Below, piece after piece: positions 1 through 63,991 of a DNA stretch of 63,991 nt; positions within the stretch are counted from its first letter, which is position 1, and each line of letters begins with the position of its first letter. This DNA comes from Planctomycetaceae bacterium (GTDB lineage Bacteria > Planctomycetota > Planctomycetia > Pirellulales > Pirellulaceae). The notes under the pieces are model-generated. The model did no database searches. It worked only from the letters and a program-made list of their open reading frames with translations, and was not told the origin of the DNA. The stretch is taken from NCBI GenBank assembly GCA_027487485.1, contig JAIYDN010000062.1, forward strand, positions 1 to 63,991. The letters run 5' to 3'. A program made the translations under genes and the position numbers.

Positions 1-1088
1 CCGATCATGGGAGCCAGTCCCGTCAGCGGGTTGAGGCTATCGTGCATCGCATTGACCGAACCGTTGGAAGTCGCCGTTGTGGCAACGGCCCAAGTAGGTC
101 CTGCGGACATGCCGAATCGTAGTTCTTTCCCTTCTAAATTCGGTTGCGAGGTGACGGGCAGATTGTTCAGCGCAACGGCGGGTTGTTGCTCGAAGTAATT
201 GGCGTAGCCAACCAACCCAACCAGCAGTAGTAGCATGACGATAAATACTACGTGTGCATGAAGCATGCGTTTGGCAATGCGACCGAACATCCATACCGAA
301 GCCATCGGAATCAGCAAAATGCACACGTTGCTAATGACGTTGGTCCAAAAAGTGGGATTCTCAAGCGGATGCGCGCTGTTGGGGCCATAGAATCCGCCGC
401 CGTTGCTTCCAAGTTGTTTGATCGCAACAAATGCTGCCACCGGACCTCGAGCGATCGTCTGTGTGGCACCTTCTAAAGTCGTAGCTTCCACAGCTCCCGA
501 GAGCGTCATCGGCACGCCGCCAAGGACGAAGCAGATTGATACGACAGCCGACAACGGCAAGAGGACCAAAACCGAAGCCGTGGCAACATCTCGATAGAAA
601 TCGCCCATCGACTTCGAGCCCGCCATCGCCCGGGCAACCGCGACAAGAACCGCGATACCAGTCGCAGCCGACACAAATTGAAGCCACATGAGCGACAGCT
701 GTGAAAAGTAGCTTAGCGACGCTTCGCCGGAATAGTGCTGCAGATTGGTGTTCGTAATGAATGAGATCGCCGTATTGAACGCCAATGTGGGCTCAAGGCC
801 TGGCTTGCCATCAGGATTGATCGGCAAGTAGCCTTGAAACGACAGAACCACAAAAACCAGCACGAACATGCAGTAGTTGAAGATAAGCATCGAGCGGCAA
901 TACGCTGCCCACATTACTGGCGCGTTCGAGCCGCTCCGACCCAACAAAACTTCCAACCAACGATTCCATCGCTGCACAAAGGGTAGTTTGCTGTCGGTAT
1001 CGAATACATTTTGCATGTACCAAGAAAGCGGCCAAGCCATTGCGACAGCCGCCCCCAGTATCACCAAGGGTAGAATCCAAGTAGTCAT
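1..1088 (-). CDS. kdpA: KdpA, potassium-transporting ATPase subunit A (C-terminus off window)
   Basis: The first 362 residues of KdpA, the K+-binding and translocating membrane subunit of the high-affinity KdpFABC potassium pump. The frame starts at the ATG at 1088 and runs off the left edge without a stop; family members are about 560-600 residues. Visible signatures are the selectivity-filter-type loops SFITNTNLQHYSGE and QLGSNGGGFYGPNSAHPLENP-like sequence, separated by hydrophobic membrane segments. It lies 17 bases after kdpF on the same strand, so kdpB and kdpC should follow to the left of the window. The filter loops make the identification secure. Confidence 0.96.
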   Translation of the reverse strand, partial: MTTWILPLVILGAAVAMAWPLSWYMQNVFDTDSKLPFVQRWNRWLEVLLGRSGSNAPVMWAAYCRSMLIFNYCMFVLVFVVLSFQGYLPINPDGKPGLEPTLAFNTAISFITNTNLQHYSGEASLSYFSQLSLMWLQFVSAATGIAVLVAVARAMAGSKSMGDFYRDVATASVLVLLPLSAVVSICFVLGGVPMTLSGAVEATTLEGATQTIARGPVAAFVAIKQLGSNGGGFYGPNSAHPLENPTFWTNVISNVCILLIPMASVWMFGRIAKRMLHAHVVFIVMLLLLVGLVGYANYFEQQPAVALNNLPVTSQPNLEGKELRFGMSAGPTWAVATTATSNGSVNAMHDSLNPLTGLAPMI

Positions 1089-1104
1089 AACGATTTCTTA
1101 TCTC

Positions 1105-1185
1105 CTAAAATTTCTCAGGGCGCAGCATTGCGTAGGTCAGGTAGACGAACGACAGGACAACCACCAAAACGACGATGGCATTCAT
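1105..1185 (-). CDS. kdpF: KdpF-like small subunit
   Basis: A 26-residue single-span membrane peptide (MNAIVVLVVVLSFVYLTYAM then LRPEKF). KdpF is a 25-30 residue hydrophobic peptide that stabilises the Kdp complex. The ending A(M/L)xxPExF and the position just before kdpA are characteristic. Its ATG overlaps the TGA of the preceding tiny ORF as ATGA, which indicates translational coupling. Too short for most gene callers; identification rests on position and sequence type. Confidence 0.85.
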   Translation of the reverse strand: MNAIVVLVVVLSFVYLTYAMLRPEKF

Positions 1186-1277
1186 AGGGCACCCCGCGAT
1201 CGTTCGATCCACCGGATCAGTGCCCAGAGAAGTGCGAACCCACAGGTCGCGATAAAGAATATGGTAAGCGTCAACAT
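1182..1277 (-). CDS. Tiny membrane ORF upstream of kdpF
   Basis: A 31-residue ORF starting at the ATG at 1277, preceded by a good ribosome-binding site (AAGGAG, 6 bases upstream). It encodes a hydrophobic segment (MLTLTIFFIATCGFALLWAL) followed by a basic tail IRWIERSRGAL, that is, one transmembrane span with a positively charged end. Its stop overlaps the kdpF start (ATGA). Function unknown. The coupling to kdpF and its membrane character suggest an extra small subunit or assembly peptide of the Kdp pump, or a translated leader for kdpF. Confidence 0.7.
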   Translation of the reverse strand: MLTLTIFFIATCGFALLWALIRWIERSRGAL

Positions 1278-1900
1278 TGCGAACTCCTTCAGTACGAGTG
1301 ACTGATAAGAAGTATCGCAATGTCGATGTTAAGCGCGCGTCAAAAGAATGGCGTGAAGTATCAAAGTTTTATCAAGATGCCGCCCACCTCGGTTCTGGAT
1401 ATTGCTTTGCCAAGGCGGAGTGAACCCGGTCATTTCTTTGCGAAGTCAGGGACGCACTGCCCTAAAAGCCGTTGGTGACCGCTACGGTCAGGAACGTTGA
1501 TGATCGCACAAGAATCTTTTGAGCGAGGCTTTCTGAGATCGCCGCGGCCACTGTTTGGGTCTTTTTTGCCAACAGCGAGGGTCTGTTTCTGCGACAGTCG
1601 CAACCGGAAAAGGAGTCTCTTAAGAATGGTCGAGACCGAACAGCAAAACGACTATCGTCTACCAGCTGCGGGTCACGACGATCTCAAACTCTCTGACGAA
1701 CGCAGTCAGCGAACTCTCTCCCCCCCTCCATTCTGTTAACCCGCCTGCTCCCGTTAACCGAGAGAGTTCGAGAGATTCGGCTATCCTGATCGGGGTGGGG
1801 ACCAGGAAACGGGCGATTCGGGACGTTGGCCTGGCAGGAAGAGACGCATGGTTTGTGGCGTCGGATAACAAGAAACACGCGAAAACCACGGATTTAAACG
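1278..1900. other. Non-coding stretch upstream of the kdp operon
   Basis: About 620 bases without a convincing gene. The proximal part (about 1290-1400) should hold the kdp promoter; on the minus strand it contains the A/T-rich run TTGATAAAACTTTGATACTT, but no clear consensus promoter can be assigned. Small frames such as 1497-1739 (+) lack a ribosome-binding site and protein-like composition. Confidence 0.5.
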
Positions 1901-1929
1901 AAAAAAGCCGAGGTAGAGACCTCGGCTTT
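1901..1929 (-). terminator. Strong intrinsic terminator (minus strand)
   Basis: Perfect 11-bp inverted repeat: arms 1904-1914 (AAAGCCGAGGT) and 1919-1929, with a 4-base loop. Read on the minus strand, the hairpin is followed directly by a run of six T. It would end a minus-strand transcript coming from about 2160-1930, where there is no protein gene. On the plus strand the downstream T run is only three bases. Confidence 0.85.
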
Positions 1930-2160
1930 CTGCGTTAACTAAACCAGAATAGTTTCGAGACTGTTCTGAAAGGCTCCGCGAGCGCAACCCTCTTCGTAAC
2001 AATACTCTCTGCGCTCGACATTCGCAAACCCTTTACTTGAAAGGACTTGCGGATTTCGAGACCCGCTCGGTCTGTTTCTCTACGAAGAGGTTCGAACAAT
2101 GGGTTAACACCCTCTGTTGATGATTTTAGCGACGATGCTCTTTCGCATCAAGAGGAAGAC
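1930..2160 (-). ncRNA. Candidate structured small RNA
   Basis: No ORF with coding character, but on the minus strand four successive foldable elements precede the terminator at 1929-1901. They are: a GATGC/GCATC hairpin near 2147-2132; a long-range 10-bp pairing CCTCTTCGTA (2090-2081) with TACGAAGAGG (1998-1989); inside it a nested stem built from CTCGA/TCGAG, ATCCGCAA/TTTGCGAAT-type and CCTTT/AAAGG pairs; and a CAGAAxAGT/ACTxTTCTG hairpin near 1967-1944. A run of stable stems ending in an intrinsic terminator is typical of an independently transcribed small RNA. No match to tRNA, tmRNA, RNase P or SRP RNA signatures was recognised. The 5' end is a guess. Confidence 0.45.
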
Positions 2161-2356
2161 GCGATCTGTTAGCCATTTCCCCGTTTGTCTTCACCAGCCT
2201 ATTGCCAAGCCATTCGATCAAAGCGACGCTCTGAATTGCTATTCTTTCCATAGTTGGGAAGCAACGCTTGTTGGAAAGCAGCTAGATTAGCGTGCATGTT
2301 TCGGATTCTCCACGCTCGCCACCGGGCGAGCCAACCTGGTATCGATCGATTCGACG

Positions 2357-3460
2357 CTACTTGACTAACTGGCACTGGATAGATACTTGGTCGCCGGACC
2401 GCTGCTCCCAAAACACGAAAACTTGCGATTCATTTCCGTCACCAACCGCGACGATTGGATCTCGAGCGTTTTCAGAAATTATTCTCGAGTTGCCATTTCC
2501 AAGCTTCACCAGTCGCAATTGGCCGTCGCGTTTGGTGAGCCAAACGACGTAAGTCCCGCTCGGGCCGCTTGCGATCCACGGTTGTTCACCGTGCTCCAAC
2601 ATGGTTTCCAGCGAGGCCTCTCCAACGGACGTGAAGATAGTACCGCCACGACGCCAAGCGGAAACAACTTCGCCCTTCGGTGCGATCGCCAACATGCCTC
2701 CGTCCATTGGGCAAGCATTTAAGCTCCAATGTTGGAGTCCAAGTCGTTCTCCGATGCCAAATGTCTCTCCTTGATTGTTGGAAGAAACAAGATACATGTC
2801 ACGATTCCCCTTTAAAGAGTTTCGAAACAAGATGTGAACGAAATTACCTTCGGCCACAACCGATGGATGGCAACACTCACAGATACTTCCATCGGGCGAT
2901 TGGTAAACCAACTGATTCTTACTCCAACTTGCCCCTTGATCGATCGATTTCGAGGCAAAGAGCTGAGTCCGCTTCGCACGGAGGTCAAGCCAAACGCACC
3001 ACAATGTTCCATCGTTACTCGATGTCATTGCGTGCAGGCCCTCCCGCGCCGAGGCCTCAATGTCGTTGACCTTTACTGGGCCAAGCCAGCTCTTTCCACC
3101 GTCCAGTGTGCGGTACGCCAAAACGTCCCCATCAGTGCCTTTACCCTTCGGACCTCCAATTGCAGTGATGACAATAGAATCGCCGGCATGAGCAATCCGA
3201 GGACCTCTTCGCATTCCGAGAGACATGTTAGGTACCCTAAAGGCGACGAGCGGTGAGGGCTTCTCGTCCGATCCAACTCTGCAGTAATAAACGTCATCTC
3301 CAACGCCGAATGTAACATGTGCGACACCCCTCGAGTCCATACTCGCTTGCGGTTGTTTCGGTGATCTCTCGCTGCTTCCCGAGAAGATCGTGAAAGGTTC
3401 GGAACCAGAGACCAAAGCGGGAACAAATATTAGAAGAGCTGCCAAAGTAGTCTTAAGCAT
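2357..3460 (-). CDS. Secreted BNR/sialidase-like beta-propeller protein
   Basis: A 367-residue protein with a Sec signal peptide (MLKTTLAALLIFVPALVSGS). It has repeated Asp-box-type motifs (S/T-x-D-x-G-x-x-W), for example YRTLDGGKSW near residue 125 and KSIDQGASW near 175, and a weaker NNQGETF. Asp boxes mark six-bladed propellers of the sialidase/BNR family, but the catalytic arginine triad of true sialidases cannot be assigned by eye. A Cys-Glu-Cys-Cys motif (SICECCHPS) in mid-protein could bind metal. The ATG at 3460 overlaps the end of the RND gene by 8 bases, so it is the last gene of the metal operon. An envelope role tied to metal export is inferred. Confidence 0.75.
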   Translation of the reverse strand: MLKTTLAALLIFVPALVSGSEPFTIFSGSSERSPKQPQASMDSRGVAHVTFGVGDDVYYCRVGSDEKPSPLVAFRVPNMSLGMRRGPRIAHAGDSIVITAIGGPKGKGTDGDVLAYRTLDGGKSWLGPVKVNDIEASAREGLHAMTSSNDGTLWCVWLDLRAKRTQLFASKSIDQGASWSKNQLVYQSPDGSICECCHPSVVAEGNFVHILFRNSLKGNRDMYLVSSNNQGETFGIGERLGLQHWSLNACPMDGGMLAIAPKGEVVSAWRRGGTIFTSVGEASLETMLEHGEQPWIASGPSGTYVVWLTKRDGQLRLVKLGNGNSRIISENARDPIVAVGDGNESQVFVFWEQRSGDQVSIQCQLVK

Positions 3461-6400
3461 TCGGTGAACTCACTTGGTCTGACCTGGATAGCCCAGAGCC
3501 AAAAAGGTGAAAAAGTGCAGGAGTAACGATTTGGTCTAGAACGGTTGATGCAATCATGCCACCAAACAATACGACGGAAAGCGGATAAAGAATCTCCTTG
3601 CCAGGTTCGCCGTACCCGAACAATAAAGGAAGCAGTCCTACAAAGCTGGTCATCGCTGTCATCATCACTGGTGCAAGGCGCTCTAGGCTTCCACGGATAA
3701 TCATTTCTTTCCCAAATGGCATGCCGTCAACCTCCATCAAGTGTTGATAATGCGAGATCATCATGATGCCGTTACGACTAACAATGCCTATGAGCGTGAT
3801 GAATCCAACCCAATGCGCCAAAGATAAATGAGTTGCCTGTATCCAGATACCAGGCCAGAGATACCATGCTTGGCCCGCGAACTCCGAAGCTTCCGGTTTA
3901 TTCACAATCAGGAGCGCCACAATCGCGCCCAGCGCTGCCAATGGAACGTTCACAATTACCTGAAGTGCAGAACGCTGCGAGCCGAGGGCTTTCATCAGCA
4001 GCAGATAGACGCCGACGATACTCAGTAGTGCAAATCCCCATAGTCTATAGGTGGCTTGCTGCTGAGCTTCGAATTGTCCGCTGTAGTCGAGATAATACTC
4101 ACCTGGCAGCGCATGAAGAGATTGCTCAACCGGCTGGAGTGCTAGTTTGATATCGCGTACAACACTCGCCAAGTCTCGCCCCTGGACATTGCAGAAAACG
4201 GCGACTCGTCGTTGAACATGTTCACGATTGAGCACATTAGGACCAGTCGTATCCAGGATTTCTGCAACTTGTGACAGCGCGACTTTCGCTCCTGAGGGCG
4301 TTTCGAGAATTGTCTCTTCAATCACGTTCGGATCGCGACGAGACTCCTCGTCGTACCAAACAACCAAACCAAAGTATTTATCCTCTTCAATGATCTGCGA
4401 AACGATGGTGCCTTTGAATGCCGTTTCTAAAATTTCGGCGACATCGCCGGGTGCGAGACCGTAACGCGAAGCTTCTTCACGCTTCACCCGCATTTGCAAT
4501 TGGGAGATCTCGATCTGAGGTTCGATTTGAAGGTCAACTACCCCTTCGATCTCTTGCATGCGTGCCTGGACGTCGTATGCCGCAGTTCGCAATTCTCGTA
4601 AGTCCGGGCCAAACACCTTCACAGCGATCTGAGCACGAATTCCAGACATCATGTGATCCAGTCGGTGCGAGATCGGTTGGCCGATATTTACTGCCGCACC
4701 AGGAATACTCGATATTCGTTCTCGCAGATCGGCGATCACAACTTCCTGTGGTCGCCCATGGTACTCAAAACTCCAAAGATGCGCGATCGGAATGGCTCGC
4801 AGGATAGTGTTCAGCCAACCTGCTTTCTCTGTCTTGTGCTGAGCGAATCGCACCTCGAACTCTGTATTGTTCACACCTTCTGCATGCTCATCCAATTCTG
4901 CGCGCCCCGTCCTGCGTGCAACTGACAGTACTTCGGGTACTTCAAGCAAAATCGATTCTACCCCACTAGCGATTCGCTGGCTCTCATCCAGCGAAGTACC
5001 CGGTTCAAGACGTAAATTGATAGTTGCTGTTCCTTCATTGAACGGAGGCAGAAATTCGCCTCCCATCCATGGCAGTGTTAGACAACTCAATAAGACGAAA
5101 ACACTAACACCAGCAAGTACGGTTCGAGGGCGGTTAAGCGTCCAGCGAAGTACGCGCTCGTCCCAGTGTTTCAACCAACGCATGATGAATGGTTCGCGTT
5201 TTTCAGCGAGAAACGGTGCGCGAGGTAGTAGAACGCTTGCAAGTACGGGTGTGAAAGTTAATGAAACCACCAAGGAGCAGAGTAATGCCACGATGTAAGC
5301 GACCCCAAGAGGAGCGAACAATCGTCCTTCGATGCCTGCCATCATAAACAACGGCAATACTACCAGAACCACAATTAGCGTCGCATAAACAATGGAGTTA
5401 CGGACTTCACTGGAAGCCAAGAAGATAACTTCTAGAGCCGGTTTCTGAGAATCTGAAGGTAACTGCTTATTCTCACGCAATCGTCGGTAAATGTTCTCAA
5501 CATCAACGATTGAGTCATCCACTAGGTCGCCAATCGCAACGGCAATCCCCCCCAAAGTCATCGTGTTGATCGTGATTCCAAACATATAGAAAACGATTAC
5601 TGTCAATAGGATCGATAGCGGCATAGACGTTAGTGAGCTGATGCTAGTGCGAAAGTTGCCCATCAAAAGGAACAGAATCACTACGACCCAAATCGCACCG
5701 TCGCGTACCGCTTCGCTGACGTTGTCAACCGCTGCTTCAATGAAGTGACTTTGGCGAAAAATCTCGGATTCAATTTTGATATCGTCTGGTAATTCTTTTT
5801 GAAGCGAGACGAGCACCTCATTGATCCTGTGATCAAGTTTGATCGTGTCAGCCTCTGGCTGTTTCTGTATCGTCAGCATGACCGCCGTACCGCCTCGCAA
5901 CTCTTGGTAGGGCTTTGCATGGGAATGCGACTGTTGACTTGACGACTTGGGAGAAAGGTGCGAACCATCGTTCATGTGCGCATGGGTAGCGTCATGACTC
6001 ACCGCAAAGTTCACGTCCGGTTCGATCTTCACTACAGCGGAAGCATCGCCGCGTTTAACTGGCCCACCGAGCCTCACGTCAGCCACATCGCCGATGCGAA
6101 TTGGCACTTGGTCGCGCCAGAGAATGGGAGTCGCTGCTACTTCGTCCAGCGTTAGAGACTGCCCTTGAATTCGAAGCAACGATTCTTTCTCACCGCGGCT
6201 CATCACACCACCGCCAGCGAGAACGTTGGCTTTCGTCGTTGCATCTGTTAGTTGTGCCAATGTCACGTTGCGAGCAGCTAGACGCGAGGGGGAAGTTAGC
6301 ACTTGGAACTGCTTCAGAATTCCTCCCATTACGGAGACTTGAGACACGCCCTCAACCGCTAGTAGACGATTTCGGACCGTGAACTCGCCAATCGTCCGAA

Positions 6401-6887
6401 GTTCCATCGCTTTCGCATTGGCTTCATCCGGTGTGTTTGGTTTGAAATCGCTACGCAATGCTAACAGCATGATTTCGCCCATGATTGACGAAATGGGTGC
6501 AAGAGTAGGATTCGTGTTAGGTGGTAGTTTCGACTGGGCTAGTTGAAGCTTTTCGTTGACGATCTGACGGTCTATAAATATGTCCGTGCCCCACTCGAAT
6601 TCGACCCAGATGATTGATAAACCAATCGCTGAAGAAGAGCGAACGCGTTTTACACCCGTCGCACCATTTAGCAGCAACTCGATGGGGCGAGTTACTAGCA
6701 CCTCCACTTCTTCTGGCGCGAATCCCGGTGCCTCGGTCATAATCGTGACCGTCGGGCGATTTAGATCGGGGAAAACATCGACTGGCATTGTCTGAAGTAG
6801 TGATGCTCCAATTAACAACACCAGCAAAGACGCAATCGCGACGATGGCGCGGTTTTGAAGTGAAAAACGTATAATGGTATCGAGCAA
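3453..6887 (-). CDS. RND heavy-metal efflux permease (CusA/CzcA family), pump 1
   Basis: A 1144-residue inner-membrane RND permease of the heavy-metal efflux family. The N-terminus (first TM helix, then PVDVFPDLNRP and TEAPGFAPEEVE) is typical. TM4 carries GGIAVAIGDLVDDSIVDVEN with the acidic residues of the proton relay. It would pump metal ions from periplasm or membrane through an adaptor and an outer-membrane channel using the proton gradient. Residues about 288-333 are an insertion rich in His, Ser and Asn (HDATHAHMNDGSH), absent from pump 2 and absent from ordinary family members as I know them; it could bind metal. It starts 5 bases after the adaptor gene. The TM4 signature differs from the Cu/Ag type (GAMVDAAIVMIEN), so the substrate is uncertain. 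Confidence 0.93.
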   Translation of the reverse strand: MLDTIIRFSLQNRAIVAIASLLVLLIGASLLQTMPVDVFPDLNRPTVTIMTEAPGFAPEEVEVLVTRPIELLLNGATGVKRVRSSSAIGLSIIWVEFEWGTDIFIDRQIVNEKLQLAQSKLPPNTNPTLAPISSIMGEIMLLALRSDFKPNTPDEANAKAMELRTIGEFTVRNRLLAVEGVSQVSVMGGILKQFQVLTSPSRLAARNVTLAQLTDATTKANVLAGGGVMSRGEKESLLRIQGQSLTLDEVAATPILWRDQVPIRIGDVADVRLGGPVKRGDASAVVKIEPDVNFAVSHDATHAHMNDGSHLSPKSSSQQSHSHAKPYQELRGGTAVMLTIQKQPEADTIKLDHRINEVLVSLQKELPDDIKIESEIFRQSHFIEAAVDNVSEAVRDGAIWVVVILFLLMGNFRTSISSLTSMPLSILLTVIVFYMFGITINTMTLGGIAVAIGDLVDDSIVDVENIYRRLRENKQLPSDSQKPALEVIFLASSEVRNSIVYATLIVVLVVLPLFMMAGIEGRLFAPLGVAYIVALLCSLVVSLTFTPVLASVLLPRAPFLAEKREPFIMRWLKHWDERVLRWTLNRPRTVLAGVSVFVLLSCLTLPWMGGEFLPPFNEGTATINLRLEPGTSLDESQRIASGVESILLEVPEVLSVARRTGRAELDEHAEGVNNTEFEVRFAQHKTEKAGWLNTILRAIPIAHLWSFEYHGRPQEVVIADLRERISSIPGAAVNIGQPISHRLDHMMSGIRAQIAVKVFGPDLRELRTAAYDVQARMQEIEGVVDLQIEPQIEISQLQMRVKREEASRYGLAPGDVAEILETAFKGTIVSQIIEEDKYFGLVVWYDEESRRDPNVIEETILETPSGAKVALSQVAEILDTTGPNVLNREHVQRRVAVFCNVQGRDLASVVRDIKLALQPVEQSLHALPGEYYLDYSGQFEAQQQATYRLWGFALLSIVGVYLLLMKALGSQRSALQVIVNVPLAALGAIVALLIVNKPEASEFAGQAWYLWPGIWIQATHLSLAHWVGFITLIGIVSRNGIMMISHYQHLMEVDGMPFGKEMIIRGSLERLAPVMMTAMTSFVGLLPLLFGYGEPGKEILYPLSVVLFGGMIASTVLDQIVTPALFHLFGSGLSRSDQVSSPNA

Positions 6888-6892
6888 GTGAA

Positions 6893-9118
6893 CTACCTCA
6901 AAGATGCGAAGGCCGTCTGCAGCTCTCGACTACCAACGGTTACAACCGACTCACCAGCTTCGATACCAGAAACAATCTCGGTATACTGTCCATCGGTCTG
7001 ACCAATAGTTACGCGTCGTCGCTCCATATTGCCGTCGTTCTTTCGAACAAAGCTAAAAAGGTGCAGTCCATCACGGAGAATTGCAGATGCAGGAATTGCT
7101 AAACGCGAACTCTTGGTTCCCACTGGCAGGCCGACTGTCATTAACGCGCCGGAGCTAAATTGTGGGATATTGGAATCGTCTACGCGGGGAGTTTTTGGAG
7201 TGAACCATATTCGCTGCGTTCTTGTGGACTCGCTTAGCGTTGGCCCAATTCGCGAAAGAACGACTGGAAGCCTTACTTCTGAGTCGGCGAGCAGGGATGC
7301 TACTCCAACTGCATCGACAGACATAGAAGCAACCTCTCTCGAAGGTACCTGGGCCTCGATCCAAAACGATTGCAAATCTTGGATTTCTACAAGAGGTTGA
7401 TTGGCCGTTACGGTTTCACCGAGCGTGACCACAGATGAGGCAATTCTCCCACTGATATTGGCACGAATTGGCAGGTAGTCTAGTATCCGTCGTTGATTGG
7501 CGATGGAGTCGATTTCGCTATCTGATAAACTCAACGTGGCGAGTTGTCGTCGCAGGCTTTGGGCACGTATCTCAAGTTGCTCCGCTTGTGCGCGTGTCTC
7601 CAAAACCAAGCGCATCGAGACCGCGTCTCCCTTGACGCTTTCCAGCCGATCGGCGCGACGACGGGACAAGTCTGAGTCCAACGAGGTACTAATCAAGTCA
7701 AGCTGTAGCTTGTAGAATTCAGGTGAGGTGATCTCCATTAGTTTATCGCCTTTTTTCACAGACCGGCCAGGACTTAGCGAATGGGACTGAACAGTTCCGT
7801 TCAACTGCGTCGTAAGGACACTTCGATTTTCGGGAGGCAAGGTAACTACCGCAGGAAGTTGAAGTGTTTTTGATACATCGCGATAACCAGCAGCCTCCGT
7901 TCGGATTCCCAAGCGTTGCTGTTCTTGGGCTGAGAGTCTTAGCACACCGAGGAAGAATAAACTCGAAAGCTCGTGGCCGCCTCTAACAACGACTCGATCG
8001 CCGGGAAATATCTCCCCTTGAATTACTTCAACCATTGATTCGGAGCTATGACCATCCGTCAATTTGCGACTACCAAGCCGCACGGTCCTCTTACGATACT
8101 CAGCGGTCGACCGAGTCGATGCTTCCTCGACAAAAAGATAGCTTTGTAGACCGTCGCTGTGTATAGCCCGTTGCGGAGCTGCAATCGTGTCCGCTTGTTC
8201 CGATGTGTATATCGTTGCCGAGCCTACAAGCCCTGGAATGACCGAAGGATGATTCAATGTCACCCATGCTGATATCACTTGCGTTTTTGAGTCGAGAACC
8301 GCGTCCATTCGATCGATGACTCCCTCTACAGATAGGGATGAACTCGGAAAATGGACGCTTACTCGATTGCCCACTTTAACGTTGAATATGTCCTTCTCAA
8401 GTAATTGGAGGCGTACCCAAACTTCGTCGGTATTCACGATTTCAAAAAGATGCTCGAACGCTTCAACGTACTTACCTTCAGCTAAGTCGGAGTGGAGAAT
8501 GCGTCCGCCAATCGGTGATCGAAGAGGGAAAAGCAGTTCGCTCGAGGGATCGAGTTGAGAACTTTGAAGTGAAACTCCGAGCGTGCGCGCTCGCAGTTCC
8601 GATACCTCCAAGCGATTTCGGCTTTGCTCTACCGCATTCTCGATATCCAAAAGACGCTGCATTGGTACTGCGCCCGCTTGCGCAGAAGGTCTTGTCATCT
8701 CCAACAGGCGAAGGTTTAAAGCTAAATCATTCTTTGCCTGGAGAAAATCAAGTCGTACCAACTCAAGTTCTCTGCTACTCATCTCGGCGACTACCTGATT
8801 CTTTTCAACCAAATCTCCTGGTCGAACAAGAAGTTTGGAGATGCGTCCAGCTATCTGAGCTGACCCAAACGCTTTGGCCTGCCAAGGAGTCACTGATTCC
8901 GCATATACGTTCATTTTCGAAGCAACTGTGCCAACAACAACCTCTTCTGACAGAAGCCCAATCGCACTTCGCGCTTGCCCAGAAAGCGTCACATAACCGT
9001 TCTGAGTATCGACTTGAACTCCTTTTGTCGGAAGTGGTTGATGACCCTCGTGGGCATAGCATATTGAACTTGTAGTTAGCCAAAATATGCTCAAAAGACC
9101 GCTCTTCAATATGCTCAC
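6893..9118 (-). CDS. Double-length RND adaptor (two membrane-fusion modules in one chain)
   Basis: A 741-residue periplasmic adaptor, about twice the usual length. After a signal peptide (MSILKSGLLSIFWLTTSSICYA) and HEGHQ there are two complete adaptor modules, about 40-390 and 395-741. Each has a lipoyl/barrel first half (AQIAGRISKLLVRPGDLVEKNQVV and TQLNGTVQSHSLSPGRSVKKGDKLM in modules 1 and 2), a coiled-coil hairpin, a second lipoyl half (LRSPIGGRI; IRANISGRI) and a terminal domain ending GDRVVVRGGHEL or GESVVTVGSREL. Adaptors normally work as hexamers around the RND trimer, so a fused dimer would give a trimer of dimers. It precedes pump 1 in the operon. Confidence 0.9.
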   Translation of the reverse strand: MSILKSGLLSIFWLTTSSICYAHEGHQPLPTKGVQVDTQNGYVTLSGQARSAIGLLSEEVVVGTVASKMNVYAESVTPWQAKAFGSAQIAGRISKLLVRPGDLVEKNQVVAEMSSRELELVRLDFLQAKNDLALNLRLLEMTRPSAQAGAVPMQRLLDIENAVEQSRNRLEVSELRARTLGVSLQSSQLDPSSELLFPLRSPIGGRILHSDLAEGKYVEAFEHLFEIVNTDEVWVRLQLLEKDIFNVKVGNRVSVHFPSSSLSVEGVIDRMDAVLDSKTQVISAWVTLNHPSVIPGLVGSATIYTSEQADTIAAPQRAIHSDGLQSYLFVEEASTRSTAEYRKRTVRLGSRKLTDGHSSESMVEVIQGEIFPGDRVVVRGGHELSSLFFLGVLRLSAQEQQRLGIRTEAAGYRDVSKTLQLPAVVTLPPENRSVLTTQLNGTVQSHSLSPGRSVKKGDKLMEITSPEFYKLQLDLISTSLDSDLSRRRADRLESVKGDAVSMRLVLETRAQAEQLEIRAQSLRRQLATLSLSDSEIDSIANQRRILDYLPIRANISGRIASSVVTLGETVTANQPLVEIQDLQSFWIEAQVPSREVASMSVDAVGVASLLADSEVRLPVVLSRIGPTLSESTRTQRIWFTPKTPRVDDSNIPQFSSGALMTVGLPVGTKSSRLAIPASAILRDGLHLFSFVRKNDGNMERRRVTIGQTDGQYTEIVSGIEAGESVVTVGSRELQTAFASLR

Positions 9119-9133
9119 GACTTACCTCGCAAA

Positions 9134-10048
9134 CTACTTCACAAACGAATCGGGTTCAGGCAACGCATCGGATGAAGCTTTGGCTGTTTTGAGATACTCG
9201 TCAACGCAGGGTGGACAGCAAAACTGGTAAGGTTTGCCGTCAATAACCCAAGTAAAGTTCGGGTTCGCCTTGGTCTCTGTGATGGGACAGATTCGATCAC
9301 CAGGCTTTGGATTCATATCGTGTGCGGACTTGATCCCCTTGAACTTCTGGGACGCTGTTACGTTTCCGTTAGCCGTAATATCAGCCGCTGTGTATCGTCC
9401 GCCGGGAGTAAGATAGAGTTCCCTCTCCGCATCATCCGCCAGCTTATCGGGCATATCGGGAGAATTTCCATGGCTCTCTTCACCCGAGACAAATCCAAGC
9501 CGGAATCGTTCGCCATCAATTCGAATATTCGGAATGGTCACGTCCAGTTTTCGGCCGACTAATTCCTTTGGCAACTTGCCAACGAAAAGCGACGTTTTTC
9601 CATTGCCATCGCCATCCTGCGGAGTCGGCTCGAAGGCAATGGCTTTAGAATCCGCATCACCGTCCGCTTTCACGAATCCCTTCAGCGTTTGACTCTCGAC
9701 ATCGATGACGCGACTCTCGTCCTTTCCAAGAGTGTATAGTCGAATCGCCCCTTCAGAGTCGACAACTGCTTCAACATGGTAACTGTCTCGCCCTAACGAA
9801 ACCATGATTCCACCATGTGCACCGGCTTTGTGCCCGTGTTCGGCGTCGGAATCTCCCGGCACGGACGAAGCCAGCGACGCTTCGGATGTCTTGTTGTTCG
9901 CAGTTAGGCTTGTTCGAGCCATATCTTTCTGAGAATTCTTAGCGGCCGAAACGTCCTGTTGATTCGTTGGTTTGCATCCAGCGAGGAACAGCACGCCTAG
10001 AGCCGAACTCGCAACCAAACTTAAAAGAAGACATTTGCTTTTTGTCAT
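9134..10048 (-). CDS. Metal-binding lipoprotein with a GHKAGAHGG-type domain and a C-terminal Cys-rich YHS-like module
   Basis: A 304-residue lipoprotein; the signal ends in the lipobox LAGC at about residue 25. The middle (about 75-190) has GHKAGAHGGIMVSLGRDSYHVE followed by a beta-rich domain clearly related to the proteins at 24077 and 42226 (HDGELLEVGKEEYHVEL and HHGSLVELGKEEFHAEL). The C-terminal 70 residues contain CPITETKANPNFTW and YQFCCPPCVDEYL, a YHS/TRASH-like Cys module that probably binds metal. It sits between the small Cys-module gene and the double adaptor, so a periplasmic metallochaperone for the pump is the best inference. Confidence 0.8.
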   Translation of the reverse strand: MTKSKCLLLSLVASSALGVLFLAGCKPTNQQDVSAAKNSQKDMARTSLTANNKTSEASLASSVPGDSDAEHGHKAGAHGGIMVSLGRDSYHVEAVVDSEGAIRLYTLGKDESRVIDVESQTLKGFVKADGDADSKAIAFEPTPQDGDGNGKTSLFVGKLPKELVGRKLDVTIPNIRIDGERFRLGFVSGEESHGNSPDMPDKLADDAERELYLTPGGRYTAADITANGNVTASQKFKGIKSAHDMNPKPGDRICPITETKANPNFTWVIDGKPYQFCCPPCVDEYLKTAKASSDALPEPDSFVK

Positions 10049-10078
10049 TTTTGGACCCTGGTTATTTGTGGAATGGAA

Positions 10079-10549
10079 CTATTTCTTGAGCGAGGCTTCG
10101 TAAAGATCGTCAAGCTTGGCAAGAAATTTCTCTGGCGCAGCCGTCATTTTCTTTACACAGGGAGGACAGCAAACATAAACGAAATGACCTTCCACAATCC
10201 CATGCTTGGACTTCTCGGAGACTTCATTGTCGGTCATCACGAGACAATGCCCTTGAGCCTTCGCAAAGTTACTCCGAATCTTGTCGAGATACTTTGCGTC
10301 GGGCTTTGACTTCAAACAATCTGCGCAACAGACATAGAGAATTTCCTTGGTCTCTGGATCAGTCATCTTGACTGGCTTTGCATGGCTAGTCAGCGATTCG
10401 CCGGAGACTGGACAGATTGCTTGTACTGAGATTCTTAGTCGCTCGCGGCGTTGCTCTGGACTTTCCTTTTGTGGTTCATCCGCAAAGGAAAATCCAACCA
10501 GACAAACCGAAACAGCGATCACAAAAAACTTACCAAATGCACGAATCAT
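10079..10549 (-). CDS. Secreted protein with two YHS/TRASH-like Cys modules
   Basis: A 156-residue exported protein. The start is placed at the ATG at 10549 because AGAGG lies just upstream; a further ten codons of open frame upstream lack this. The signal peptide is MIRAFGKFFVIAVSVCLVGFSFA. Two related modules follow: CPVSGESL...YVCCADCL and CLVMTDNEV...YVCCPPCV, each with a CxxS/CxxM turn and a CCxxC knuckle. This arrangement resembles heavy-metal-binding TRASH/YHS domains. The second module closely matches the C-terminus of the lipoprotein encoded next, so the two may hand metal to each other. Confidence 0.8.
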   Translation of the reverse strand: MIRAFGKFFVIAVSVCLVGFSFADEPQKESPEQRRERLRISVQAICPVSGESLTSHAKPVKMTDPETKEILYVCCADCLKSKPDAKYLDKIRSNFAKAQGHCLVMTDNEVSEKSKHGIVEGHFVYVCCPPCVKKMTAAPEKFLAKLDDLYEASLKK

Positions 10550-10582
10550 CTTAACCTCTTCATACTTGAAAACGAACACTAA

Positions 10583-11410
10583 CTACAACTTCGTTGAAGC
10601 CACCCACTGGTTGACTTCGGCAATATCGTTTGCGCCAATCATTGTCAACTGACGATCTTCGTTCTTCCAGCTCACGGCGAGCTGTCCTGCGGCTTCAATA
10701 ATCTTGCATGTCTTGCCGCTACACTGGGTCTCAATGGCTGGCAGACTGCCAAACCAAACAGGTTGTTCATCTTTGTGCTCAAACAGGATCAGCGATGTAC
10801 CATCATTACGTTCGCATATCGACGCCGAACATTTGCAACAAGGCATATTGAGCACATGCGTTGATACTCGAGTGAAACCTTCGGGAATGCCCTTAAAAAC
10901 AGCCGGCTCATAGCCAAGGTAGCTCTCGGTTGCATTGGCATCGAGTTCCTTTCCTTGATACTTTGATACCAACTTTGCGATTGCTACCTTAGGCTCCGAC
11001 TTAGCTGCACGGATGACCTCTTGAAAGTCAACAGCCAATGCAGCATGTTCATGAGAAGCTTCTCCTGCATCATGATCCGACGTCGGATTCCTCGCAAAAA
11101 ACCAGATCAGTGATACAGAGGCGGCCGTCACTAGAACCGCATAGATCCAGCTTTTCGGCAACGGCTTAGAAGGAATCGAGACGATTCGATCACTATCCAG
11201 TCGTGGAGCAACCTGCTCCCAAAGGGAATTGGTGTCAACACTCGCCTCGGACTGCCGCATGAGCGTACCTATCGCTTGAAACTCGACAATCGACGCGCGG
11301 CAGGCGTTGCAATGATCACAGTGCGACTCGAAATTCGTTCGCTCTTGTGCATCGAGTTCGTTATCGATGTACGCCGACAATCGTTCTTCAATCCAATCGC
11401 AATTTTTCAT
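10583..11410 (-). CDS. Anti-sigma factor with zinc finger and periplasmic Cys cluster
   Basis: A 275-residue membrane anti-sigma factor. The start at 11410 is set by GGGAGG just upstream and overlaps the sigma-factor stop by one base (TAATG). The cytoplasmic N-terminus (about 1-70) has the ZAS zinc-finger arrangement His-x3-Cys-x2-Cys (SHCDHCNACR), which clasps ECF sigma factors. One TM helix lies near residues 87-105 (WIYAVLVTAASVSLIWFFA). The periplasmic part carries NMPCCKCSASICER and further Cys pairs, a likely metal-sensing site. By analogy with the CnrYXH logic, metal binding outside would release the sigma factor inside. Confidence 0.85.
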   Translation of the reverse strand: MKNCDWIEERLSAYIDNELDAQERTNFESHCDHCNACRASIVEFQAIGTLMRQSEASVDTNSLWEQVAPRLDSDRIVSIPSKPLPKSWIYAVLVTAASVSLIWFFARNPTSDHDAGEASHEHAALAVDFQEVIRAAKSEPKVAIAKLVSKYQGKELDANATESYLGYEPAVFKGIPEGFTRVSTHVLNMPCCKCSASICERNDGTSLILFEHKDEQPVWFGSLPAIETQCSGKTCKIIEAAGQLAVSWKNEDRQLTMIGANDIAEVNQWVASTKL

Positions 11411-12003
11411 TATGCCTCCCAACCCAGTTGGATTAGCGAAGTCCTAAGTTCTTTTCTTGCTTTGTTCAGTCTTGAACCTACCGTTCCTTCAGGAATACCA
11501 AGCACACTTGCAATTGCCTCGTATCCTAACCCTTCGACTTCCTTCATGTGCAGAATTGCCCTCTGTTCGCCCGAGATTTTCTCCATCGCAAGGTTCAAAA
11601 TCTCTGCCTCATCGACTTGGGTTTGGCGGTTTGGATTTTCAGACATTTCGGTTCCCAATGCGACTTTATATGCTCTCTGTGCCTCTCGATTGGTCTTTCG
11701 TAAGTACTGCAAACTTTGATTGACCGCCATTCGATGAGCCCAAGTCTCTAGCGAGGATTCAAATCGGAACTGATCAAGCTTCGAAAACAACTGGATGACA
11801 AAATCTTGCATCACATCGTCCGCGTCGCTGGTCCCTACAATCTTTCGAATCACTCGATAAATCCTCGAAGCCAGAAGCTCATAAATTCGCTTCTGGTACT
11901 CGCGACTTCCGCTCGTTGCATTTTTGATCCAAACTGCCAACTCGTCATCGGGCGGTCTGCCAGATGTCGAATCTGAAAAGTTGGATGACTCTGCTCGATG
12001 CAT
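11410..12003 (-). CDS. ECF RNA polymerase sigma factor
   Basis: A 197-residue ECF sigma factor. Region 2 (about 35-105) contains DADDVMQDFVIQLFSKLDQFR and SSLETWAHRMAVNQSLQYLRK. Region 4 (about 130-190) contains GEQRAILHMKEVEGLGYEAIA and GIPEGTVGSRLNKARKEL, the helix-turn-helix for the -35 element. It is co-transcribed with its anti-sigma factor and the efflux operon, which it presumably activates. The target promoter could not be read with confidence upstream of 12853. Confidence 0.92.
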   Translation of the reverse strand: MHRAESSNFSDSTSGRPPDDELAVWIKNATSGSREYQKRIYELLASRIYRVIRKIVGTSDADDVMQDFVIQLFSKLDQFRFESSLETWAHRMAVNQSLQYLRKTNREAQRAYKVALGTEMSENPNRQTQVDEAEILNLAMEKISGEQRAILHMKEVEGLGYEAIASVLGIPEGTVGSRLNKARKELRTSLIQLGWEA

Positions 12004-12089
12004 TCTTCACTCCATGCTGCAAAAAAAGTGAAACCTGCCCGAAGTTCTTTTGAGACTTCAGGCAGGCTGACCTTAGCTATGCCGTAGGT

Positions 12090-12263
12090 TTAACGGCGAC
12101 AGCAGGAACGATTGTCGAGACAGCAGTACGCATTCTTCATGCAGCAGATGGGTTGCCCCTTTGCCGACATCGAAGACGCGTTCGCTGCGATTGCGTTATC
12201 GCTGAAAGAAAGACCGATCGAAGCCAACGTGACGAGACCAAGCAATGCAATTTTCGTAAACAT
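12090..12263 (-). CDS. 57-residue secreted protein with three Cys pairs
   Basis: A small ORF with ribosome-binding site AGGTGA eight bases before its ATG. A signal peptide (MFTKIALLGLVTLASIGLSF, cleavage near AIAA) is followed by a short mature part whose end reads CCMKNAYCCLDNRSCCRR. The three Cys pairs are spaced exactly CC-x5-CC-x5-CC, suggesting a soft-metal or disulfide cage. It is located 87 bases upstream of the sigma factor in the same direction. I recognise no family. Confidence 0.7.
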   Translation of the reverse strand: MFTKIALLGLVTLASIGLSFSDNAIAANASSMSAKGQPICCMKNAYCCLDNRSCCRR

Positions 12264-12367
12264 GATTCACCTATGGTTTTTGAATTAACTGAGAGAGATA
12301 TGTTGCCATCCAATAGCGGATGAGCAACGCTTCCAAACAAACTCGCAAAGAGAATTTATTTGGACTC

Positions 12368-12853
12368 TCAATTCCTCCAAACACAGGCAATCGACTGCCA
12401 AGAGTGTCCGCCAAAGCGAATGGGTACTTCGAACTTTCCAAAGCTCGATACGGCGGTCGCTGTAGGTTTAATCGATGCAAATGCAACGCATGCCCAAGCG
12501 ATGGACTTCGCGGGTACAGAAACCGACTTTGGTGGCTCGCTTGCACTCAGAACTTGCTTGCTGCAAATACATTGAGCACCCTGACAGATTAAACACGACG
12601 GAAACAACGATTTCGCCGCCGACCGGACAGAATCACTCGTTTTTACTGTCGGACGAGCAGTACATTTGGGGCATCGGGCCGGCTGACTGGCAAGTGATTT
12701 CGATGACGCAACATCTGCTTCAGCAGTCGCAGACTGCTTTCCGCTAATGCTCTCGAGGAACGATCGACCTAAGCAGCAACACGAAACCCCACCCAGAATT
12801 TGGCTGTAGGCAACCGCCATCAGCAAAACAGAATGAAGAATCGTTCGGAACAT
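12368..12853 (-). CDS. Secreted Cys-rich protein, first gene of the sigma/efflux operon
   Basis: A 161-residue protein with a signal peptide (MFRTILHSVLLMAVAYSQIL) followed at once by SCCCLGR. Further Cys motifs are CPKC near residue 62 and SCLICQGAQCICSK near 85-100. No recognised family. The ribosome-binding site is weak. As the first gene of the long minus-strand operon and a Cys-rich exported protein, it parallels the Cys/His-rich proteins that precede the other pumps in this window (16396, 33015, 35867). A metal-trapping or sensing role is inferred. Confidence 0.65.
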   Translation of the reverse strand: MFRTILHSVLLMAVAYSQILGGVSCCCLGRSFLESISGKQSATAEADVASSKSLASQPARCPKCTARPTVKTSDSVRSAAKSLFPSCLICQGAQCICSKQVLSASEPPKSVSVPAKSIAWACVAFASIKPTATAVSSFGKFEVPIRFGGHSWQSIACVWRN

Positions 12854-13300
12854 AACGCACGTCAGATACAGGTTTTCTCGGGGGCGACACAGATTGGATG
12901 CTGCCGGACGCCGTTTCCTTCACGAGCGTTGCATAATTTTAGCTACGGCGCGTGGAAGTCTCCATCGATCGTAGGGATTACGGCTAATCTACCCGTTTTC
13001 AAGAAACTCAGGACTTCCAATTTCAAGAAAGCTCGAAAATCAGCGCATTCTCAATCGCTTCGAACTTCGGAAGTCTTATGAAGATTCGGCAGTTTCGGGC
13101 ATCTAAGCCATTTTGGTCAAATTCTCTGCCAAAGACAGAAGCAAAGAGAGCAAGCTGGTTGAAACTCAAACGTAGCTGGTGGTTGGGCACAGAAAGAAAA
13201 TCGATCTATTGCGTGAAGAAACAGCTTTGCAGTTGCATCAGACTAATGTGAAGCCTAGGTGCTTCGAAAGAATCGAGTCTGTTTACAAGGAAAAATTGAA
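12854..13300. promoter_or_regulatory. Divergent promoter region with a repeated TTTC-AA-GAAA element
   Basis: About 450 bases between the minus-strand sigma/efflux operon and the plus-strand metallothionein-like genes; no coding frame is convincing. TTTCAAGAAA occurs twice, at 12997-13006 and 13021-13030, start-to-start spacing 24 bases. Each copy is itself an inverted repeat (TTTC/GAAA) with a two-base centre. Spacing near two helix turns on one face is what a dimeric regulator binding in tandem would need. Operator function is inferred. Confidence 0.4.
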
Positions 13301-13615
13301 ATGAAGATTGCCGCATCGTTCGTGTTGTTGTGTCTGATTGGACTTGGCGTGGCTATGGGGGCAAACTATGTAAGCAAGTCAAGTTTGTCTGTCGAATCGA
13401 AGGTTTGTGCCTGTGAATCCTGCTGCCCAGATGGCGGATGCTGCTGTGAAACGGGTGTCTGTACTTGCGAAGACTGTAAGTGCGATTGCTGCGCGGCTGA
13501 TTCCAAGGGCTGCAATGCAGGTTGCTGTGATAACAAGTCTGGCGCATCCCATTCGAACGATTCTAGTGTTGAGCAGGGCACTTGTCCGAAGTGCCCTCCC
13601 AAATCACCAACCTAA
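13301..13615 (+). CDS. Secreted metallothionein-like Cys-rich protein (copy 1)
   Basis: 104 residues from the ATG at 13301, chosen because AAGGA lies 9 bases upstream. The signal peptide is MKIAASFVLLCLIGLGVAMG. The mature part holds 18 Cys, mostly as CxC, CC and CCC: VCACESCCPDGGCCCETG, then CTCEDCKCDCC, GCNAGCC and a terminal CPKC. This density resembles metallothioneins, which chelate Cu, Zn or Cd as thiolate clusters, but those are normally cytoplasmic; an exported one would buffer metal in the periplasm. It is closely related to the protein at 15961, and the DNA is also similar, so the pair is a recent duplication. Confidence 0.85.
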   Translation: MKIAASFVLLCLIGLGVAMGANYVSKSSLSVESKVCACESCCPDGGCCCETGVCTCEDCKCDCCAADSKGCNAGCCDNKSGASHSNDSSVEQGTCPKCPPKSPT

Positions 13616-13843
13616 GGCCCCGGGAAGCTGAGTTAGTTTTCTCGAAAGTGTCTTGTGATTCGACTTTCCCAGGGCAACTGTTGCAAAGCAAATCCCTTAA
13701 ATACAGGTGCCCCAGTTGCTCCGTCTAATTCAGCTGTGGGACATCATCACGGAAGCGATTTCTGCAGGACATATTTCTCTACTACATGGGTGCTACGGAG
13801 TGTACCCATTTGCTAATGCTGATTAAACACTAGGAAGGTGACT

Positions 13844-14113
13844 ATGCAAAGTTTCAAGAGAGGGATGCTCTTATTTTTCGTAGTAGCGATAACGCACAAC
13901 GTTGGATGCCGATCAAATTGGCCAAGCTACAAGTCGATTGCGGCATCGCCAGTACCAATTGCCTCCTTTTCATCGACCGCATCAACCGCAGGCGAGTTGT
14001 CTTTCGCAAAGCCGCCTTCGTTTGCTGATGCGAGCACATCGCTGTCTCCTGGGAAAAGCGAGATGCCTGATCAGTCGTCGAGCGAATCTTGCGGTTCCAC
14101 TTGTTGTCGATGA
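13844..14113 (+). CDS. Small Ser/Ala-rich lipoprotein ending in a Cys motif
   Basis: 89 residues; the ATG at 13844 follows AGGAAGG by five bases. A basic hydrophobic signal ends in the lipobox-like sequence HNVGC. The remainder is Ser/Ala/Pro-rich and ends CGSTCCR. Function unknown; the Cys-rich tail fits the metal-binding neighbourhood. Confidence 0.6.
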   Translation: MQSFKRGMLLFFVVAITHNVGCRSNWPSYKSIAASPVPIASFSSTASTAGELSFAKPPSFADASTSLSPGKSEMPDQSSSESCGSTCCR

Positions 14114-14135
14114 ACTTTCTGGAGGCAAGCTGGAA

Positions 14136-14798
14136 ATGCCAAGCTTGAATGGTCTTGTGTCAAAGCTCGATACTTTCGCCTACCCGCTATCGAGACGTAT
14201 TGGCATTTCGGATCGAAGTCTGCTATTTGGTTGCGACACGACAACACTAGCAAATCTACCTTACGTACTTCGAAACGGCCAGGAGTTTTGTATGCTTCGG
14301 CAGGATCAATGCGGCTCACTTAGGGAATGTAACCCTGAGTTCCAATTAGCCGACTTTCAATCGCTCGATGGTACGCGATTTCGCTGCTATACAGTACGAA
14401 AAGACGGACGCACGGTAGCGTACGCTTGGCTTGGCAGTGGTGATATTCCTGCGCTGCACAATTGTAATGGACACGAATGGACTGGGCTTCCCATCTACCT
14501 TGATCAGGAGACCGCTTACCTGTTCTCAGTCTACGTGACTTCGTCCAGCAGAGGCCAACGACTGTACCAAGTATTAGCTTCTGGAATCGCTTCAACGATC
14601 CTTGGTGACGGCATCCGCCGAATTGTTCTTACGACCGATATAAGGAACAGTTCTTCGATTAAGGCAGTACAACGAATGGGGTTTGAGCTTTACGGAAGAA
14701 CTAGCTTCTCAGCTTTTTCTGGTTGGAAACGTGCAAGGTACGAGGTAGGTGCATCTTTTCTGCCAAGCAAACTCGGCAAATACGTTGGCGATTGCTAA
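14136..14798 (+). CDS. GNAT-like N-acetyltransferase
   Basis: 220 residues from the ATG at 14136, preceded by GGAGG about ten bases upstream. The open frame extends further upstream, but that part overlaps the lipoprotein in another frame. The C-terminal half has the GNAT core: YLFSVYVTSSSRGQRLYQVL (motif A, acetyl-CoA loop RGQRL in place of the more usual R/Q-G-x-G-x), then IVLTTDIRNSSSIKAVQRMGF (motif B). Substrate unknown. The unusual acetyl-CoA loop lowers confidence in activity. Confidence 0.7.
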   Translation: MPSLNGLVSKLDTFAYPLSRRIGISDRSLLFGCDTTTLANLPYVLRNGQEFCMLRQDQCGSLRECNPEFQLADFQSLDGTRFRCYTVRKDGRTVAYAWLGSGDIPALHNCNGHEWTGLPIYLDQETAYLFSVYVTSSSRGQRLYQVLASGIASTILGDGIRRIVLTTDIRNSSSIKAVQRMGFELYGRTSFSAFSGWKRARYEVGASFLPSKLGKYVGDC

Positions 14799-14990
14799 CA
14801 ACCACCACCGGCTGTTTGGTATTGGATCGCAGCTTCGACTTGCAAAACTGATTCTCAATCTCCGTTTTATTGAAGGAACCAGTCTCTTTGGGCATCCAAC
14901 TGATATCCATGGGCCGAGTGGCGGCTCAATGTCCAATTCATTCGGTATTTCATCACAGATGGTACCGAAGGCATGTTCTCGAAAGGAACG

Positions 14991-15593
14991 ATGATGAGTA
15001 TTGCGAGTATCGGAAAATTTGTGCTTTCGTTAGCGTTCGTTGCGGGCTTGGCTTTGGCTATTCCGCAGGTATCTCACGCTCAGTCCAGGATCAACGATTC
15101 TATTGCCAGAAAAAATGGGGCGCCTTTCTGGGCGAACCAGCGCACTTCGCGAAACATTCAACACGCGAGAGATTATTCTCGTGGGATGCAGCGTTATGCA
15201 ACTCAAGCTCAGGTCATCCAGCCAACGGTGACTCAAGCGGAATCGCAGATGCTTGGGCAACAACTCCAAGCGATCCAGCGTGACATGGCAATCGTACGCC
15301 AAGAATACGCATCCAATCCAAAAGTTGTCGAGCAAGTCAAGAAGATTGAGACGCAACTTGGGCAAGCAACCACCGTGCAAAAATCTCTCCATGAAGAGTG
15401 CTGCAAAACATCGCCAGATGGAAAAATGTGCGCGGAGATGTGTAGCAAAATCCATACATCGCTCGATCAAATGAAAGTAGAGCACGATAAGCTTCTGAAG
15501 GAACTTGGTCACGAAGACGCGGCTCATGAACACCAAGCATCGGACCATGAGCATCACGATCACGGCGGTACTGAGAACAAAAACAGTAAGTAG
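14991..15593 (+). CDS. Secreted coiled-coil protein with Cys motifs and His-rich tail
   Basis: 200 residues. The start is one of two adjacent ATGs (14991/14994) after AAGGA. The signal peptide ends VSHAQS. Residues about 85-130 form a Gln/Lys-rich helix that could be a coiled coil. Then come EECCKTSPDGKMCAEMCSKI (Cys pairs) and a tail rich in His (HEHQASDHEHHDHGG). No family recognised; periplasmic metal binding is inferred. It is followed by a clear terminator. Confidence 0.75.
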   Translation: MMSIASIGKFVLSLAFVAGLALAIPQVSHAQSRINDSIARKNGAPFWANQRTSRNIQHARDYSRGMQRYATQAQVIQPTVTQAESQMLGQQLQAIQRDMAIVRQEYASNPKVVEQVKKIETQLGQATTVQKSLHEECCKTSPDGKMCAEMCSKIHTSLDQMKVEHDKLLKELGHEDAAHEHQASDHEHHDHGGTENKNSK

Positions 15594-15660
15594 CATTTTT
15601 TGCCAAGTCTGTTTGGGGTGGGCTTCTGCTCTTGCGACAGACTATGCAATGTCTAGCGTT

Positions 15661-15695
15661 CAGCGGGTTGACTATTCAATCCGCTGATTTGCTTT
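15661..15695 (+). terminator. Intrinsic terminator after the His-tailed protein gene
   Basis: A hairpin CAGCGGGTTGA-ctat-TCAATCCGCTG (11-bp stem with one G-T pair, 4-base loop) at 15661-15686, followed by ATTTGCTTTTT. It lies about 70 bases after the stop at 15593. Confidence 0.8.
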
Positions 15696-15729
15696 TTGGG
15701 AATTCCTGGAGGCTTCAACGAGTTGGCTT

Positions 15730-15795
15730 GCTTGCGGGAGACGTTAAGTCAAACCAAGGAATTTTAAACTGGTTTGTGGGTAATTACCCGCAAGC
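15730..15795. promoter_or_regulatory. Compound stem structure upstream of metallothionein-like copy 2
   Basis: The outer stem GCTTGCGGG (15730-15738) pairs perfectly with CCCGCAAGC (15787-15795). An inner stem AAACCA (15751-15756) pairs with TGGTTT (15770-15775). A 12-base perfect palindrome GGGTAATTACCC (15778-15789) overlaps the 3' outer arm, so two folds compete. It lies 165 bases before the ATG at 15961, within the untranslated leader or promoter region. A leader switch or protein-binding site is possible; unproven. Confidence 0.4.
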
Positions 15796-15960
15796 ACGAT
15801 GTGAGCTTTTCCGATGATCAGAAGAAGGATGCGAAGTAGATGGCAACGGATCGAAATTTCCGTGAAGTATTGCAGCCTTCTCGGCATCCAACACTTGAGA
15901 AGCACTAATGCTTCCAAAGAATGATATCATATACCAGTGCCATTTTTACGGGAAAATGAA

Positions 15961-16257
15961 ATGAAGATTGCTGCATCGTTGGTTGTGTTGTGTTTGATTG
16001 GTCTTGGCGTGGCGATGGGGGCAAACTACGCATGCAAGTCAAGCTTGAATGCCGAATCGAAGGTTTGTGCCTGCGAAACCTGCTGTCCCGATGGCGGTTG
16101 CTGCTGTGAAACCGGCGTTTGCTCTTGTGATGATTGCCAATGCGATTGCTGCGCCGAGGGAGCAACCGGCTGCTTGGCTGGTTGCTGCACCGACAAAGTC
16201 GCAACCAACCCCACAGATAAACCAGCGACTTGCACCAAGGGTTGTTGTAAGGAGTAA
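15961..16257 (+). CDS. Secreted metallothionein-like Cys-rich protein (copy 2)
   Basis: 98 residues from the ATG at 15961 (GGGAAA upstream). It has the same layout as the protein at 13301: signal MKIAASLVVLCLIGLGVAMG, then VCACETCCPDGGCCCETG, CSCDDCQCDCC, GCLAGCC and a terminal TCTKGCCKE. About 20 Cys lie in the mature part, including one extra Cys near its start. The Cys positions are fully conserved between copies while the Ser/Asn/Thr-rich linker before the C-terminus has diverged, so the thiolate cluster is what selection keeps. Confidence 0.85.
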   Translation: MKIAASLVVLCLIGLGVAMGANYACKSSLNAESKVCACETCCPDGGCCCETGVCSCDDCQCDCCAEGATGCLAGCCTDKVATNPTDKPATCTKGCCKE

Positions 16258-16395
16258 ATGGTCAGCAGGTTTCTGGCGGGCTGGGAAATCACTCTGACCC
16301 TGACTCAGTCAGAGTGGGAACGAAACAGGAGAAGCGCAACAGTAACATTGACTCGTAACCGACGGTCAAGTACTATAGATGCAAGGAGTTTAGCT

Positions 16396-16806
16396 TTGGT
16401 TCGAAATCTGCTCGCAATTTTGATGTGTCTTCAAGTGCTGGTCTGTCCAGCGCTCTGCATCGACGTTTGCCAGCTCCACGAACAGGCTAACGGCCCCTCG
16501 TCCCATCTGGAGGGTTCTCTCCAATGTCATTGTTGTGGCTCTGACGCGAGTCCTGAGAATGAATCGAACGCTCCCTGTGATCCCCCGTCCGAATGCTGCA
16601 ATTGCTTTTGCGGTGGTGCTGTTGTTTCGGAGACCGATTCGGTTTACCTTCCGATTCACTTTGCTGTATCAGATGTTGCTACGATCGCACAATGTGCGTT
16701 TACGACGGAGCACACTGACTGCGTTCAGCCTGCCGAGCATGTGGCGGACGGGGCGTTGATTTTTGGGCGCGCGATTCTCTGCGCCTATTGCGTCCTTCAA
16801 ATCTAG
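16396..16806 (+). CDS. Secreted Cys-rich protein preceding pump 2
   Basis: 136 residues starting at a TTG (16396) placed seven bases after AAGGAG; the longer upstream frame has no such site. The signal peptide is VRNLLAILMCLQVLVCPALC. The mature centre is Cys-rich (LQCHCCGS, SECCNCFCGG), followed by a hydrophobic part ending AYCVLQI. Size, order (signal, Cys/His centre, hydrophobic end) and terminal Ile are shared with the proteins at 23527, 33015 and 35867. It lies directly before the adaptor/RND pair. A metal-binding role is inferred. Confidence 0.7.
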   Translation: MVRNLLAILMCLQVLVCPALCIDVCQLHEQANGPSSHLEGSLQCHCCGSDASPENESNAPCDPPSECCNCFCGGAVVSETDSVYLPIHFAVSDVATIAQCAFTTEHTDCVQPAEHVADGALIFGRAILCAYCVLQI

Positions 16807-16966
16807 CGAATCTCTTTCTTCGCGGCTCAAACGCACGTTGGTGTTTGGGAAAGTCAAATTCATGTAGCTCGTCTAGCGTTCTGTCCGTCTTCATTTAATG
16901 AGGGTGCTACAGACTGCGGACAGGGCAATCTACATCGCGTCAATTATTAAACATATGGAGTTAGCT

Positions 16967-18643
16967 ATGATTCGCTATCCCTCCGGTTCCGTTTTGCAGG
17001 AACCAGACAATGCACTTAAAAGCCAAAATGGCGGTGAGTCGTTGTTGCCAGCGAGCGAGACGTTTCCATCTACGAAGCCGAACTATACAAAGCAAACGCT
17101 GGCGAAATTCCTTAACGCGTTGGGGCCGACGCTCGTTCTGGTTGGATTCGCGGCGGTCTTTTACTTCGGACACCATAACGATTGGAAGATCCCCAAGTTT
17201 GGAGCTCTAACTGGAACCGTAAAACCTACAGCCAAGGATTGGTGCGAGGAACATGGTGTGCCAGAATCGATTTGCGTCGAGTGCGATCCTTCATTGATGT
17301 CTAAGGGCCCTGACTTTGGATGGTGCCCTGAGCATGGAATTCACAATTGTCCTTTGCATCACCCGGAAGTTGCACAACTCAAAGAGGTACCCAGTGTACT
17401 TCCGTCTGACCTTGAACGGGCGGCACGTGCGATGTCCGTCGTCCCACGAAAAGAGAACAATAGTGCCTGCGAAATCTACAAAACGCGCATCCAATTCGCT
17501 TCGGTAGAATCGGTTCGGCAAGCGGGTGTGGACGTAGAGTTGGTCGAGCGTCAGCCTATTGCTGAATCGATTCATACCAGTGGGGCGATCGTTTATGACC
17601 CAACTCGAAAGGCTAGTTTGGCTTCTCGCGTGGCCGGTAGTGTCTGGACTGTCGAAAAGAATGTTGGCGATTCCGTGGCGAAAGGCGAAGTGCTTGCAAT
17701 TATCGATGCTGCTGAAGTCGGCGGACTAAAGACTGCATTGATGCGATCACTTGCTGAGCGAAAACTACAAAGTCAAAACGTCTCTCGACTTACCGAAGCC
17801 CGAGAAGCAATCGTGGGATCTCGAATTTTTGACGCCCAAGCTGCTTATTCGAAAGCCCAAGCTGATGTCTTGAGTGCGGAACAATCTCTTAGAAATCTTG
17901 GCTTGCCCGTGCAAGTGACAGCGTTGCAGACGCTATCCGAACAAGAGGTTCTTGACCAACTGCGATTGATCGGAATCCCGGACTCATTTCGTGCTCGACT
18001 CAACGGTCAATTGAGCTCGTCGAATCTGATGCCGATCTTTTCGCCGCTGGACGGTGTCGTCCTCGAACGCACGGTTGCACCGGGAGAAGTAGTCGACTCG
18101 ACCCGCATCCTTTTTCAGATTGCCGATGTTCGCCAAATGTGGATGACACTGAATGTCCCGCTAGAAAACATGAATCAATTGGCGATCGGGCAAACCGTCA
18201 CGTTTCGTGCCGACGGAAGTCGCGAAATGATCAAGGGCAAGCTGGATTGGATCAGTACTTCGGCGGATAAAACGACACGTATGCTGCAAGTCCGCGCGGT
18301 GCTAAACAATTTCGACGGAAGGCTTCGTAATGAAACGTTTGGAACCGGGGAAGTCATTTTGCGTTCGGAATCCGACGCAATCGTCATACCCGCCGGTTCG
18401 TCACATTGGGAAGGATGTTGCCAAGTGGTATTCGTTCGTGACAAGCACTACTTCGACAGTCCCGATAGCTACAAAGTCTTCCACGTCCGATCGGTTCGCT
18501 TGGGGGCAACCAACGGTAAGTACACCGAAGTGATTGCTGGTGTATTACCAGGTGAAGTAATCGCAACTGCCGGCAGCGACGTGTTGCGGGCTCAACTTCT
18601 TAAGAACAATCTCGGCGCGGGCTGCGATTGCGTCGCTAAATAG
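16967..18643 (+). CDS. RND adaptor (CusB family) with N-terminal WCxEHG Cys domain, pump 2
   Basis: 558 residues; the start at 16967 follows GGAG by six bases. An N-terminal membrane anchor (about 54-68, TLVLVGFAAVFYF) is followed by a Cys/His domain: DWCEEHGVPESICVECDPSL (about 91-110), then GWCPEHGIHNCPLHHPE (about 119-135). The adaptor proper is about 185-540, with lipoyl halves SRVAGSVWTVEKNVGDSVAK and SPLDGVVLERTVAPGEVVD. The WC-x-EHG-x-PES-x-C-x-x-C motif recurs in the lipoprotein at 21923, suggesting a shared metal or partner. The gene ends 9 bases before pump 2. Confidence 0.92.
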   Translation: MIRYPSGSVLQEPDNALKSQNGGESLLPASETFPSTKPNYTKQTLAKFLNALGPTLVLVGFAAVFYFGHHNDWKIPKFGALTGTVKPTAKDWCEEHGVPESICVECDPSLMSKGPDFGWCPEHGIHNCPLHHPEVAQLKEVPSVLPSDLERAARAMSVVPRKENNSACEIYKTRIQFASVESVRQAGVDVELVERQPIAESIHTSGAIVYDPTRKASLASRVAGSVWTVEKNVGDSVAKGEVLAIIDAAEVGGLKTALMRSLAERKLQSQNVSRLTEAREAIVGSRIFDAQAAYSKAQADVLSAEQSLRNLGLPVQVTALQTLSEQEVLDQLRLIGIPDSFRARLNGQLSSSNLMPIFSPLDGVVLERTVAPGEVVDSTRILFQIADVRQMWMTLNVPLENMNQLAIGQTVTFRADGSREMIKGKLDWISTSADKTTRMLQVRAVLNNFDGRLRNETFGTGEVILRSESDAIVIPAGSSHWEGCCQVVFVRDKHYFDSPDSYKVFHVRSVRLGATNGKYTEVIAGVLPGEVIATAGSDVLRAQLLKNNLGAGCDCVAK

Positions 18644-18652
18644 GAGACTGTA

Positions 18653-21600
18653 ATGCTGAACTGGATTATTGATGCCTCACTTAAACATCGTGCTCTCGTC
18701 ATCCTTGTGACAGTATTGTTCGCGGTCATCGGTGGATTCTCGCTCCAACAACTTGACATCGATGCGTTCCCCGATACGACGCCGGTGATGATTCAAATCA
18801 ACACCGTTGCTCCGTCGCTAGCGTCCGAAGAAATTGAACGCCAAATCACGTTCCCAGTTGAACAGGCAATCAGTGGCCTCCCAAAATTGAGTCAACTCCG
18901 TTCGATATCTAAATTCGGGTTGTCACAAGTTGTAGTCATTTTCGATGATGGCGTTGATGTCTACTTTGCGCGACAGTTGATCAACGAGCGCCTTTCGACG
19001 GTCGTCCTCCCCGATGGAATCCAGCGTCCTCAAATGGGACCGGTGTCGACCGGATTGGGTGAGGTCTTCCACTATGTGTTAGTTTACGATGGCGTTGATT
19101 TCTCAAAGGTCTCGCAGGAGGAACGCGTTAAGCGGCTGACCGAATTGCGAACGATTCATGATTGGATCGTCAAGCCTCAGTTACGATCGGTGCGTGGGGT
19201 TGCTGAAGTAAATAGTTGGGGAGGCTATGAGAAACAATTTCAAGTGCGGCTTGATCCAGAGAGGTTGTTCAAATTCGGTTTAACCTTTGAACAGGTTTCG
19301 GACGCCCTCGAGTCCAATAACGAGAATGTCGGCGGTGGGACCGTCATAGACGGTAGCGAAATGCTACTCGTTCACGGAATCGGAAGAACAGTAAACCTGA
19401 AAGAAATCGAAGACATCGTTATCACTTCCGAAGACGGTGTACCCGTCCGCATTCGCGATGTGTCTAATGTGGAAATTGGTCACGAAATTCGTCGTGGTGC
19501 AGTTACAGCAAATGGTCGCGGCGAGGCCGTACTAGGTCTTGGTTTCATGTTGATGGGTGAGAATAGCCACCAAGTCACGTGGGCGATCAAAGACAAAGTG
19601 AAAGCCATTCGTGAGAGTTTGCCTCCAGGAGTAAAGCTGCAAACCGTCTACGATCGGACCGAATTGATCGATCATGTTATTCACACAGTTCAAAAGAATC
19701 TGTTCGAGGGCGGTTTGCTCGTCGTGGCTGTATTGTTTGTCTTCCTCGGGAATCTACGCGCGGGAATCATTGTGGCGATGGCGATTCCACTCTCGATGTT
19801 GTTTGCCTTCTCGGGGATGCTGAAGTTTGGAATCGCAGCCAGTCTTCTCAGCTTGGGTGCGATCGACTTTGGGTTGGTTGTCGATAGCTCGGTCGTGATG
19901 ATCGAAAACTGTGTTCGCCACTTGGCACACAATCGAGATGGACGAAGCCGACTGCAAATCATTCGCGATGCAGCGATTGAGGTTCGCAAACCAACCATGT
20001 TTGGCGAGTTGATCATCATGATTGTCTACTTGCCGATCCTGACGTTGGAAGGAGTCGAAGGCAAGCTGTTTCGCCCTATGGCGATAACCGTCATTTTGGC
20101 ACTGGCTGGATCGATGGTGCTGTCGCTGACGTTGATGCCTGTGTTGGCGAGCTTGTTCCTGCCGAAAAAGATCGAGGAAAAAGAACCGTTGCTGATTCGT
20201 GTTTTGAAGCGACTTTATGCACCGGTACTGCGATTTACAATGCATCATAAAATGTTCGTGATCGGCTCGGCGCTATTGCTGCTCGTGAGTGTCTTCGCTC
20301 TCGTTGCTCCCAATCTTGGTTCGGAGTTCGTGCCTCGACTATCCGAGGGCGCAATCACGCTCAACGTAGTGCGCCTTGCTGGAACGACGATGGAGGAGTC
20401 GATTCGCTACAACACAAAAATGGAGCAAGTGCTGCTGGAAAAGTTCCCGGACGAGATTGCTCAACTGTGGAGTCGCATCGGCACAGCGGAGGTGGCGACG
20501 GACCCGATGGGAACGGAACTGACGGATTTGTTTATAACACTGCATCCACGCAAACAATGGAAGCGGGCTTCGACACAAGAGGAATTGACAACGCTTGTTC
20601 AAGAAGAACTGCGAGACCTGCCTGGCCCGCGGCTTGCCATGTCACAACCGATTGAGATGCGGATGAACGAAATGATCTCGGGAGTCCGTTCGGACGTTGC
20701 CGCTATTCTCTATGGAGATGATCTGGATCTCATGGTGACCAAAGCATCGGAGGTCGAACGTGCGTTGAATTCGATTCCTGGTGCGGACGATGTCAAGGTG
20801 GAACAAGTATCCGGCCAGCCAGTTTTGCAAATCCGAGTTAAACAAGATGAGATCGCTCGTTATGGAGTCACCGCGAGCACTGTTATGAATATCGTCCGCG
20901 CGTTGGGAACTCACAATGTTGGTGAAGTCTACGAAGGACAATTGAGATTTCCTTTGATCATTCGATTGCCCGAAAAGTCGAGGGTCGATCCCGATGCCAT
21001 TCGTCAGATTCTCGTGGCGACCCCCAGTGGCGAACGGATTCCGCTTTCGCGCCTGGCCACGATCGAAAAGGTCCAAGGCCCGAACACGATCAAGCGAGAT
21101 TGGTATCAGCGACGGATCACGATCGAAGCCAACGTTCGTGGTCGCGATCTAGGGAGCTTCGTAGCCGAAGCCCAACAAGTCATCGCAAAGAAAGTGCAAT
21201 TGCCTTCCGGCCGGTACCGAATCGAATGGGGCGGGCAGTTTGAAAATCTACAGCGAGCTCAAACGCGATTGATGATCGTCGTCCCCATTGCACTGTTGAT
21301 GATCTTGTCGCTCCTGTATATGACCTATCGCAATTGGGTTGATTCCTTGCGAGTATTCACCGGCGTACCATTTGCTTGGATCGGCGGCATTCTTGCGCTT
21401 TGGGTTCGTGACATGCCGTTTTCAATCTCGGCCGCTGTCGGTTTCATTGCACTGTCTGGGGTTGCCGTGCTCGACGATATGTTGTTGGTCTCCACGATTC
21501 GGCAGTTGCGTCGCCAAGGAAAATCACTTGACGATGCCGTTGAAGAAGCGGCGATGACGCGGCTTCGCCCGATTCTCATGACGACGTTGGTAGCTAGTCT

Positions 21601-21889
21601 CGGTTTTGTTCCAATGGCGTTTAGCGATGGCATGGGATCAGAAGTACAAAGGCCACTTGCCACCGTTGTCATCGGAGGTGTGTGCAGTGCGATGGTCATG
21701 AGCTTACTTGTTTTGCGAGTTCTGTACGTAGTCTTTAATCTTCCAAGTGCTAGCCACGACGAAGATGGTGGAAACGATGATGGTCACCGTTTCCAACCTG
21801 TTACCCCGACTGAACCAGAGGTCTCGCAGGAATGGAGCTTAGACGGTCCGTCTGAAGCTTCTTTCACGCGAGAGCGATCGACAGTCTAA
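18653..21889 (+). CDS. RND heavy-metal efflux permease (CusA/CzcA family), pump 2
   Basis: 1078 residues, full length for the family. The N-terminus has IDAFPDTTPVMIQI, and TM4 reads GAIDFGLVVDSSVVMIEN, close to the DFG-x-x-VD-type signature of divalent-cation (Zn/Co/Cd/Ni) pumps and different from pumps 1 and 3 here. The C-terminal half has GGQFENLQRA and a VAVLDDM segment. It lacks the extra insertion seen in pumps 1 and 3. It is coupled to the adaptor at 16967. No outer-membrane channel gene is adjacent; the one at 33498 could serve all three systems. Confidence 0.94.
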   Translation: MLNWIIDASLKHRALVILVTVLFAVIGGFSLQQLDIDAFPDTTPVMIQINTVAPSLASEEIERQITFPVEQAISGLPKLSQLRSISKFGLSQVVVIFDDGVDVYFARQLINERLSTVVLPDGIQRPQMGPVSTGLGEVFHYVLVYDGVDFSKVSQEERVKRLTELRTIHDWIVKPQLRSVRGVAEVNSWGGYEKQFQVRLDPERLFKFGLTFEQVSDALESNNENVGGGTVIDGSEMLLVHGIGRTVNLKEIEDIVITSEDGVPVRIRDVSNVEIGHEIRRGAVTANGRGEAVLGLGFMLMGENSHQVTWAIKDKVKAIRESLPPGVKLQTVYDRTELIDHVIHTVQKNLFEGGLLVVAVLFVFLGNLRAGIIVAMAIPLSMLFAFSGMLKFGIAASLLSLGAIDFGLVVDSSVVMIENCVRHLAHNRDGRSRLQIIRDAAIEVRKPTMFGELIIMIVYLPILTLEGVEGKLFRPMAITVILALAGSMVLSLTLMPVLASLFLPKKIEEKEPLLIRVLKRLYAPVLRFTMHHKMFVIGSALLLLVSVFALVAPNLGSEFVPRLSEGAITLNVVRLAGTTMEESIRYNTKMEQVLLEKFPDEIAQLWSRIGTAEVATDPMGTELTDLFITLHPRKQWKRASTQEELTTLVQEELRDLPGPRLAMSQPIEMRMNEMISGVRSDVAAILYGDDLDLMVTKASEVERALNSIPGADDVKVEQVSGQPVLQIRVKQDEIARYGVTASTVMNIVRALGTHNVGEVYEGQLRFPLIIRLPEKSRVDPDAIRQILVATPSGERIPLSRLATIEKVQGPNTIKRDWYQRRITIEANVRGRDLGSFVAEAQQVIAKKVQLPSGRYRIEWGGQFENLQRAQTRLMIVVPIALLMILSLLYMTYRNWVDSLRVFTGVPFAWIGGILALWVRDMPFSISAAVGFIALSGVAVLDDMLLVSTIRQLRRQGKSLDDAVEEAAMTRLRPILMTTLVASLGFVPMAFSDGMGSEVQRPLATVVIGGVCSAMVMSLLVLRVLYVVFNLPSASHDEDGGNDDGHRFQPVTPTEPEVSQEWSLDGPSEASFTRERSTV

Positions 21890-21922
21890 CCCCTTGTTTC
21901 GGCAAAGCCGATGGAGATTTAC

Positions 21923-22276
21923 ATGCGTTTGATTACTGTAACCCGCTGCTTGGCAATCGGATTGCTCGCAATGGGCGCGATTGGACTGAGTGGATGCAAC
22001 GGCAAGACAACGTCCGATGGCGCAAAAACGACGACCGCGTCTGACGTGGATCACAGTCATGGTGGCTGGTGGTGCGTTGAGCACGGTGTACCTGAAAGTG
22101 AATGCGCGCGATGCGATTCATCGTTGGTCGCCAAATTCAAAGCGGCCGGAGACTGGTGCAAGGAACACGATCGCCCTGAGTCGCAGTGCTTCCTCTGCGG
22201 TCCGAAGCGCTTCGAAAAATTTGCTGCTACTTACGAAGCAAAAACCGGACACAAACCACCAAAACCTACTGAATAG
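21923..22276 (+). CDS. Lipoprotein with two WCxEHxxPESxC motifs
   Basis: 117 residues; the start at 21923 is preceded by GGAG. Lipobox LSGC at residue 25. The mature part contains WWCVEHGVPESECARCDSSL and, about 40 residues on, DWCKEHDRPESQCFLCGP. These are two copies of the Cys/His motif found at the N-terminus of the adaptor encoded just upstream. Each copy offers three Cys and one His, so metal binding is likely. Function is probably to present or sense metal for pump 2. Confidence 0.8.
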   Translation: MRLITVTRCLAIGLLAMGAIGLSGCNGKTTSDGAKTTTASDVDHSHGGWWCVEHGVPESECARCDSSLVAKFKAAGDWCKEHDRPESQCFLCGPKRFEKFAATYEAKTGHKPPKPTE

Positions 22277-22386
22277 GTCCATTGCGAAATTGCAAAATTG
22301 CGGTCTTGCTTGAGATTCGGGGTCGCCTTTTGCATGATTCGAGAACCAATCTTAAGTTTTTCCAACCCAATTAAAGGAATCTGAAA

Positions 22387-22728
22387 ATGTACCGAGTTTC
22401 TCTGTATCTCTTGTTTGTCATGGCAACGACTGCTATCGCGATCCAGCCATCCGAGGCATCACCTGCGAATTCTAAAGACGCAACGACAATTACCTTGAAA
22501 ACGCTCGACTGCGAGAGTTGCGCTAAGAAGGTTGCTGCAAAGCTGTCTGAAGTGGAGGGCGTTGATTCGGTCAAAACCGATGTCAAATCGAAAGCAGTTG
22601 TCGTGACTCCAAAGAAGAATTCAGGATTGTCGCCGCTACAGCTCTGGGAAGCGATCGAGAAAGCAGGCAAGGAGCCAGTGAAACTGGTTGGCCCTGGTGG
22701 AACTTTCACATCAAAACCAAAGAAATAG
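22387..22728 (+). CDS. Secreted HMA-domain metallochaperone (MerP-like)
   Basis: 113 residues with AAGGAA upstream. The signal peptide (MYRVSLYLLFVMATTAIAI) is followed by a heavy-metal-associated fold (about 35-100) with the metal site LDCESCAKKV (CxxC) and the later EGVDSVKTDV strand. MerP-type proteins bind Hg, Cu or similar ions in the periplasm and pass them on. Confidence 0.85.
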   Translation: MYRVSLYLLFVMATTAIAIQPSEASPANSKDATTITLKTLDCESCAKKVAAKLSEVEGVDSVKTDVKSKAVVVTPKKNSGLSPLQLWEAIEKAGKEPVKLVGPGGTFTSKPKK

Positions 22729-22814
22729 TGGTGGTCACTTCGAGCATCCTTCATCCTGCGATTCGCTGGCTGAATGAGTCCGATTGGAGTGCTGAAGTTT
22801 TGAAAGCCCAAACT

Positions 22815-23291
22815 ATGCACAAAGAATTTTTGCGATTTGCAATTCCCAAATCCGTTTTGGCTGTGACGTTGTCGCTTTGCCAATTCGGATGTATGAGTCG
22901 TCAGGAAAAGTTGAGCACTGAACAGGATTCTTCACCTCGCGTAGAGCCAATTCAACTCACCGACCGGACGTTTCAAGACACTATCCTGGGCAGCAGCCAA
23001 ATTGTATTGGTCGACATGTGGGCACCATGGTGTCGACCATGTATTCGTATGAAACCTACGATCCAAGAACTTGCCCAGCAGTTGAAAGGCAAGGTGATGG
23101 TTGCTGAGCTGAACGTCGATCAGAACCTCTTCACCAAGGAGAAGTATCAAATCAACCAATATCCAACGGTATTGGTTTTCAATCGAGGGATCGAAGTGAA
23201 ACGACTTATTGGCACTCAATCGAAAGAAAACCTCCTTGATGCTTTGGAGGTTGCAAAGAATGCTAGCGATGGTTTGGCTGTTGAAAAGTAG
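22815..23291 (+). CDS. Thioredoxin-fold lipoprotein
   Basis: 158 residues from the ATG at 22815; the upstream in-frame extension lacks signal-peptide character. Lipobox CQFGC at residue 26. The thioredoxin domain has the active site WAPWCRPC (Cys73, Cys76) and the cis-Pro segment INQYPTVLVF. It would reduce or shuttle thiols in the periplasm, which suits an envelope full of Cys-rich metal proteins. The ribosome-binding site is weak, so the start is moderately certain. Confidence 0.85.
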   Translation: MHKEFLRFAIPKSVLAVTLSLCQFGCMSRQEKLSTEQDSSPRVEPIQLTDRTFQDTILGSSQIVLVDMWAPWCRPCIRMKPTIQELAQQLKGKVMVAELNVDQNLFTKEKYQINQYPTVLVFNRGIEVKRLIGTQSKENLLDALEVAKNASDGLAVEK

Positions 23292-23526
23292 TGCGGAGTT
23301 TTGGTGTATCCTGAGCGACCGGACTTCCGACATCCATCCAACGGCTTCATTATCGATCGTCAACTCGCGGTGAATCGCTCGAAATCTGTTCCAGTAACAA
23401 GGCCATCACGCTTCCATCGAAACTCGCGATGATTCAGGACTCGTTGTGGAAAGCTGATATTGGAGAAGTTTCCAGTGGGCGATTCCCTATTGCCGTTGAC
23501 GGTCAACACCCGATACAATCAAAAGT

Positions 23527-24015
23527 ATGCAATTCCCAATTCCATTGTTCCGAATAACGCTCGCTGTCGTTCTCCTGCTCGCTCAATTGACTGGCGGGTT
23601 TGCTCGGGTTGTACACTGCTACGATTCTCATTGCGAATCGGCAGGTATGAATTGGGAATGCCATATTCAATGTAGTGAAAATCATGGAGCGGATGGCCAA
23701 ACCTGCGGCCATCAGGACGATAGCAGCAGAAATAAACACGAATCGGACGACCGCGAAAACCACTATAGCGAATCGCTCGTGAAGTCGGCCCCTTGCGGTA
23801 GCGATCACCACCATCATTACGTTGCTGCTGTCGCTCTAATCTGCATACATGGAGAGGCTTCCGTCGGAGATCATTTGCGTGGTCTTTTCGACGTTGCTTG
23901 CTTGGAGCCAGTACGTAGACTGTTTACCAGTCATGCACTACGCCCGCTTCTCGCTTTGGATCGCGGCATCGGCTTTCACCCCGCAATACCACTCGTTTTG
24001 CGACTGCGCATTTGA
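23527..24015 (+). CDS. Secreted Cys/His-rich protein
   Basis: 162 residues with a signal peptide (MQFPIPLFRITLAVVLLLAQ). The centre is Cys/His-rich (CYDSHCESAG, ECHIQCSENHG, GSDHHHHY). A hydrophobic second half ends PLVLRLRI. It has the same architecture and terminal Ile as the proteins at 16396, 33015 and 35867. It precedes the His-rich protein at 24077 by 61 bases. No family recognised; metal binding inferred. No clear ribosome-binding site. Confidence 0.6.
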   Translation: MQFPIPLFRITLAVVLLLAQLTGGFARVVHCYDSHCESAGMNWECHIQCSENHGADGQTCGHQDDSSRNKHESDDRENHYSESLVKSAPCGSDHHHHYVAAVALICIHGEASVGDHLRGLFDVACLEPVRRLFTSHALRPLLALDRGIGFHPAIPLVLRLRI

Positions 24016-24076
24016 TTCTGAACTGTCGAAATCTCTTTTCCGTTTCGATTCAGTTTAGGTTTTAAAGGTTTTTCAA

Positions 24077-24619
24077 ATGCGTATTGCAATGTCTTTTGTT
24101 TTGGGTTTTGGTTTTTTCGTGTTCGCACCGTTAAGCGTTTCCTACGGGCAAGGCGCGGCTCCGGCAACCAAGGGGGCTCCGTTGACTGGTCACGAGGGGC
24201 ACGATCACAGCAAGCACGAGCATGAGGCCCATGGACCTCATGACGGTGAGTTGTTGGAAGTTGGCAAAGAAGAGTATCACGTTGAGCTCTGTGTCAACGA
24301 TGAGAAGAAGCAAGTCGTCGTATTCTTAATGGACAAGGAAGCGAAGGGTTACGTTTCTATCAATGCTCCATTCATCGCAGTCAACGCCAAGGTGAAAGGC
24401 AAGCCGATTCAGTTCAAACTGAAGGCAATGCCACAAGAGAAAGATCCAAAAGGCACAGCATCGGCTTTCGGCTTGGTTGGCCAAGAGTTGATCGACGCGA
24501 TTCACGATGAGGCCTCCGAAGCGAGGCTATCGCTCAAGTTTGGCGACAAGCCCTATACCGTCAAGTTAAAGCATGATCATGATCATGCGCATGAAGGGCA
24601 TGACCACAAAAAGAAGTAA
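24077..24619 (+). CDS. Secreted His-rich protein (GHDG-ELLEVGKEEYHVEL family)
   Basis: 180 residues. The signal peptide ends VSYGQ. A His-rich stretch GHEGHDHSKHEHEAHGPHDG is followed by a beta-rich domain starting ELLEVGKEEYHVEL, and the protein ends in HDHDHAHEGHDHKKK. The beta domain matches those at 9134 and 42226 in this window. Both His-rich ends look like Cu/Ni/Zn ligands. AAAGG lies upstream of the ATG. A periplasmic metal buffer or delivery protein is inferred. Confidence 0.8.
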   Translation: MRIAMSFVLGFGFFVFAPLSVSYGQGAAPATKGAPLTGHEGHDHSKHEHEAHGPHDGELLEVGKEEYHVELCVNDEKKQVVVFLMDKEAKGYVSINAPFIAVNAKVKGKPIQFKLKAMPQEKDPKGTASAFGLVGQELIDAIHDEASEARLSLKFGDKPYTVKLKHDHDHAHEGHDHKKK

Positions 24620-24651
24620 TCGATACTTTAGATCGATGCTTCTTGCTTTTT
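24611..24651 (+). terminator. Intrinsic terminator overlapping the stop of the His-rich gene
   Basis: The stem AAGAAGTAATCGAT (24611-24624) pairs, with one bulge, with ATCGATGCTTCTT (24632-24644), followed by GCTTTTTG. The stop codon of the upstream gene lies inside the 5' arm. Confidence 0.7.
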
Positions 24652-24855
24652 GTACGTAGCCTCGGCTCCCCGAGCCGCTATTGTCGGCGGCACGATGATG
24701 CGGCTCAGGGAGTTTACATTCTGATATCCCAATCCGGTGCGCTTTAAGCTTACGTACGTTGTTAGGCTAATCGTTTGGAGTTGCTTGGACACATGGATCG
24801 ACTTCGTTTGGACGGAACCGGCGAAGTTCGTTTTGACCTCAGAAAGGAATTTGAA

Positions 24856-24990
24856 ATGTTCAGTTACCCAGTTAGAAGCGTTATGGCATTCCTAGTGCTC
24901 GCGGCTTTGCTTGCGACCGGATGCGCTACTTCCAAGAGTCAACGAAAGTCGGATTCGAATAGCAATGGCCACGCGGGCCACTCGCACTAA
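24856..24990 (+). CDS. 44-residue lipoprotein with His tail
   Basis: The ATG at 24856 follows AAGGA by eight bases; the longer upstream frame is not needed. A hydrophobic signal ends in the lipobox ATGC, then a short polar mature part ends GHAGHSH. Very small lipoproteins with a His tail are plausible metal ligands at the membrane. Function unknown. Confidence 0.6.
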   Translation: MFSYPVRSVMAFLVLAALLATGCATSKSQRKSDSNSNGHAGHSH

Positions 24991-25099
24991 GCACGAATGT
25001 CGCCGATTCATTTAACACGATGCGCTGGCTAGTGAAGGAAGGGATGTAGCCTGTGTTTCACAAAAACTGGTCCTTGTTAAAATAGGTAGGGAGTAAACT

Positions 25100-27364
25100 T
25101 TGCAGCGTCTTCTCGACAACTTTCGGTTTTATGTTGAGAACCTTGCTTGGCAAAGGCAGGAGGTTTTTAGTCGCAGTGCGCAAGGACAGAGTCCATTGGC
25201 AGTGATGGTGACTTGCTCCGATTCAAGAATCCTCCCCGAAACATTTTTAAGGCTTGATCCCGGCGACCTTTTTGTAGTTCGAAACGCCGGGAATATGATT
25301 CCTGACCTCGACGCAGGCAGCGGCGAATTGGCGTCGATTGAGTACGCGGTGAAGGTTTTACTCGTCAAGGATGTGGTGGTCTGTGGCCACTATCATTGCG
25401 GGGCAATCAAGGCGTTGATTGCAGAGGGGCCGATGGAAGGCCTTGATCATGTACCCGCATGGCTGAAGCATGGAGGGAAAGTTCTTGAGCAACTTCGAAG
25501 CAAGCATGCAACGGAGGAATTATCCGAAATCGCTCGGGAAGAATTCGCAATCGAAGCGAATGCCTTGGAGCAAGTCAAACGACTCAGCGAAGTTCCCTTC
25601 ATTCAACAGCGACTAGGAGCTGGAGAAGTCCGCTTGTATGCTTGGGTGCTACGATTTGAATCAAACCAATTGGTTTCATACGATCCTCACCAGCAGCGTT
25701 TTGTTTCCATTACGGGCAATCCGATGTCACATCCGGTATTCCCCTTGGAGTCCGACTGTTGTAAAGACACACTTGAAACCGAGCTGCCACAAGCCAATCT
25801 GATGGAAGATGAGTCCAAGCCAACGCGGACGTGGCAAGCATGGGCGGTTGATTTCAAGTCAGATTTTGTTGCGTCGATTGTGTTGTTTTGTGTTAGTCTT
25901 CCCTTTTGTATCGCCATCGCTCGCGCATCCAACACATCGATGGCCTCTAGCCTTACCGCCGCCATCGTTGCCAGTTGGCTTGCAACGGCGTTGAGCGGAA
26001 ATCGAATTCTGGTCAGCGGACCAAGCACAAGTTTGATCGCAATCGTTGCGACTTGTGTATCGATGCACGGGCTGCCAGCACTCGCGATTTCGATTGTTTG
26101 CGCAGGACTAATCCAAATTGTCTTGGGACTTTTGCGTATAGGCCGATACTTTCGTGCGACTTCGCCAGCCATTGTTCAAGGCCTCTTAGCAGGAATCGGT
26201 GCGGCGTTGGTTGTACAACAATTTCATCTCTCGGTCGATGAAGCTCCGTTTGCAACGAGTTGGCGAAACCTGTTCGATTTGCCAATGGCGGTCGTCAATA
26301 TTTTTCTAGACCATGGACATCCGGGGCACCGTCCCGCAGCTATGGTTGGACTCATCACCATCCTATCAATCGTGGTCTGGGATCGGCGTAAAGGAAAATT
26401 TTTAGGATGGATGCCTTCAGTGCTGATCGGCATCGCGATCGCCACAATTCTCCGCGCAACATTTGCCTTACCGATTGAAACCGTTCGTGTCGAAGCTGGG
26501 TTGGTGTCTTGGGTTGATTGGAAAAGCGTTTCATGGACGCCTCAATTTTTTGGGGCCGCCATTTTACCCACCTCCATTGCTCTCGCATTAGCAGCTAGTT
26601 CTGAGTCATTGCTAACGCTCTTTAGTATGTCTGACTCGGACAAAACTCGACCTCCAAGACCCAACCGCGAACTGGTATCGCAGGGGATCGGCAACGTCGT
26701 ATCGGGAGCACTGGGCGGATTGCCAATCGCAATCGCAATGGTGCGAAGTCAAGCCAACCGCGAGCTTGACGCGAAGTCTTACTTATCTGTGCTGTTACAC
26801 AGTATGTGGCTGATTCTGTTTGCGGGTGCAGTTCCCTTTGTGCTAGCGAGAGTACCTACATCTGCATTGGCCGCCGTTTTGATGATCACCGGATTCAAAA
26901 TGATAGACGTTTCCGCGAATAGGAATTTTGTAAGGGAGCACCGAATTGAAGGAGGCATCGGAATTATCACGGCCATCAGCGTATTTTTTTTCGGAATCCT
27001 TATCGGAGTTGCGATCGGCGTTCTGTGTTCGGTTGCCGCGTTAGTCCACACTTTTTCGCGGCTTCGAATTCGTATTGTTGAGAGTTCGAGTTTGCAATGG
27101 ACGGAGATAGTTCTGGAAGGAAACGCTAATTTCCTCCGCCTACCGAAGCTTGGCGATGCTCTGGAAAGCATGGCCAGTCGGCCAAGTATTCGAATCAATA
27201 CAGCGGCATTGAGTTATCTTGACCATGCAACATTCTCGTTTCTGGAAAAATGGGCTGGGGACCGTGCTGCGTCCGGCCAAACAACGGAGCTTGACCTTGT
27301 GACGCTCCGATCGCGACTTCAACATCGACAGCCACGTCCGCGAAACACCCCCGAGTCGCTGTAG
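25100..27364 (+). CDS. Beta-carbonic anhydrase fused to SulP anion transporter with STAS domain
   Basis: 754 residues from a TTG start seven bases after GGGAG. Residues about 1-205 are a beta-class carbonic anhydrase with zinc ligands Cys39 (CSDSR), His97 and Cys100 (CGHYHCGA) and the Asp41-Arg43 dyad. A linker leads to a SulP permease (about 250-685) with about ten hydrophobic segments (SLTAAIVASWLATAL, SGPSTSLIAI, TSPAIVQGLLAGIG, GNVVSGALGGLP). A STAS-like end follows (about 690-735, INTAALSYLDHATFSFL). The enzyme would convert CO2 and bicarbonate next to an anion channel, so bicarbonate transport is likely. In the carbonic anhydrase-SulP fusions I know, the enzyme is at the C-terminus; here it is N-terminal. 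Confidence 0.92.
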   Translation: MQRLLDNFRFYVENLAWQRQEVFSRSAQGQSPLAVMVTCSDSRILPETFLRLDPGDLFVVRNAGNMIPDLDAGSGELASIEYAVKVLLVKDVVVCGHYHCGAIKALIAEGPMEGLDHVPAWLKHGGKVLEQLRSKHATEELSEIAREEFAIEANALEQVKRLSEVPFIQQRLGAGEVRLYAWVLRFESNQLVSYDPHQQRFVSITGNPMSHPVFPLESDCCKDTLETELPQANLMEDESKPTRTWQAWAVDFKSDFVASIVLFCVSLPFCIAIARASNTSMASSLTAAIVASWLATALSGNRILVSGPSTSLIAIVATCVSMHGLPALAISIVCAGLIQIVLGLLRIGRYFRATSPAIVQGLLAGIGAALVVQQFHLSVDEAPFATSWRNLFDLPMAVVNIFLDHGHPGHRPAAMVGLITILSIVVWDRRKGKFLGWMPSVLIGIAIATILRATFALPIETVRVEAGLVSWVDWKSVSWTPQFFGAAILPTSIALALAASSESLLTLFSMSDSDKTRPPRPNRELVSQGIGNVVSGALGGLPIAIAMVRSQANRELDAKSYLSVLLHSMWLILFAGAVPFVLARVPTSALAAVLMITGFKMIDVSANRNFVREHRIEGGIGIITAISVFFFGILIGVAIGVLCSVAALVHTFSRLRIRIVESSSLQWTEIVLEGNANFLRLPKLGDALESMASRPSIRINTAALSYLDHATFSFLEKWAGDRAASGQTTELDLVTLRSRLQHRQPRPRNTPESL

Positions 27365-27398
27365 ATATCGTATCGCCCCTTTATTCAGTGAGATAAAT

Positions 27399-29396
27399 TT
27401 GGAAACAACTGACTTCAAAAAACCGAGCAAGACGTCGATCGGTTCAAAATCCTCAACTGCTTCCTCTAGTTTCGAGGATGATTTGTCGATCGATGGCAAT
27501 GCAAAACCGCAACACAAAGCTGATGACAAAACTCCCGTTTCGTTTGGCGACTATCTTTTGATGCGCATTTTGGGACAGGGCGGCATGGGAGTCGTCTACC
27601 TTGCAACTCAGATTGAGCTGCAACGAAATGTCGCAGTGAAGATGATTCGAAGCGGTGGACTTGCAACACAGTTAGAGGTCCAGCGGTTTTATACCGAGGC
27701 ACGCGCTGCAGCAAGCCTCCGCCATCCGAATATCGTTTCGGTATATCAGATCGGAGAGATTGACGGTCAGCATTTCTTTTCGATGGAATTTTTGGAAGGA
27801 GAGAGCTTGGCAAATCGTTTGACCAGCGGTCCGTTACCATCCCCGTTGGCCGCAAAGTATGTCTTGGATTTGGCGACCGCCATCGCCTATGCGCACTCCA
27901 AAGGCATCATTCACCGCGACCTTAAGCCTGCGAACATTATCGTTGGTCAAGGCGAACACTTGACCATTACCGACTTTGGTTTGGCGAAAGTATTGCATTC
28001 GCAAGTAAATGTGACCATGGACGGAACCACACTGGGTACACCTGGTTACATGTCGCCAGAGCAGGCTTCAGGAGATGCAAAAGTGCATGGAGAGGCGACG
28101 GACATCTATTCTCTTGGAGCCATTCTTTTTGCGTTGCTCACGGGAGAACCACCGTTTCCAGAACGCGATGTCGCCCAGTCGATCTACCACATCATTCATC
28201 ACCAACCACCTCTCGTTCGCGACCTGCGCCCGGGCGTACCAAAAGATTTAGAAACCATTGTCGCAAAATGCCTCAACAAGAATCCAGGAGATCGATATTT
28301 GACGGCAGATGCGTTGGCAGGGGATTTGAATCGATTCCTTCGTTCGGAACCTATATCGGCCCGACCCTTAGCAGTCATGGTTCGTTGGTATCGGTGGATG
28401 CGGTGCGTCCCAATCATCTCAACCTTGACCGGCTCCGATTCGCCGAGCCCCACACCGGCGCACCGATTCGCAAACGCCTGCATTGCCGCACTTTTGTTGG
28501 TTGCCGCGCTGGCGACTGTATTTCGTTCGCCAATACGAGACGCCTTCAATGACGCAATCCTTCCTGCTCACATCACGATGGGTGCAAGCGCGTTATCGCC
28601 TAACGAGCTGAAGGAGCTATCGCTGATTTCCAAACGATTTGAATCAATTGCAGGTCAACCACTTTCCTTGATAACGTCGAACGACGCGGAAAAGGATATC
28701 CAACAACTGGAGACAGGACAGGTGAACTTGGCCGTGATGACGTTACCAGAAGTCCAGCAAGCGAGCTTGAAAATGATTGCTCCTTTGTTTCTCGGAACCG
28801 TTCATGTCGTGGTACGCGATTCCGTCGCAGCGACCAAACTTCAGGACTTGCAAGGCAAGCGAATAGCAATCGGATCGCATGGTTCAATCTCGCATCAAGT
28901 CGTTGAAACCTTGAGACAACAGATTCCAGGACTCTTCGAAGGCATGCTTTGCGTTGAGTTAGAAGGCACGGAGATCTTGAACAACCATGCTCTCGACGCA
29001 GCGATTATCGTAACTCCAGTCGATACTCCAGCAATCAACTCGCTACTTCAAACTTCGCGTTTTCGGTTAGTGGAGTTACCCGTCCCGGAGCAGATCAAAG
29101 AAAACCGCTCTGGAATGGCGATGCGGCGACTTTCAAGCAGGGATTACGTGCAAATTGTGGGAACGATCAACACGATTGATATTCCGATCGTTATCGCTTG
29201 CAAGTCCGGGGTTTCGAGCAAGTTGGTCAACACGGTCCTGGTGTCGATTTACGGTCGCGAAGCTCATCCAGCGAACCAGTTCCCAATCGTAGAATCCGAA
29301 TCGTTGAACCAGTGGCCACTGCATCCTGTGGCCCAAAGGTTTTTTGACGATGCGTTCAGTCGGATAGCGTTATTACGAAAACGCGAGGCACGGTGA
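27399..29396 (+). CDS. Membrane Ser/Thr protein kinase with extracellular TAXI-type ligand-binding domain
   Basis: 665 residues. The N-terminal kinase (about 48-310) has the glycine loop GQGGMGVVY, Lys81 in VAVK, HRDLKPAN (Asp174), DFG (192-194) and GTPGYMSPEQ, so it should be active. A TM helix (about 354-373) follows. The C-terminal part (about 395-640) resembles periplasmic substrate-binding proteins of TAXI/NMT1-like TRAP systems (ALSPNELKELSLISKRFE, GKRIAIGSHGS). This makes a one-protein sensor: small ligand outside, phosphorylation inside. The start is a TTG 34 bases after the SulP fusion gene with a weak ribosome-binding site. Operon position suggests that it senses a substrate linked to that transporter. 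Confidence 0.87.
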   Translation: METTDFKKPSKTSIGSKSSTASSSFEDDLSIDGNAKPQHKADDKTPVSFGDYLLMRILGQGGMGVVYLATQIELQRNVAVKMIRSGGLATQLEVQRFYTEARAAASLRHPNIVSVYQIGEIDGQHFFSMEFLEGESLANRLTSGPLPSPLAAKYVLDLATAIAYAHSKGIIHRDLKPANIIVGQGEHLTITDFGLAKVLHSQVNVTMDGTTLGTPGYMSPEQASGDAKVHGEATDIYSLGAILFALLTGEPPFPERDVAQSIYHIIHHQPPLVRDLRPGVPKDLETIVAKCLNKNPGDRYLTADALAGDLNRFLRSEPISARPLAVMVRWYRWMRCVPIISTLTGSDSPSPTPAHRFANACIAALLLVAALATVFRSPIRDAFNDAILPAHITMGASALSPNELKELSLISKRFESIAGQPLSLITSNDAEKDIQQLETGQVNLAVMTLPEVQQASLKMIAPLFLGTVHVVVRDSVAATKLQDLQGKRIAIGSHGSISHQVVETLRQQIPGLFEGMLCVELEGTEILNNHALDAAIIVTPVDTPAINSLLQTSRFRLVELPVPEQIKENRSGMAMRRLSSRDYVQIVGTINTIDIPIVIACKSGVSSKLVNTVLVSIYGREAHPANQFPIVESESLNQWPLHPVAQRFFDDAFSRIALLRKREAR

Positions 29397-29791
29397 ATAC
29401 GACCACTGGTAAAAAGCCAATTGATATCTACCTAGTTCTTGTGATGGTACTCTGCTCGGGAGCGAGTGGACTGATCTATGAGATATCCTGGTCTGGTCAG
29501 ATCGCTGCTTTCTTTGGCCATTCAGTGGCCGCAGCTTCAATAACACTGGCCGCTTATTTTGCTGGCATGGCTTTTGGCTACGCGGCAGGCGGTTCGCGAT
29601 TTGCCCAGCGAGTTTCGCCACTGAGAGCCTACGGTTGCCTCGAAACTTTTATTGGACTGTATGCCCTGACTTTGCCATGGGTCTTAAGAGTTACGGATAC
29701 TAGCGGATCATCATCGATCATGCATTCGCAAGTCGTTCTGCTTACGGCGAGGTTTGGATTAAAGTTAACTGAAACGCTTGTTTTTAACTGA
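29393..29791 (+). pseudogene. Truncated spermidine-synthase-like membrane protein
   Basis: 132 residues from a GTG overlapping the kinase stop (GTGA). The first about 95 residues match the N-terminal membrane part of fused MFS/spermidine-synthase proteins (LCSGASGLIYEISWSGQIAA, then AAYFAGMAFGYAAGGSRFA and a YALTLPW helix). From about residue 100 the sequence loses that character and ends TETLVFN. The remaining TM helices and the methyltransferase-like domain are missing, so this is a remnant or a very short derived protein. Confidence 0.6.
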
Positions 29792-29807
29792 AAGAAACGG
29801 TTCCGGA

Positions 29808-30041
29808 ATGGTTATTCACAAATTTCGCACTGCGTTCCGAACTCACTTGCTTCTTGTCTTGATATGGCTTGCCATTCAAACAATTTCTGGTTGCGCAACA
29901 CATAAATCAAATATTCTTGCTAAGTCTAAGTCCCAATCCGAACCAGGCGAATCTGCACTTCAACACAAGCTTCTTCATAAGCCAGATCGAGTCTGTTTGG
30001 TACGCACACCTGAAAAAGCACCTTTTACGCTCTCAAAATAG
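29808..30041 (+). CDS. Small lipoprotein
   Basis: 77 residues from the ATG at 29808. A hydrophobic signal (THLLLVLIWLAIQT) ends in the lipobox ISGC at about residue 29. The mature part is Lys/Ser/His-containing without known motifs. It starts 16 bases after the broken gene. Function unknown. Confidence 0.55.
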   Translation: MVIHKFRTAFRTHLLLVLIWLAIQTISGCATHKSNILAKSKSQSEPGESALQHKLLHKPDRVCLVRTPEKAPFTLSK

Positions 30042-30197
30042 CAATTTCATTGAAGCCAAAAGTCGGACTTCTCTGGGATGTGCATGAATGGTAGGGAATA
30101 TTCCCGTTCGTGTTCAGCATTGAGAACAATTAGGATACCAGCTATCCAGCAAGGATGAATTGAAGTTGCATCGCTTCGAGTCGATTCCAATTTCCCA

Positions 30198-32369
30198 GTG
30201 AACCATCAAATGCTTAAAGACGAACACTCTATGATTACTTCAGCCGCAAAACTGCAATACCGTATCGAGGGAATGGACTGCGCCGAAGAGGTTGCGTTGT
30301 TGAAGCGGGAACTCGTTCCGTTGGTTGGCGAAGAAGCGCTGGGATTTGACTTGCTCAACGCAAAGTTGACAGTAGTTACGAACGACGCCGCAATTGGGCG
30401 AGCGGAAGTTGAAGAAGCCATCGCGCGCAGCGGGCTAAAGGCAACACTTTGGAAATCCAAGCCGAATGCGATCGCCGATTCGTATTGGTCTCGAAATAAA
30501 CGTACTGTGCTGACGGCTACCAGTGGTCTGGCCGGATCGATTGGGTTTTTGATCGAGTGGCTGGCAGGTGGAACCAGTAGCGTATCGGTTGAATGGATCG
30601 CAAACGCCTTTTATGCGATTGGAATTCTTGCTGGCTGTGGGATGGTGTTTCCTAAAGCATGGCGATCTTTGATATCGCTGCGACCGGATATGAATTTGTT
30701 GATGACGGTCGCGGTGTTTGGTGCGGCGCTGATTGGTGAATGGTCCGAAGGCGCAACAGTTGCCTTTCTGTTTTCGTTGTCGCTGTTGCTGGAATCATGG
30801 AGTGTGGGGCGCGCTCGCAACGCGATCGGAAAGTTGATGGACCTCAGTCCACCGATGGCCAATGTCAAGCTACCGGATGGTCGATCGAAAGATGTAGCCC
30901 CCACCGAAGTCGAAGTGGGTTCCATCGTCGTCATTCGCCCCGGCGATAAATTGCCGCTGGATGGCAAAGTCGTATCGGGTGCAAGCAGTATCAACCAAGC
31001 ATCGATCACCGGCGAAAGCGTGCCTGTCGAAAAGAAGCTAGGCGACATGGTCTTTGCGGGAACGGTCAATGGTGATGGATTGCTCGAAGTGCAAACGACC
31101 AAACTAGCCGAAGATACGATGCTGGCTCAGATCATCAACATGGTCGGCGATGCCCAGTCAAAACGTGCTCCTTCGGAGATGTGGGTCGAGAAGTTCGCCG
31201 CGATCTACACACCGGCCGTTATGATCGCGGCGCTGTTGATCTTTGTCATTCCGCCAACATTTTTTGGCGGCTGGTGGTCGGATTGGTTTTATCGATCCCT
31301 GGTGTTGTTGGTAATCGCTTGCCCGTGTGCGCTGGTGATCTCTACGCCGGTCAGTATCGTCGCGGCGCTTGCTTCGGCTGCAAAACACGGTGTGCTCATC
31401 AAGGGAGGGTTGTATGTGGAAATCCCGTCGCGGTTGAAAGCGATTGCACTCGATAAAACTGGAACCATTACGCAAGGCAAACCAACGGTCGTAGAAATCG
31501 TCCCGATGAACGGACATGACGAAACCGAACTGCTTATACGGGCGGGTGCTCTTGAGCAAAGCAGCTCGCATCCTCTTGCCCAAGCGATCCTCGCCGAAAT
31601 CTCGAAGCGAGGGCTCGCGCTTCCGTTGCCTGAACAGTTTGAGATCATTCAAGGCAAGGGGGCACGAGGCACCATCGATGGCAAAGCCTATTGGCTAGGT
31701 TCGCATCGCTATCTTGAAGAGCGCGGTCAAGAAACGCCCGAGGTTCACAATCGGTTGGAAGCTTTGCAAAACGCCGGTCGCTCGATCGTCGTGGTAGGCA
31801 ACGACGAGCATGTTTGCGGGTTCATTGCGTTGGGTGATGCAATTCGCGAGGAAAGTGTCGAAGCCATCAAGGAACTTCACCGGCTCGGGATTGAAAAGGT
31901 CGTAATGCTGACGGGCGACAATGCGGGGACAGCGCAAGTGGTCTCAAAAGCAGTCGGCATCGACGAAGTTAAAGCTGAATTGCTACCGGAAGACAAGGTA
32001 AACGCAGTCGCCGATTTGGTCTCGCGATATGGACAGGTCGCCATGATCGGAGACGGCGTGAACGACGCACCGGCATTGGCGAGAGCTTCACTAGGAATTG
32101 CGATGGGTGCCGTCGGTAGCGACGCGGCGATCGAGACCGCCGATATCGCCTTGATGTCGGATGAACTGGCCAAGGTGCCATGGCTGATTGGTCATTCCAA
32201 ACGAACGATGCAAATCATCCGTCAGAACATCATTTTTTCCCTTGCCGTCAAAGCAATATTTGTTGTGCTCACATTGATGGGAACATCGTCGCTGTGGGGA
32301 GCTATTGCCGCCGATACGGGTGCATCACTGTTGGTTGTCGCCAACGGGCTGCGATTACTCAAAGCGTAA
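30198..32369 (+). CDS. P1B-type heavy-metal-transporting ATPase (Zn/Cd/Pb type)
   Basis: 723 residues. The N-terminal HMA-like domain (about 18-80) carries GMDCAEEV in place of GMDCxxC, so only one Cys remains with two Glu. Core motifs: TGES (actuator), CPC in the membrane (IACPCALVIS), DKTGTIT with the phosphorylated Asp, the SSHPLAQA HP motif and MIGDGVNDAPALA. The CPC plus a CAEE-type HMA resembles Zn/Cd/Pb exporters such as ZntA/CadA more than Cu pumps. It exports cytoplasmic metal to the periplasm, where the RND pumps can take over. The start (GTG at 30198, or an ATG at 30210 or 30231) is uncertain because no clear ribosome-binding site is visible. Confidence 0.93.
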   Translation: MNHQMLKDEHSMITSAAKLQYRIEGMDCAEEVALLKRELVPLVGEEALGFDLLNAKLTVVTNDAAIGRAEVEEAIARSGLKATLWKSKPNAIADSYWSRNKRTVLTATSGLAGSIGFLIEWLAGGTSSVSVEWIANAFYAIGILAGCGMVFPKAWRSLISLRPDMNLLMTVAVFGAALIGEWSEGATVAFLFSLSLLLESWSVGRARNAIGKLMDLSPPMANVKLPDGRSKDVAPTEVEVGSIVVIRPGDKLPLDGKVVSGASSINQASITGESVPVEKKLGDMVFAGTVNGDGLLEVQTTKLAEDTMLAQIINMVGDAQSKRAPSEMWVEKFAAIYTPAVMIAALLIFVIPPTFFGGWWSDWFYRSLVLLVIACPCALVISTPVSIVAALASAAKHGVLIKGGLYVEIPSRLKAIALDKTGTITQGKPTVVEIVPMNGHDETELLIRAGALEQSSSHPLAQAILAEISKRGLALPLPEQFEIIQGKGARGTIDGKAYWLGSHRYLEERGQETPEVHNRLEALQNAGRSIVVVGNDEHVCGFIALGDAIREESVEAIKELHRLGIEKVVMLTGDNAGTAQVVSKAVGIDEVKAELLPEDKVNAVADLVSRYGQVAMIGDGVNDAPALARASLGIAMGAVGSDAAIETADIALMSDELAKVPWLIGHSKRTMQIIRQNIIFSLAVKAIFVVLTLMGTSSLWGAIAADTGASLLVVANGLRLLKA

Positions 32370-33014
32370 TGCTACCAAAGATACTGAAATGCAAATCCAT
32401 GGGACGTCAACGTAGATTGCGAGATAACGCTCCAACCTTTTTTTCCGGTATCGGTTTGTTGAATCGCTGAAGCGGATTGAAACGCAATGGCTCAATCAAG
32501 GCCGATTTGCGATGTATCGTGCGCATCGTCGTTGACGCGAGAGAGTGGCCCAAACGCAGAGACAGCATACTATCCTGTTTTTTTCCATGTTTCGTCCGTC
32601 ATCTTCGCCGCCGTTATGAACAGTCGAGCAGACATAAATGCGTGGCCGCTGACGCCGTTATTTATTTCGAAGCGGATGCCAATTGGCTGAGTGTCCTGTT
32701 TCGTATGGTCGAGATCCGCCCGTCAACCGTTGGGTGGCGACCAGTGGTGCTGCGCCGACGAAAAAGGCGCTCATCGAACGCTCGCCACACATGCCCTCAC
32801 CAGCCAGTGTTGCTGATTGGCAAGTAGAATCGCAATAGCGATCTGCGAGTGAAATTAGGAAAGCCTGGTAAGATGAGCACAAGCAGCAAAGAATTTTAGA
32901 ATCAAAGAGATGTTCCAAACTGATGACTGACTTCGGGCATGCCGAAGAAGATGAGAGAAATGTTTCTCGCACCAGAGGGACAAAAGACTTCCTACCTAGC
33001 AAAGGAATGCTGGC
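32370..33014. other. 645-base stretch without a supported gene
   Basis: Short frames occur on both strands (for example 32477-32827 + and 32658-33002 -), but none has a good ribosome-binding site, signal peptide or recognisable motif. The last 15 bases hold the AAAGGA site for the gene at 33015. Confidence 0.5.
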
Positions 33015-33428
33015 GTGTTTTATCGGTCACTGGGATTATCGCGATGGCTTACAGCTTGGATGCTGATATGCTTTATTGCGCCCCAGGACGTTTGTTTGTC
33101 TTGCTTGGTCACGCGGCTGGCGGCGAGCGATCGCGTGGAAGACACCTATTGCGATTGCTGCGGCGTTGTTGGTGCAATGGATGAGACTGGCGATGATTAC
33201 GGATCGCCTATCCAAATTCCATGTGATGATTCCAATTGCCCATCATGCATCATGAAGAGCATGGGGATTATTTTGAATCCTGCCGTTGAGGTCCAACGTC
33301 AGCCCGAAGAATTCAGTGCGTTCTCAGGCGTACTGAGCTTCGACGCAGTAGCTTTCGGTTGCAGACTTGTGGAATCCGCAAACAGCCCGCCTTCAGACTC
33401 GCATCAGGTCTTTCATCTGCGCATTTGA
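33015..33428 (+). CDS. Secreted Cys-rich protein preceding the TolC-like gene
   Basis: 137 residues from a GTG eight bases after AAAGGA. The N-terminal hydrophobic stretch (WLTAWMLICFIA) is a probable signal, followed by a Cys-rich centre (TYCDCCGVVG, IPCDDSNCPSCIMK) and a hydrophobic end VFHLRI. It belongs by layout with the proteins at 16396, 23527 and 35867. No family recognised; metal binding in the periplasm inferred. Confidence 0.65.
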   Translation: MFYRSLGLSRWLTAWMLICFIAPQDVCLSCLVTRLAASDRVEDTYCDCCGVVGAMDETGDDYGSPIQIPCDDSNCPSCIMKSMGIILNPAVEVQRQPEEFSAFSGVLSFDAVAFGCRLVESANSPPSDSHQVFHLRI

Positions 33429-33497
33429 GCGGAGCCTCACTGTATCAACGTTTTATGGTGTGAGCGATTGTCTTGATGTTGGCTGGATGTGGACAAA

Positions 33498-35006
33498 ATG
33501 AAAAACAACCTCTTTTATTTAGCAGCCGCCTTGTTGGCCGGCTGCGGCGGATGCGCGGCAGATAACCATCGTCGATCAATGGATCGACGATCCACACATG
33601 CCTCGCATGTCACGCCGGCAAAAACCCAAACGGCGATATCGAGAAGTGACCTATCGCCTTTGGCAGAACCGGCGGTGATACCAGCCAGTGGGTTGTTGGA
33701 CGATAACGCTTCGGGCGAAGGCAACGCAGTGGTCGCAGCCGTGGATACGATTCCACAAAACACGCCGATCGAGCCGCCGTTGCCTACATCAAATGGCATG
33801 ACGTTAGAGCAGTTAGTGACTCTTGCGCTCGATAACAATCCCGCCGTGAAAGAGCTTGCGGCTACGACTCAAAAGGCGGCTGGATATCGAACACAGGTCG
33901 GCCTTTACGCGAACCCTACGGTCGGCTACCAGGGACAACAGCTTGCTGATCGTGGGACAGACCAACATACCATATTTGCTGAGCAAGAATTCGTAACTGC
34001 TGGAAAACTCGAGCTCAATCGTCGCGTTCAAAACGAAGCGTTGCGAGCTCAATTGCAAGAACTGGAAGCTCAAAAGCTGCGAGTGTCGACCGATATCCAG
34101 ACTCTTTACTATCAGGCCCTTGGTTATCAAAAACAGCTTGACTTAATCAAGGAATTTCGCGCCTTGATGGACAAGGGTTTTGAGCTGGCTCAACAGCGAT
34201 TGAAAGCGGCCGAAGGGTCGAAGATTGATGTTTTGCAAACCAAAGTCCAACGTAATGAGATTGATCTTGCATATCGACAAACCCAAGCTCGCTACGACGC
34301 AGCCTGGCGGGAAATCGCGGCAATTGCCGGTATGCAAGGACTCACGCCAATGCCACTGGTCACCGAATTTCCATTGACGTCCGAAACGATGAGCTGGGAT
34401 AGTGTGGCATCGACCATAGTTGCTTCCAGCCCAGAGTACGCAGCGTCCCAGGCTAGGATCAGCCAAGCACGGGCAGAACTCGCTCGACATGGAGTTCAAG
34501 CGGTGCCCAATGTTACGACTCAGTTTGGTGCAGGGTACGATAATGGCACGGACTCGGGCATGATGAACTTGCAAGTTGGCTTACCGATTCCAGTCTTTAA
34601 TAAGAATCAAGGGAATATCGCAGCCGCAAGGGCAGAATACTGCCGAGCTGTGATGGAAGCCAAACGGATCGAGAATGCGATTCGAGCTAGGCTCGCCATC
34701 GTTTCAAGCGATTTCGAGACATCGTTGGAAGCGGTAAATGTTTATGGAGCGGACATTCTACCCGGTGCCAAAGAGGCTTTGACGCTCGCGGAAACGGCTT
34801 ACAAAGCCGGCGAGATGGATTTCATCCAATTGTTGGTTGCGCGGCGAACGTACTTCGAATCGAATCTTCAGTATGTGAATGCTCAATCGCAACTTGCTTC
34901 GGCGCGAGCCAAAGTCGATGGCTTCGTTCTCTCAGGATCTTTGGACGCGGTTATCGATCGAAGCGGCAGTGATTCGCTTCGCGGATTGACGTTCGGACAG
35001 AAGTAG
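33498..35006 (+). CDS. Outer-membrane efflux channel (TolC/CusC family)
   Basis: 502 residues from the ATG at 33498 (a GTG three codons earlier is an alternative). The signal/lipobox MKNNLFYLAAALLAGC suggests acylation. A Ser/Thr/Pro-rich linker of about 75 residues precedes the channel domain, which starts MTLEQLVTLALDNNPAVKEL and has the internal duplication typical of the family (NPTVGYQGQQLAD; later LQVGLPIPVFNKNQGNIAAA). Trimers form the outer-membrane exit duct for RND pumps. It is the only such gene in the window, upstream of the third adaptor/RND pair. Confidence 0.93.
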   Translation: MKNNLFYLAAALLAGCGGCAADNHRRSMDRRSTHASHVTPAKTQTAISRSDLSPLAEPAVIPASGLLDDNASGEGNAVVAAVDTIPQNTPIEPPLPTSNGMTLEQLVTLALDNNPAVKELAATTQKAAGYRTQVGLYANPTVGYQGQQLADRGTDQHTIFAEQEFVTAGKLELNRRVQNEALRAQLQELEAQKLRVSTDIQTLYYQALGYQKQLDLIKEFRALMDKGFELAQQRLKAAEGSKIDVLQTKVQRNEIDLAYRQTQARYDAAWREIAAIAGMQGLTPMPLVTEFPLTSETMSWDSVASTIVASSPEYAASQARISQARAELARHGVQAVPNVTTQFGAGYDNGTDSGMMNLQVGLPIPVFNKNQGNIAAARAEYCRAVMEAKRIENAIRARLAIVSSDFETSLEAVNVYGADILPGAKEALTLAETAYKAGEMDFIQLLVARRTYFESNLQYVNAQSQLASARAKVDGFVLSGSLDAVIDRSGSDSLRGLTFGQK

Positions 35007-35065
35007 TTGAAGGTTGAGCGTTGAAGGTTGAGGGCAAGGACGCGTCTCAGCTCTAAACCTTCAAC
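35006..35065. repeat. Heptamer repeat with inverted partner after the TolC-like gene
   Basis: GTTGAAG-GTTGAGC-GTTGAAG-GTTGAGG (35006-35033) is four heptamers, or two copies of a 14-base unit. AACCTTCAAC (35056-35065) is complementary to GTTGAAGGTT in either copy, so two alternative hairpins can form. It may end transcription of the upstream gene, but no T run follows. Confidence 0.7.
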
Positions 35066-35269
35066 TGTCAACTTGACGACATCAATGTCAAAGTGATGAC
35101 GACCGTGATTGCAGAGAGTTGGCAATCGGCTACGATTGAGCCAAAACACTTGCTTTTCAACAAATTTCTGGTTCATCGACGATTGGTACGCCTCTTGCGA
35201 CTGATGCTAAGCACAGGAAGCGATTTCTTGCTTCCAACATCCCTTGGTGGTGCTTTGAGGAGCAATCGA

Positions 35270-35620
35270 ATGAAAACACTCTACGGTTTGGCGGTCTTTG
35301 GTTTGGTGTTGTTGTTCTCCACGACTGACGCGAAAGCGCAGTATCCTTCGTACGGCGGCTATGGCCAAATCTACGGCGGACATCACTGGCATGGTAATCA
35401 TCACGTCTCGCTGCCGCAAAGCTATGTTCAAGGCTATGGTAATGGCATTTCAGCTTACGGCTTCAATAACTCGATTCCCCAGCAGTACAGCAGCAACTAC
35501 GCCTACCCGCAGGCAGGCGTTCCTCAGGTTTCGTCGTTCTATTCCAACAACTATTACGTTCGCCCAACGCATTCCCATCACAGTTGGCATCCAGGGCATT
35601 ACTTGTTCGGACACCACTAA
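35270..35620 (+). CDS. Secreted Tyr/Gly/His-rich protein
   Basis: 116 residues from the ATG at 35270 (GAGGAG eight bases upstream). The signal peptide ends TTDAKA. The mature part is low-complexity: YPSYGGYGQIYGGHHWHGNHH at the start, Ser/Tyr/Asn repeats in the middle, THSHHSWHPGHYLFGHH at the end. The many His and Tyr residues suggest metal binding or a surface/adhesive role. It is flanked on both sides by heptamer repeats. Confidence 0.75.
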   Translation: MKTLYGLAVFGLVLLFSTTDAKAQYPSYGGYGQIYGGHHWHGNHHVSLPQSYVQGYGNGISAYGFNNSIPQQYSSNYAYPQAGVPQVSSFYSNNYYVRPTHSHHSWHPGHYLFGHH

Positions 35621-35634
35621 GATTCGGAACAGAA

Positions 35635-35718
35635 AATGGGGAATTGAGAATGGGGAATTGAGAATGGGGAATTGAGAATGGGGAATTGAGAATGGGGAAT
35701 TGAGAATGGGGAATTGAG
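35635..35718. repeat. Six perfect tandem copies of a 14-base unit
   Basis: AATGGGGAATTGAG is repeated six times without a mismatch. Each unit is two heptamers sharing AAT (AATGGGG and AATTGAG), so the tract is 12 heptamers. The perfection implies recent expansion or slippage. It starts 15 bases after the stop at 35620. It resembles in style the short heptameric tandem repeats known from cyanobacterial genomes. Confidence 0.95.
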
Positions 35719-35866
35719 GAATTCGCTAAACGCCAATCAACGACAAGCACTCAACGTCCCAGATTTTGAGTCAATTTGCAGCCTTTGGCCGTCCGATCAA
35801 TATAGCAGTCGTACGGTGGATTTGGTACGATCAGACGATCGAGTCGTTTACTTCAGAGACTAGTTT

Positions 35867-36355
35867 GTGTTCGCAGCAGCAATTCATTACCTGACGCTCT
35901 TCGCCTTCTCCGTACATGCGGCGATGGGCTGCTGCGCTCACCACCATCATCATGCCGTGACTGATGCTTGCTATGCAGTCCATGCACAGGACGCTTGTCA
36001 CCACGAGAATGATGACTCAAAGATCCAAATAGAGGCTGGAGGTCACGAAGGCTGTTGCCACCACGGGCAGAACGAAACTCTTGGAAATGAAGGTGACAAT
36101 GAGCATCACGATCAATCGCCCTGTGATGGTTCACACGATTGCGACGAACCAGGCTGCAACTTCATCGCTGCTACACCGGAAACGCTCGACGTCGTATCAT
36201 CGTTCACCTGGGTAGTCGCTTACATCGGTCAGCAGTCGATATTGTCCCAAAGCGTATTGGTTGGAAATACCTTTGGCGTCCAGCGACGCGACCAATGCGT
36301 GTTGCCTGGGAGCTCACGTTTCCATTGCATTCTCATGCAATCCTGGCAGATTTGA
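35867..36355 (+). CDS. Secreted His/Cys-rich protein preceding pump 3
   Basis: 162 residues from a GTG with a weak ribosome-binding site. A hydrophobic start (AIHYLTLFAFSVHAAMG) leads into CCAHHHHHAV, then DACHHENDD, GGHEGCCHHGQ, EHHDQSPCDGSHDCDEPGC, and a hydrophobic half ending LMQSWQI. The His and Cys density is among the highest in the window. The layout matches 16396, 23527 and 33015. It lies upstream of the third adaptor. Confidence 0.7.
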   Translation: MFAAAIHYLTLFAFSVHAAMGCCAHHHHHAVTDACYAVHAQDACHHENDDSKIQIEAGGHEGCCHHGQNETLGNEGDNEHHDQSPCDGSHDCDEPGCNFIAATPETLDVVSSFTWVVAYIGQQSILSQSVLVGNTFGVQRRDQCVLPGSSRFHCILMQSWQI

Positions 36356-36632
36356 TTTCTTTCTATCGTTACAGTGCTCCTGTTTTAGCTAGCCCACGCT
36401 AACTTTCGAGCGCTATCTTCGAAATCAGCAAGCTTGATCGTCCCGTGGACTTTCGTTCTGAATCACATTGATGCGGACGAGCCTTGGAGACGTCGTTCGA
36501 GCAGGTACAACCGTGAATTAGCTTTTCGCCAGTGCGATCGCTAGCCACGATTCAACAGATTCCATTTACAACCTGATGTCGTGTGAACCGCGCCTTGGCA
36601 CTCAGGAAATCTGCGGCTAGGAGAAAAACCAA

Positions 36633-38138
36633 ATGAGATGGATTGTTGCCAGACTCAACACGAAGAAGACCCTAGGTATGGCCAGTGTTTTGGTGGTGAT
36701 CGCCTTGGGAGCGACGTACTCACTATGGTGGCCGACTTTCTCAAGCTTCATCGATCGCACGCTACAGCAGCGGCGTGCCGTGAATGCACCAGTTGATGAA
36801 CATGCCGGCCATGACCATGGTGCTGAAGGTCACGAGGATCACGCTGGGCATGATCATGCTGCACACGACGAAAGCACGGCCCTCGAATTGAACGCTCAAG
36901 CGCTCAAAAATCTTGGGCTGTCCAGTGACTATTTGAAGCCAATCGAGCTCAGCGACTACAAACGCACGATAACGATCCCTGCTATCGTCGCCGCAAAGCC
37001 AGGACGAACACAAATTCGAGTTTCGTCACCGCTCAGTGGGGTGGTGACCCATGTTCATGCTGTTACTGGCGAAGCAGTTACTGCAGGGACTCTACTCTTT
37101 GAAGTCCGATTGACCTATGAAGATTTGGTAGACACGCAAACCCAGTTCCTTAAAACGCTTAGCGAGCTTGATGTCGAACGACGCGAGATCGCCCGATTGG
37201 AAGAAGTGACCCAATCGGGAGCTATCTCGGCGAAGACTCTGCTAGAGCGAAAGTATTCAAGGGACAAAACGGAGTCGTCACTTGCCGCTACCCGTGAAGC
37301 ACTCAAGCTTCACGGACTTTCTGCGGCACAGATCGCAACCATCGAAACCGAACGCAAATTACTTCGTGATCTTGCCATTGTGACCCCAGACATTGATTCA
37401 CATGACAAGACCGAAGAAATGCGATTGAGTCGATTACCTTTCCGGCCTGTGTCGTTCCAAACCGAGCAAGTACGTCGACCGGACCTCACGTCGCGCCCAC
37501 TCATCATAGAGGACTTGAAGATCCAAAAAGGGCAAGGCGTGATGTCAGGCGAAATGCTTTGTTCTTTGTCCGATTTTTCGCAGCTCTACATTGAGGGTCA
37601 GGCGTTTGAACAAGACGCACCGACAGTCACTCGAGCGGCACAGAATGGTTGGATGATCGATGCGATCGTTCAATCGACTTCAGGACAGGAAGTTGTCCAA
37701 GGACTAAAACTGGCTTTCGTCGGCAACTCAGTTGATCCAGCCACTCGAACGTTATCGTTCTTCGTTGAACTTCCCAATCAAATACTCCGCGATGATACCA
37801 ATGCCGACGGCCAACGCTTTCTCACTTGGAAATTCCGGGTTGGACAAAGGCTTCAATTGCAAGTCCCAGTAGATGTCTGGAAAGACCAAATTGTTCTTCC
37901 AGTCGATGCAGTGGTGAAGGACGGAGCCGACTGGTATGCCTTTCAACAAAACGGAGATCACTTCGATCGAATCGCTGTGCATGTCAAGCATCGCGACCAA
38001 TCCTCGGTAGTGATCGATAACGACGGCGTGCTCTTCCCTGGTGACGTTGTGGCTTTGCGAGCCGCCCATCAATTGCAGATGGCTCTCAAGAATAAATCAG
38101 GCGGTGGTGTTGATCCTCACGCCGGGCACAACCACTAG
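36633..38138 (+). CDS. RND adaptor (CusB family) with His-rich ends, pump 3
   Basis: 501 residues with AGGAG upstream. An N-terminal anchor (about 15-35) is followed by a His-rich segment EHAGHDHGAEGHEDHAGHDH (about 56-75). The adaptor core has lipoyl halves (VSSPLSGVVTHVHAVTGEAV; DLKIQKGQGVMSGE), a coiled-coil hairpin (about 170-255) and a C-terminal barrel, and the chain ends in DPHAGHNH. His-rich ends on both sides of the core would capture metal near the funnel. It ends 14 bases before the RND gene. Confidence 0.92.
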   Translation: MRWIVARLNTKKTLGMASVLVVIALGATYSLWWPTFSSFIDRTLQQRRAVNAPVDEHAGHDHGAEGHEDHAGHDHAAHDESTALELNAQALKNLGLSSDYLKPIELSDYKRTITIPAIVAAKPGRTQIRVSSPLSGVVTHVHAVTGEAVTAGTLLFEVRLTYEDLVDTQTQFLKTLSELDVERREIARLEEVTQSGAISAKTLLERKYSRDKTESSLAATREALKLHGLSAAQIATIETERKLLRDLAIVTPDIDSHDKTEEMRLSRLPFRPVSFQTEQVRRPDLTSRPLIIEDLKIQKGQGVMSGEMLCSLSDFSQLYIEGQAFEQDAPTVTRAAQNGWMIDAIVQSTSGQEVVQGLKLAFVGNSVDPATRTLSFFVELPNQILRDDTNADGQRFLTWKFRVGQRLQLQVPVDVWKDQIVLPVDAVVKDGADWYAFQQNGDHFDRIAVHVKHRDQSSVVIDNDGVLFPGDVVALRAAHQLQMALKNKSGGGVDPHAGHNH

Positions 38139-38152
38139 GAAGGAACCGATTC

Positions 38153-41100
38153 ATGTTAAATGCAGTTATAAGATTTGCACTCCAACAACGTTTGCTTGTC
38201 ATAGCCGTCTCCATTTTCTTGGTTGCGTTCGGCGCTTGGCAAACGATGCAGATGCCGATCGATGTTTTTCCGGACCTCAATCGTCCGCGAGTCGTCATCA
38301 TGACAGAAGCGCTCGGGATGGCACCCGAGGAAGTTGAGTCACTGATTACGTTTCCTATCGAAACTACGATGAACGGGGCCAACGGTGTCGAAGCAGTGCG
38401 GAGTTCGTCGGGTGTTGGAATCTCAGTGGTTTATGTGGAGTTTGCCTACGGTACTGATATCTACACCGATCGCCAGATCGTTGCGGAACGAATGCAGATG
38501 GTACAGGATCGTTTGCCACAAGGCATCCAGCCACAGCTTGCTCCGATCTCGTCGATCATGGGCCAAATCTTAATGCTCGGAATGTGGAGTGAAGATGGAC
38601 AAGTCAAACCGCTCGAACTCCGCACTGCAGCAGACTGGACCGTGCGTCAAAGGCTTCTGACTATTCCTGGCGTGTCACAAGTTTTCACGATGGGGGGCCA
38701 GCGAAAACAGTTTCAAGTGCTGGTTGATCCGGAGGCAATGACACGCTTCGGCGTAACGCTCGACCAAATCGAGCAAGCCGTTCGTGAAAGCAATGAGAAT
38801 GGAACGGGTGGTTACCTCGATCGACAGGGACCCAGTGAACTCCTTGTCCGTTCACTTGGTCGCATCAGTTCGCTCTCTGATTTGGAAAACTTGCCAGTCA
38901 CGATTCGAAACGGTAGACCAGTTCTCCTGTCCCAAGTTGCGAAAGTGCAAGAAGGAGCCCAGATTAAGCGAGGTGATAGTTCTTGCTTTGTTCGAAAGTT
39001 TGAGAGTTCAGTGTTGAATGATGAGAGTAAAACTTCCAACTCTGAACCCACAAGTTCCGGCGCTCGACTTTTCTCCGGTGGTCCGGCCGTTGTTCTGACC
39101 GTGAACAAGCAACCTGGTGCGGATACTCGACGCGTGACCGATGACGTGATGCGTGCGATTGAAGAGCTGAAGCCATCGCTTCCACCAGGAGTCCGAATTG
39201 AAGCAACGTACTCACAGAAGTCGTTTATCGAACGAGCGATCAAGAACGTCGAAGAGGCTCTTCGCGACGGCGTTATTTTGGTTGTTATCATTCTGTTTCT
39301 ATTCCTGATGAACATCAAAACGACCTTCATCACCTTGACTGCCATTCCGCTATCGCTGTTCATGACAGCGATCGTTTTTGCGGTGTTTGGTTTATCGATT
39401 AACACGATGACCCTAGGCGGAATTGCGGTGGCCATGGGAGAACTGGTCGATGATGCCATCGTCGACGTCGAAAACATCTTTAGACGCCTCAAGGAAAATC
39501 GACTGGCGGGAAATCCAGTCAATCCTTTGGTTGTCGTGTTCCGAGCGAGCGCCGAGGTGCGACGTTCGATCGTCTTCAGCACGATGATCGTGATCTTAGT
39601 ATTTTTGCCGTTGTTTGCATTGTCAGGTATGGAGGGCAAGTTGTTTGCACCACTCGGAGTTGCTTACATCGTTTCGATTCTGTCGTCGTTGGTTGTGTCG
39701 TTAACAGTGACACCAGTGCTCTCTTATTGGTTACTTGGATCAAGCACAAGCAAGGCTCACGAGTCGGATGGGTTTGTGCTGCGTGGCTTCAAATGGCTCG
39801 GCGAGCGAATCATTCGATTCAGTCTTGCTTTCCCCTATCTGAACTTGGGAGTCACGTTATTGCTCGTCGCGATCGCTGGCTTATTCTTATCGCGATTAGA
39901 ACGCGACTTCTTACCACCCTTCAATGAAGGAACGATCCAGCTCAATGTCGTTCTGCCGCCGGGTACTTCGCTAGCAGCATCGAATGAAATCTCACGCACG
40001 GTCGAGCAATCGCTCATGGCGATCGAAGACGTGCAGCGATTTGTGCGTCGAACTGGTCGGGCGGAACTGGACGAACATGCGGAAGGGGTCAACATGAGCG
40101 AAATGCTCATTGAGCTTGATCCAAAATCGCCTCGTTCGAGAGAAGAGCAGCTCAATGAAATTCGTACAGCGATGGAAAATATACCTGGAATTGTAACCGC
40201 TGTCGAGCAACCGATCGCGCACTTGATCTCACACATGCTCTCGGGCGTCAAGGCGCAAGTAGGAATCAAGATCTATGGTGACGATCTAGACTTGCTTCGC
40301 CAAAAAGCCGAAGCGGTAAAAGCGAAAATGCAAAACGTACCTGGCGTGACCGATCTATTGATTGAACCGCAAGTCATCATTCCACAGCTAAGGATTGAGC
40401 TAAACCGTGCGGCCCTCACACAGTACGGAATCAGTGCTGCAAAAGTCAATGATTATGTGCAAACAGCTATGAATGGAGCAGTGGTCTCCGAAGTGCTCGA
40501 CGGGATGCGAACATTTGATTTAGTCGTCCGCATGAAAGACGAGGTTCGCGAAGATATCGAGGGCCTCAAGCGACTTGCGATCCACCTGCCTGAAGGCGGA
40601 ACTGTTCCATTGGGAAGTCTTGCCAACATCTACGAATCGGGCGGACCGAATACCGTTAATCGCGAAAACGTGCGGCGGCGAGTGGTGATCCAGTGCAACG
40701 TCAAGGATCGCGGAGTCGTCGATGTCGTTAAGGATATTCAAACAGCGATTCAGCCAGTCGTCGCGACTTTACCTGCGGGATACTATCCGACCTACGAAGG
40801 GCAGTTTCAGAGCCAAAAGTCGGCAAGTCAGATGATCGGCATCCTGTTCGCCGTTGCTCTCATCGGAGTATTCCTGGTTCTCTACACGCTGTTCCGATCG
40901 GTCAATCTGGCGCTGCAAGTCATGGCAGCGCTACCGATGGCTTTTATTGGCTCGGTTGCGGCGCTCGTCTGGACAGGTCAAACGGTCACGATCGCGGCCA
41001 TGGTTGGATTTATCTCTCTCGCAGGTATTGCGTCGCGTAACGGAGTGCTGTTGCTGCAACATTACTTACACCTAGTCGAGTTCGAGGGCGAAAGCTTTAG

Positions 41101-41398
41101 CAAGCCGATGATCGTTCGCGCTGGGCTTGAGCGATTGGCTCCCGTGCTCATGACCGCTTTGACGGCGGGCATTGCTTTGGTGCCACTTGTTCTTGCAGCG
41201 GGCGAACCTGGTAAAGAAATTCTCTATCCCGTAGCTACGGTCATTTTGGGTGGAGTCATTAGTTCAACGATGTTGGATTTCTTCGTTCATCCAGCATTGT
41301 TTTGGTTGTTTGGACTGCGATCGGCTGAACAAGTCGTTCGCAGCTCCAAGCAACGCATTGAGTTGAACGAGGAATCAGAGGCAGCCAAGACGCATTAG
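38153..41398 (+). CDS. RND heavy-metal efflux permease (CusA/CzcA family), pump 3
   Basis: 1081 residues, closest in this window to pump 1 (MPIDVFPDLNRP, TEALGMAPEEVE, TM4 GGIAVAMGELVDDAIVDVEN). Residues about 281-309 are an extra Ser/Asn-rich stretch at the same place as the His-rich insertion of pump 1. The DNA there (38993-39079) looks like the heptamer/inverted-repeat material found between genes at 35006-35065. Otherwise full length and intact. Shares an operon with adaptor 3 and probably the TolC-like channel. Confidence 0.94.
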   Translation: MLNAVIRFALQQRLLVIAVSIFLVAFGAWQTMQMPIDVFPDLNRPRVVIMTEALGMAPEEVESLITFPIETTMNGANGVEAVRSSSGVGISVVYVEFAYGTDIYTDRQIVAERMQMVQDRLPQGIQPQLAPISSIMGQILMLGMWSEDGQVKPLELRTAADWTVRQRLLTIPGVSQVFTMGGQRKQFQVLVDPEAMTRFGVTLDQIEQAVRESNENGTGGYLDRQGPSELLVRSLGRISSLSDLENLPVTIRNGRPVLLSQVAKVQEGAQIKRGDSSCFVRKFESSVLNDESKTSNSEPTSSGARLFSGGPAVVLTVNKQPGADTRRVTDDVMRAIEELKPSLPPGVRIEATYSQKSFIERAIKNVEEALRDGVILVVIILFLFLMNIKTTFITLTAIPLSLFMTAIVFAVFGLSINTMTLGGIAVAMGELVDDAIVDVENIFRRLKENRLAGNPVNPLVVVFRASAEVRRSIVFSTMIVILVFLPLFALSGMEGKLFAPLGVAYIVSILSSLVVSLTVTPVLSYWLLGSSTSKAHESDGFVLRGFKWLGERIIRFSLAFPYLNLGVTLLLVAIAGLFLSRLERDFLPPFNEGTIQLNVVLPPGTSLAASNEISRTVEQSLMAIEDVQRFVRRTGRAELDEHAEGVNMSEMLIELDPKSPRSREEQLNEIRTAMENIPGIVTAVEQPIAHLISHMLSGVKAQVGIKIYGDDLDLLRQKAEAVKAKMQNVPGVTDLLIEPQVIIPQLRIELNRAALTQYGISAAKVNDYVQTAMNGAVVSEVLDGMRTFDLVVRMKDEVREDIEGLKRLAIHLPEGGTVPLGSLANIYESGGPNTVNRENVRRRVVIQCNVKDRGVVDVVKDIQTAIQPVVATLPAGYYPTYEGQFQSQKSASQMIGILFAVALIGVFLVLYTLFRSVNLALQVMAALPMAFIGSVAALVWTGQTVTIAAMVGFISLAGIASRNGVLLLQHYLHLVEFEGESFSKPMIVRAGLERLAPVLMTALTAGIALVPLVLAAGEPGKEILYPVATVILGGVISSTMLDFFVHPALFWLFGLRSAEQVVRSSKQRIELNEESEAAKTH

Positions 41399-41483
41399 CG
41401 TCCGTTTGGTTCGAATATTCCTAAAACCGCGTGCTGTCGCACTGCGGCAGATTCAAATAGTTTCACAAAAAAGGATTGCAGAA

Positions 41484-42191
41484 ATGAAAAGGTCTTTTGG
41501 CAACTTGGTTGTTGGTTCGCTTGCAGTGATCGCCCTTGGATTCACAACATCTACTGTTTCGGCGCAGGTTCAAGCTCAACCTGCTAGCCGAGCACAACCA
41601 GTTCAACCTGGACATGAAGGGCATTCTCATGAAGGCCACTCGCACGACGGCCACGATCACGGCAAGGAAACCATTGCGTTTCAATTGCCACAGTGGAAGA
41701 CGATGCACTTTGAAGATGCTACGAAAGCTAAGCAACATGCAGAAATGGTCAAAAAGCTCGGATGTGAAGTCAAGCAAGGTCAACACTCGGGGCATATTGA
41801 CTTGACCTATCGTTGCGTCGAATGGAGTTCAATGACGGTCGAAACACACGCACTCGCCGAGCAATGGATCGGATGGCTGAAAGGTTCCGGTTTCGATGTA
41901 TCCCATGCTCACGCAGATCCCATTTACGCCGAGGGAAAAGAGGTAGTCGAGTTCCGTATGGTGAATTGGAAGTCGATTCACGGAAAAGGGACGGCAGACG
42001 AACAGCAATTCATCGAATTGCTCGGAAAAGTCGGCTGTGAAGTCGTCGTTGCTGAACACTCCGGACACAAAGACATCAAATTCCGTGCACCAACTTGGCG
42101 CGACGTTCATGTCGCCGAACACAAAGCTGCTGATGAGCTCGGAGCGTGGCTCAAGAAGAGCGGTTTCGAAGTCGCACCTCACAAACATTGA
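41484..42191 (+). CDS. Secreted His-rich protein with a duplicated 80-residue domain
   Basis: 235 residues from the ATG at 41484 (AAGGA upstream). The signal peptide ends TVSAQ. A His-rich linker GHEGHSHEGHSHDGHDHG is followed by two tandem copies of an unnamed domain. Copy 1 (about 65-145) has FQLPQWKTMHFEDA, KLGCEVKQGQHSGHIDL and GWLKGSGFDV. Copy 2 (about 153-235) has FRMVNWKSIHGKGTA, KVGCEVVVAEHSGHKDI and AWLKKSGFEV. The conserved GCEV...HSGH core offers Cys and His ligands. I know no name for this domain. Located directly after pump 3. Confidence 0.82.
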   Translation: MKRSFGNLVVGSLAVIALGFTTSTVSAQVQAQPASRAQPVQPGHEGHSHEGHSHDGHDHGKETIAFQLPQWKTMHFEDATKAKQHAEMVKKLGCEVKQGQHSGHIDLTYRCVEWSSMTVETHALAEQWIGWLKGSGFDVSHAHADPIYAEGKEVVEFRMVNWKSIHGKGTADEQQFIELLGKVGCEVVVAEHSGHKDIKFRAPTWRDVHVAEHKAADELGAWLKKSGFEVAPHKH

Positions 42192-42225
42192 TCCCGATTC
42201 CCATATTCAACTGAAAAGATAGGAC

Positions 42226-42762
42226 ATGAAAATGATGAGTAAGCCATTCGTAAAAATTGTGGTCGTGAGTCTTTCAATGTTAGTGGGTTGCGACAAGGTA
42301 GGTTCGAAACCAGAATCATCCAATACTCCAGCATCATCGCTCAGTATGGATATGCCTCCGCCAGCAACGGTCGAGATTCACGCCCATCCAAGCGAAGGTC
42401 CTCATCATGGATCGCTGGTCGAATTGGGAAAGGAAGAGTTTCATGCCGAGCTTGTGCACGATTCAAAATCAGTCACGATTTATATCTTAGATAGCGATGC
42501 GAAAGCTGCCGTCCCGATTGATTCGCCTGAGTTGGTGATCAACATCGTACACGATGGTAAGCCAGAACAGTTTAAGCTGACCGCCGTTCCAGACGACGGC
42601 GATCCAAGCGGCAGGTCTTCGCGATTCGTTTCCAATGATACAGAGCTAGCCAGTCATGTTGACGACGAGAAAGCTCTACCGAAACTAAGTGTTTCGATCA
42701 ACGGCAAATCATATCGCGGTGTCATCAGTCACAATCATTCAGGCCATGATCATGCGCATTAA
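42226..42762 (+). CDS. Lipoprotein of the HHGSLVELGKEEFHAEL family
   Basis: 178 residues. Lipobox MLVGC at about residue 24. The mature protein starts Ser/Pro-rich, then has HPSEGPHHGSLVELGKEEF and a beta-rich domain related to those at 24077 and 9134, and ends NHSGHDHAH. Probably a membrane-anchored metal-binding partner of pump 3. The last gene of the plus-strand island; its stop lies 13 bases from the convergent stop of the GT8-like gene. Confidence 0.8.
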   Translation: MKMMSKPFVKIVVVSLSMLVGCDKVGSKPESSNTPASSLSMDMPPPATVEIHAHPSEGPHHGSLVELGKEEFHAELVHDSKSVTIYILDSDAKAAVPIDSPELVINIVHDGKPEQFKLTAVPDDGDPSGRSSRFVSNDTELASHVDDEKALPKLSVSINGKSYRGVISHNHSGHDHAH

Positions 42763-42775
42763 ATCGCGGGAATTC

Positions 42776-43783
42776 TTACGTGGAACCTGAGATATTGATT
42801 CGTCGCGAATTCGGACCTAGCCGAAGAAGGAGTTTTGGAAGACAAAGGTAGGAGGTATGAGTTGCATTGAACTGTTGATTTCGATCGACATTCCTAACTT
42901 CGTCCGTTTGGCGTGGCGACTGATCGAGAACTTGCAATATCTCGATTCGCATCTGAGGATAAATTGCAAGCAGGTTCGCAATTGTGTCAGATTGCAAACA
43001 ATTGGATGCTTGCCAAATGTGAGGTGGGTTTTCACCGAATCTATTGGCTAAAGCATTTGCCTTAGCGTCCCAGGGATAAGGTAACTCGGGCGGAATAGTT
43101 CGTTGCCATCTGCACTGGTCAAGGTACTTCTTGGTTGGTCCGACGAAGTGATAGATGAAGCTTTGCATCACGGGGTTGTTTGCCCACGCTGGCGTCTGAT
43201 GCAGGTTGATGTTGAAGTCTGGCGGAATAAAGCGAATGGAGCTGCGATGAAAAGTCCACAAGTGATTGACAATCAAGCACTCATCGCAGCCGAGATCGTG
43301 CTTGCCACCGGTTGGCAATAGATTGCTGATGATTTCTGCGAACATCAAACCGAAGGCATCGGTTCCGTAGAGGTACAAGCCTCCGTTTGGATGCGTCCAG
43401 GCTGGCGCTGCCAGGACGTCACAGCGTCGGGCCCATTCTTCATGTGCCATCTGATTCCAACTGGCTCGATCGACGCGTCGTTGCGGGCTCTGGCGACCCG
43501 AGACCATTGCGAAGTCTGTTGGTTCGACGAGGTCGAACGGCGATGGGCAGTCACTGCGGATTACCATGTCGTTGTCAAGCTGGAGAACATGACTGGAACC
43601 GAAGAGCGATTGCACGTGTTCGCAGACAAACATCTTCTGCCAGAACGGATGGCAAGAATGCAACGGGTTGGTGATCCAAAGAACCTGAGCGCCCCATCGC
43701 TTGGCAGCGGCTTTGTAGCTGGCTCGAACATTTGGTAGGCTTCGGCGCGGTGGCAAGTCGAGTACTGCAATGACTCGCTTCAT
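42776..43783 (-). CDS. GT8-like glycosyltransferase
   Basis: 335 residues. The ATG at 43783 lies two bases after the radical SAM stop. The GT-A fold signature HVLQLDNDMVIRSDCP carries a DxD metal-sugar site (about residue 70), GGLYLYG marks the acceptor side, and YHFVGPTKKYL matches the HFxGxxKxW element of family GT8 (glycogenin/LPS galactosyltransferase type). It should transfer a hexose from a nucleotide sugar. It is the last gene of the minus-strand series after the Ser-rich protein. Confidence 0.75.
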   Translation of the reverse strand: MKRVIAVLDLPPRRSLPNVRASYKAAAKRWGAQVLWITNPLHSCHPFWQKMFVCEHVQSLFGSSHVLQLDNDMVIRSDCPSPFDLVEPTDFAMVSGRQSPQRRVDRASWNQMAHEEWARRCDVLAAPAWTHPNGGLYLYGTDAFGLMFAEIISNLLPTGGKHDLGCDECLIVNHLWTFHRSSIRFIPPDFNINLHQTPAWANNPVMQSFIYHFVGPTKKYLDQCRWQRTIPPELPYPWDAKANALANRFGENPPHIWQASNCLQSDTIANLLAIYPQMRIEILQVLDQSPRQTDEVRNVDRNQQFNATHTSYLCLPKLLLRLGPNSRRINISGST

Positions 43784-43785
43784 CG

Positions 43786-44583
43786 TTATTGCTCCTTGTT
43801 GGTAGGATCTTGGTGATGGAACGGAGTCTTGCGTGCTGGACATAGACCACACTGGGAAATCTCCCGAGTCGCAAAGAACTCCCGTACCTCGTTGTCTGAG
43901 GCAGTTGGCGGACAAGCCTTGTAGTCTCGAAAGAGCTGCCACGCTGGGATCGCTTCCAGTCGAAGTTTTCGCTCCATACTTGCGAAGTATGCGAGAGCTG
44001 GGCATTTCCACAGATGGCCTTTGAACAACTGCGTGCATGATCTTTGGAGGCAGATCTTCCAGGCTGCTTTTGGGCGACTGTCGAAGGGCATCGGCTTGCC
44101 TTCAATCATGCGATACTGCTGCCGCCAGCCGTTGTGCGATTCACGGACTGTGATTTTCAGAGCAGGATAGGCAGCTCGCCATTCTTCGAGGCGCTGAAGC
44201 ACTTCTGTGAATTGCTGACGATATGCGTGTGCATTGCCGTGTTGCGACACATCCATGCGAAAGCCGTTGTCGATGAGCGCTCTCGGTAAATCTGGATGGC
44301 GACCTAGAAAGAAACCGTTGGTAACAAAAAGCCCAGACGAATCGGGGAACGCGCTACGAGCAAGCTCGATGATTTGAATCAAATCGGGATTGAGCGTTGG
44401 TTCTCCACCTAGGATTGCGATTTGCTTCGGTGCAAGTCGCCCTCGCCATGCTTCAAAGTTAGCATGTGCTTCGTCAACACTGACGATGCCACCTAGGTGG
44501 AAGTTGGAATAATGCGAGCACTGTGCGCAGTAGAGATTGCACGCATGTGCTGCATGGAACTCAAGGTTGGGAATCTCGATCAT
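43786..44583 (-). CDS. Radical SAM enzyme
   Basis: 265 residues from the ATG at 44583, giving the N-terminus MIEIPNLEFHAAHACNLYC; a longer open frame upstream has no support. The CxxxCxxC cluster motif is CNLYCAQC, followed by ILGGEPTLNPDL (GGE motif). The C-terminal Cys groups CLQRSCTQLFKGHLWKC and CGLCPARK would hold auxiliary Fe-S clusters, as in SPASM-type enzymes. Substrate unknown. Tight linkage to glycosyltransferases suggests it modifies a sugar or a glycosylated peptide. Confidence 0.85.
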   Translation of the reverse strand: MIEIPNLEFHAAHACNLYCAQCSHYSNFHLGGIVSVDEAHANFEAWRGRLAPKQIAILGGEPTLNPDLIQIIELARSAFPDSSGLFVTNGFFLGRHPDLPRALIDNGFRMDVSQHGNAHAYRQQFTEVLQRLEEWRAAYPALKITVRESHNGWRQQYRMIEGKPMPFDSRPKAAWKICLQRSCTQLFKGHLWKCPALAYFASMERKLRLEAIPAWQLFRDYKACPPTASDNEVREFFATREISQCGLCPARKTPFHHQDPTNKEQ

Positions 44584-44669
44584 AAGGGTCTTGAGCCTTG
44601 AATCTTGAAGTGAACGAAAGCAGCCGACACGAGTAGCGTGTCGGCTTGCGAGCAAACTAACCGCCTGTG

Positions 44670-45041
44670 TTAAATAACCACGTCCGAATCGTTGCCCGAA
44701 TCTACGATGTCTTCGGGACGAACTTTACGACGAGGCCATCCAGGTGGCAGTGGAACATTTCGTCCAGGATGGCCGGGCGGTAGGTTATTCGGATATGAGT
44801 AACCAGGTGGCAAATGATAGGGGTGGTCCGGTGGTAGCCTTGGCCAAGTGTAAATCGGCGGAGGATAAAGGACCTCGACCGGAGGTTCGGATACCGGTGG
44901 CCAAGCAAGATGGGGAGGCCACCAAACCGGACGCGGCTCGGGTACATACGGAAGCGGCTCTCCAGGTGGATCAAACGGAGGAGGCGGCCACCAGGGTGGT
45001 CGTTGTCCGTTGGGGCCGATTGGGCCATTGGGAATGGTCAT
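44670..45041 (-). CDS. Proline/Trp/Tyr-rich protein
   Basis: 123 residues with a strong ribosome-binding site (AAAGGAGTG). About a third of the residues are Pro, in motifs such as RPPWWPPPPFDPPGE, WWPPHLAWPP, LPPGYSYPNNLPPGHPG. It ends with a polar tail (RPEDIVDSGNDSDVVI). There is no signal peptide or TM helix, so it is either cytoplasmic or part of the virion-like particle. Function unknown; the extended Pro-rich chain could be a rigid spacer. Confidence 0.75.
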   Translation of the reverse strand: MTIPNGPIGPNGQRPPWWPPPPFDPPGEPLPYVPEPRPVWWPPHLAWPPVSEPPVEVLYPPPIYTWPRLPPDHPYHLPPGYSYPNNLPPGHPGRNVPLPPGWPRRKVRPEDIVDSGNDSDVVI

Positions 45042-45077
45042 CTTTCACACTCCTTTGAAAAGGGGAATCAAAACAAA

Positions 45078-45791
45078 TCAACGCCACATGACTTTGCGAA
45101 GTCCGTGTTTCTTAGTGCCAAGCCTCAAGTACTCCGGGCGATGGCGCACATAACCCGGTGGATCAACGTGAACGTGTTTGAAGACATGGTCGGTTGCGAC
45201 GGCGACCTTCATACCTGCAAGCTTAGCTCGCCAAAAGAAGTCCCAATGCTCCTCGACCTTGAGCTCTTCATCCCAGCGAATCGCTTGTAAGATGTCGCGA
45301 TAAGCAACGAAGCAGTTACCGACATAATCACAGCGAGCGATCTTGTCATGCCAACGATATGCTCCAGAGTAGATTCGCATCACACGATCTCGCGAGGCGA
45401 GCATTCGGGGGCCTTCTTCCGTGTTGCTCATGCCAGAAAGTAAATCTAGGTCTGGGTATCGATCGAGCTTCTCAACGAGCTCAGCAAGTCGGGTTTGTTT
45501 CGTGATGATGTGATCGTCATCCGTAAAGACAACTACGGGAGAATCGCCCATATCCAGCAATCGATTGCGACCAGCCGAAAGCCCAATGTCGTAATCGGTC
45601 TCAACGAGTCGATCGACCATTGCAGCTTCGTCCGGACAGCACTTTGAGAATCGCAGGTCTGGTCGACCGTCATCGAGCACGTGGATCAACGGCCTGTTAT
45701 CACCGCACTGCTCATAGATCGAGCGAACGAGCGTGGCACAACAATGTGGACGATGGATCGTCTTGATACAGAATGTTACTCGGTCACGCAT
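45078..45791 (-). CDS. GT2-like glycosyltransferase (paralogue B)
   Basis: 237 residues. It begins RVTFCIKTIHRPHC, has LIHVLDDGRPDLRF, GLSAGRNRLLDM and the DxD-type site VVFTDDDHII (about residue 92), and ends in the family-typical WDFFWRAKLAG, HVHVDP and YLRLGTKKHGL segments. It overlaps the end of the preceding GT2 gene by 8 bases and is about 35-40% like it by eye, so the pair arose by tandem duplication. Probably elongates the same glycan. Confidence 0.85.
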   Translation of the reverse strand: MRDRVTFCIKTIHRPHCCATLVRSIYEQCGDNRPLIHVLDDGRPDLRFSKCCPDEAAMVDRLVETDYDIGLSAGRNRLLDMGDSPVVVFTDDDHIITKQTRLAELVEKLDRYPDLDLLSGMSNTEEGPRMLASRDRVMRIYSGAYRWHDKIARCDYVGNCFVAYRDILQAIRWDEELKVEEHWDFFWRAKLAGMKVAVATDHVFKHVHVDPPGYVRHRPEYLRLGTKKHGLRKVMWR

Positions 45792-46539
45792 TTACGACCC
45801 CTCCTCCTGGATATCGCATGGAATGAAATCCGTGTTTGCGAAGTCCCATCGCTCGAAACTTCGGGCGACCTCGAAGATCGCCATAGGGCTTGGCTCCGAC
45901 ATGGGCATGAACCACTGAGCAATCGACTGCGACTGCGATCGCCAGTTTCTCTATTCGACTGGCTCGGTAAAAGAACTCCCAATGTTCGTAGGTCTTGATC
46001 GCTTCGTCCCATCGGACACGAGCGATTGTGTCGCGTTTTGCTAGAAACGCGTTGCTGACCATGTCACACCAGCAAACCGGTCCGACGCGTTTGTATTCGC
46101 CTCGATGCATCCAAATGCGTTTCCCATTCATGAGTGGGCTGAGCATCATCGGCTGCCCGCCTCCGCCTTGGCGAACCGCAAGGATGTCGAGTTTATGCTC
46201 CATGAATCGTTCATAGACGCGATCAAGATGCAGATCGGCAGTAACGATCTGATCATCGTCGAGCAAGAAAACCAGTTCGGTCTCTGCTGCATCGATCGCT
46301 GTGTTGCGTCCAATGCCGACTCCCACATCGTGCGTTTCTAGATCGATCACACGGCAATGTTTGGCGGTCTCGGGATACTTGGCCGAGAATCGCAATTCTG
46401 GGCGACCGTCATCCACAACGACGATCGTTGGCGAGTCGAACTCTTTACGCAAAGATTCCACCAGCCGGTGGCATGCCCACGGTCGATGGATCGTCTTGAT
46501 GCAGAAAGTGATTTGGTCGATTGGTAGATTGCTTGTCAT
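45784..46539 (-). CDS. GT2-like glycosyltransferase (paralogue A)
   Basis: 251 residues from the ATG at 46539; the frame extends about 100 codons upstream, but that part overlaps the nucleotidyltransferase-like gene. It has QITFCIKTIHRPWACHRLVE, VVVDDGRPELRFSA, GVGIGRNTAIDA, the metal-binding site LVFLLDDDQIV (about residue 92) and WEFFYRASR near the C-terminus. Both GT2 copies share the unusual FCIKTIHRP opening. Confidence 0.85.
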   Translation of the reverse strand: MTSNLPIDQITFCIKTIHRPWACHRLVESLRKEFDSPTIVVVDDGRPELRFSAKYPETAKHCRVIDLETHDVGVGIGRNTAIDAAETELVFLLDDDQIVTADLHLDRVYERFMEHKLDILAVRQGGGGQPMMLSPLMNGKRIWMHRGEYKRVGPVCWCDMVSNAFLAKRDTIARVRWDEAIKTYEHWEFFYRASRIEKLAIAVAVDCSVVHAHVGAKPYGDLRGRPKFRAMGLRKHGFHSMRYPGGGVVNA

Positions 46540-46547
46540 GTGCGAGC

Positions 46548-46988
46548 TCACGGATTGGAGATCATTTGGATTAGCTTCATGAAATGTCGAAAGTCTTTGC
46601 CGCGATTGGCTTGGAGCTTCATTCGAAGAACAACATCTAGGGGTGCGACGTTTCCAAGTTCTGAAATCAAGGATCGATCGAACACGGCATCGAAATCGCT
46701 TGGCTGGAATTTGCCTATCTGATGGATAAGGTCGAGCTTGGGGGAGCAGCCGATTCGGGTCGAGTGTTGGATTCCACCGCGTCCGTTGTCGTCGCCACGA
46801 TTCCAAATCTTTTGGTGGTGCCGCGCAACTCGATTCACCAGAGCGTCCCATTCATCAACGGGTATGGTTGGATCGAGCCACGCATCAATGTCTCGCTGCC
46901 CCCAATCGAATCCATGAAGCTGGATCGCCGTCGATCCGACAATCAAGTAACGCTGGTTTAGCTCGCCAAGAACCGAAATCGCACTCAT
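46548..46988 (-). CDS. Nucleotidyltransferase-like protein
   Basis: 146 residues; its ATG overlaps the stop of the GT25 fusion gene by one base. It begins LGELNQRYLIVGSTAIQLHG then RDIDAWLDP, matching the G(G/S)xA...HG...(R)D(I/x)D pattern of nucleotidyltransferase-fold proteins such as AbiEii-like or NTP-transferase relatives. The second catalytic acid is not certain. It may activate a sugar or be unrelated to the glycan pathway. Family placement is tentative. Confidence 0.6.
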   Translation of the reverse strand: MSAISVLGELNQRYLIVGSTAIQLHGFDWGQRDIDAWLDPTIPVDEWDALVNRVARHHQKIWNRGDDNGRGGIQHSTRIGCSPKLDLIHQIGKFQPSDFDAVFDRSLISELGNVAPLDVVLRMKLQANRGKDFRHFMKLIQMISNP

Positions 46989-48322
46989 CAGCCGAACTTC
47001 CTCAATTCTGGATTGACGTGAGCGATGGCCGACTCGAGTTCTTCCTCTGTTGGATCGATGCCGAGGAATTCGACTAGTCTTGCGATGCCAGCGGCCGGAT
47101 CTTTTGTTAGTTCTGCGAAGTCAACCCGAAGCACAGGGACTTTCGGATTTGCCTTTATGAATCGTTCACGATGATCCAACAATGATCGTTGCAATCGCTC
47201 GCAAGCCGCATCGTCTGCAGCGAACCACTGACCACGATGTTTGTTGCTTCGATCTTGAAGTGAACGAATCGACGCCTCGATGGGTCGATCGACAGCGATG
47301 ATACGAAGTGAATCTCCAAGGCCGGCGTACAAGTGCTCTGCGAATCGGCAAAGATGTGGATACTTGGCCCCTGCGACTGTCTTATCGCGATTAGCTTCCG
47401 TCTTACGACCAACAATCCAGCTTTTAAGCTGCTTGGTGAGTTGCCCGTCGCCTACCTTCGGATCAATGGCTGGGAATCTCATGACACTCTCACAGAGTTT
47501 GGCTAACCCGATCGCTTCGCCACCTCCTGTCACCTCGTATCCGCCGAGTTCGTTCCCCATGTGAACGCCAAGATGATGCATGACCATCGCAACGCAGGAT
47601 GTTCCAGATCGGTGTGGACCAAGAACAGCGAAAAACGGAGCGTCAGAATGGTCCGCATTACGAGCGTCGTTGAAGAATCGGGTTTGCTCCCACTTGCGTC
47701 CGCAGATGTTCGATTTGGTCGGGAGCTGCCCCACGAGCCAACGATCGGGCGTGTAAACAGCAAGTGATTCTTTATCGACCGTCTTTGACTGAACCATCAT
47801 CTCGTAGCGTCGCTGGGTGAGGCGACCAAGGTGATGATCAATGTGATGCTTCACATGCCACTCGTTCCAGTTCAAATGACGATAGAGCGTCTTCATTGCC
47901 AATCGACCTCGCACCATGAATGCGTGTGTGCGGTTGACATTGAACGGACGATAAACGCGCTCGCTGACTTTCTGAGGAGGATGCTTGCCGGCGTAGAGAT
48001 GCTGTCCACCGAGATAAGCTAATCCCCAGTCCTCCGGAAGCTCTGCGACATACTGCTGAAACTGCTCCGTGAATTCTGATCCGAATCCTGCGTCGTCTTC
48101 GAAGACAACATACGAATCGATGCCTTCAAGTAGACACTTCTCAAGTATTAGCAAATGCGATCGATAGCATCCCCAGGCACCGTTTCCAGCTCGCCACTGC
48201 GGAGGCGTTGCTAGTCGCCGGCCGTCGATAGCAGCGAAACGTTCTGGCTCAGGGAATGGCCATGGGTTTGGCAATTGATCCAGCCACTCACGTAGCCGAT
48301 CATCGCGCCGATCTAGGTTCAT
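46988..48322 (-). CDS. GT25 glycosyltransferase fused to sulfotransferase
   Basis: 444 residues from the ATG at 48322. The open frame continues 50 codons further, where a few residues (KIVERCFL) look like the first strand of GT25, so the real start may be slightly upstream at a non-ATG codon. Residues 1-200 are GT25: NLDRRDDRLREW, RFAAIDGRRL, GAWGCYRSHLLILEKCL and the EDD motif VVFEDDAGFG. Residues about 230-440 resemble a sulfotransferase: LGPHRSGTSCVAMVMHHLGV (5'-PSB loop for PAPS) and IIAVDRPIEASIRSL (3'-PB). One chain that adds a sugar and a sulfate is unusual. It follows the Ser-rich structural gene by one small gene. Confidence 0.75.
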   Translation of the reverse strand: MNLDRRDDRLREWLDQLPNPWPFPEPERFAAIDGRRLATPPQWRAGNGAWGCYRSHLLILEKCLLEGIDSYVVFEDDAGFGSEFTEQFQQYVAELPEDWGLAYLGGQHLYAGKHPPQKVSERVYRPFNVNRTHAFMVRGRLAMKTLYRHLNWNEWHVKHHIDHHLGRLTQRRYEMMVQSKTVDKESLAVYTPDRWLVGQLPTKSNICGRKWEQTRFFNDARNADHSDAPFFAVLGPHRSGTSCVAMVMHHLGVHMGNELGGYEVTGGGEAIGLAKLCESVMRFPAIDPKVGDGQLTKQLKSWIVGRKTEANRDKTVAGAKYPHLCRFAEHLYAGLGDSLRIIAVDRPIEASIRSLQDRSNKHRGQWFAADDAACERLQRSLLDHRERFIKANPKVPVLRVDFAELTKDPAAGIARLVEFLGIDPTEEELESAIAHVNPELRKFG

Positions 48323-48344
48323 TAGGAAACATCGTTCAACGATC

Positions 48345-48914
48345 TTATTCGTTGTCGGTGTCGTCAGTGTCGTCGTCGTTTGGCTCGGGTGCTCCGTCTG
48401 GGAACTTGCGTTCGAAGCGACGGATGGCGGTGATGACGAGCGACTTTGCGATAATGCGAGTAAACTTCCCACTTGGTAATCCTCTCAATTCGGCTTCTTC
48501 TAGTAACCATTCCACGATCGTGTCGAGATTCTGTCGGCAACCTTTAACTCCCCAATCGTTCATCGTGTCGGCGCGTGTCTCGCACTTGCACGAATCACTT
48601 GGGCGAGCGAACCAAGCGAGCATTTTCTTAAGCTCGTTCCCGGGCCCGGGGCGAAAGTCGTTAATTCGAAAACTGACCGGCTCTTCCCCCGTTGGCTTAT
48701 ACTGATTCATCAATTGGCGTAGTTCGGCGATCGGCTTGCCAAGTCGCTTGCGATGAACGATTGCCATTCCGAGCGTCACGACATTGACTGCTTGTGGATT
48801 AGGATCTTGCTGGCACGCTTCGCAGGTTTTCGCTGATGCGAGTACTTTGCATTCGGCGACTTGCGATGCAACGCGGCACTTATTGTCGGGAGTGAGGTGT
48901 GGGCAATGGATCAT
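48345..48914 (-). CDS. Cys-containing protein of unknown function
   Basis: 189 residues; its ATG overlaps the stop of the Ser-rich gene (ATGA). The N-terminus has MIHCPHLTPDNKCRVA, ECKVLASAKTCEAC: five Cys and a His spaced like a small zinc-binding module. A further CKCETRADTMNDWGVKGC follows. The C-terminus is acidic (DDDTDDTDNE). Being coupled to the Ser-rich protein it may act on it or recruit modifying enzymes. No family recognised. Confidence 0.7.
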   Translation of the reverse strand: MIHCPHLTPDNKCRVASQVAECKVLASAKTCEACQQDPNPQAVNVVTLGMAIVHRKRLGKPIAELRQLMNQYKPTGEEPVSFRINDFRPGPGNELKKMLAWFARPSDSCKCETRADTMNDWGVKGCRQNLDTIVEWLLEEAELRGLPSGKFTRIIAKSLVITAIRRFERKFPDGAPEPNDDDTDDTDNE

Positions 48915-51637
48915 GCAGCCACCTCCATCACCGCGCCGTCATAGCTGCCTGCACCCTCGGGTGGTTCTGGGGTTTCGCAGTCCGAATCCAGCAACTCCCA
49001 GCCGCATGACCAGATCCATGTACTTGTACAACCGCTGCTGGAACTTCCTGGTGGCGGTTCGCTTGGTGGCTCCGAATCCGATGTGCTTGGGCGACTTCCT
49101 TCAGACTCAGACGGGTTGGAATCCGATGGCTGTGAATCGGAATCGCTTTCGGACGTGCTATCTGAGTAGGACGTGCTTCCTGATGGATGATGACTTTTTG
49201 AGTCGCTATAGCTTGGATAGTCGCTGGTGCTGTACGAGGGTCGATCGCTACTTGGATCTTCGCTTTTGCTCTCCGATTCGCTATGGCTGGTCGATTCGCT
49301 ATTACTTTCGGAGGTGCTTTCCGAAGTACTTGTGCTGCCAGATTCGCTTGTACTCGGTGAACCGCTTCCAGAGTAGCTTGGTCGGCTAGTACTGTAGGAA
49401 TCGCTGCCAGAATATGATTTGCTTTTAGAGTCGCTCTCCGATTCTGAATCGGATTGGCTTTGTGATTCACTCCCACTATCACTAGAAGATTGAGGGACGC
49501 TAGTACTGATGGAGCCGCTGTCCGAATGAGATTCGCTTTCGGAATCGCTTTGTGATTCACTGTTTGAACTTTCGGAATCGCTACCGCTGGAATCACTGCC
49601 GCTCGAATCGCTATGGCTTCCGCTCGATCCGCTCGAGTAGCTTGGCGTGGAATAACTTGGATGCGACGTGGATCTACTCGCGCTAGTCGATTCACTCGAT
49701 GCCGAATCTGAATTGCTCGAGTCAGATCCGCTCGATTCGGAATCGCTGGATTGGGAATCACTAGAATCGGATTCGCTGGACGCGGAATGGCTACTCGATA
49801 CGCTTGGCAAGCTGTCAGATTCGGATGACTTCGAATCGTCGGAACTCGAATCGTTAGAACTGGAATCGGACGATTGACTGGATTCACTACCGGAACTGCT
49901 GGATAGCGACTGGGACGAGTGGCTGCACGAAGGCTTGGAACCGGAAATGCTGATTGATGATTGGCTCGGTGAACCACTTGATGAATCGCTGCTTGAGCCA
50001 CTCTCGGAGGAATCGCTACTTGAGCTTGATCCGCTGCTTGTTGACGAACTGCTATTGGGCTCGCTGTAGGATTGGCTCGATTGGCTTGAATCGCTGCTTA
50101 CGGAGGAACCGCTGCTGGAAGAATCAGAGCTGGAGGAAATGGAGCTCGATGAATCGCTGTTTGATGAATCACTATCTGATGCAGACGAAGATGACAACGA
50201 GCTGGACGATCCACTAGAGCTAGATGAACTCGACGAGTCGCTTGAGGAGCTGAATGATGACGAACTCGAACTTTGCGAACTGCTACTCGACGACGATGAC
50301 GAACTGCTGCTCAGACTTATGGATGACCTGCTTGACGATCCGCTGCTCGAAGAAGGTGAAGACGAGCTGCTTGAGCTTGGCGAGCTACTACTGGAGGAGC
50401 TCGGCGACGAAGAACTGCTAGACGAAGAGCTAATCGATGAGTCGCTCGATAGACTGCTCGACGGGCTGCTGCTCGATGAAGATGAGTCAGAACTGCTACT
50501 GGACGATGAGCTGATACTAGATGACGACGAGCTGCTAGACGAGCTTGAGCTACTACTGGAGCTTGAACTAGAGCTTGAGTCGCCGGAGCTGCTCGAACTC
50601 GAACTGCTCCCGTCGCAGCATCGGCAGCCGATGGTTAGATAAGCGGAGGTGTCCTCATGGAAATGGCAAACAATCTGTTGGCTTGCGAGCAATGCGTAGT
50701 CGCAGACGTTGTAGACGGCGACTTTCACGCCGATTGGCGACCAAGCACCACCGGCGTAACGTAGCTCGCGAGCCATGCCCCATGACTTTGATTTGATACG
50801 ACCAAGTGGTTTGCAGAGCAAGGTTTGTTTGGGTGGATCGATAATCCAGGAACGATTGCCATCGTAGGTGACACTGAGATACTGATCACCTTCGTAGTTG
50901 GAAACCGGACCTCGAATGCGCTGGGCGCTCGGGTTGCAAGCGATGATGCGAACGCCTTGTCCATTCGGCTTTCGAACTGGTTCAATGGTCCCAGAATCAT
51001 CGAGCTGAAAGAGATCGCAATTGGCGGCACCCGTCGCAAGACCAGAGCGAGAAGGGATACCACCGCTTGGGACCTTCACAAGGAACGCAGGATCGGCTGG
51101 CTTACCGATTCGAACCACAGCCCATTGCACACCCCATTGATTTGGATCACGTCGCCACAGGATTTGAGCCGATCCGTTTGGCTTCGATTGGAGAGTCGTT
51201 CCTCCCGCGTCGGCGACGTCTGCATACTGATGCCAGGTCTCTTGTACGTTGACCTTGGCAGCCACCACGCCGGCGAACACCACACGACCGACTTTATCTT
51301 CCGCAATCGGTTCAATCGCGACACCGAAGCGACCCGCGTGCGATTCAGTGGTTGGTCGGACCGATTGGATCGTGGCATCACGTACGAAACGAGCGAGGTC
51401 CATTGGGCCTTCGTCAGGATCGCCAAGTGGGGCGTTAAAACCGACGATTCCACCGATGGGCACAGTGGTCGCACTTTGGTAGTGAACGCGAACTGTGGCA
51501 GCGTCGCGAACGTGGGTGCGATTTCCACCGCCACCAGAGAGACGATCTCGAGCAATAGCATCAGCGGCCGCCAGCAACCGGTTGTATTCGGCTGCGGTGA
51601 TGTTGAGTCTCTCGCCTGGTTTAACGCGACGGGCCAT
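48911..51637 (-). CDS. Large phage-like structural protein with about 525 residues of Ser-rich repeat
   Basis: 908 residues. Residues 1-343 are a normal globular sequence (begins MARRVKPGERLNITAAEYNR, hypothetical) ending in CRCCDG. Residues about 344-868 are nearly all Ser with interspersed Asp, Glu, Gly, Gln, Tyr and Pro. The last 40 residues form a Cys/Trp cap (GCTSTWIWSCGWELLDSDC). The Ser codons are mixed (AGC, AGT, TCG, TCC), so the protein sequence rather than a DNA repeat is conserved. It lies at the distal end of the tail genes, where fibres or spikes are encoded, and is coupled to the gene before and after it. A heavily O-glycosylated fibre is the best inference. Confidence 0.8.
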   Translation of the reverse strand: MARRVKPGERLNITAAEYNRLLAAADAIARDRLSGGGGNRTHVRDAATVRVHYQSATTVPIGGIVGFNAPLGDPDEGPMDLARFVRDATIQSVRPTTESHAGRFGVAIEPIAEDKVGRVVFAGVVAAKVNVQETWHQYADVADAGGTTLQSKPNGSAQILWRRDPNQWGVQWAVVRIGKPADPAFLVKVPSGGIPSRSGLATGAANCDLFQLDDSGTIEPVRKPNGQGVRIIACNPSAQRIRGPVSNYEGDQYLSVTYDGNRSWIIDPPKQTLLCKPLGRIKSKSWGMARELRYAGGAWSPIGVKVAVYNVCDYALLASQQIVCHFHEDTSAYLTIGCRCCDGSSSSSSSSGDSSSSSSSSSSSSSSSSSSSSSISSSSSSSSDSSSSSSSPSSSLSSDSSISSSSSSSSSPSSSSSSSPSSSSSSSPSSSSGSSSRSSISLSSSSSSSSSSSSQSSSSSSFSSSSDSSSSSSSSGSSSSLSSSSASDSDSSNSDSSSSISSSSDSSSSGSSVSSDSSQSSQSYSEPNSSSSTSSGSSSSSDSSESGSSSDSSSGSPSQSSISISGSKPSCSHSSQSLSSSSGSESSQSSDSSSNDSSSDDSKSSESDSLPSVSSSHSASSESDSSDSQSSDSESSGSDSSNSDSASSESTSASRSTSHPSYSTPSYSSGSSGSHSDSSGSDSSGSDSESSNSESQSDSESESHSDSGSISTSVPQSSSDSGSESQSQSDSESESDSKSKSYSGSDSYSTSRPSYSGSGSPSTSESGSTSTSESTSESNSESTSHSESESKSEDPSSDRPSYSTSDYPSYSDSKSHHPSGSTSYSDSTSESDSDSQPSDSNPSESEGSRPSTSDSEPPSEPPPGSSSSGCTSTWIWSCGWELLDSDCETPEPPEGAGSYDGAVMEVAA
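49034..50608 (-). repeat. Ser-rich coding repeat tract
   Basis: The DNA coding for the Ser-rich part. It starts as almost pure poly-Ser and changes towards the C-terminus to (S-D/E/G/Q)n dipeptides and motifs such as PSYS and STSES. Because codons vary, there is no long perfect DNA repeat. On the opposite strand it gives Leu/Glu/Asp-rich frames that are not genes. Confidence 0.9.
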
Positions 51638-52428
51638 TACTCGATCCCCAATGCGTTAAAGTTCGCTTCGGGGTAAACCTGCTCGACGTAAGCTGCTTCA
51701 GGGACTTGTAGCACGCGATCGCCGACAACCTCTTCGCCATGCTTGACCCAGAGGTAATCCCATCCTCGCTTCGACACGCCATGGATACTGCCAATGCTGA
51801 CATTCGTCTCGTTTGGGCGCGCCGCGAAGTGATAGGTCACATCGACCCAGTTCTGTTCGTCCTCGCCACCTTCGCCACCGAGGAACAGTGCTTCGCCGGG
51901 CGCGAAGATCGACCATGGTGTTGAATTGACGCGGCCAGTCATCGCGACCATGGCAAGTAGATAGTCGGTCGATACAAACTCAAACTTCTTGCGAACGGAG
52001 AACTCGAACGCTGGCACAGTCACATCGACGCCGGCGACACCGGAATCGCTGACTCCGATCGCGCCACGATAGTTGGGCGCGATTTTGCCACCTGCCGCGT
52101 AAATGCCACGCGTAAAGAGAGATTGATTTATATGAGTCGATGCGCCGGTGGTGTTAAACGAGACTGGATCGAGCTTCGTCTTGTTGATCGAAGCGGTCAC
52201 CAGGGCATGCTTCTCATTGATGTACTCACCATCCACTTGCAAGAATGGAATCAGATCGCGCTGAGTGGATCGGTAGTACGACAGAACTGCATCCGCAGCG
52301 GCGGCAGGATCGACCGAGCCACCGTTGGTACCGACATAGACGAACGTGTCCGAAGTCGCCTTGCCACGCGTAGCCTTCTTTGAAAGCGCCGCCAGTTCGA
52401 AGTTGTATCCGCCACTTGAGAATCCCAT
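51637..52428 (-). CDS. Phage-like protein next to tape measure, unknown function
   Basis: 263 residues. Its ATG overlaps the tape-measure stop by one base, and its own stop overlaps the ATG of the Ser-rich gene by one base. The sequence is beta-rich with no signal peptide (starts MGFSSGGYNFELAALSKKAT). The position after the tape measure is that of distal tail or baseplate proteins, but I see no specific family motif. Confidence 0.7.
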   Translation of the reverse strand: MGFSSGGYNFELAALSKKATRGKATSDTFVYVGTNGGSVDPAAAADAVLSYYRSTQRDLIPFLQVDGEYINEKHALVTASINKTKLDPVSFNTTGASTHINQSLFTRGIYAAGGKIAPNYRGAIGVSDSGVAGVDVTVPAFEFSVRKKFEFVSTDYLLAMVAMTGRVNSTPWSIFAPGEALFLGGEGGEDEQNWVDVTYHFAARPNETNVSIGSIHGVSKRGWDYLWVKHGEEVVGDRVLQVPEAAYVEQVYPEANFNALGIE

Positions 52429-55400
52429 TAGCTGAACACGAAGCCTCCCGTACGGGCTCGTGAAGCCAACTGAGCGGTGTTCTCAGCGGTCTGAATGATG
52501 GCTCGCTTCACATCGTCCGAGAGGCCTTCACCAGTAACTTGTGGCATCTGCAACCGAGCAACACTCAGCGAGAGTGCAGCGTCAAATTCATCGAGGCGTA
52601 CGCGGACTGCTGCGAAGGACGCTAACAGTGACTCAAGATTGAGCGAGGGTTGTAAATCGGTAGTCGAAGGTTCAACCATGTCCTCTGGAGTCGCAACTTC
52701 TGTATTCATCGGCTGCGGCGCGATCTCTTGTTCTACTTCAGGCAATTCCGGATTCGCTTCGCCAGCGTCGGCTCCGTCCTTTGCATCGACATCGTCATCA
52801 GCGTTGGCAGCATCAGGTTGATCTAGCGGTTCCATCGTAGGAATGAGCGACGCACCACTACCGAGGCCTAGCCCACGACTCTCAAAGTTGCCGGCCGCTT
52901 CGGTTTTCTCCGCGTTGTCCTTTGGTCCTTTGGAGAACTGGTCCATCGAATCTTTGGCAGATCGATCTAGACCGAGTTTGAGGTCCTTCTTCTTTGGTGG
53001 TTTCAGCTTGGGGTCTTTGATGCCGTCGACACTGACTCTCGGAACCTTCAAATCGCCGGGCTTGGGCATCGTTGGAGGCTTAGGAGCATTTGCAGCTGGA
53101 TCGGCCTTCTTGGGCTCTTCCACCTTGATGTTGTTGGCTGTCTCAACGGCAGTGTCGAATTCGGCTTGAGCTGCAGCAACTTGCTCATCGCGTTCTTTAG
53201 TGCGATCCTCGGGCGATTGGCGACCAGCTTCGCGGGCAATACGAGCCTCTTCACGCATTTGGTCGAGAGTCTTTTGGACACCAATTGTCGTGTCGTCAAT
53301 CGTCTTTTGTCGAGCATGGCCAGCTACTTCGTTCTCTTTGAACTGCTCCTCTTTTGAGGCATCAACCGTTTTGTTCTTCGCTTCCGTCTCTTGATCAATG
53401 ACGGCCATCTCAGCATCGATATCGCGACCCGCTCGGGCCTTGCGACGTTCCTCAAGCTGCTGCTTGATTCCTTCCTGCATTTGCACACGATTGGATTCGA
53501 TTTGCTGTTTGCGAGCATCTCGCCGCTTCATACGCTCGGCGATGGCTTGCTGCTTCTTAGCCTGCTCGGTTTCGTCGGCTGTTTTGATCTCTTTGTCGAT
53601 CTTGGCCATTTCGACTTCGACGTTCACATCGTCATCGAACAGGGACTTGAGTTTGATCCATGCTTTACGCAGAAAGCCGACAGTCGAGTTCCACATCGAC
53701 TTGACTTGGGCAACGAACACCGACCAGGTGTCAGCGAGATAGTCGATGGTCTCAACCCAAGCGGTTTCGACACCTGCTAGTGCGTTGATGAGCACTCCGC
53801 CGATTTGTACCGAGACATCTCCAGCGATGTCTACAAGCTCTCGCAGGCGAATGAATCCCTTCTTGAGGAATCCGATCGTGTAGTTCCAGCCCTTCTGCAC
53901 GGAGGTCGTCAAAATCGCCCAGCCATCGGACATAAAGCCAAGCGTCGCGTTCCAAACGCTAGCAAGTCCCGACAGGGCACTGATCAGAACATCCCCGATG
54001 GCATAGGCTGAATCGCCCCATACATCGGAAATGTAGTTAGTGAAATCAGCCCACACACCTTTGAGATAGGTGGTCCCTTTGATCCATTGCAGCTTGAGAT
54101 AACTCCACAACACATTGGCGGCTGCCGTGATGTCGCCCGCCGCAAGTGCGTTGGCGATAGCACCGAATGCTTTGATTGTGTCGGCCTTGAGTGTTTCAAA
54201 AACGCCTTTCAAGTATTCGATCGCTTGGCCCGCAATGCCGGACGAGTAGATGAAGTACGCACCCAGCGCTGCAACCGCAGCGACCACTAGGCCAATGGGC
54301 GTGAATAGCGCACCGATCATCGTCACCAAAACGCCAATCGCAGTTCCGACCAGCGAAAACATGGATGCCAGCCCACCAACAGCGAAGGCGGCCACACCAG
54401 CAGCGCTTCCGATTCCGATGAATGCAGCGCCAACTCCAACGACGCCAGCGACAATCAATGCGACCTTCTTGACGATCTCCTTGTTCTTGCCAATCCATTC
54501 TGTGAGCCCTGATAGTGCACGCGAGATCGACTTCATCATCGAGCTAACCGATGTGTCGAGCGCCTCGCCGATCGCGATCGCGACACCTTCGACAGAGCTT
54601 TTCAGGATCCGGAAAGCACCGCCGATGCCGGCCTCCATGTCTGCAGCGGTCTTGGCAGCAATTCCACCGGAGTTTTGCAGCTCGGCGAGCAATTGACGCG
54701 TATCGGTCACCGTCTTACCAATGGCGGATGCACTGGTGATACCGAGCAAACCAAAGACTTCATTGAATGCTTCGGCTCGATCACCGGTCCCCATGTTGGC
54801 GGTCGCCGCAGAAACTTCACCAAGCACGTCTACAAGGTTGCGAGCGTTGCCTTGTGCATCTTTAGTCGCGACACCGAACACCTTCATAAACTTTTCGGAT
54901 TCAGCCGCACTGAGTGTTAGCAGACGACGGAGTGCGGTACCGGCTTCGCTACCTTGAATCCCGAGGTTACCAAGGGTGCCAAGGATAGCGAGCGTTTCCT
55001 CAAGGCTCATGTTGGCATCGGAGGCCACTGGACCCGCATAGGACAACGCTTCACCGAGCGATTCCACAGAGTTGAATGACTTATTGGCTGCTGCGGTTAA
55101 ACCGTCGGCAACGCGAACTGCATCGCTTGCTTCCATCGAGAACTGGCGAATGGTAGCTGCCATGATGCCAGAACTGAGCGTGGCATCGGTACCAGTTGCC
55201 CTTGCAAGATTCATGACGGCAAGCGTCATTTCTTCGATCTGCTTTGGAGAGAAGCCAGCGCGACCGAGTTCCGTCATGAGCGAAGCGACTTCAGTAGCAG
55301 AGAAGCTTGTGGTTGCTCCTAAGTGCTTCGCGGTATTGCGTAGAGATTCGAAAGTTTCGCCAGTCGCGTTGGCTGCTGCACCCGCAGCGCGAATTGCATC

Positions 55401-55601
55401 GTCAAAACTGGTATAGACCGCGAGGCTTCCAGCCACTGGAGTTGCGGCGGCAACTCCCAAACCTGTGAGCTTCGTTCCGAGCAAGCGTGTTGAAGCACCA
55501 AATGACTTAAGCCGCTTCTGCGCAGCTTCGAGTCCCTTGAGGAATTGAGAACTCCTCGTTGTCAGCTCGACGTAGGCTCCTCCGGCTTTAACTTGCGACA
55601 T
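52428..55601 (-). CDS. Phage tail tape measure protein (TP901 family)
   Basis: 1057 residues. The N-terminal part (about 1-350) has the TP901 core: VYTSFDDAIRAAGAAANATG, LGATTSFSATEVASLM, ELGRAGFSPKQIEEMTLAV, SDANMSLEETLAILG. Hydrophobic segments follow at about 365-455. The middle has aromatic repeats with GW/VW spacing (about 490-660). Then come a charged coiled-coil region (about 670-830) and a Pro/Lys/acid-rich tail. The protein sets tail length, so a siphovirus-like tail is expected. The ATG at 55601 lies inside the end of the small gene upstream (40-base overlap). Confidence 0.9.
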   Translation of the reverse strand: MSQVKAGGAYVELTTRSSQFLKGLEAAQKRLKSFGASTRLLGTKLTGLGVAAATPVAGSLAVYTSFDDAIRAAGAAANATGETFESLRNTAKHLGATTSFSATEVASLMTELGRAGFSPKQIEEMTLAVMNLARATGTDATLSSGIMAATIRQFSMEASDAVRVADGLTAAANKSFNSVESLGEALSYAGPVASDANMSLEETLAILGTLGNLGIQGSEAGTALRRLLTLSAAESEKFMKVFGVATKDAQGNARNLVDVLGEVSAATANMGTGDRAEAFNEVFGLLGITSASAIGKTVTDTRQLLAELQNSGGIAAKTAADMEAGIGGAFRILKSSVEGVAIAIGEALDTSVSSMMKSISRALSGLTEWIGKNKEIVKKVALIVAGVVGVGAAFIGIGSAAGVAAFAVGGLASMFSLVGTAIGVLVTMIGALFTPIGLVVAAVAALGAYFIYSSGIAGQAIEYLKGVFETLKADTIKAFGAIANALAAGDITAAANVLWSYLKLQWIKGTTYLKGVWADFTNYISDVWGDSAYAIGDVLISALSGLASVWNATLGFMSDGWAILTTSVQKGWNYTIGFLKKGFIRLRELVDIAGDVSVQIGGVLINALAGVETAWVETIDYLADTWSVFVAQVKSMWNSTVGFLRKAWIKLKSLFDDDVNVEVEMAKIDKEIKTADETEQAKKQQAIAERMKRRDARKQQIESNRVQMQEGIKQQLEERRKARAGRDIDAEMAVIDQETEAKNKTVDASKEEQFKENEVAGHARQKTIDDTTIGVQKTLDQMREEARIAREAGRQSPEDRTKERDEQVAAAQAEFDTAVETANNIKVEEPKKADPAANAPKPPTMPKPGDLKVPRVSVDGIKDPKLKPPKKKDLKLGLDRSAKDSMDQFSKGPKDNAEKTEAAGNFESRGLGLGSGASLIPTMEPLDQPDAANADDDVDAKDGADAGEANPELPEVEQEIAPQPMNTEVATPEDMVEPSTTDLQPSLNLESLLASFAAVRVRLDEFDAALSLSVARLQMPQVTGEGLSDDVKRAIIQTAENTAQLASRARTGGFVFS

Positions 55602-55828
55602 GGCGACTCTTGTGTCCTTGGACGGTAACTTGCACCCAACATTCCAGCGGCCTGTTCAACAGTCCCTTTCGCTATCACTGGGCGTTTCTCTGCATATGGA
55701 TTGAAGTCATCGGGTCTGAATGGTTTGCGGCGTTTCTTGCGATCTCGATTCATCTCGGCCATCAAAGCCATGATCGTGCTGGCAACATTCCAGTCGTGCT
55801 GGCGTTTGGCCTCAGCCATCAGCACCAA
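55562..55828 (-). CDS. Tail assembly chaperone, second frame (probably expressed by -1 frameshift)
   Basis: 88 residues if it starts at the first usual start codon (TTG, 55828). However the open frame continues upstream without any ATG, GTG or TTG, and reads IEQLIVRLAGIVGVDPGPL then TLRQLVLMAEAKRQHDW, which looks like real protein. The family-typical (P)LTLR(E/Q)L opening lies before the TTG. This implies production as a fusion with the preceding gene through a -1 shift, as for the G/GT genes of lambda-like tails. The C-terminus has RRKPFRPDDFNPYAEKR. It lies directly before the tape measure, the standard place. Confidence 0.7.
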   Translation of the reverse strand: MVLMAEAKRQHDWNVASTIMALMAEMNRDRKKRRKPFRPDDFNPYAEKRPVIAKGTVEQAAGMLGASYRPRTQESPCRKLKPEEPTSS

Positions 55829-55839
55829 TTGGCGAAGCG

Positions 55840-56340
55840 TCAGGGGACCTGGATCGACTCCGACGATGCCGGCAAGTCGGACGATGAGTTGCTCGATGTC
55901 GGCACTCCGAGCTTGCGTTCGAGATCTTCGACGATCTTGTCCACGAGATTCGGATCGTCCAGTCGCTTCTCGATCGCGTTGATTCCTCGCGTCTCGATCA
56001 GCTTCTGTTTCTCGGCCGCCTTCCGCAGAAGACGGCGTCGTGACTCCGGGAAGTAACTGATCAACGCCTCGAGGAGTGCTCCGGTTGCATCATCGATCGA
56101 ATTACCAGCTAGACCTTCACCAAAGGCCTCGTCGGAAATCTGTTGCTGATCGGCTTGTGGCTTACAGATCGCAAATAGGACGTCGCCGAGGAGAAGGGGA
56201 TCGGTAGACAGTCGTGTGACCAAATCACCGTCGATGGCTTCAAGTAATTGCACACCGGTGAGAGTCTTCACGCGGCGCAGCGTCGTGTTATCGATGTCCA
56301 CAATCCAAATGCGACCGGCGCGGTCTACAAACTTCTGCAT
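55840..56340 (-). CDS. Tail assembly chaperone, first frame
   Basis: 166 residues from the ATG at 56340, with GGGGGG upstream. It begins MQKFVDRAGRIWIVDIDNTT and has an alpha-helical body (LLEALISYFPESRRRLL, RKAAEKQKLIETRGINAI). The last about 20 residues (PTSSNSSSDLPASSESIQVP) are Ser-rich and look unlike the rest, while the -1 frame there looks coding. Position between tail tube and tape measure matches the chaperone gene. The TGA stop is at 55842-55840, just after CCCC. Confidence 0.75.
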   Translation of the reverse strand: MQKFVDRAGRIWIVDIDNTTLRRVKTLTGVQLLEAIDGDLVTRLSTDPLLLGDVLFAICKPQADQQQISDEAFGEGLAGNSIDDATGALLEALISYFPESRRRLLRKAAEKQKLIETRGINAIEKRLDDPNLVDKIVEDLERKLGVPTSSNSSSDLPASSESIQVP

Positions 56341-56392
56341 GATGCCCCCCTGAGTTCTAAGAGTGTTTCTGTTCAACTAAGCGAAACAACGA

Positions 56393-56809
56393 TCATGGGC
56401 CAGCCAAGCCAAGTCCCACGTTCATGCCGTTACCGGTACTCGACTGAGTCGGCTTGAGCGTCACATCTGCGGAGATCACTTCTTCAAGATTCTGATTGAC
56501 GTTGAAGGTCATCACTTCACAAGTAAGATTCAGCGTCCCACCGGCGTCGCTAATGCCAACATCACATGGGTCGCCACTGCTCCATAAGCCTTGTAGTAGG
56601 CCAAACGCAGTATCGCCTTCCTTGTTGAGCACTGTGAACTCGATGGACGCATCTTTGAGCGTTCCTACCGTGGCTCGCCAGCCATTGTTGGCCCGAGTAC
56701 TCGCATCGGCCTCAGCCTTTTCCAAGCTGACTGTCAGGTCCTTGACGTTGGTGATCTCGGCACCGTCGATGGTGAGGACGGCCTCGAGACCTAGTTTGAC
56801 TTCTGGCAT
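56393..56809 (-). CDS. Phage major tail tube protein
   Basis: 138 residues. It begins MPEVKLGLEAVLTIDGAEI, then VKDLTVSLEKAEADASTRANNGWRA, a start typical of tail tube subunits (beta-sandwich). It ends with EEVISADVTLKPTQSSTGNG. Its place between the tail completion genes and the chaperones fits. Confidence 0.8.
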   Translation of the reverse strand: MPEVKLGLEAVLTIDGAEITNVKDLTVSLEKAEADASTRANNGWRATVGTLKDASIEFTVLNKEGDTAFGLLQGLWSSGDPCDVGISDAGGTLNLTCEVMTFNVNQNLEEVISADVTLKPTQSSTGNGMNVGLGLAGP

Positions 56810-56836
56810 TGTGGATGATTCCTTTTGTCGAACGGA

Positions 56837-57403
56837 TTACTTGACTGAGTTAGCCCAGAACGATGGCAACCGACTGCGATTGGTATCCAGAGCCGGTTTC
56901 ATGAATGGTCGCTTCGGATAGTGGCGAGGTTTGTTGTCACCGCGTCGCTCGTTCTCTTCTTCAACCAATCGTGTGGCTCGATTAGCTTGGGCTGATGTTT
57001 GCAGTCGGATTCGGGCAAAACTAGTCTTGATTCCCTGATGCTTCACGCGGATTGGGCCATGCTCGCCAACTTTGAATCGATGGGGTTTGAGTTTGCGACG
57101 TTTGGTTGCCGTTCCGCCGAATTCGTGTAAGTTCCAAATCCGGCCAGCGATCTCGTTCACAGGACCAATGGCGACTTCGGTTTTGTTGTTTGCAACTTCG
57201 TAACGGATTACTCGTTTGAGCATTCCTGTTTGCGTGTGCGGTGGGCTTCCTGGTTTCGAAGGCTTCTTGCGACGTCGAATGCTGAAACGAGCAGTCTTAC
57301 CGATCGCGCCGCCGGCATGACGAAGCGATTTGAAGGTGGCAGTCTCAACCTTCTTCTTCAGCTTTGTCTTATCGAATTGTGTGCGAACGGTTACATCGAT
57401 CAT
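56837..57403 (-). CDS. HK97 gp10-like tail completion protein
   Basis: 188 residues from the ATG at 57403, which overlaps the previous stop (ATGA). It has VETATFKSLRHAGGAIGKTA and KPSKPGSPPHTQTGMLKRVI, the GxPPHxxTGxLxxxI pattern of gp10-like proteins at the head-tail junction. The C-terminus is Arg-rich. Confidence 0.78.
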   Translation of the reverse strand: MIDVTVRTQFDKTKLKKKVETATFKSLRHAGGAIGKTARFSIRRRKKPSKPGSPPHTQTGMLKRVIRYEVANNKTEVAIGPVNEIAGRIWNLHEFGGTATKRRKLKPHRFKVGEHGPIRVKHQGIKTSFARIRLQTSAQANRATRLVEEENERRGDNKPRHYPKRPFMKPALDTNRSRLPSFWANSVK

Positions 57404-57828
57404 CGAGCGAGTTCGAATGTTAAGGTCAAGAGGCTTGTAAATTGACGCAATTGCTCCCAATGCTCGGCGGAATACAGAACCGCATGTTCGGCCTTCACGC
57501 ATCGAGCCGCCTGGAACGAATCAAGTCGCTTCAAGCGGAACTCGTCAGCGATCTTTTCCACCAGATCCACCAGTGGATCGATCTCTTCGTTGGTTCCCTT
57601 GGAAAACTTCCTTTGCACCGCAACATCAACGCGGCAGTGGTACTTGTTGTGGGCGCGATCATGCGGGAGTAACTCGACATCGCGAGGCACAACGCTCACG
57701 CGGAGTTCCTTCATGTCCTCAAGATCGAAGTTGGGAACGTACATGCGCTCTGCCGCGAACTCGAAATCGAACTCAGCAGCATTGAGCTGGGCGGTGACAC
57801 TATCGGCAACTTGTAAAACGGTCGTCAT
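57400..57828 (-). CDS. Tail terminator-like protein
   Basis: 142 residues. It begins MTTVLQVADSVTAQLNAAEF and has an alpha/beta layout (LRVSVVPRDVELLPHDRAH; YHCRVDVAVQRKF; IDPLVDLVEKIADEFRLKRL) like small head-tail/tail terminator proteins. Overlaps both neighbours by 4 bases. Assignment depends partly on order. Confidence 0.65.
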   Translation of the reverse strand: MTTVLQVADSVTAQLNAAEFDFEFAAERMYVPNFDLEDMKELRVSVVPRDVELLPHDRAHNKYHCRVDVAVQRKFSKGTNEEIDPLVDLVEKIADEFRLKRLDSFQAARCVKAEHAVLYSAEHWEQLRQFTSLLTLTFELAR

Positions 57829-58199
57829 GACGGATGGGATTCGATCTGTTTGGTGTGGATTCGAAGTTTCAAACGGAATGGGTCGCTATAGCGCCAAGGT
57901 GGATCGCCACCAAGGGCCATGACTTCAAAAATAAACGTGTGTTCGCCATCGATCTCCACGATCGTGTCACCGCGGCGAGGTAACGTTCCGATAATCGAGG
58001 AAAGCAGTGCATAGGTGTCGATCAGGAAATCGCGAACTTGGCTACGAGTAATGATGCCTTCACCATCGTCCTGGTCGTACATCGATCTGCCGATGGTCGC
58101 TTGGAGCGTCACTCCCAGTTCACCTCGGCGATATACGACCTGACGAGATGCATGCTGAGTGAGTTTCGACGCGAGCCACTCTTGCCCTTTTTGAAGCAT
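57825..58199 (-). CDS. Head-tail connector-like protein
   Basis: 124 residues from the ATG at 58199. It begins MLQKGQEWLASKLTQHASRQ and has VVYRRGELGVTLQATIG and FIFEVMALGGDPPWRYSDPF. Small beta-rich protein; no certain family. Its position before the terminator-like gene suggests a neck or connector role. Confidence 0.55.
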   Translation of the reverse strand: MLQKGQEWLASKLTQHASRQVVYRRGELGVTLQATIGRSMYDQDDGEGIITRSQVRDFLIDTYALLSSIIGTLPRRGDTIVEIDGEHTFIFEVMALGGDPPWRYSDPFRLKLRIHTKQIESHPS

Positions 58200-58204
58200 G
58201 TCTG

Positions 58205-58381
58205 TCACGATTCTTCCCTTTTTATTGGGAATAGTCGCAACAGAAGGCTTGTGATTGAGCCAATCGCAGCCGCTCCAACCCGAGCCGGATCGACTGCCGA
58301 TCGCAGATAGAACCCAGTAATCGTTCCCACTACAAATGACAGTGCTAACGACACGAGGAAAAACAGGAGCCAGCCGATCAT
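58205..58381 (-). CDS. 58-residue membrane protein
   Basis: From the ATG at 58381 (overlapping the previous stop) to TGA at 58205. The sequence is MIGWLLFFLVSLALSFVVGT, then ITGFYLRSAVDPARVGAAAI and a short basic end. One clear TM helix and a second possible one. A holin-like size and layout, but also fits a general phage membrane protein. Confidence 0.6.
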   Translation of the reverse strand: MIGWLLFFLVSLALSFVVGTITGFYLRSAVDPARVGAAAIGSITSLLLRLFPIKREES

Positions 58382-58656
58382 TGTTGTTCCCCACTGAGTA
58401 GCTTCGATGCCTTGCCACGCACTTCATCCAACCAAACTGCGTCAGCGCGTCGTTGGTATTCAGAGGCAACGGCGGTGGCCTCCTCATCCAGTTGCTGTTG
58501 ACGAAGCGTAGTTTGACGAACGGGCTGCGAAGGCTCTGGGGTTAGGAAGGCGACCGGCGAAGCTTGCCTGAGTTGCTCTGGTTCGCGTTTCTTCATGGGA
58601 AGCAAAGCGACTGCCAGCAGGACAACGACCACAATGATGGCGATGGTTATTAACAT
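58378..58656 (-). CDS. Small single-span membrane protein
   Basis: 92 residues from the ATG at 58656 (a GTG six codons upstream is an alternative). TM helix MLITIAIIVVVVLLAVALLP at the N-terminus, then a polar helix-rich tail (LRQQQLDEEATAVASEYQRR). Type II/III single-pass membrane protein of unknown role in the capsid-tail interval. Confidence 0.65.
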   Translation of the reverse strand: MLITIAIIVVVVLLAVALLPMKKREPEQLRQASPVAFLTPEPSQPVRQTTLRQQQLDEEATAVASEYQRRADAVWLDEVRGKASKLLSGEQQ

Positions 58657-58703
58657 GTTTGTTTGGAACCTCACTAAGAAGATGGATTGGGTTAAGGCAA
58701 CGC

Positions 58704-59750
58704 TCAGCTAATGCCGCGTTTGATGAGAATGAAGATCAGCAACACGACTGCAATTCCAATGAGAGCAACCGTTGCGATCTCGCCAGCCGAGAGCCACATC
58801 AAGGCGTTACGAGTCTCGGTGGCTCCATCGAACAAATCGCGAACTCGATCAAGCGGACGGCGGTTTTCCGGTTGCGGCGTTGGGCAATATCCATCGGGAC
58901 AATCCTCGGCTGATAGATACAGTGTCGGCGTGATGGCATCGTCCCAAGAGTAACCCTTGGTCTTCACCGCACCGGTCTTTTGTGCCTGCTTGGCTTGCTT
59001 GTAGAGCGTGTATCCATGTTTGAGATCGGAATACAACTCTGCAGGAGTACTAGGGATCATGGTTCGGCCTGCGGCATGGATGTGTCCGCCAGTTGCATCT
59101 TGAAAAAGAACCACCGGAAACTGTTCCGCTGGCACAATGTCGGCATACCGAGTCTTGTAGATTGGGTTTCCAGCAGTGTAGATTTGAAACTCACAGCTCT
59201 CTTTGAGCGAGATAAGCTGTTTATCTTGGCTGAACCAATCTTGCAGCATCTTGCTTGTGGAGTCGTTGCCAACGAATAATGCGATTTGGTAACTCTTCTT
59301 TGGTGGAGGCGATGCCGGCGAAGTTGCAGGTTTAAGAACGGTCGGAACTTCCACCGATGGCGTTGCTGGCGTTGTGAAGTTGGGTGTGGGGCTCACCGGA
59401 GTTACCACACTTGGACCGACAACGCTGGGCTGGACGATCGTTGGGTGAACAATCACGGGCGCAGGGTAGACGCGTGTTGGGGGACAGTCCTGAGGGCAAA
59501 TGCGAATCTGTTGCTTGACCTCGCCTTGCGCTTGCAAGTTCACGGACTGTGGTTCCTGTAGCTTCTCGATCTTGCCTGCACTCGTGGGCGTCGATGGCCG
59601 ATAGGTTGGTATCGTCCACGTTTCGTTGGTGGGATTCGGAAGTACTGGCTGATGCAATGCCGTGAATACAACACCCAAGAGAACCGCGTGGATAATTGCC
59701 ACCACTATAAGACCTAAACTCAGGCGAATGCGAATGGTATCGTTGATCAT
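58704..59750 (-). CDS. Membrane protein with Pro/Thr linker and thioredoxin-like middle domain
   Basis: 348 residues. TM helix near the N-terminus (LGLIVVAIIHAVLLGVVF), a long Pro/Thr/Val-rich linker (about 60-150) with CPQDCPP, and a compact domain (about 155-260) beginning YQIALFVGNDSTSKMLQDWF with FPVVLFQDATGGHIHAAG, like a thioredoxin fold without its CxxC. A second TM helix lies at the C-terminus (ATVALIGIAVVLLIFILI). Such a two-anchor envelope protein inside a head-tail cassette is unusual. Confidence 0.65.
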   Translation of the reverse strand: MINDTIRIRLSLGLIVVAIIHAVLLGVVFTALHQPVLPNPTNETWTIPTYRPSTPTSAGKIEKLQEPQSVNLQAQGEVKQQIRICPQDCPPTRVYPAPVIVHPTIVQPSVVGPSVVTPVSPTPNFTTPATPSVEVPTVLKPATSPASPPPKKSYQIALFVGNDSTSKMLQDWFSQDKQLISLKESCEFQIYTAGNPIYKTRYADIVPAEQFPVVLFQDATGGHIHAAGRTMIPSTPAELYSDLKHGYTLYKQAKQAQKTGAVKTKGYSWDDAITPTLYLSAEDCPDGYCPTPQPENRRPLDRVRDLFDGATETRNALMWLSAGEIATVALIGIAVVLLIFILIKRGIS

Positions 59751-59752
59751 GA

Positions 59753-60355
59753 TTACTGGATAACCTCATAACTTCGGTAAGGTAGTGAGCTACTTGGATC
59801 GTTTAGAACAGTCAATGCAAAACCACCGTAGCCAGCCCACAATCGGATGAACTGTTCTCGAGGCGTCAGTTCGAATCGCCCTGGATAGTTGTTGTCGAGG
59901 ATCGCCGCGTATTGCTTACCCTCGCGTTCGATCCAGCCGACGAACGTGCAACAGTGGGCCGGCTTCCACCAGAGGATCGCTCCTCGCCTGGTCGCACTGG
60001 CCCAGTCAAGAAATCGCGGGTCGGCTTTGAGCGTGTAGCTGTAGTCAACGCCTGCTGCATCGAGTCGATCACGAAGCCTTGAGTCCCACTCGCCATCGGC
60101 GTAGGTAGACCGCCAGCGTTCCCCGAGTTCGATCTTGTTCAGCCAACGCAAGTGATTAACAAGCGAAGCGTGGACACAACTCCCTTGGCCAAGGGAACCT
60201 GTCCAATTGCGCTGATGCAATTCGACAGGCAAGTTCGCGGGCGGTTGCTCGGGACTAGGAGTTGGCAACGCACGAACATTGACGATGCCAGAATCGCAGC
60301 CGGCGAGTACGAGCAGCATCAATGCACATGCTGAAATGAATTGTTTATTTATCAT
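59753..60355 (-). CDS. Lipoprotein with papain-like cysteine peptidase features
   Basis: 200 residues from the ATG at 60355. Lipobox LAGC at residue 20. The mature part has GQGSCVHASLVNHLRWLNKI (catalytic-type Gln and Cys), PAHCCTFVGW (His) and AAILDNNYPGRF (Asn), the Gln/Cys/His/Asn order of papain-fold or C39-like peptidases. An outer-membrane- or inner-membrane-anchored peptidase could cut peptidoglycan cross-links or process a structural protein. It overlaps no neighbour but sits in the same run. Confidence 0.65.
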   Translation of the reverse strand: MINKQFISACALMLLVLAGCDSGIVNVRALPTPSPEQPPANLPVELHQRNWTGSLGQGSCVHASLVNHLRWLNKIELGERWRSTYADGEWDSRLRDRLDAAGVDYSYTLKADPRFLDWASATRRGAILWWKPAHCCTFVGWIEREGKQYAAILDNNYPGRFELTPREQFIRLWAGYGGFALTVLNDPSSSLPYRSYEVIQ

Positions 60356-60474
60356 GTTGAACTCGTTTCTAACCTTGTTAACTGAGACGACTAACGCTGA
60401 CCCGCAAACGCAAGGATCGTTTGATGAGCCGAGGCCCAACTCGTGCCCCTGGTGCGGGCCAGCGGTAGTCGTCG

Positions 60475-60804
60475 CTAACTCTTGAATACCACCCACAGTC
60501 GCGAGTTCGTTTGAGGCGTAGCCGCAACGAATCGAATCGGCAGCCCACACATGGCCTTCATAGTGACGTAGCGTGGATTGGCAGGATCAAACAAATCGGT
60601 TGCATAACTGGCGAGCTGGACGTTATCACCGTTGGGTAAACGCCCTTCGATGATCCACGCCGATTGAACGGACTGACTTGCCACGCAAAAACAACTTCGA
60701 AACTCACCCACTGAGAGCCATTGGCTGACTAGGCCATTGGCCATCCGCAAGGACTGCGTTGCGCGAGCTCGATCGATTGTTACTTTTGCAATTGATGCCA
60801 TCAT
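60475..60804 (-). CDS. Phage-like protein of unknown function
   Basis: 109 residues beginning MMASIAKVTIDRARATQSLR, with a basic C-terminus (ATPQTNSRLWVVFKS). Its start abuts the stop of the DUF2190 gene at 60805 directly. No signal peptide; no recognised domain. Position right after the capsid decoration genes suggests a head completion role. Confidence 0.6.
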   Translation of the reverse strand: MMASIAKVTIDRARATQSLRMANGLVSQWLSVGEFRSCFCVASQSVQSAWIIEGRLPNGDNVQLASYATDLFDPANPRYVTMKAMCGLPIRFVAATPQTNSRLWVVFKS

Positions 60805-61158
60805 CTATTGACTCAAACGTAAACGGACTGTGAGTGTGCCTGGCGGCGCGGCTTCAATGGCTTTGCCGATCATTGAATGTGCATATGCGTTCTTGACCAC
60901 ATGCCAGCTGATTTGGGACCAGTAAAGGATCGTTCCAGCAGGAATGTTGGTCGTTGGGTCCTTGACGACATCGAAGACGCCACGAACCGTGATGCTGCCT
61001 CGTGAGCCCGCACTAATCCCAAACTTGGCGATACCCACGAGCTTGCCCACGACGACGATCGATCCCGCAGGCACATCAGCCTCAGGTACGAAGTCGACGG
61101 TCGTGCCGTCAGCAACGTGGATTGCTCCAATGTTTATGATTTGTGCGTTGTTGCTCAC
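60805..61158 (-). CDS. DUF2190 family protein (copy 2)
   Basis: 117 residues. VDFVPEADVPAGSIVVVGKL, GIAKFGISAGSRGSITVRGVFDV and IPAGTILYW fit the DUF2190 family, small beta proteins encoded next to capsid genes and thought to decorate capsids. Related to the gene just upstream (61168). Confidence 0.8.
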   Translation of the reverse strand: MSNNAQIINIGAIHVADGTTVDFVPEADVPAGSIVVVGKLVGIAKFGISAGSRGSITVRGVFDVVKDPTTNIPAGTILYWSQISWHVVKNAYAHSMIGKAIEAAPPGTLTVRLRLSQ

Positions 61159-61167
61159 GGTGTCTCA

Positions 61168-61497
61168 TCACTGGCTCAGGCGAACGCGGACATAGGAATC
61201 AGTGGCGGCGGCGTCATTCACGACTTTGCCGAGATACTTGGTGCCAACATCGTCAGCGACCACAGCCCCGTCTTCATCGACGTAGACCTTGGTTCCCGCT
61301 TCGAATTCGATTGCTAGGGCTGGGTCTTTGGGAATATCAAAGACGCCTTCCACAGCGATGGAGCCGAGTGAACCAGCCTTGATGTCGCGTTTGGTAATCC
61401 CTACCAAGTCGCCTTGGATCACGATTGATCCAACGGCAACATCAGCGGTAGGAGTGAAATCGACGGCCTTACCGTCATGAACAAATTGAGCTTGCAT
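61168..61497 (-). CDS. DUF2190 family protein (copy 1)
   Basis: 109 residues. VDFTPTADVAVGSIVIQGDL, GITKRDIKAGSLGSIAVEGVFDI and FEAGTKVYVDEDGAVVA are typical of DUF2190. The tandem pair with 60805 arose by duplication (both end in RVRLSQ or VRLRLSQ). Probable capsid cement. Confidence 0.82.
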   Translation of the reverse strand: MQAQFVHDGKAVDFTPTADVAVGSIVIQGDLVGITKRDIKAGSLGSIAVEGVFDIPKDPALAIEFEAGTKVYVDEDGAVVADDVGTKYLGKVVNDAAATDSYVRVRLSQ

Positions 61498-61554
61498 GCG
61501 CTATGAGGTCCTTGGAATGGTGGAATGTTTGTTGTTGAGAGGCGAAAGCTAGAG

Positions 61555-63588
61555 CTATTCGCCGGTCACTTTCACCGCAGCGCGAGCATCTTGCGAATTC
61601 ACGCCAAAGTCGATGTAGGATCGGAAGCCCATGCCGAGGGTGTTTGGAGGCATCTCGACGCGTTCGATGACCGGCGTGCGTCGACCATTAAGGAACACAA
61701 TCTCAAACGCAGGTAGCACATTCGGGTTAGCGAACAGATACCAAGCTGAGCCGCTGGCTCCTTGGTAGTAACTATCCGACAAGTGCGGCGTTGAAATGAC
61801 GCGATACTTGTTGCGGTGAGGGTTGTCGACCGGAATCTTGGTCGGCGTACCTTGTGCGTCGATCATGAGCTGAGCGGAACCCATCAGTAGCTCGGCATCG
61901 GTTTCGATTTCCACCGGAACAACCAAGAACTCGGGCCGAATATTGATCGGCTTTTGATCCTTGGCTTTGTTACCTGGACCAGCCTTCTGTTTGCGGAAGG
62001 TGGTCTTCGCAATCGTTAGAGACTCAGGACCGAACTTGGTGTCTGGACCCGTCAGCAAGTTTCCGTTGGCGGACGAGAAGAACGCAGTGTTCTTGAGTAG
62101 CAACGTGAAGAACAGTTCGTCGATCGACTCGGCACCGCTGCGTCCCATTTGACGAGGGATATCCATGAACGCGTTGAGATCATCGTTAATGATGTCGTGA
62201 CGAGTCAGTGCAAGGATCTGACCATAGGTATCAGCCTTGTTGCTGTACTTTTGGTCCGAGAGCTTGCCATGCTTCAGCTCACCATCAGGTGCGACCTTCT
62301 CGAAACCTCCTGTACCGAGCAATCGATAGCGAGAAATCTCCTTGAAGTCGCTCACAGTCCCAATACTGCACAGGTCAAACGCAGCGATCGGCGTCGACTC
62401 ATAGGCTGACAAGAGCGTCTTATTCATGACGTTTTCAAGGATGCCAGGCAGTGACATCGTAGAGAATCCGGCACGAATCGTTGCGGTACCGTCGCCGAAC
62501 ACGCGCGGAATGTCGTGGCCCTCCAATCGCGCGCATTCAGCGACAAGTTCCCGCAAGCCGATGTGACGAAGTGGATCGGCAGAATTGAGTGTTCGCTCGC
62601 CATAGGCCTTGAGCAACTTCGTTTCATCGAGCCCTACCGACAGACAACAAGCTGCCTCAAGGACTTCGCGTCGGTACATAGGTTGGCTTGCCTGTTGATC
62701 AGGGGCCTTGGGACGTTCGATTCGTAGCACTGCCAACTCCGTCTTGGTTACACTCCAGCCCTCTTCGATCGAGCGAGCTTCGATCTCTGGATGCTTGCCG
62801 GCGCAGACCTTGCGGATGCCGGAGATTCGTTTGGATTCAGCGGCGGCTTCGATTCGCATCTTGGAAACTACTCCATTGGTATTCGTCCGCTTTGGTTTGG
62901 CAGACAGTTCGAGACTTGCGTTGACTGGGTCGAGTTCCGAATCGTCAGACTCGGTGTTGTCCTCGTCTGGATCATTGCCATCGAGGTCATCGTCGCCCTC
63001 AGCTTGGCCAGCCGCGATACGTGCCTCGGTGTCATCGTCGGCACCGAGGGCCACGAAAGACACCTCGCCGAGCGTTGACTTACGTGCGATGTAAACTGGA
63101 CCTTTGAACTCGCGACTGTTGGCGGTAGCTGTTTTGCCTTCGGGAATGAAGACAACTTTGTCGGCGTTCGCACCGAGCGACGCTTGCCAAGGGAAACCGT
63201 TCTCGCTGGTGGCAATGACTTCCTGAGCAGTGTTACCCACACCCGAGATCACGCCTGCGACTTCCAGTCGCGAATCGCCGACCATGATGTCGTCGGTGTG
63301 ACCAACGATACTGGCGCGATCATGGTCCTTGAGGATTGGGCGCGACTTGCGAGTCACTCGCATGCCTGCTAGGTCCACAACCACAGGATAGGGCCAACCG
63401 CCGAGTCGCATCGCGCCGCCTGTGTAAGCAACCATCGAGAACTTGCGCAGCGATGGCTTACCCTCTTCGGCAGCCTCCGATGCTTGCAGGTTAATCGAGC
63501 TGGCATCGTCACAAACGATTCGTAGCGAGCTGGGCACCGATTCGGCATCCACTTCACTCTGCTTACTTGACTGCTGTGTCTTCGTCAT
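61555..63588 (-). CDS. Prohead protease-major capsid protein fusion
   Basis: 677 residues. The N-terminal part (about 40-190) is prohead-protease-like, with the His site RPILKDHDRASIVGHTDDI and LGEVSFVALGADDDTEA. An acidic linker (DDDLDGNDPDEDNTESDD, about 195-218) follows. The C-terminal part (about 330-677) resembles Mu-like (gpT) capsid subunits: AFDLCSIGTVSDFKEISRYR, LALTRHDIINDDLNAF, ELFFTLLLKNTAFFS. Protease and shell protein would thus be made in equal amounts, and the protease could cut itself free. The start overlaps the portal gene end by 26 bases. Confidence 0.88.
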   Translation of the reverse strand: MTKTQQSSKQSEVDAESVPSSLRIVCDDASSINLQASEAAEEGKPSLRKFSMVAYTGGAMRLGGWPYPVVVDLAGMRVTRKSRPILKDHDRASIVGHTDDIMVGDSRLEVAGVISGVGNTAQEVIATSENGFPWQASLGANADKVVFIPEGKTATANSREFKGPVYIARKSTLGEVSFVALGADDDTEARIAAGQAEGDDDLDGNDPDEDNTESDDSELDPVNASLELSAKPKRTNTNGVVSKMRIEAAAESKRISGIRKVCAGKHPEIEARSIEEGWSVTKTELAVLRIERPKAPDQQASQPMYRREVLEAACCLSVGLDETKLLKAYGERTLNSADPLRHIGLRELVAECARLEGHDIPRVFGDGTATIRAGFSTMSLPGILENVMNKTLLSAYESTPIAAFDLCSIGTVSDFKEISRYRLLGTGGFEKVAPDGELKHGKLSDQKYSNKADTYGQILALTRHDIINDDLNAFMDIPRQMGRSGAESIDELFFTLLLKNTAFFSSANGNLLTGPDTKFGPESLTIAKTTFRKQKAGPGNKAKDQKPINIRPEFLVVPVEIETDAELLMGSAQLMIDAQGTPTKIPVDNPHRNKYRVISTPHLSDSYYQGASGSAWYLFANPNVLPAFEIVFLNGRRTPVIERVEMPPNTLGMGFRSYIDFGVNSQDARAAVKVTGE

Positions 63589-63991
63589 CCGTTACATCTC
63601 CAGGAGAAAGTGAAGTTGAATCGATCTTGAGTCCAAGCTCGTGCATGAGCGAGACCTCTTTCGCGCGTTGTTTAAGTTCCGCCTCCCAATCACGCCCCTG
63701 CCTCGCGTATTCATGGGCCAGAGTTGTCGTATGATTGGCGAGGCGGATTCTCTGGGCATTGGCTTCTTTGGCCGGGTCGACATGTTCATGTCCGTCCCAG
63801 AACCATTGATGCTCGAACGAAGAGTCGAGAGTGCGAAGCGAGTTAGGCAGATAGCCTTCGATGAGAATCGCTTCACGCAGCCATGCGTACAGAATGCGAT
63901 CCAGAATGGTGCGAGCCATTTGCGACTGCTCGACACGGATCGACTTGAAGTAGGTTTGATGATCGAGTCGCCCTGAGGCGTAGTTGTAACC
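63563..63991 (-). CDS. Phage portal protein, C-terminal part (start off window)
   Basis: The open frame enters from the right edge and ends at 63563. It begins GYNYASGRLDHQTYFKSIRV, the sequence element typical of lambda-type portal proteins, followed by DRILYAWLREAILIEG and DPAKEANAQRIRL. The portal forms the dodecameric DNA entry ring of the head. Only about 142 residues are visible; the terminase should lie further to the right. Confidence 0.85.
   Translation of the reverse strand, partial: GYNYASGRLDHQTYFKSIRVEQSQMARTILDRILYAWLREAILIEGYLPNSLRTLDSSFEHQWFWDGHEHVDPAKEANAQRIRLANHTTTLAHEYARQGRDWEAELKQRAKEVSLMHELGLKIDSTSLSPGDVTDDEDTAVK

Follow-up and report, generated by a model that had tools for sequence, protein, structure and literature searches.

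To our knowledge, glycosylated virions have been described for few phages. In the SRRP systems of Gram-positive bacteria, in which a very long Ser-rich tract is encoded beside several glycosyltransferases, the core pair GtfA/GtfB is GT4-like (Pfam Glycos_transf_1) and the C-terminus of the Ser-rich protein is an LPXTG cell-wall anchor. Procollagen galactosyltransferases are protein-glycosylating enzymes. Glycosylation in SRRP systems is described in PMC6973325 as O-linked, on Ser/Thr. Mycobacteriophages (Che8 and kin) carry phage-encoded glycosyltransferases tied to virion-protein glycans, and the glycan carriers reported in PMC11256854 are major capsid proteins. Of the phage T1 cement proteins gp48 and gp49, the former combines a beta-tulip domain at its N-terminus with a C-terminus that protrudes, according to PMC11945409.

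Here we report a planctomycete phage module that bears a likeness to each of these systems. The window, meaning the whole stretch of 63,991 nucleotides analysed, comes from a Planctomycetaceae bacterium (contig JAIYDN010000062.1). The parallel with Gram-positive serine-rich adhesins drawn in a preliminary description is apt in function but does not extend to family membership: the planctomycete gene is a phage structural gene accompanied by GT25-sulfotransferase and GT2 enzymes instead, the cassette proteins scanned gave no match to accessory-Sec or GtfA/GtfB-type (GT4; Glycos_transf_1) families, and the C-terminus of the Ser-rich protein is formed by a Cys/Trp cap and GSYDGAVMEVAA, without an LPXTG-type anchor. 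Unlike the Che8 type, the module has a dedicated Ser-rich protein adjoining the glycosyltransferases, whose genes lie inside the phage's own structural module, behind the tape-measure and Ser-rich genes. Residues 42-182 are predicted to share the beta-tulip fold of T1 gp48/gp49 but show no sequence match, their extension is the Ser tract, and the gene sits in the tail module rather than beside the major head protein. The GT25 domain resembles the procollagen type in its Pfam match and closest solved chains (procollagen galactosyltransferase 1, E 4.9e-4), whereas the window enzyme is phage-encoded and fused to a sulfotransferase. We found no published account of a Ser-rich/GT25-sulfotransferase phage module in the literature at title and abstract level. 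The gene order, domains, conservation and recurrence observed here (Table 1) lead us to suggest, with a probability of about 0.65, that a Ser tract on the virion surface is O-glycosylated and sulfated by the enzymes encoded behind it.

Table 1. Features of the phage late module and their positions in the window
Feature	Position	Strand	Remarks
Major head protein with protease	61555..63588	minus	phrog_4523, E 8.9e-75
Two Phage_cement_2 proteins	60805-61158, 61168-61497	minus	PF09956, E 1.8e-22, 9.2e-24
Tail tape-measure protein	52428..55601	minus	PF10145, 157.6 bits; phrog_28
'Dit-like' protein	51637..52428	minus	label from position; without family match
Ser-rich phage structural protein, 908 aa	48911-51637	minus	open reading frame at these coordinates
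N-terminal part, residues 1-341	50615..51637	minus	folded
Ser tract, residues 342-873	49019..50614	minus	62% Ser
C-terminal Cys/Trp cap (STW-x-WSCGWEL...), residues 874-908, plus stop	48911..49018	minus	
Cys-module protein, 189 aa	48345..48914	minus	low-confidence AlphaFold2 model (pLDDT 69)
GT25-sulfotransferase fusion	46988..48472	minus	true start uncertain, 48322-48472
Nucleotidyltransferase-like protein	46548..46988	minus	label by eye; without profile match
GT2 enzyme a	45784..46539	minus	PF00535, 43 bits; start taken at 46539
GT2 enzyme b	45078..45791	minus	PF00535, 29 bits
Pro-rich small protein	44670..45041	minus	
Radical SAM enzyme (CNLYCAQC)	43786..44586	minus	PF04055, 34.8 bits
Putative glycosyltransferase with D-x-D ('GT8-like')	42776..43933	minus	D-x-D in 20/20

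A Ser-rich stretch of about 525 residues had been described within the 908-residue protein, and counting bears this out: the tract spans 532 residues, 329 of them Ser (62%), as counted on locus L034, whose copy of the Ser-rich gene equals that of the window in DNA and protein alike. All six Ser codons are present (AGC 101, TCG 57, AGT 51, TCC 47, TCA 44, TCT 29) and there are just four tandem arrays, all short, with a period of 15-18, so the tract is not a simple DNA repeat. By eye, near-pure poly-Ser is followed by SD, SE and SQ dipeptides, the distal part being rich in SD/SE. The Cys/Trp cap is common to 12 of the 14 complete close-group proteins (L041 and L053 are the exceptions) and to all 21 loci of a second comparison, with L147 left out. 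Residues ~42-182 are predicted to adopt a beta-tulip-like fold, as in capsid-cement and head-fibre bases, and residues 185-341 to form a second beta-rich part. By sequence, the N-terminal domain had no Pfam match, yielded only a ribosomal protein (E 0.79) in a profile search of PDB sequences, gave no significant hhalign alignment with the window's two cement proteins and, at E<=1e-3, matched none of 50,697 annotated phage records; a link by sequence to Phage_cement_2 or to solved beta-tulip members was not found.

The Ser-rich gene closes the head-tail cassette of a tailed prophage: head, cement, neck and tape-measure genes were found in the window, and portal and terminase genes in relative G005. 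The same-strand order with overlaps or small gaps described earlier is confirmed by the minus-strand reading frames of Table 1 and their junctions, which read TAATG between tape-measure and 'Dit-like' genes and again between 'Dit-like' and Ser-rich genes, ATGA between Ser-rich and Cys-module genes, and TGATG between the GT25-sulfotransferase and nucleotidyltransferase-like genes. A 'Dit-like' homologue lies within 3 kb upstream in 52/55 distant loci. A terminator-like hairpin at 44646-44622, which separates the Pro-rich gene from the radical SAM gene, came from a scan with 10 such sites against 8.7 expected, and suggests that the radical SAM and 'GT8-like' genes may form a separate unit. An assignment to the fibre/spike end of the tail cassette agrees with this gene order, which would place the protein on the tail; the predicted N-terminal fold, closest to capsid and head-fibre bases, would instead place it on the capsid or a head fibre.

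Behind the Ser-rich gene, the GT25-sulfotransferase fusion, the tandem GT2 pair and the radical SAM enzyme stand as described, with both GT2, the GT25, sulfotransferase and radical SAM domains all above Pfam cut-offs. The fusion scores 38.5 bits against PF01755 (cut-off 24) for its GT25 part and 30.9 bits against PF00685 (cut-off 22) for its sulfotransferase part, which reaches 25 bits against PF13469 (cut-off 27); among the same annotated phage records it found three, by partial matches at 28-33% identity. The closest solved chain to GT2 enzyme a is beta-1,4 N-acetylgalactosaminyltransferase 1 (E 2.5e-9). Judging from their sequences, the cassette enzymes are under strong purifying selection, with dN/dS of 0.009-0.076 in unsaturated pairs of the GT25-sulfotransferase, and their catalytic motifs are near-invariant: the acidic GT25 motif EDD is kept in 50/50, the loop GPHR[SA]GTS, which we take to be the 5' phosphosulfate-binding loop of the sulfotransferase, in 46/50, DDD of GT2 enzyme a and the DDD core of enzyme b in 44/44 each, and CxxxCxxC of the radical SAM enzyme in 33/33. 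A "complete glycosylation gene set", as the preliminary description put it, is an overstatement, given that no sugar-nucleotide enzyme was found among the cassette proteins scanned and that two of its labels are unproven. The 'GT8-like' protein matches no Pfam family at E<=0.05 (so no PF01501) and no solved structure by sequence, despite its conserved D-x-D, and the nucleotidyltransferase-like gene, its label likewise without profile support, varies in presence (7/28 loci). The Cys-module protein is fused to the Ser tract in L041 and L147.

Co-occurrence in other planctomycete genomes, proposed as a check, was found. The GT25-sulfotransferase was found at 28 genome loci. The N-terminal domain is present in 22 of them, every one of these with a Ser tract; the other six are five contig pieces and one broken copy (L160). 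The GT25-sulfotransferase is likewise present in 23 of the 24 viral contigs that bear the Ser-rich gene and at least 1.1 kb downstream of it, the two collections having at least four elements in common. At L041 the Ser tract has moved into the neighbouring gene while the GT25-sulfotransferase and GT2 enzyme a stay, and L105 has a Thr tract in place of Ser with a GT2 beside it, which indicates that hydroxyl residues are kept. By gene content, close relatives keep the Ser-rich gene coupled to the glycosyltransferases. A Ser-rich gene without a linked glycosyltransferase was not encountered in close-group loci with enough sequence, but of the 19 tract-bearing loci in the distant set, four show a weak (MptE-like) match at best, or none.

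That distant set drew on 47 of 74 places plus 13 further places across the phylum, with L048, L049, L050 and L052 added, and compares loci with at least about 7.8 kb downstream, 19 tract-bearing and 26 tract-less. A glycosyltransferase at the Pfam cut-off appears, among the matches listed, in 13/19 tract-bearing against 3/26 tract-less loci (p 1.2e-4), and at E<=1e-3, again among the matches listed, in 15/19 of the former. The tract rule was set stepwise, requiring Ser in the domain's own gene and later Ser/Thr in that gene or the ones following it; the first sorting gave 8/10 against 8/35 (p 0.0017), and nine loci were re-sorted from tract-less after Ser- or Thr-rich stretches were noticed in the gene or its neighbour. 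L091 meets just the first, looser tract rule, and leaving it out gives 12/18 against 3/26 (p 2.6e-4); L115 was kept as tract-less despite a short Ser/Thr-rich reading frame ~4 kb off. A mechanical call on the coding strand gave the reading frames, of which 2-6 were scanned per tract-less locus; for 11 tract-bearing loci all called frames of at least 110 aa starting within 8 kb were scanned, and chosen frames for the remainder. Family matches are the best 25 of 66 families for those 11 loci, of 45 in the further distant-loci scan and of 27 in the tract-less scan. Nineteen of 60 loci were dropped as short or open (L075, L076, L081, L083, L095, L108, L111, L113, L114, L119, L121, L122, L124-L127 and L131-L133); L083 carries a GT25-sulfotransferase.

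In distant tract-bearing loci, various families (GT2, GT25, GT1, GT64, Mannosyl_trans3) fill the slot. On a tree of the N-terminal domain, a tree-aware comparison of low power, the tract label changes about six times, with one change forced by supported branches, so the association does not represent many independent events. We put forward only tentatively, at somewhat under even odds, a phylum-wide mucin-like coat in planctomycete phages, in which stalks of Ser, Thr or collagen-like type would be displayed by a beta-tulip base and would receive O-glycans, often with sulfate, from adjoining enzymes recruited from various glycosyltransferase families; the acidic glycan brush would then stand on the capsid, if the fold is followed, or on the tail tip, if gene order is.

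The enzymes might instead act on a host surface polysaccharide, another virion protein or phage DNA, their position being a handy late-operon slot. Polysaccharides are common targets of the GT25 and GT2 families, GT2 enzyme a weakly matches PF20691, the family of TET-associated glycosyltransferases (21.0 bits, under the cut-off of 27.5), the tract-less loci L084, L085 and L094 have a glycosyltransferase nearby too, and relative G005 has DNA methyltransferase-like proteins upstream. We nevertheless consider this explanation unlikely: 13/19 against 3/26 is not what one would expect of a general late-operon slot, membrane-like segments are absent from the cassette enzymes, unlike those of typical prophage serotype-conversion systems, and no TET or base-hydroxymethylating enzyme was among the matches listed for the G005 upstream reading frames (10 scanned, covering part of the element; seven matched PHROGs families and three nothing).

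Were the tract a flexible linker that carries no modification, or a low-complexity stretch subject to drift, with glycosyltransferases adjacent by history, its presence in all 22 loci with the N-terminal domain, the mixed codons in the window, the conserved cap, the Thr-rich counterpart at L105 and the shift between genes at L041 would be hard to explain; this seems improbable to us, even though tract length varies widely among relatives (259-619 residues) and the association shrinks to few changes on the domain tree. Modification chiefly by non-sugar groups, such as phosphorylation at the SD/SE dipeptides noted by eye in the distal tract, with glycosyltransferases serving few sites or the cap, is more improbable still, as no kinase family was among the matches listed for the scanned cassette proteins.

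Returning to glycosylation of the Ser tract, the tract as acceptor, the order of steps, the sugars and the protein's place on the particle are what we infer. The N-terminal base would anchor the protein on the virion surface, the 532-residue tract forming an extended mucin-like stalk with the Cys-rich cap at its end. In the cell, during late expression, the soluble cassette enzymes would attach O-linked sugars to stalk Ser residues, GT25 or one GT2 starting the glycan and the remaining enzymes extending it, and the sulfotransferase domain would sulfate it before or during particle assembly, so that the particle would bear a dense brush of sugars, possibly an acidic one. Another virion protein could be the acceptor, a consideration that weighs against the Ser tract.

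The recurrence of the pairing in related viruses points to virus particles that would be sugar-coated. A sulfated brush, if real, would bear on host finding, persistence in water and receptor escape. As an agent of bacterial protein O-glycosylation, the GT25-sulfotransferase fusion is a new candidate. The question would become open to test if there is a dedicated Ser-rich carrier that comes with enzymes of its own. Public genomes with the module include named strains; Rhodopirellula rubra CECT 8075, for example, has four loci and Rubripirellula obstinata CECT 8602 has two.

The preliminary description proposed that the Ser-rich structural gene is coupled to the glycosylation genes beside it, and a co-occurrence search in other planctomycete genomes bears this out among close relatives. 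Of 117 genomes searched, 32, the window's own included, have the N-terminal domain of the Ser-rich protein. Among the 20 regions first fetched, L034, L036-L038 and L040-L046 contain a Ser tract, the GT25-sulfotransferase fusion (GT25-ST) and the first of the tandem GT2 enzymes (GT2a); L035 and L039 stop inside GT25-ST, L047 and L053 stop before it could be judged, and L048-L052 are distant loci. Of 28 loci found through GT25-ST in named records, 22 have the domain, and all 22 carry a Ser tract (259-619 residues), which in L147 sits in the next gene rather than the domain's own. The loci without the domain are contig pieces (L135, L140, L142, L159 and L161) and a broken copy, L160, with the Dit-like gene and GT25-ST shortened and the N-terminal domain absent. 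Similarly, among 40 viral contigs, 24 continue for 1.1 kb or more past the Ser-rich gene; GT25-ST is present on 23 of the 24, the sole exception being L191, which ends behind a fused Ser-Cys reading frame. The two collections overlap by four or more elements, from R. rubra, a genome with four loci. The core of the cassette across the 28 loci is GT25-ST, the Cys-module gene and GT2, while the nucleotidyltransferase-like (NT), radical SAM, GT8 and Pro-rich genes vary in presence and order. The N-terminal domain of L158 and L198 is only 46-47% identical, against 78-81% for GT25-ST.

The window, which is the entire contig C112 (63,991 bases) of the 7.49-Mb assembly G000, contains a tailed-phage late module identified by family searches, and portal and terminase genes extend the same module in the one-contig genome G005, with ParB-like/methyltransferase, primase-like and RusA-like genes further upstream. 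The 908-aa Ser-rich protein comes next after a Dit-like protein, for which family searches gave no match, on the tape-measure side of the cassette. Junctions from the tape measure to the Cys-module gene read, in order, TAATG, TAATG and ATGA, which suggests that translation of these genes may be coupled.

Features of the late module, the Ser-rich protein and associated loci
Feature	Position	Strand	Basis or remark
Late-module genes: protease-bearing head protein, two cement, head-tail joining and neck, tail tube, tape measure	63588-52428	minus	family matches
Dit-like protein, 263 aa	adjoins tape measure	minus	label from position only
N-terminal domain of Ser-rich protein	residues 1-341		predicted folded
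Ser tract	residues 342-873		532 residues, 62% Ser
Cys/Trp cap	residues 874-908		
Terminator-like hairpin between Pro-rich and radical SAM genes	window 44646-44622		such sites about as many as in shuffles
Heavy-metal-efflux-like genes (RND, P-type ATPase, others) flanking the phage module	window 6893-42762		by eye; also G005 (L056, L037)
Second portal-like and terminase-like pair, upstream of the first (L055)	G005:C1:1458969-1463975		
Intein/Hint-like domain in a Ser/Gly-rich gene	L109:4253-5446		PT-HINT, E 1.9e-4, below cut-off

By eye, the Ser tract is almost pure poly-Ser at first and SD/SE/SQ-rich further on. The cap that follows it is present in 21 of 21 relatives tested (L147 left out), and the N-terminal domain had no match among annotated phage records. 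Because all six Ser codons are mixed and the tandem DNA repeats are short, protein-level selection is a likelier explanation of the tract than slippage.

GT25, the sulfotransferase, both GT2 enzymes and the radical SAM enzyme score above Pfam cut-offs, while the earlier labels "GT8" and "nucleotidyltransferase" found no support in profile searches. By sequence, the GT25 part comes closest among solved proteins to procollagen galactosyltransferase 1 (E 4.9e-4), and the two GT2 enzymes to beta-1,4 N-acetylgalactosaminyltransferase 1 (E 2.5e-9 and 4.4e-5). In relatives pooled from genomes and viral contigs, with some elements in both collections and counted twice, the EDD of GT25 is kept in 50/50, the sulfotransferase loop GPHR[SA]GTS in 46/50, the DDD of GT2a and the DDD core of GT2b each in 44/44, the radical SAM CxxxCxxC in 33/33 and the putative GT8 D-x-D in 20/20. 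The 47 full-length GT25-ST loci encode 42 distinct proteins, with dN/dS of 0.009-0.076 for unsaturated pairs, several of which have dS >1.5. No membrane-like segments were found in any of these enzymes.

The best reading of the observed gene order, domains, conservation and recurrence is that the Ser tract is glycosylated, and probably sulfated as well, by the cassette enzymes. We infer the acceptor, step order, sugars and location: late in infection, soluble enzymes would glycosylate the tract, yielding a particle with a glycan-bearing stalk. Literature searches turned up no paper on a Ser-rich/GT25-ST phage system among titles and abstract beginnings; the nearest printed precedents are SRRP adhesins (PMC6973325) and mycobacteriophage capsid glycosylation, as described in PMC11256854.

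Among the natural variants, L041 and L147 (and L191) have an N-terminal protein that retains only a short S/D linker, and a long Ser tract begins the Cys-module protein. L041, whose N-terminal protein ends in another C-terminal domain, retains GT25-ST and GT2a, with NT, GT2b, radical SAM and GT8 absent by tblastn. In L105 the tract is Thr-rich (TTGTG repeats) and accompanied by a Pfam GT2; a sulfotransferase-like reading frame there was recognised by eye only. L080 and L128-L130 encode the Ser/collagen-like protein in a gene of its own, with a Pfam Mannosyl_trans3 enzyme behind it and, in L129, a Cys-module-like protein besides. L082, L083 and L104 have their own GT25-sulfotransferase proteins, the GT25 part of L104 falling under the Pfam cut-off, and in L141 (Rubripirellula obstinata) the Ser-rich gene and enzyme block occur without tape measure or Dit-like genes in front. 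A relative, L076, has a collagen-like (Gly-X-Y) stretch in the place expected for the Ser tract, and at least two members of set A3 match intein/Hint-like families among the matches listed.

Across the phylum, a profile of the N-terminal domain hit 38 of 392 genomes (E<=1e-6). The distant sample combined 47 of the profile's 74 places, 13 places from the 117-genome search and four loci of the first 20 regions; the comparison took loci outside the close group whose downstream sequence reaches about 7.8 kb or more. Of these, 19 are tract-bearing, with a Ser/Thr tract in the domain's own gene or in a structural neighbour of it, and 26 are tract-less. Among the matches listed, a glycosyltransferase (GT) at the Pfam cut-off accompanies 13/19 tract-bearing loci (L048, L049, L050, L052, L074, L080, L082, L086, L091, L105, L128, L129, L130) versus 3/26 tract-less ones (L084, L085, L094; Fisher p 1.2e-4). 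Adding L104 (GT25, E 2.4e-4) and L123 (Stealth_CR2, E 1.5e-5) gives 15/19 versus 3/26 (Fisher p 7e-6); of the remaining tract-bearing loci, three (L093, L103, L109) show no more than a weak MptE-like match, and L106, closely related to L103, has no GT match, not even that one. Counted by genome, the figures are 11/16 versus 3/20 (Fisher p 0.0017), and without L091, 12/18 versus 3/26 (p 2.6e-4). Nine loci (L080, L093, L103, L105, L106, L109 and L128-L130) were initially tract-less because the first rule required Ser in the domain's own gene, and were moved after a Thr tract (L105) or Ser-rich neighbour was seen; under the first rule the counts are 8/10 versus 8/35 (p 0.0017). All of these p-values ignore kinship, and on the domain tree the tract label requires six changes, only one forced by well-supported branches, and significance is beyond the reach of the pair test. 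In light of the rule's history, the kinship-blind figures and the few forced changes, the distant association is only suggestive, and the close-group coupling and natural variants weigh more.

In L034 (G050:C52), from another genus, the Ser-rich gene is DNA-identical to the window's and the Cys-module, GT25-ST and NT proteins are 100% identical, with identity dropping to 76% at GT8; this pattern may reflect recent transfer, with the drop marking a recombination edge, or else contamination. The genome that holds the window has two more partial GT2a-GT2b-GT8 copies, both on small contigs (L002, G000:C56; L003, G000:C34), and that of L002 also includes radical SAM. L159 and L160 share a reading frame (589 and 94 aa, first residues near-identical) that looks like an insertion; it follows a GT25 that is cut short, its match breaking off at residue 253, close to where the sulfotransferase part begins. 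The second portal-like pair in L055 appears as if two prophages lay in tandem or part of one had been duplicated. Similarity was found between the flanking genes of the window and G005; by eye, similar-looking efflux-like genes lie behind the module in L040, L042 and L045, and restriction- or defence-like reading frames occupy that place instead in L036 and L046.
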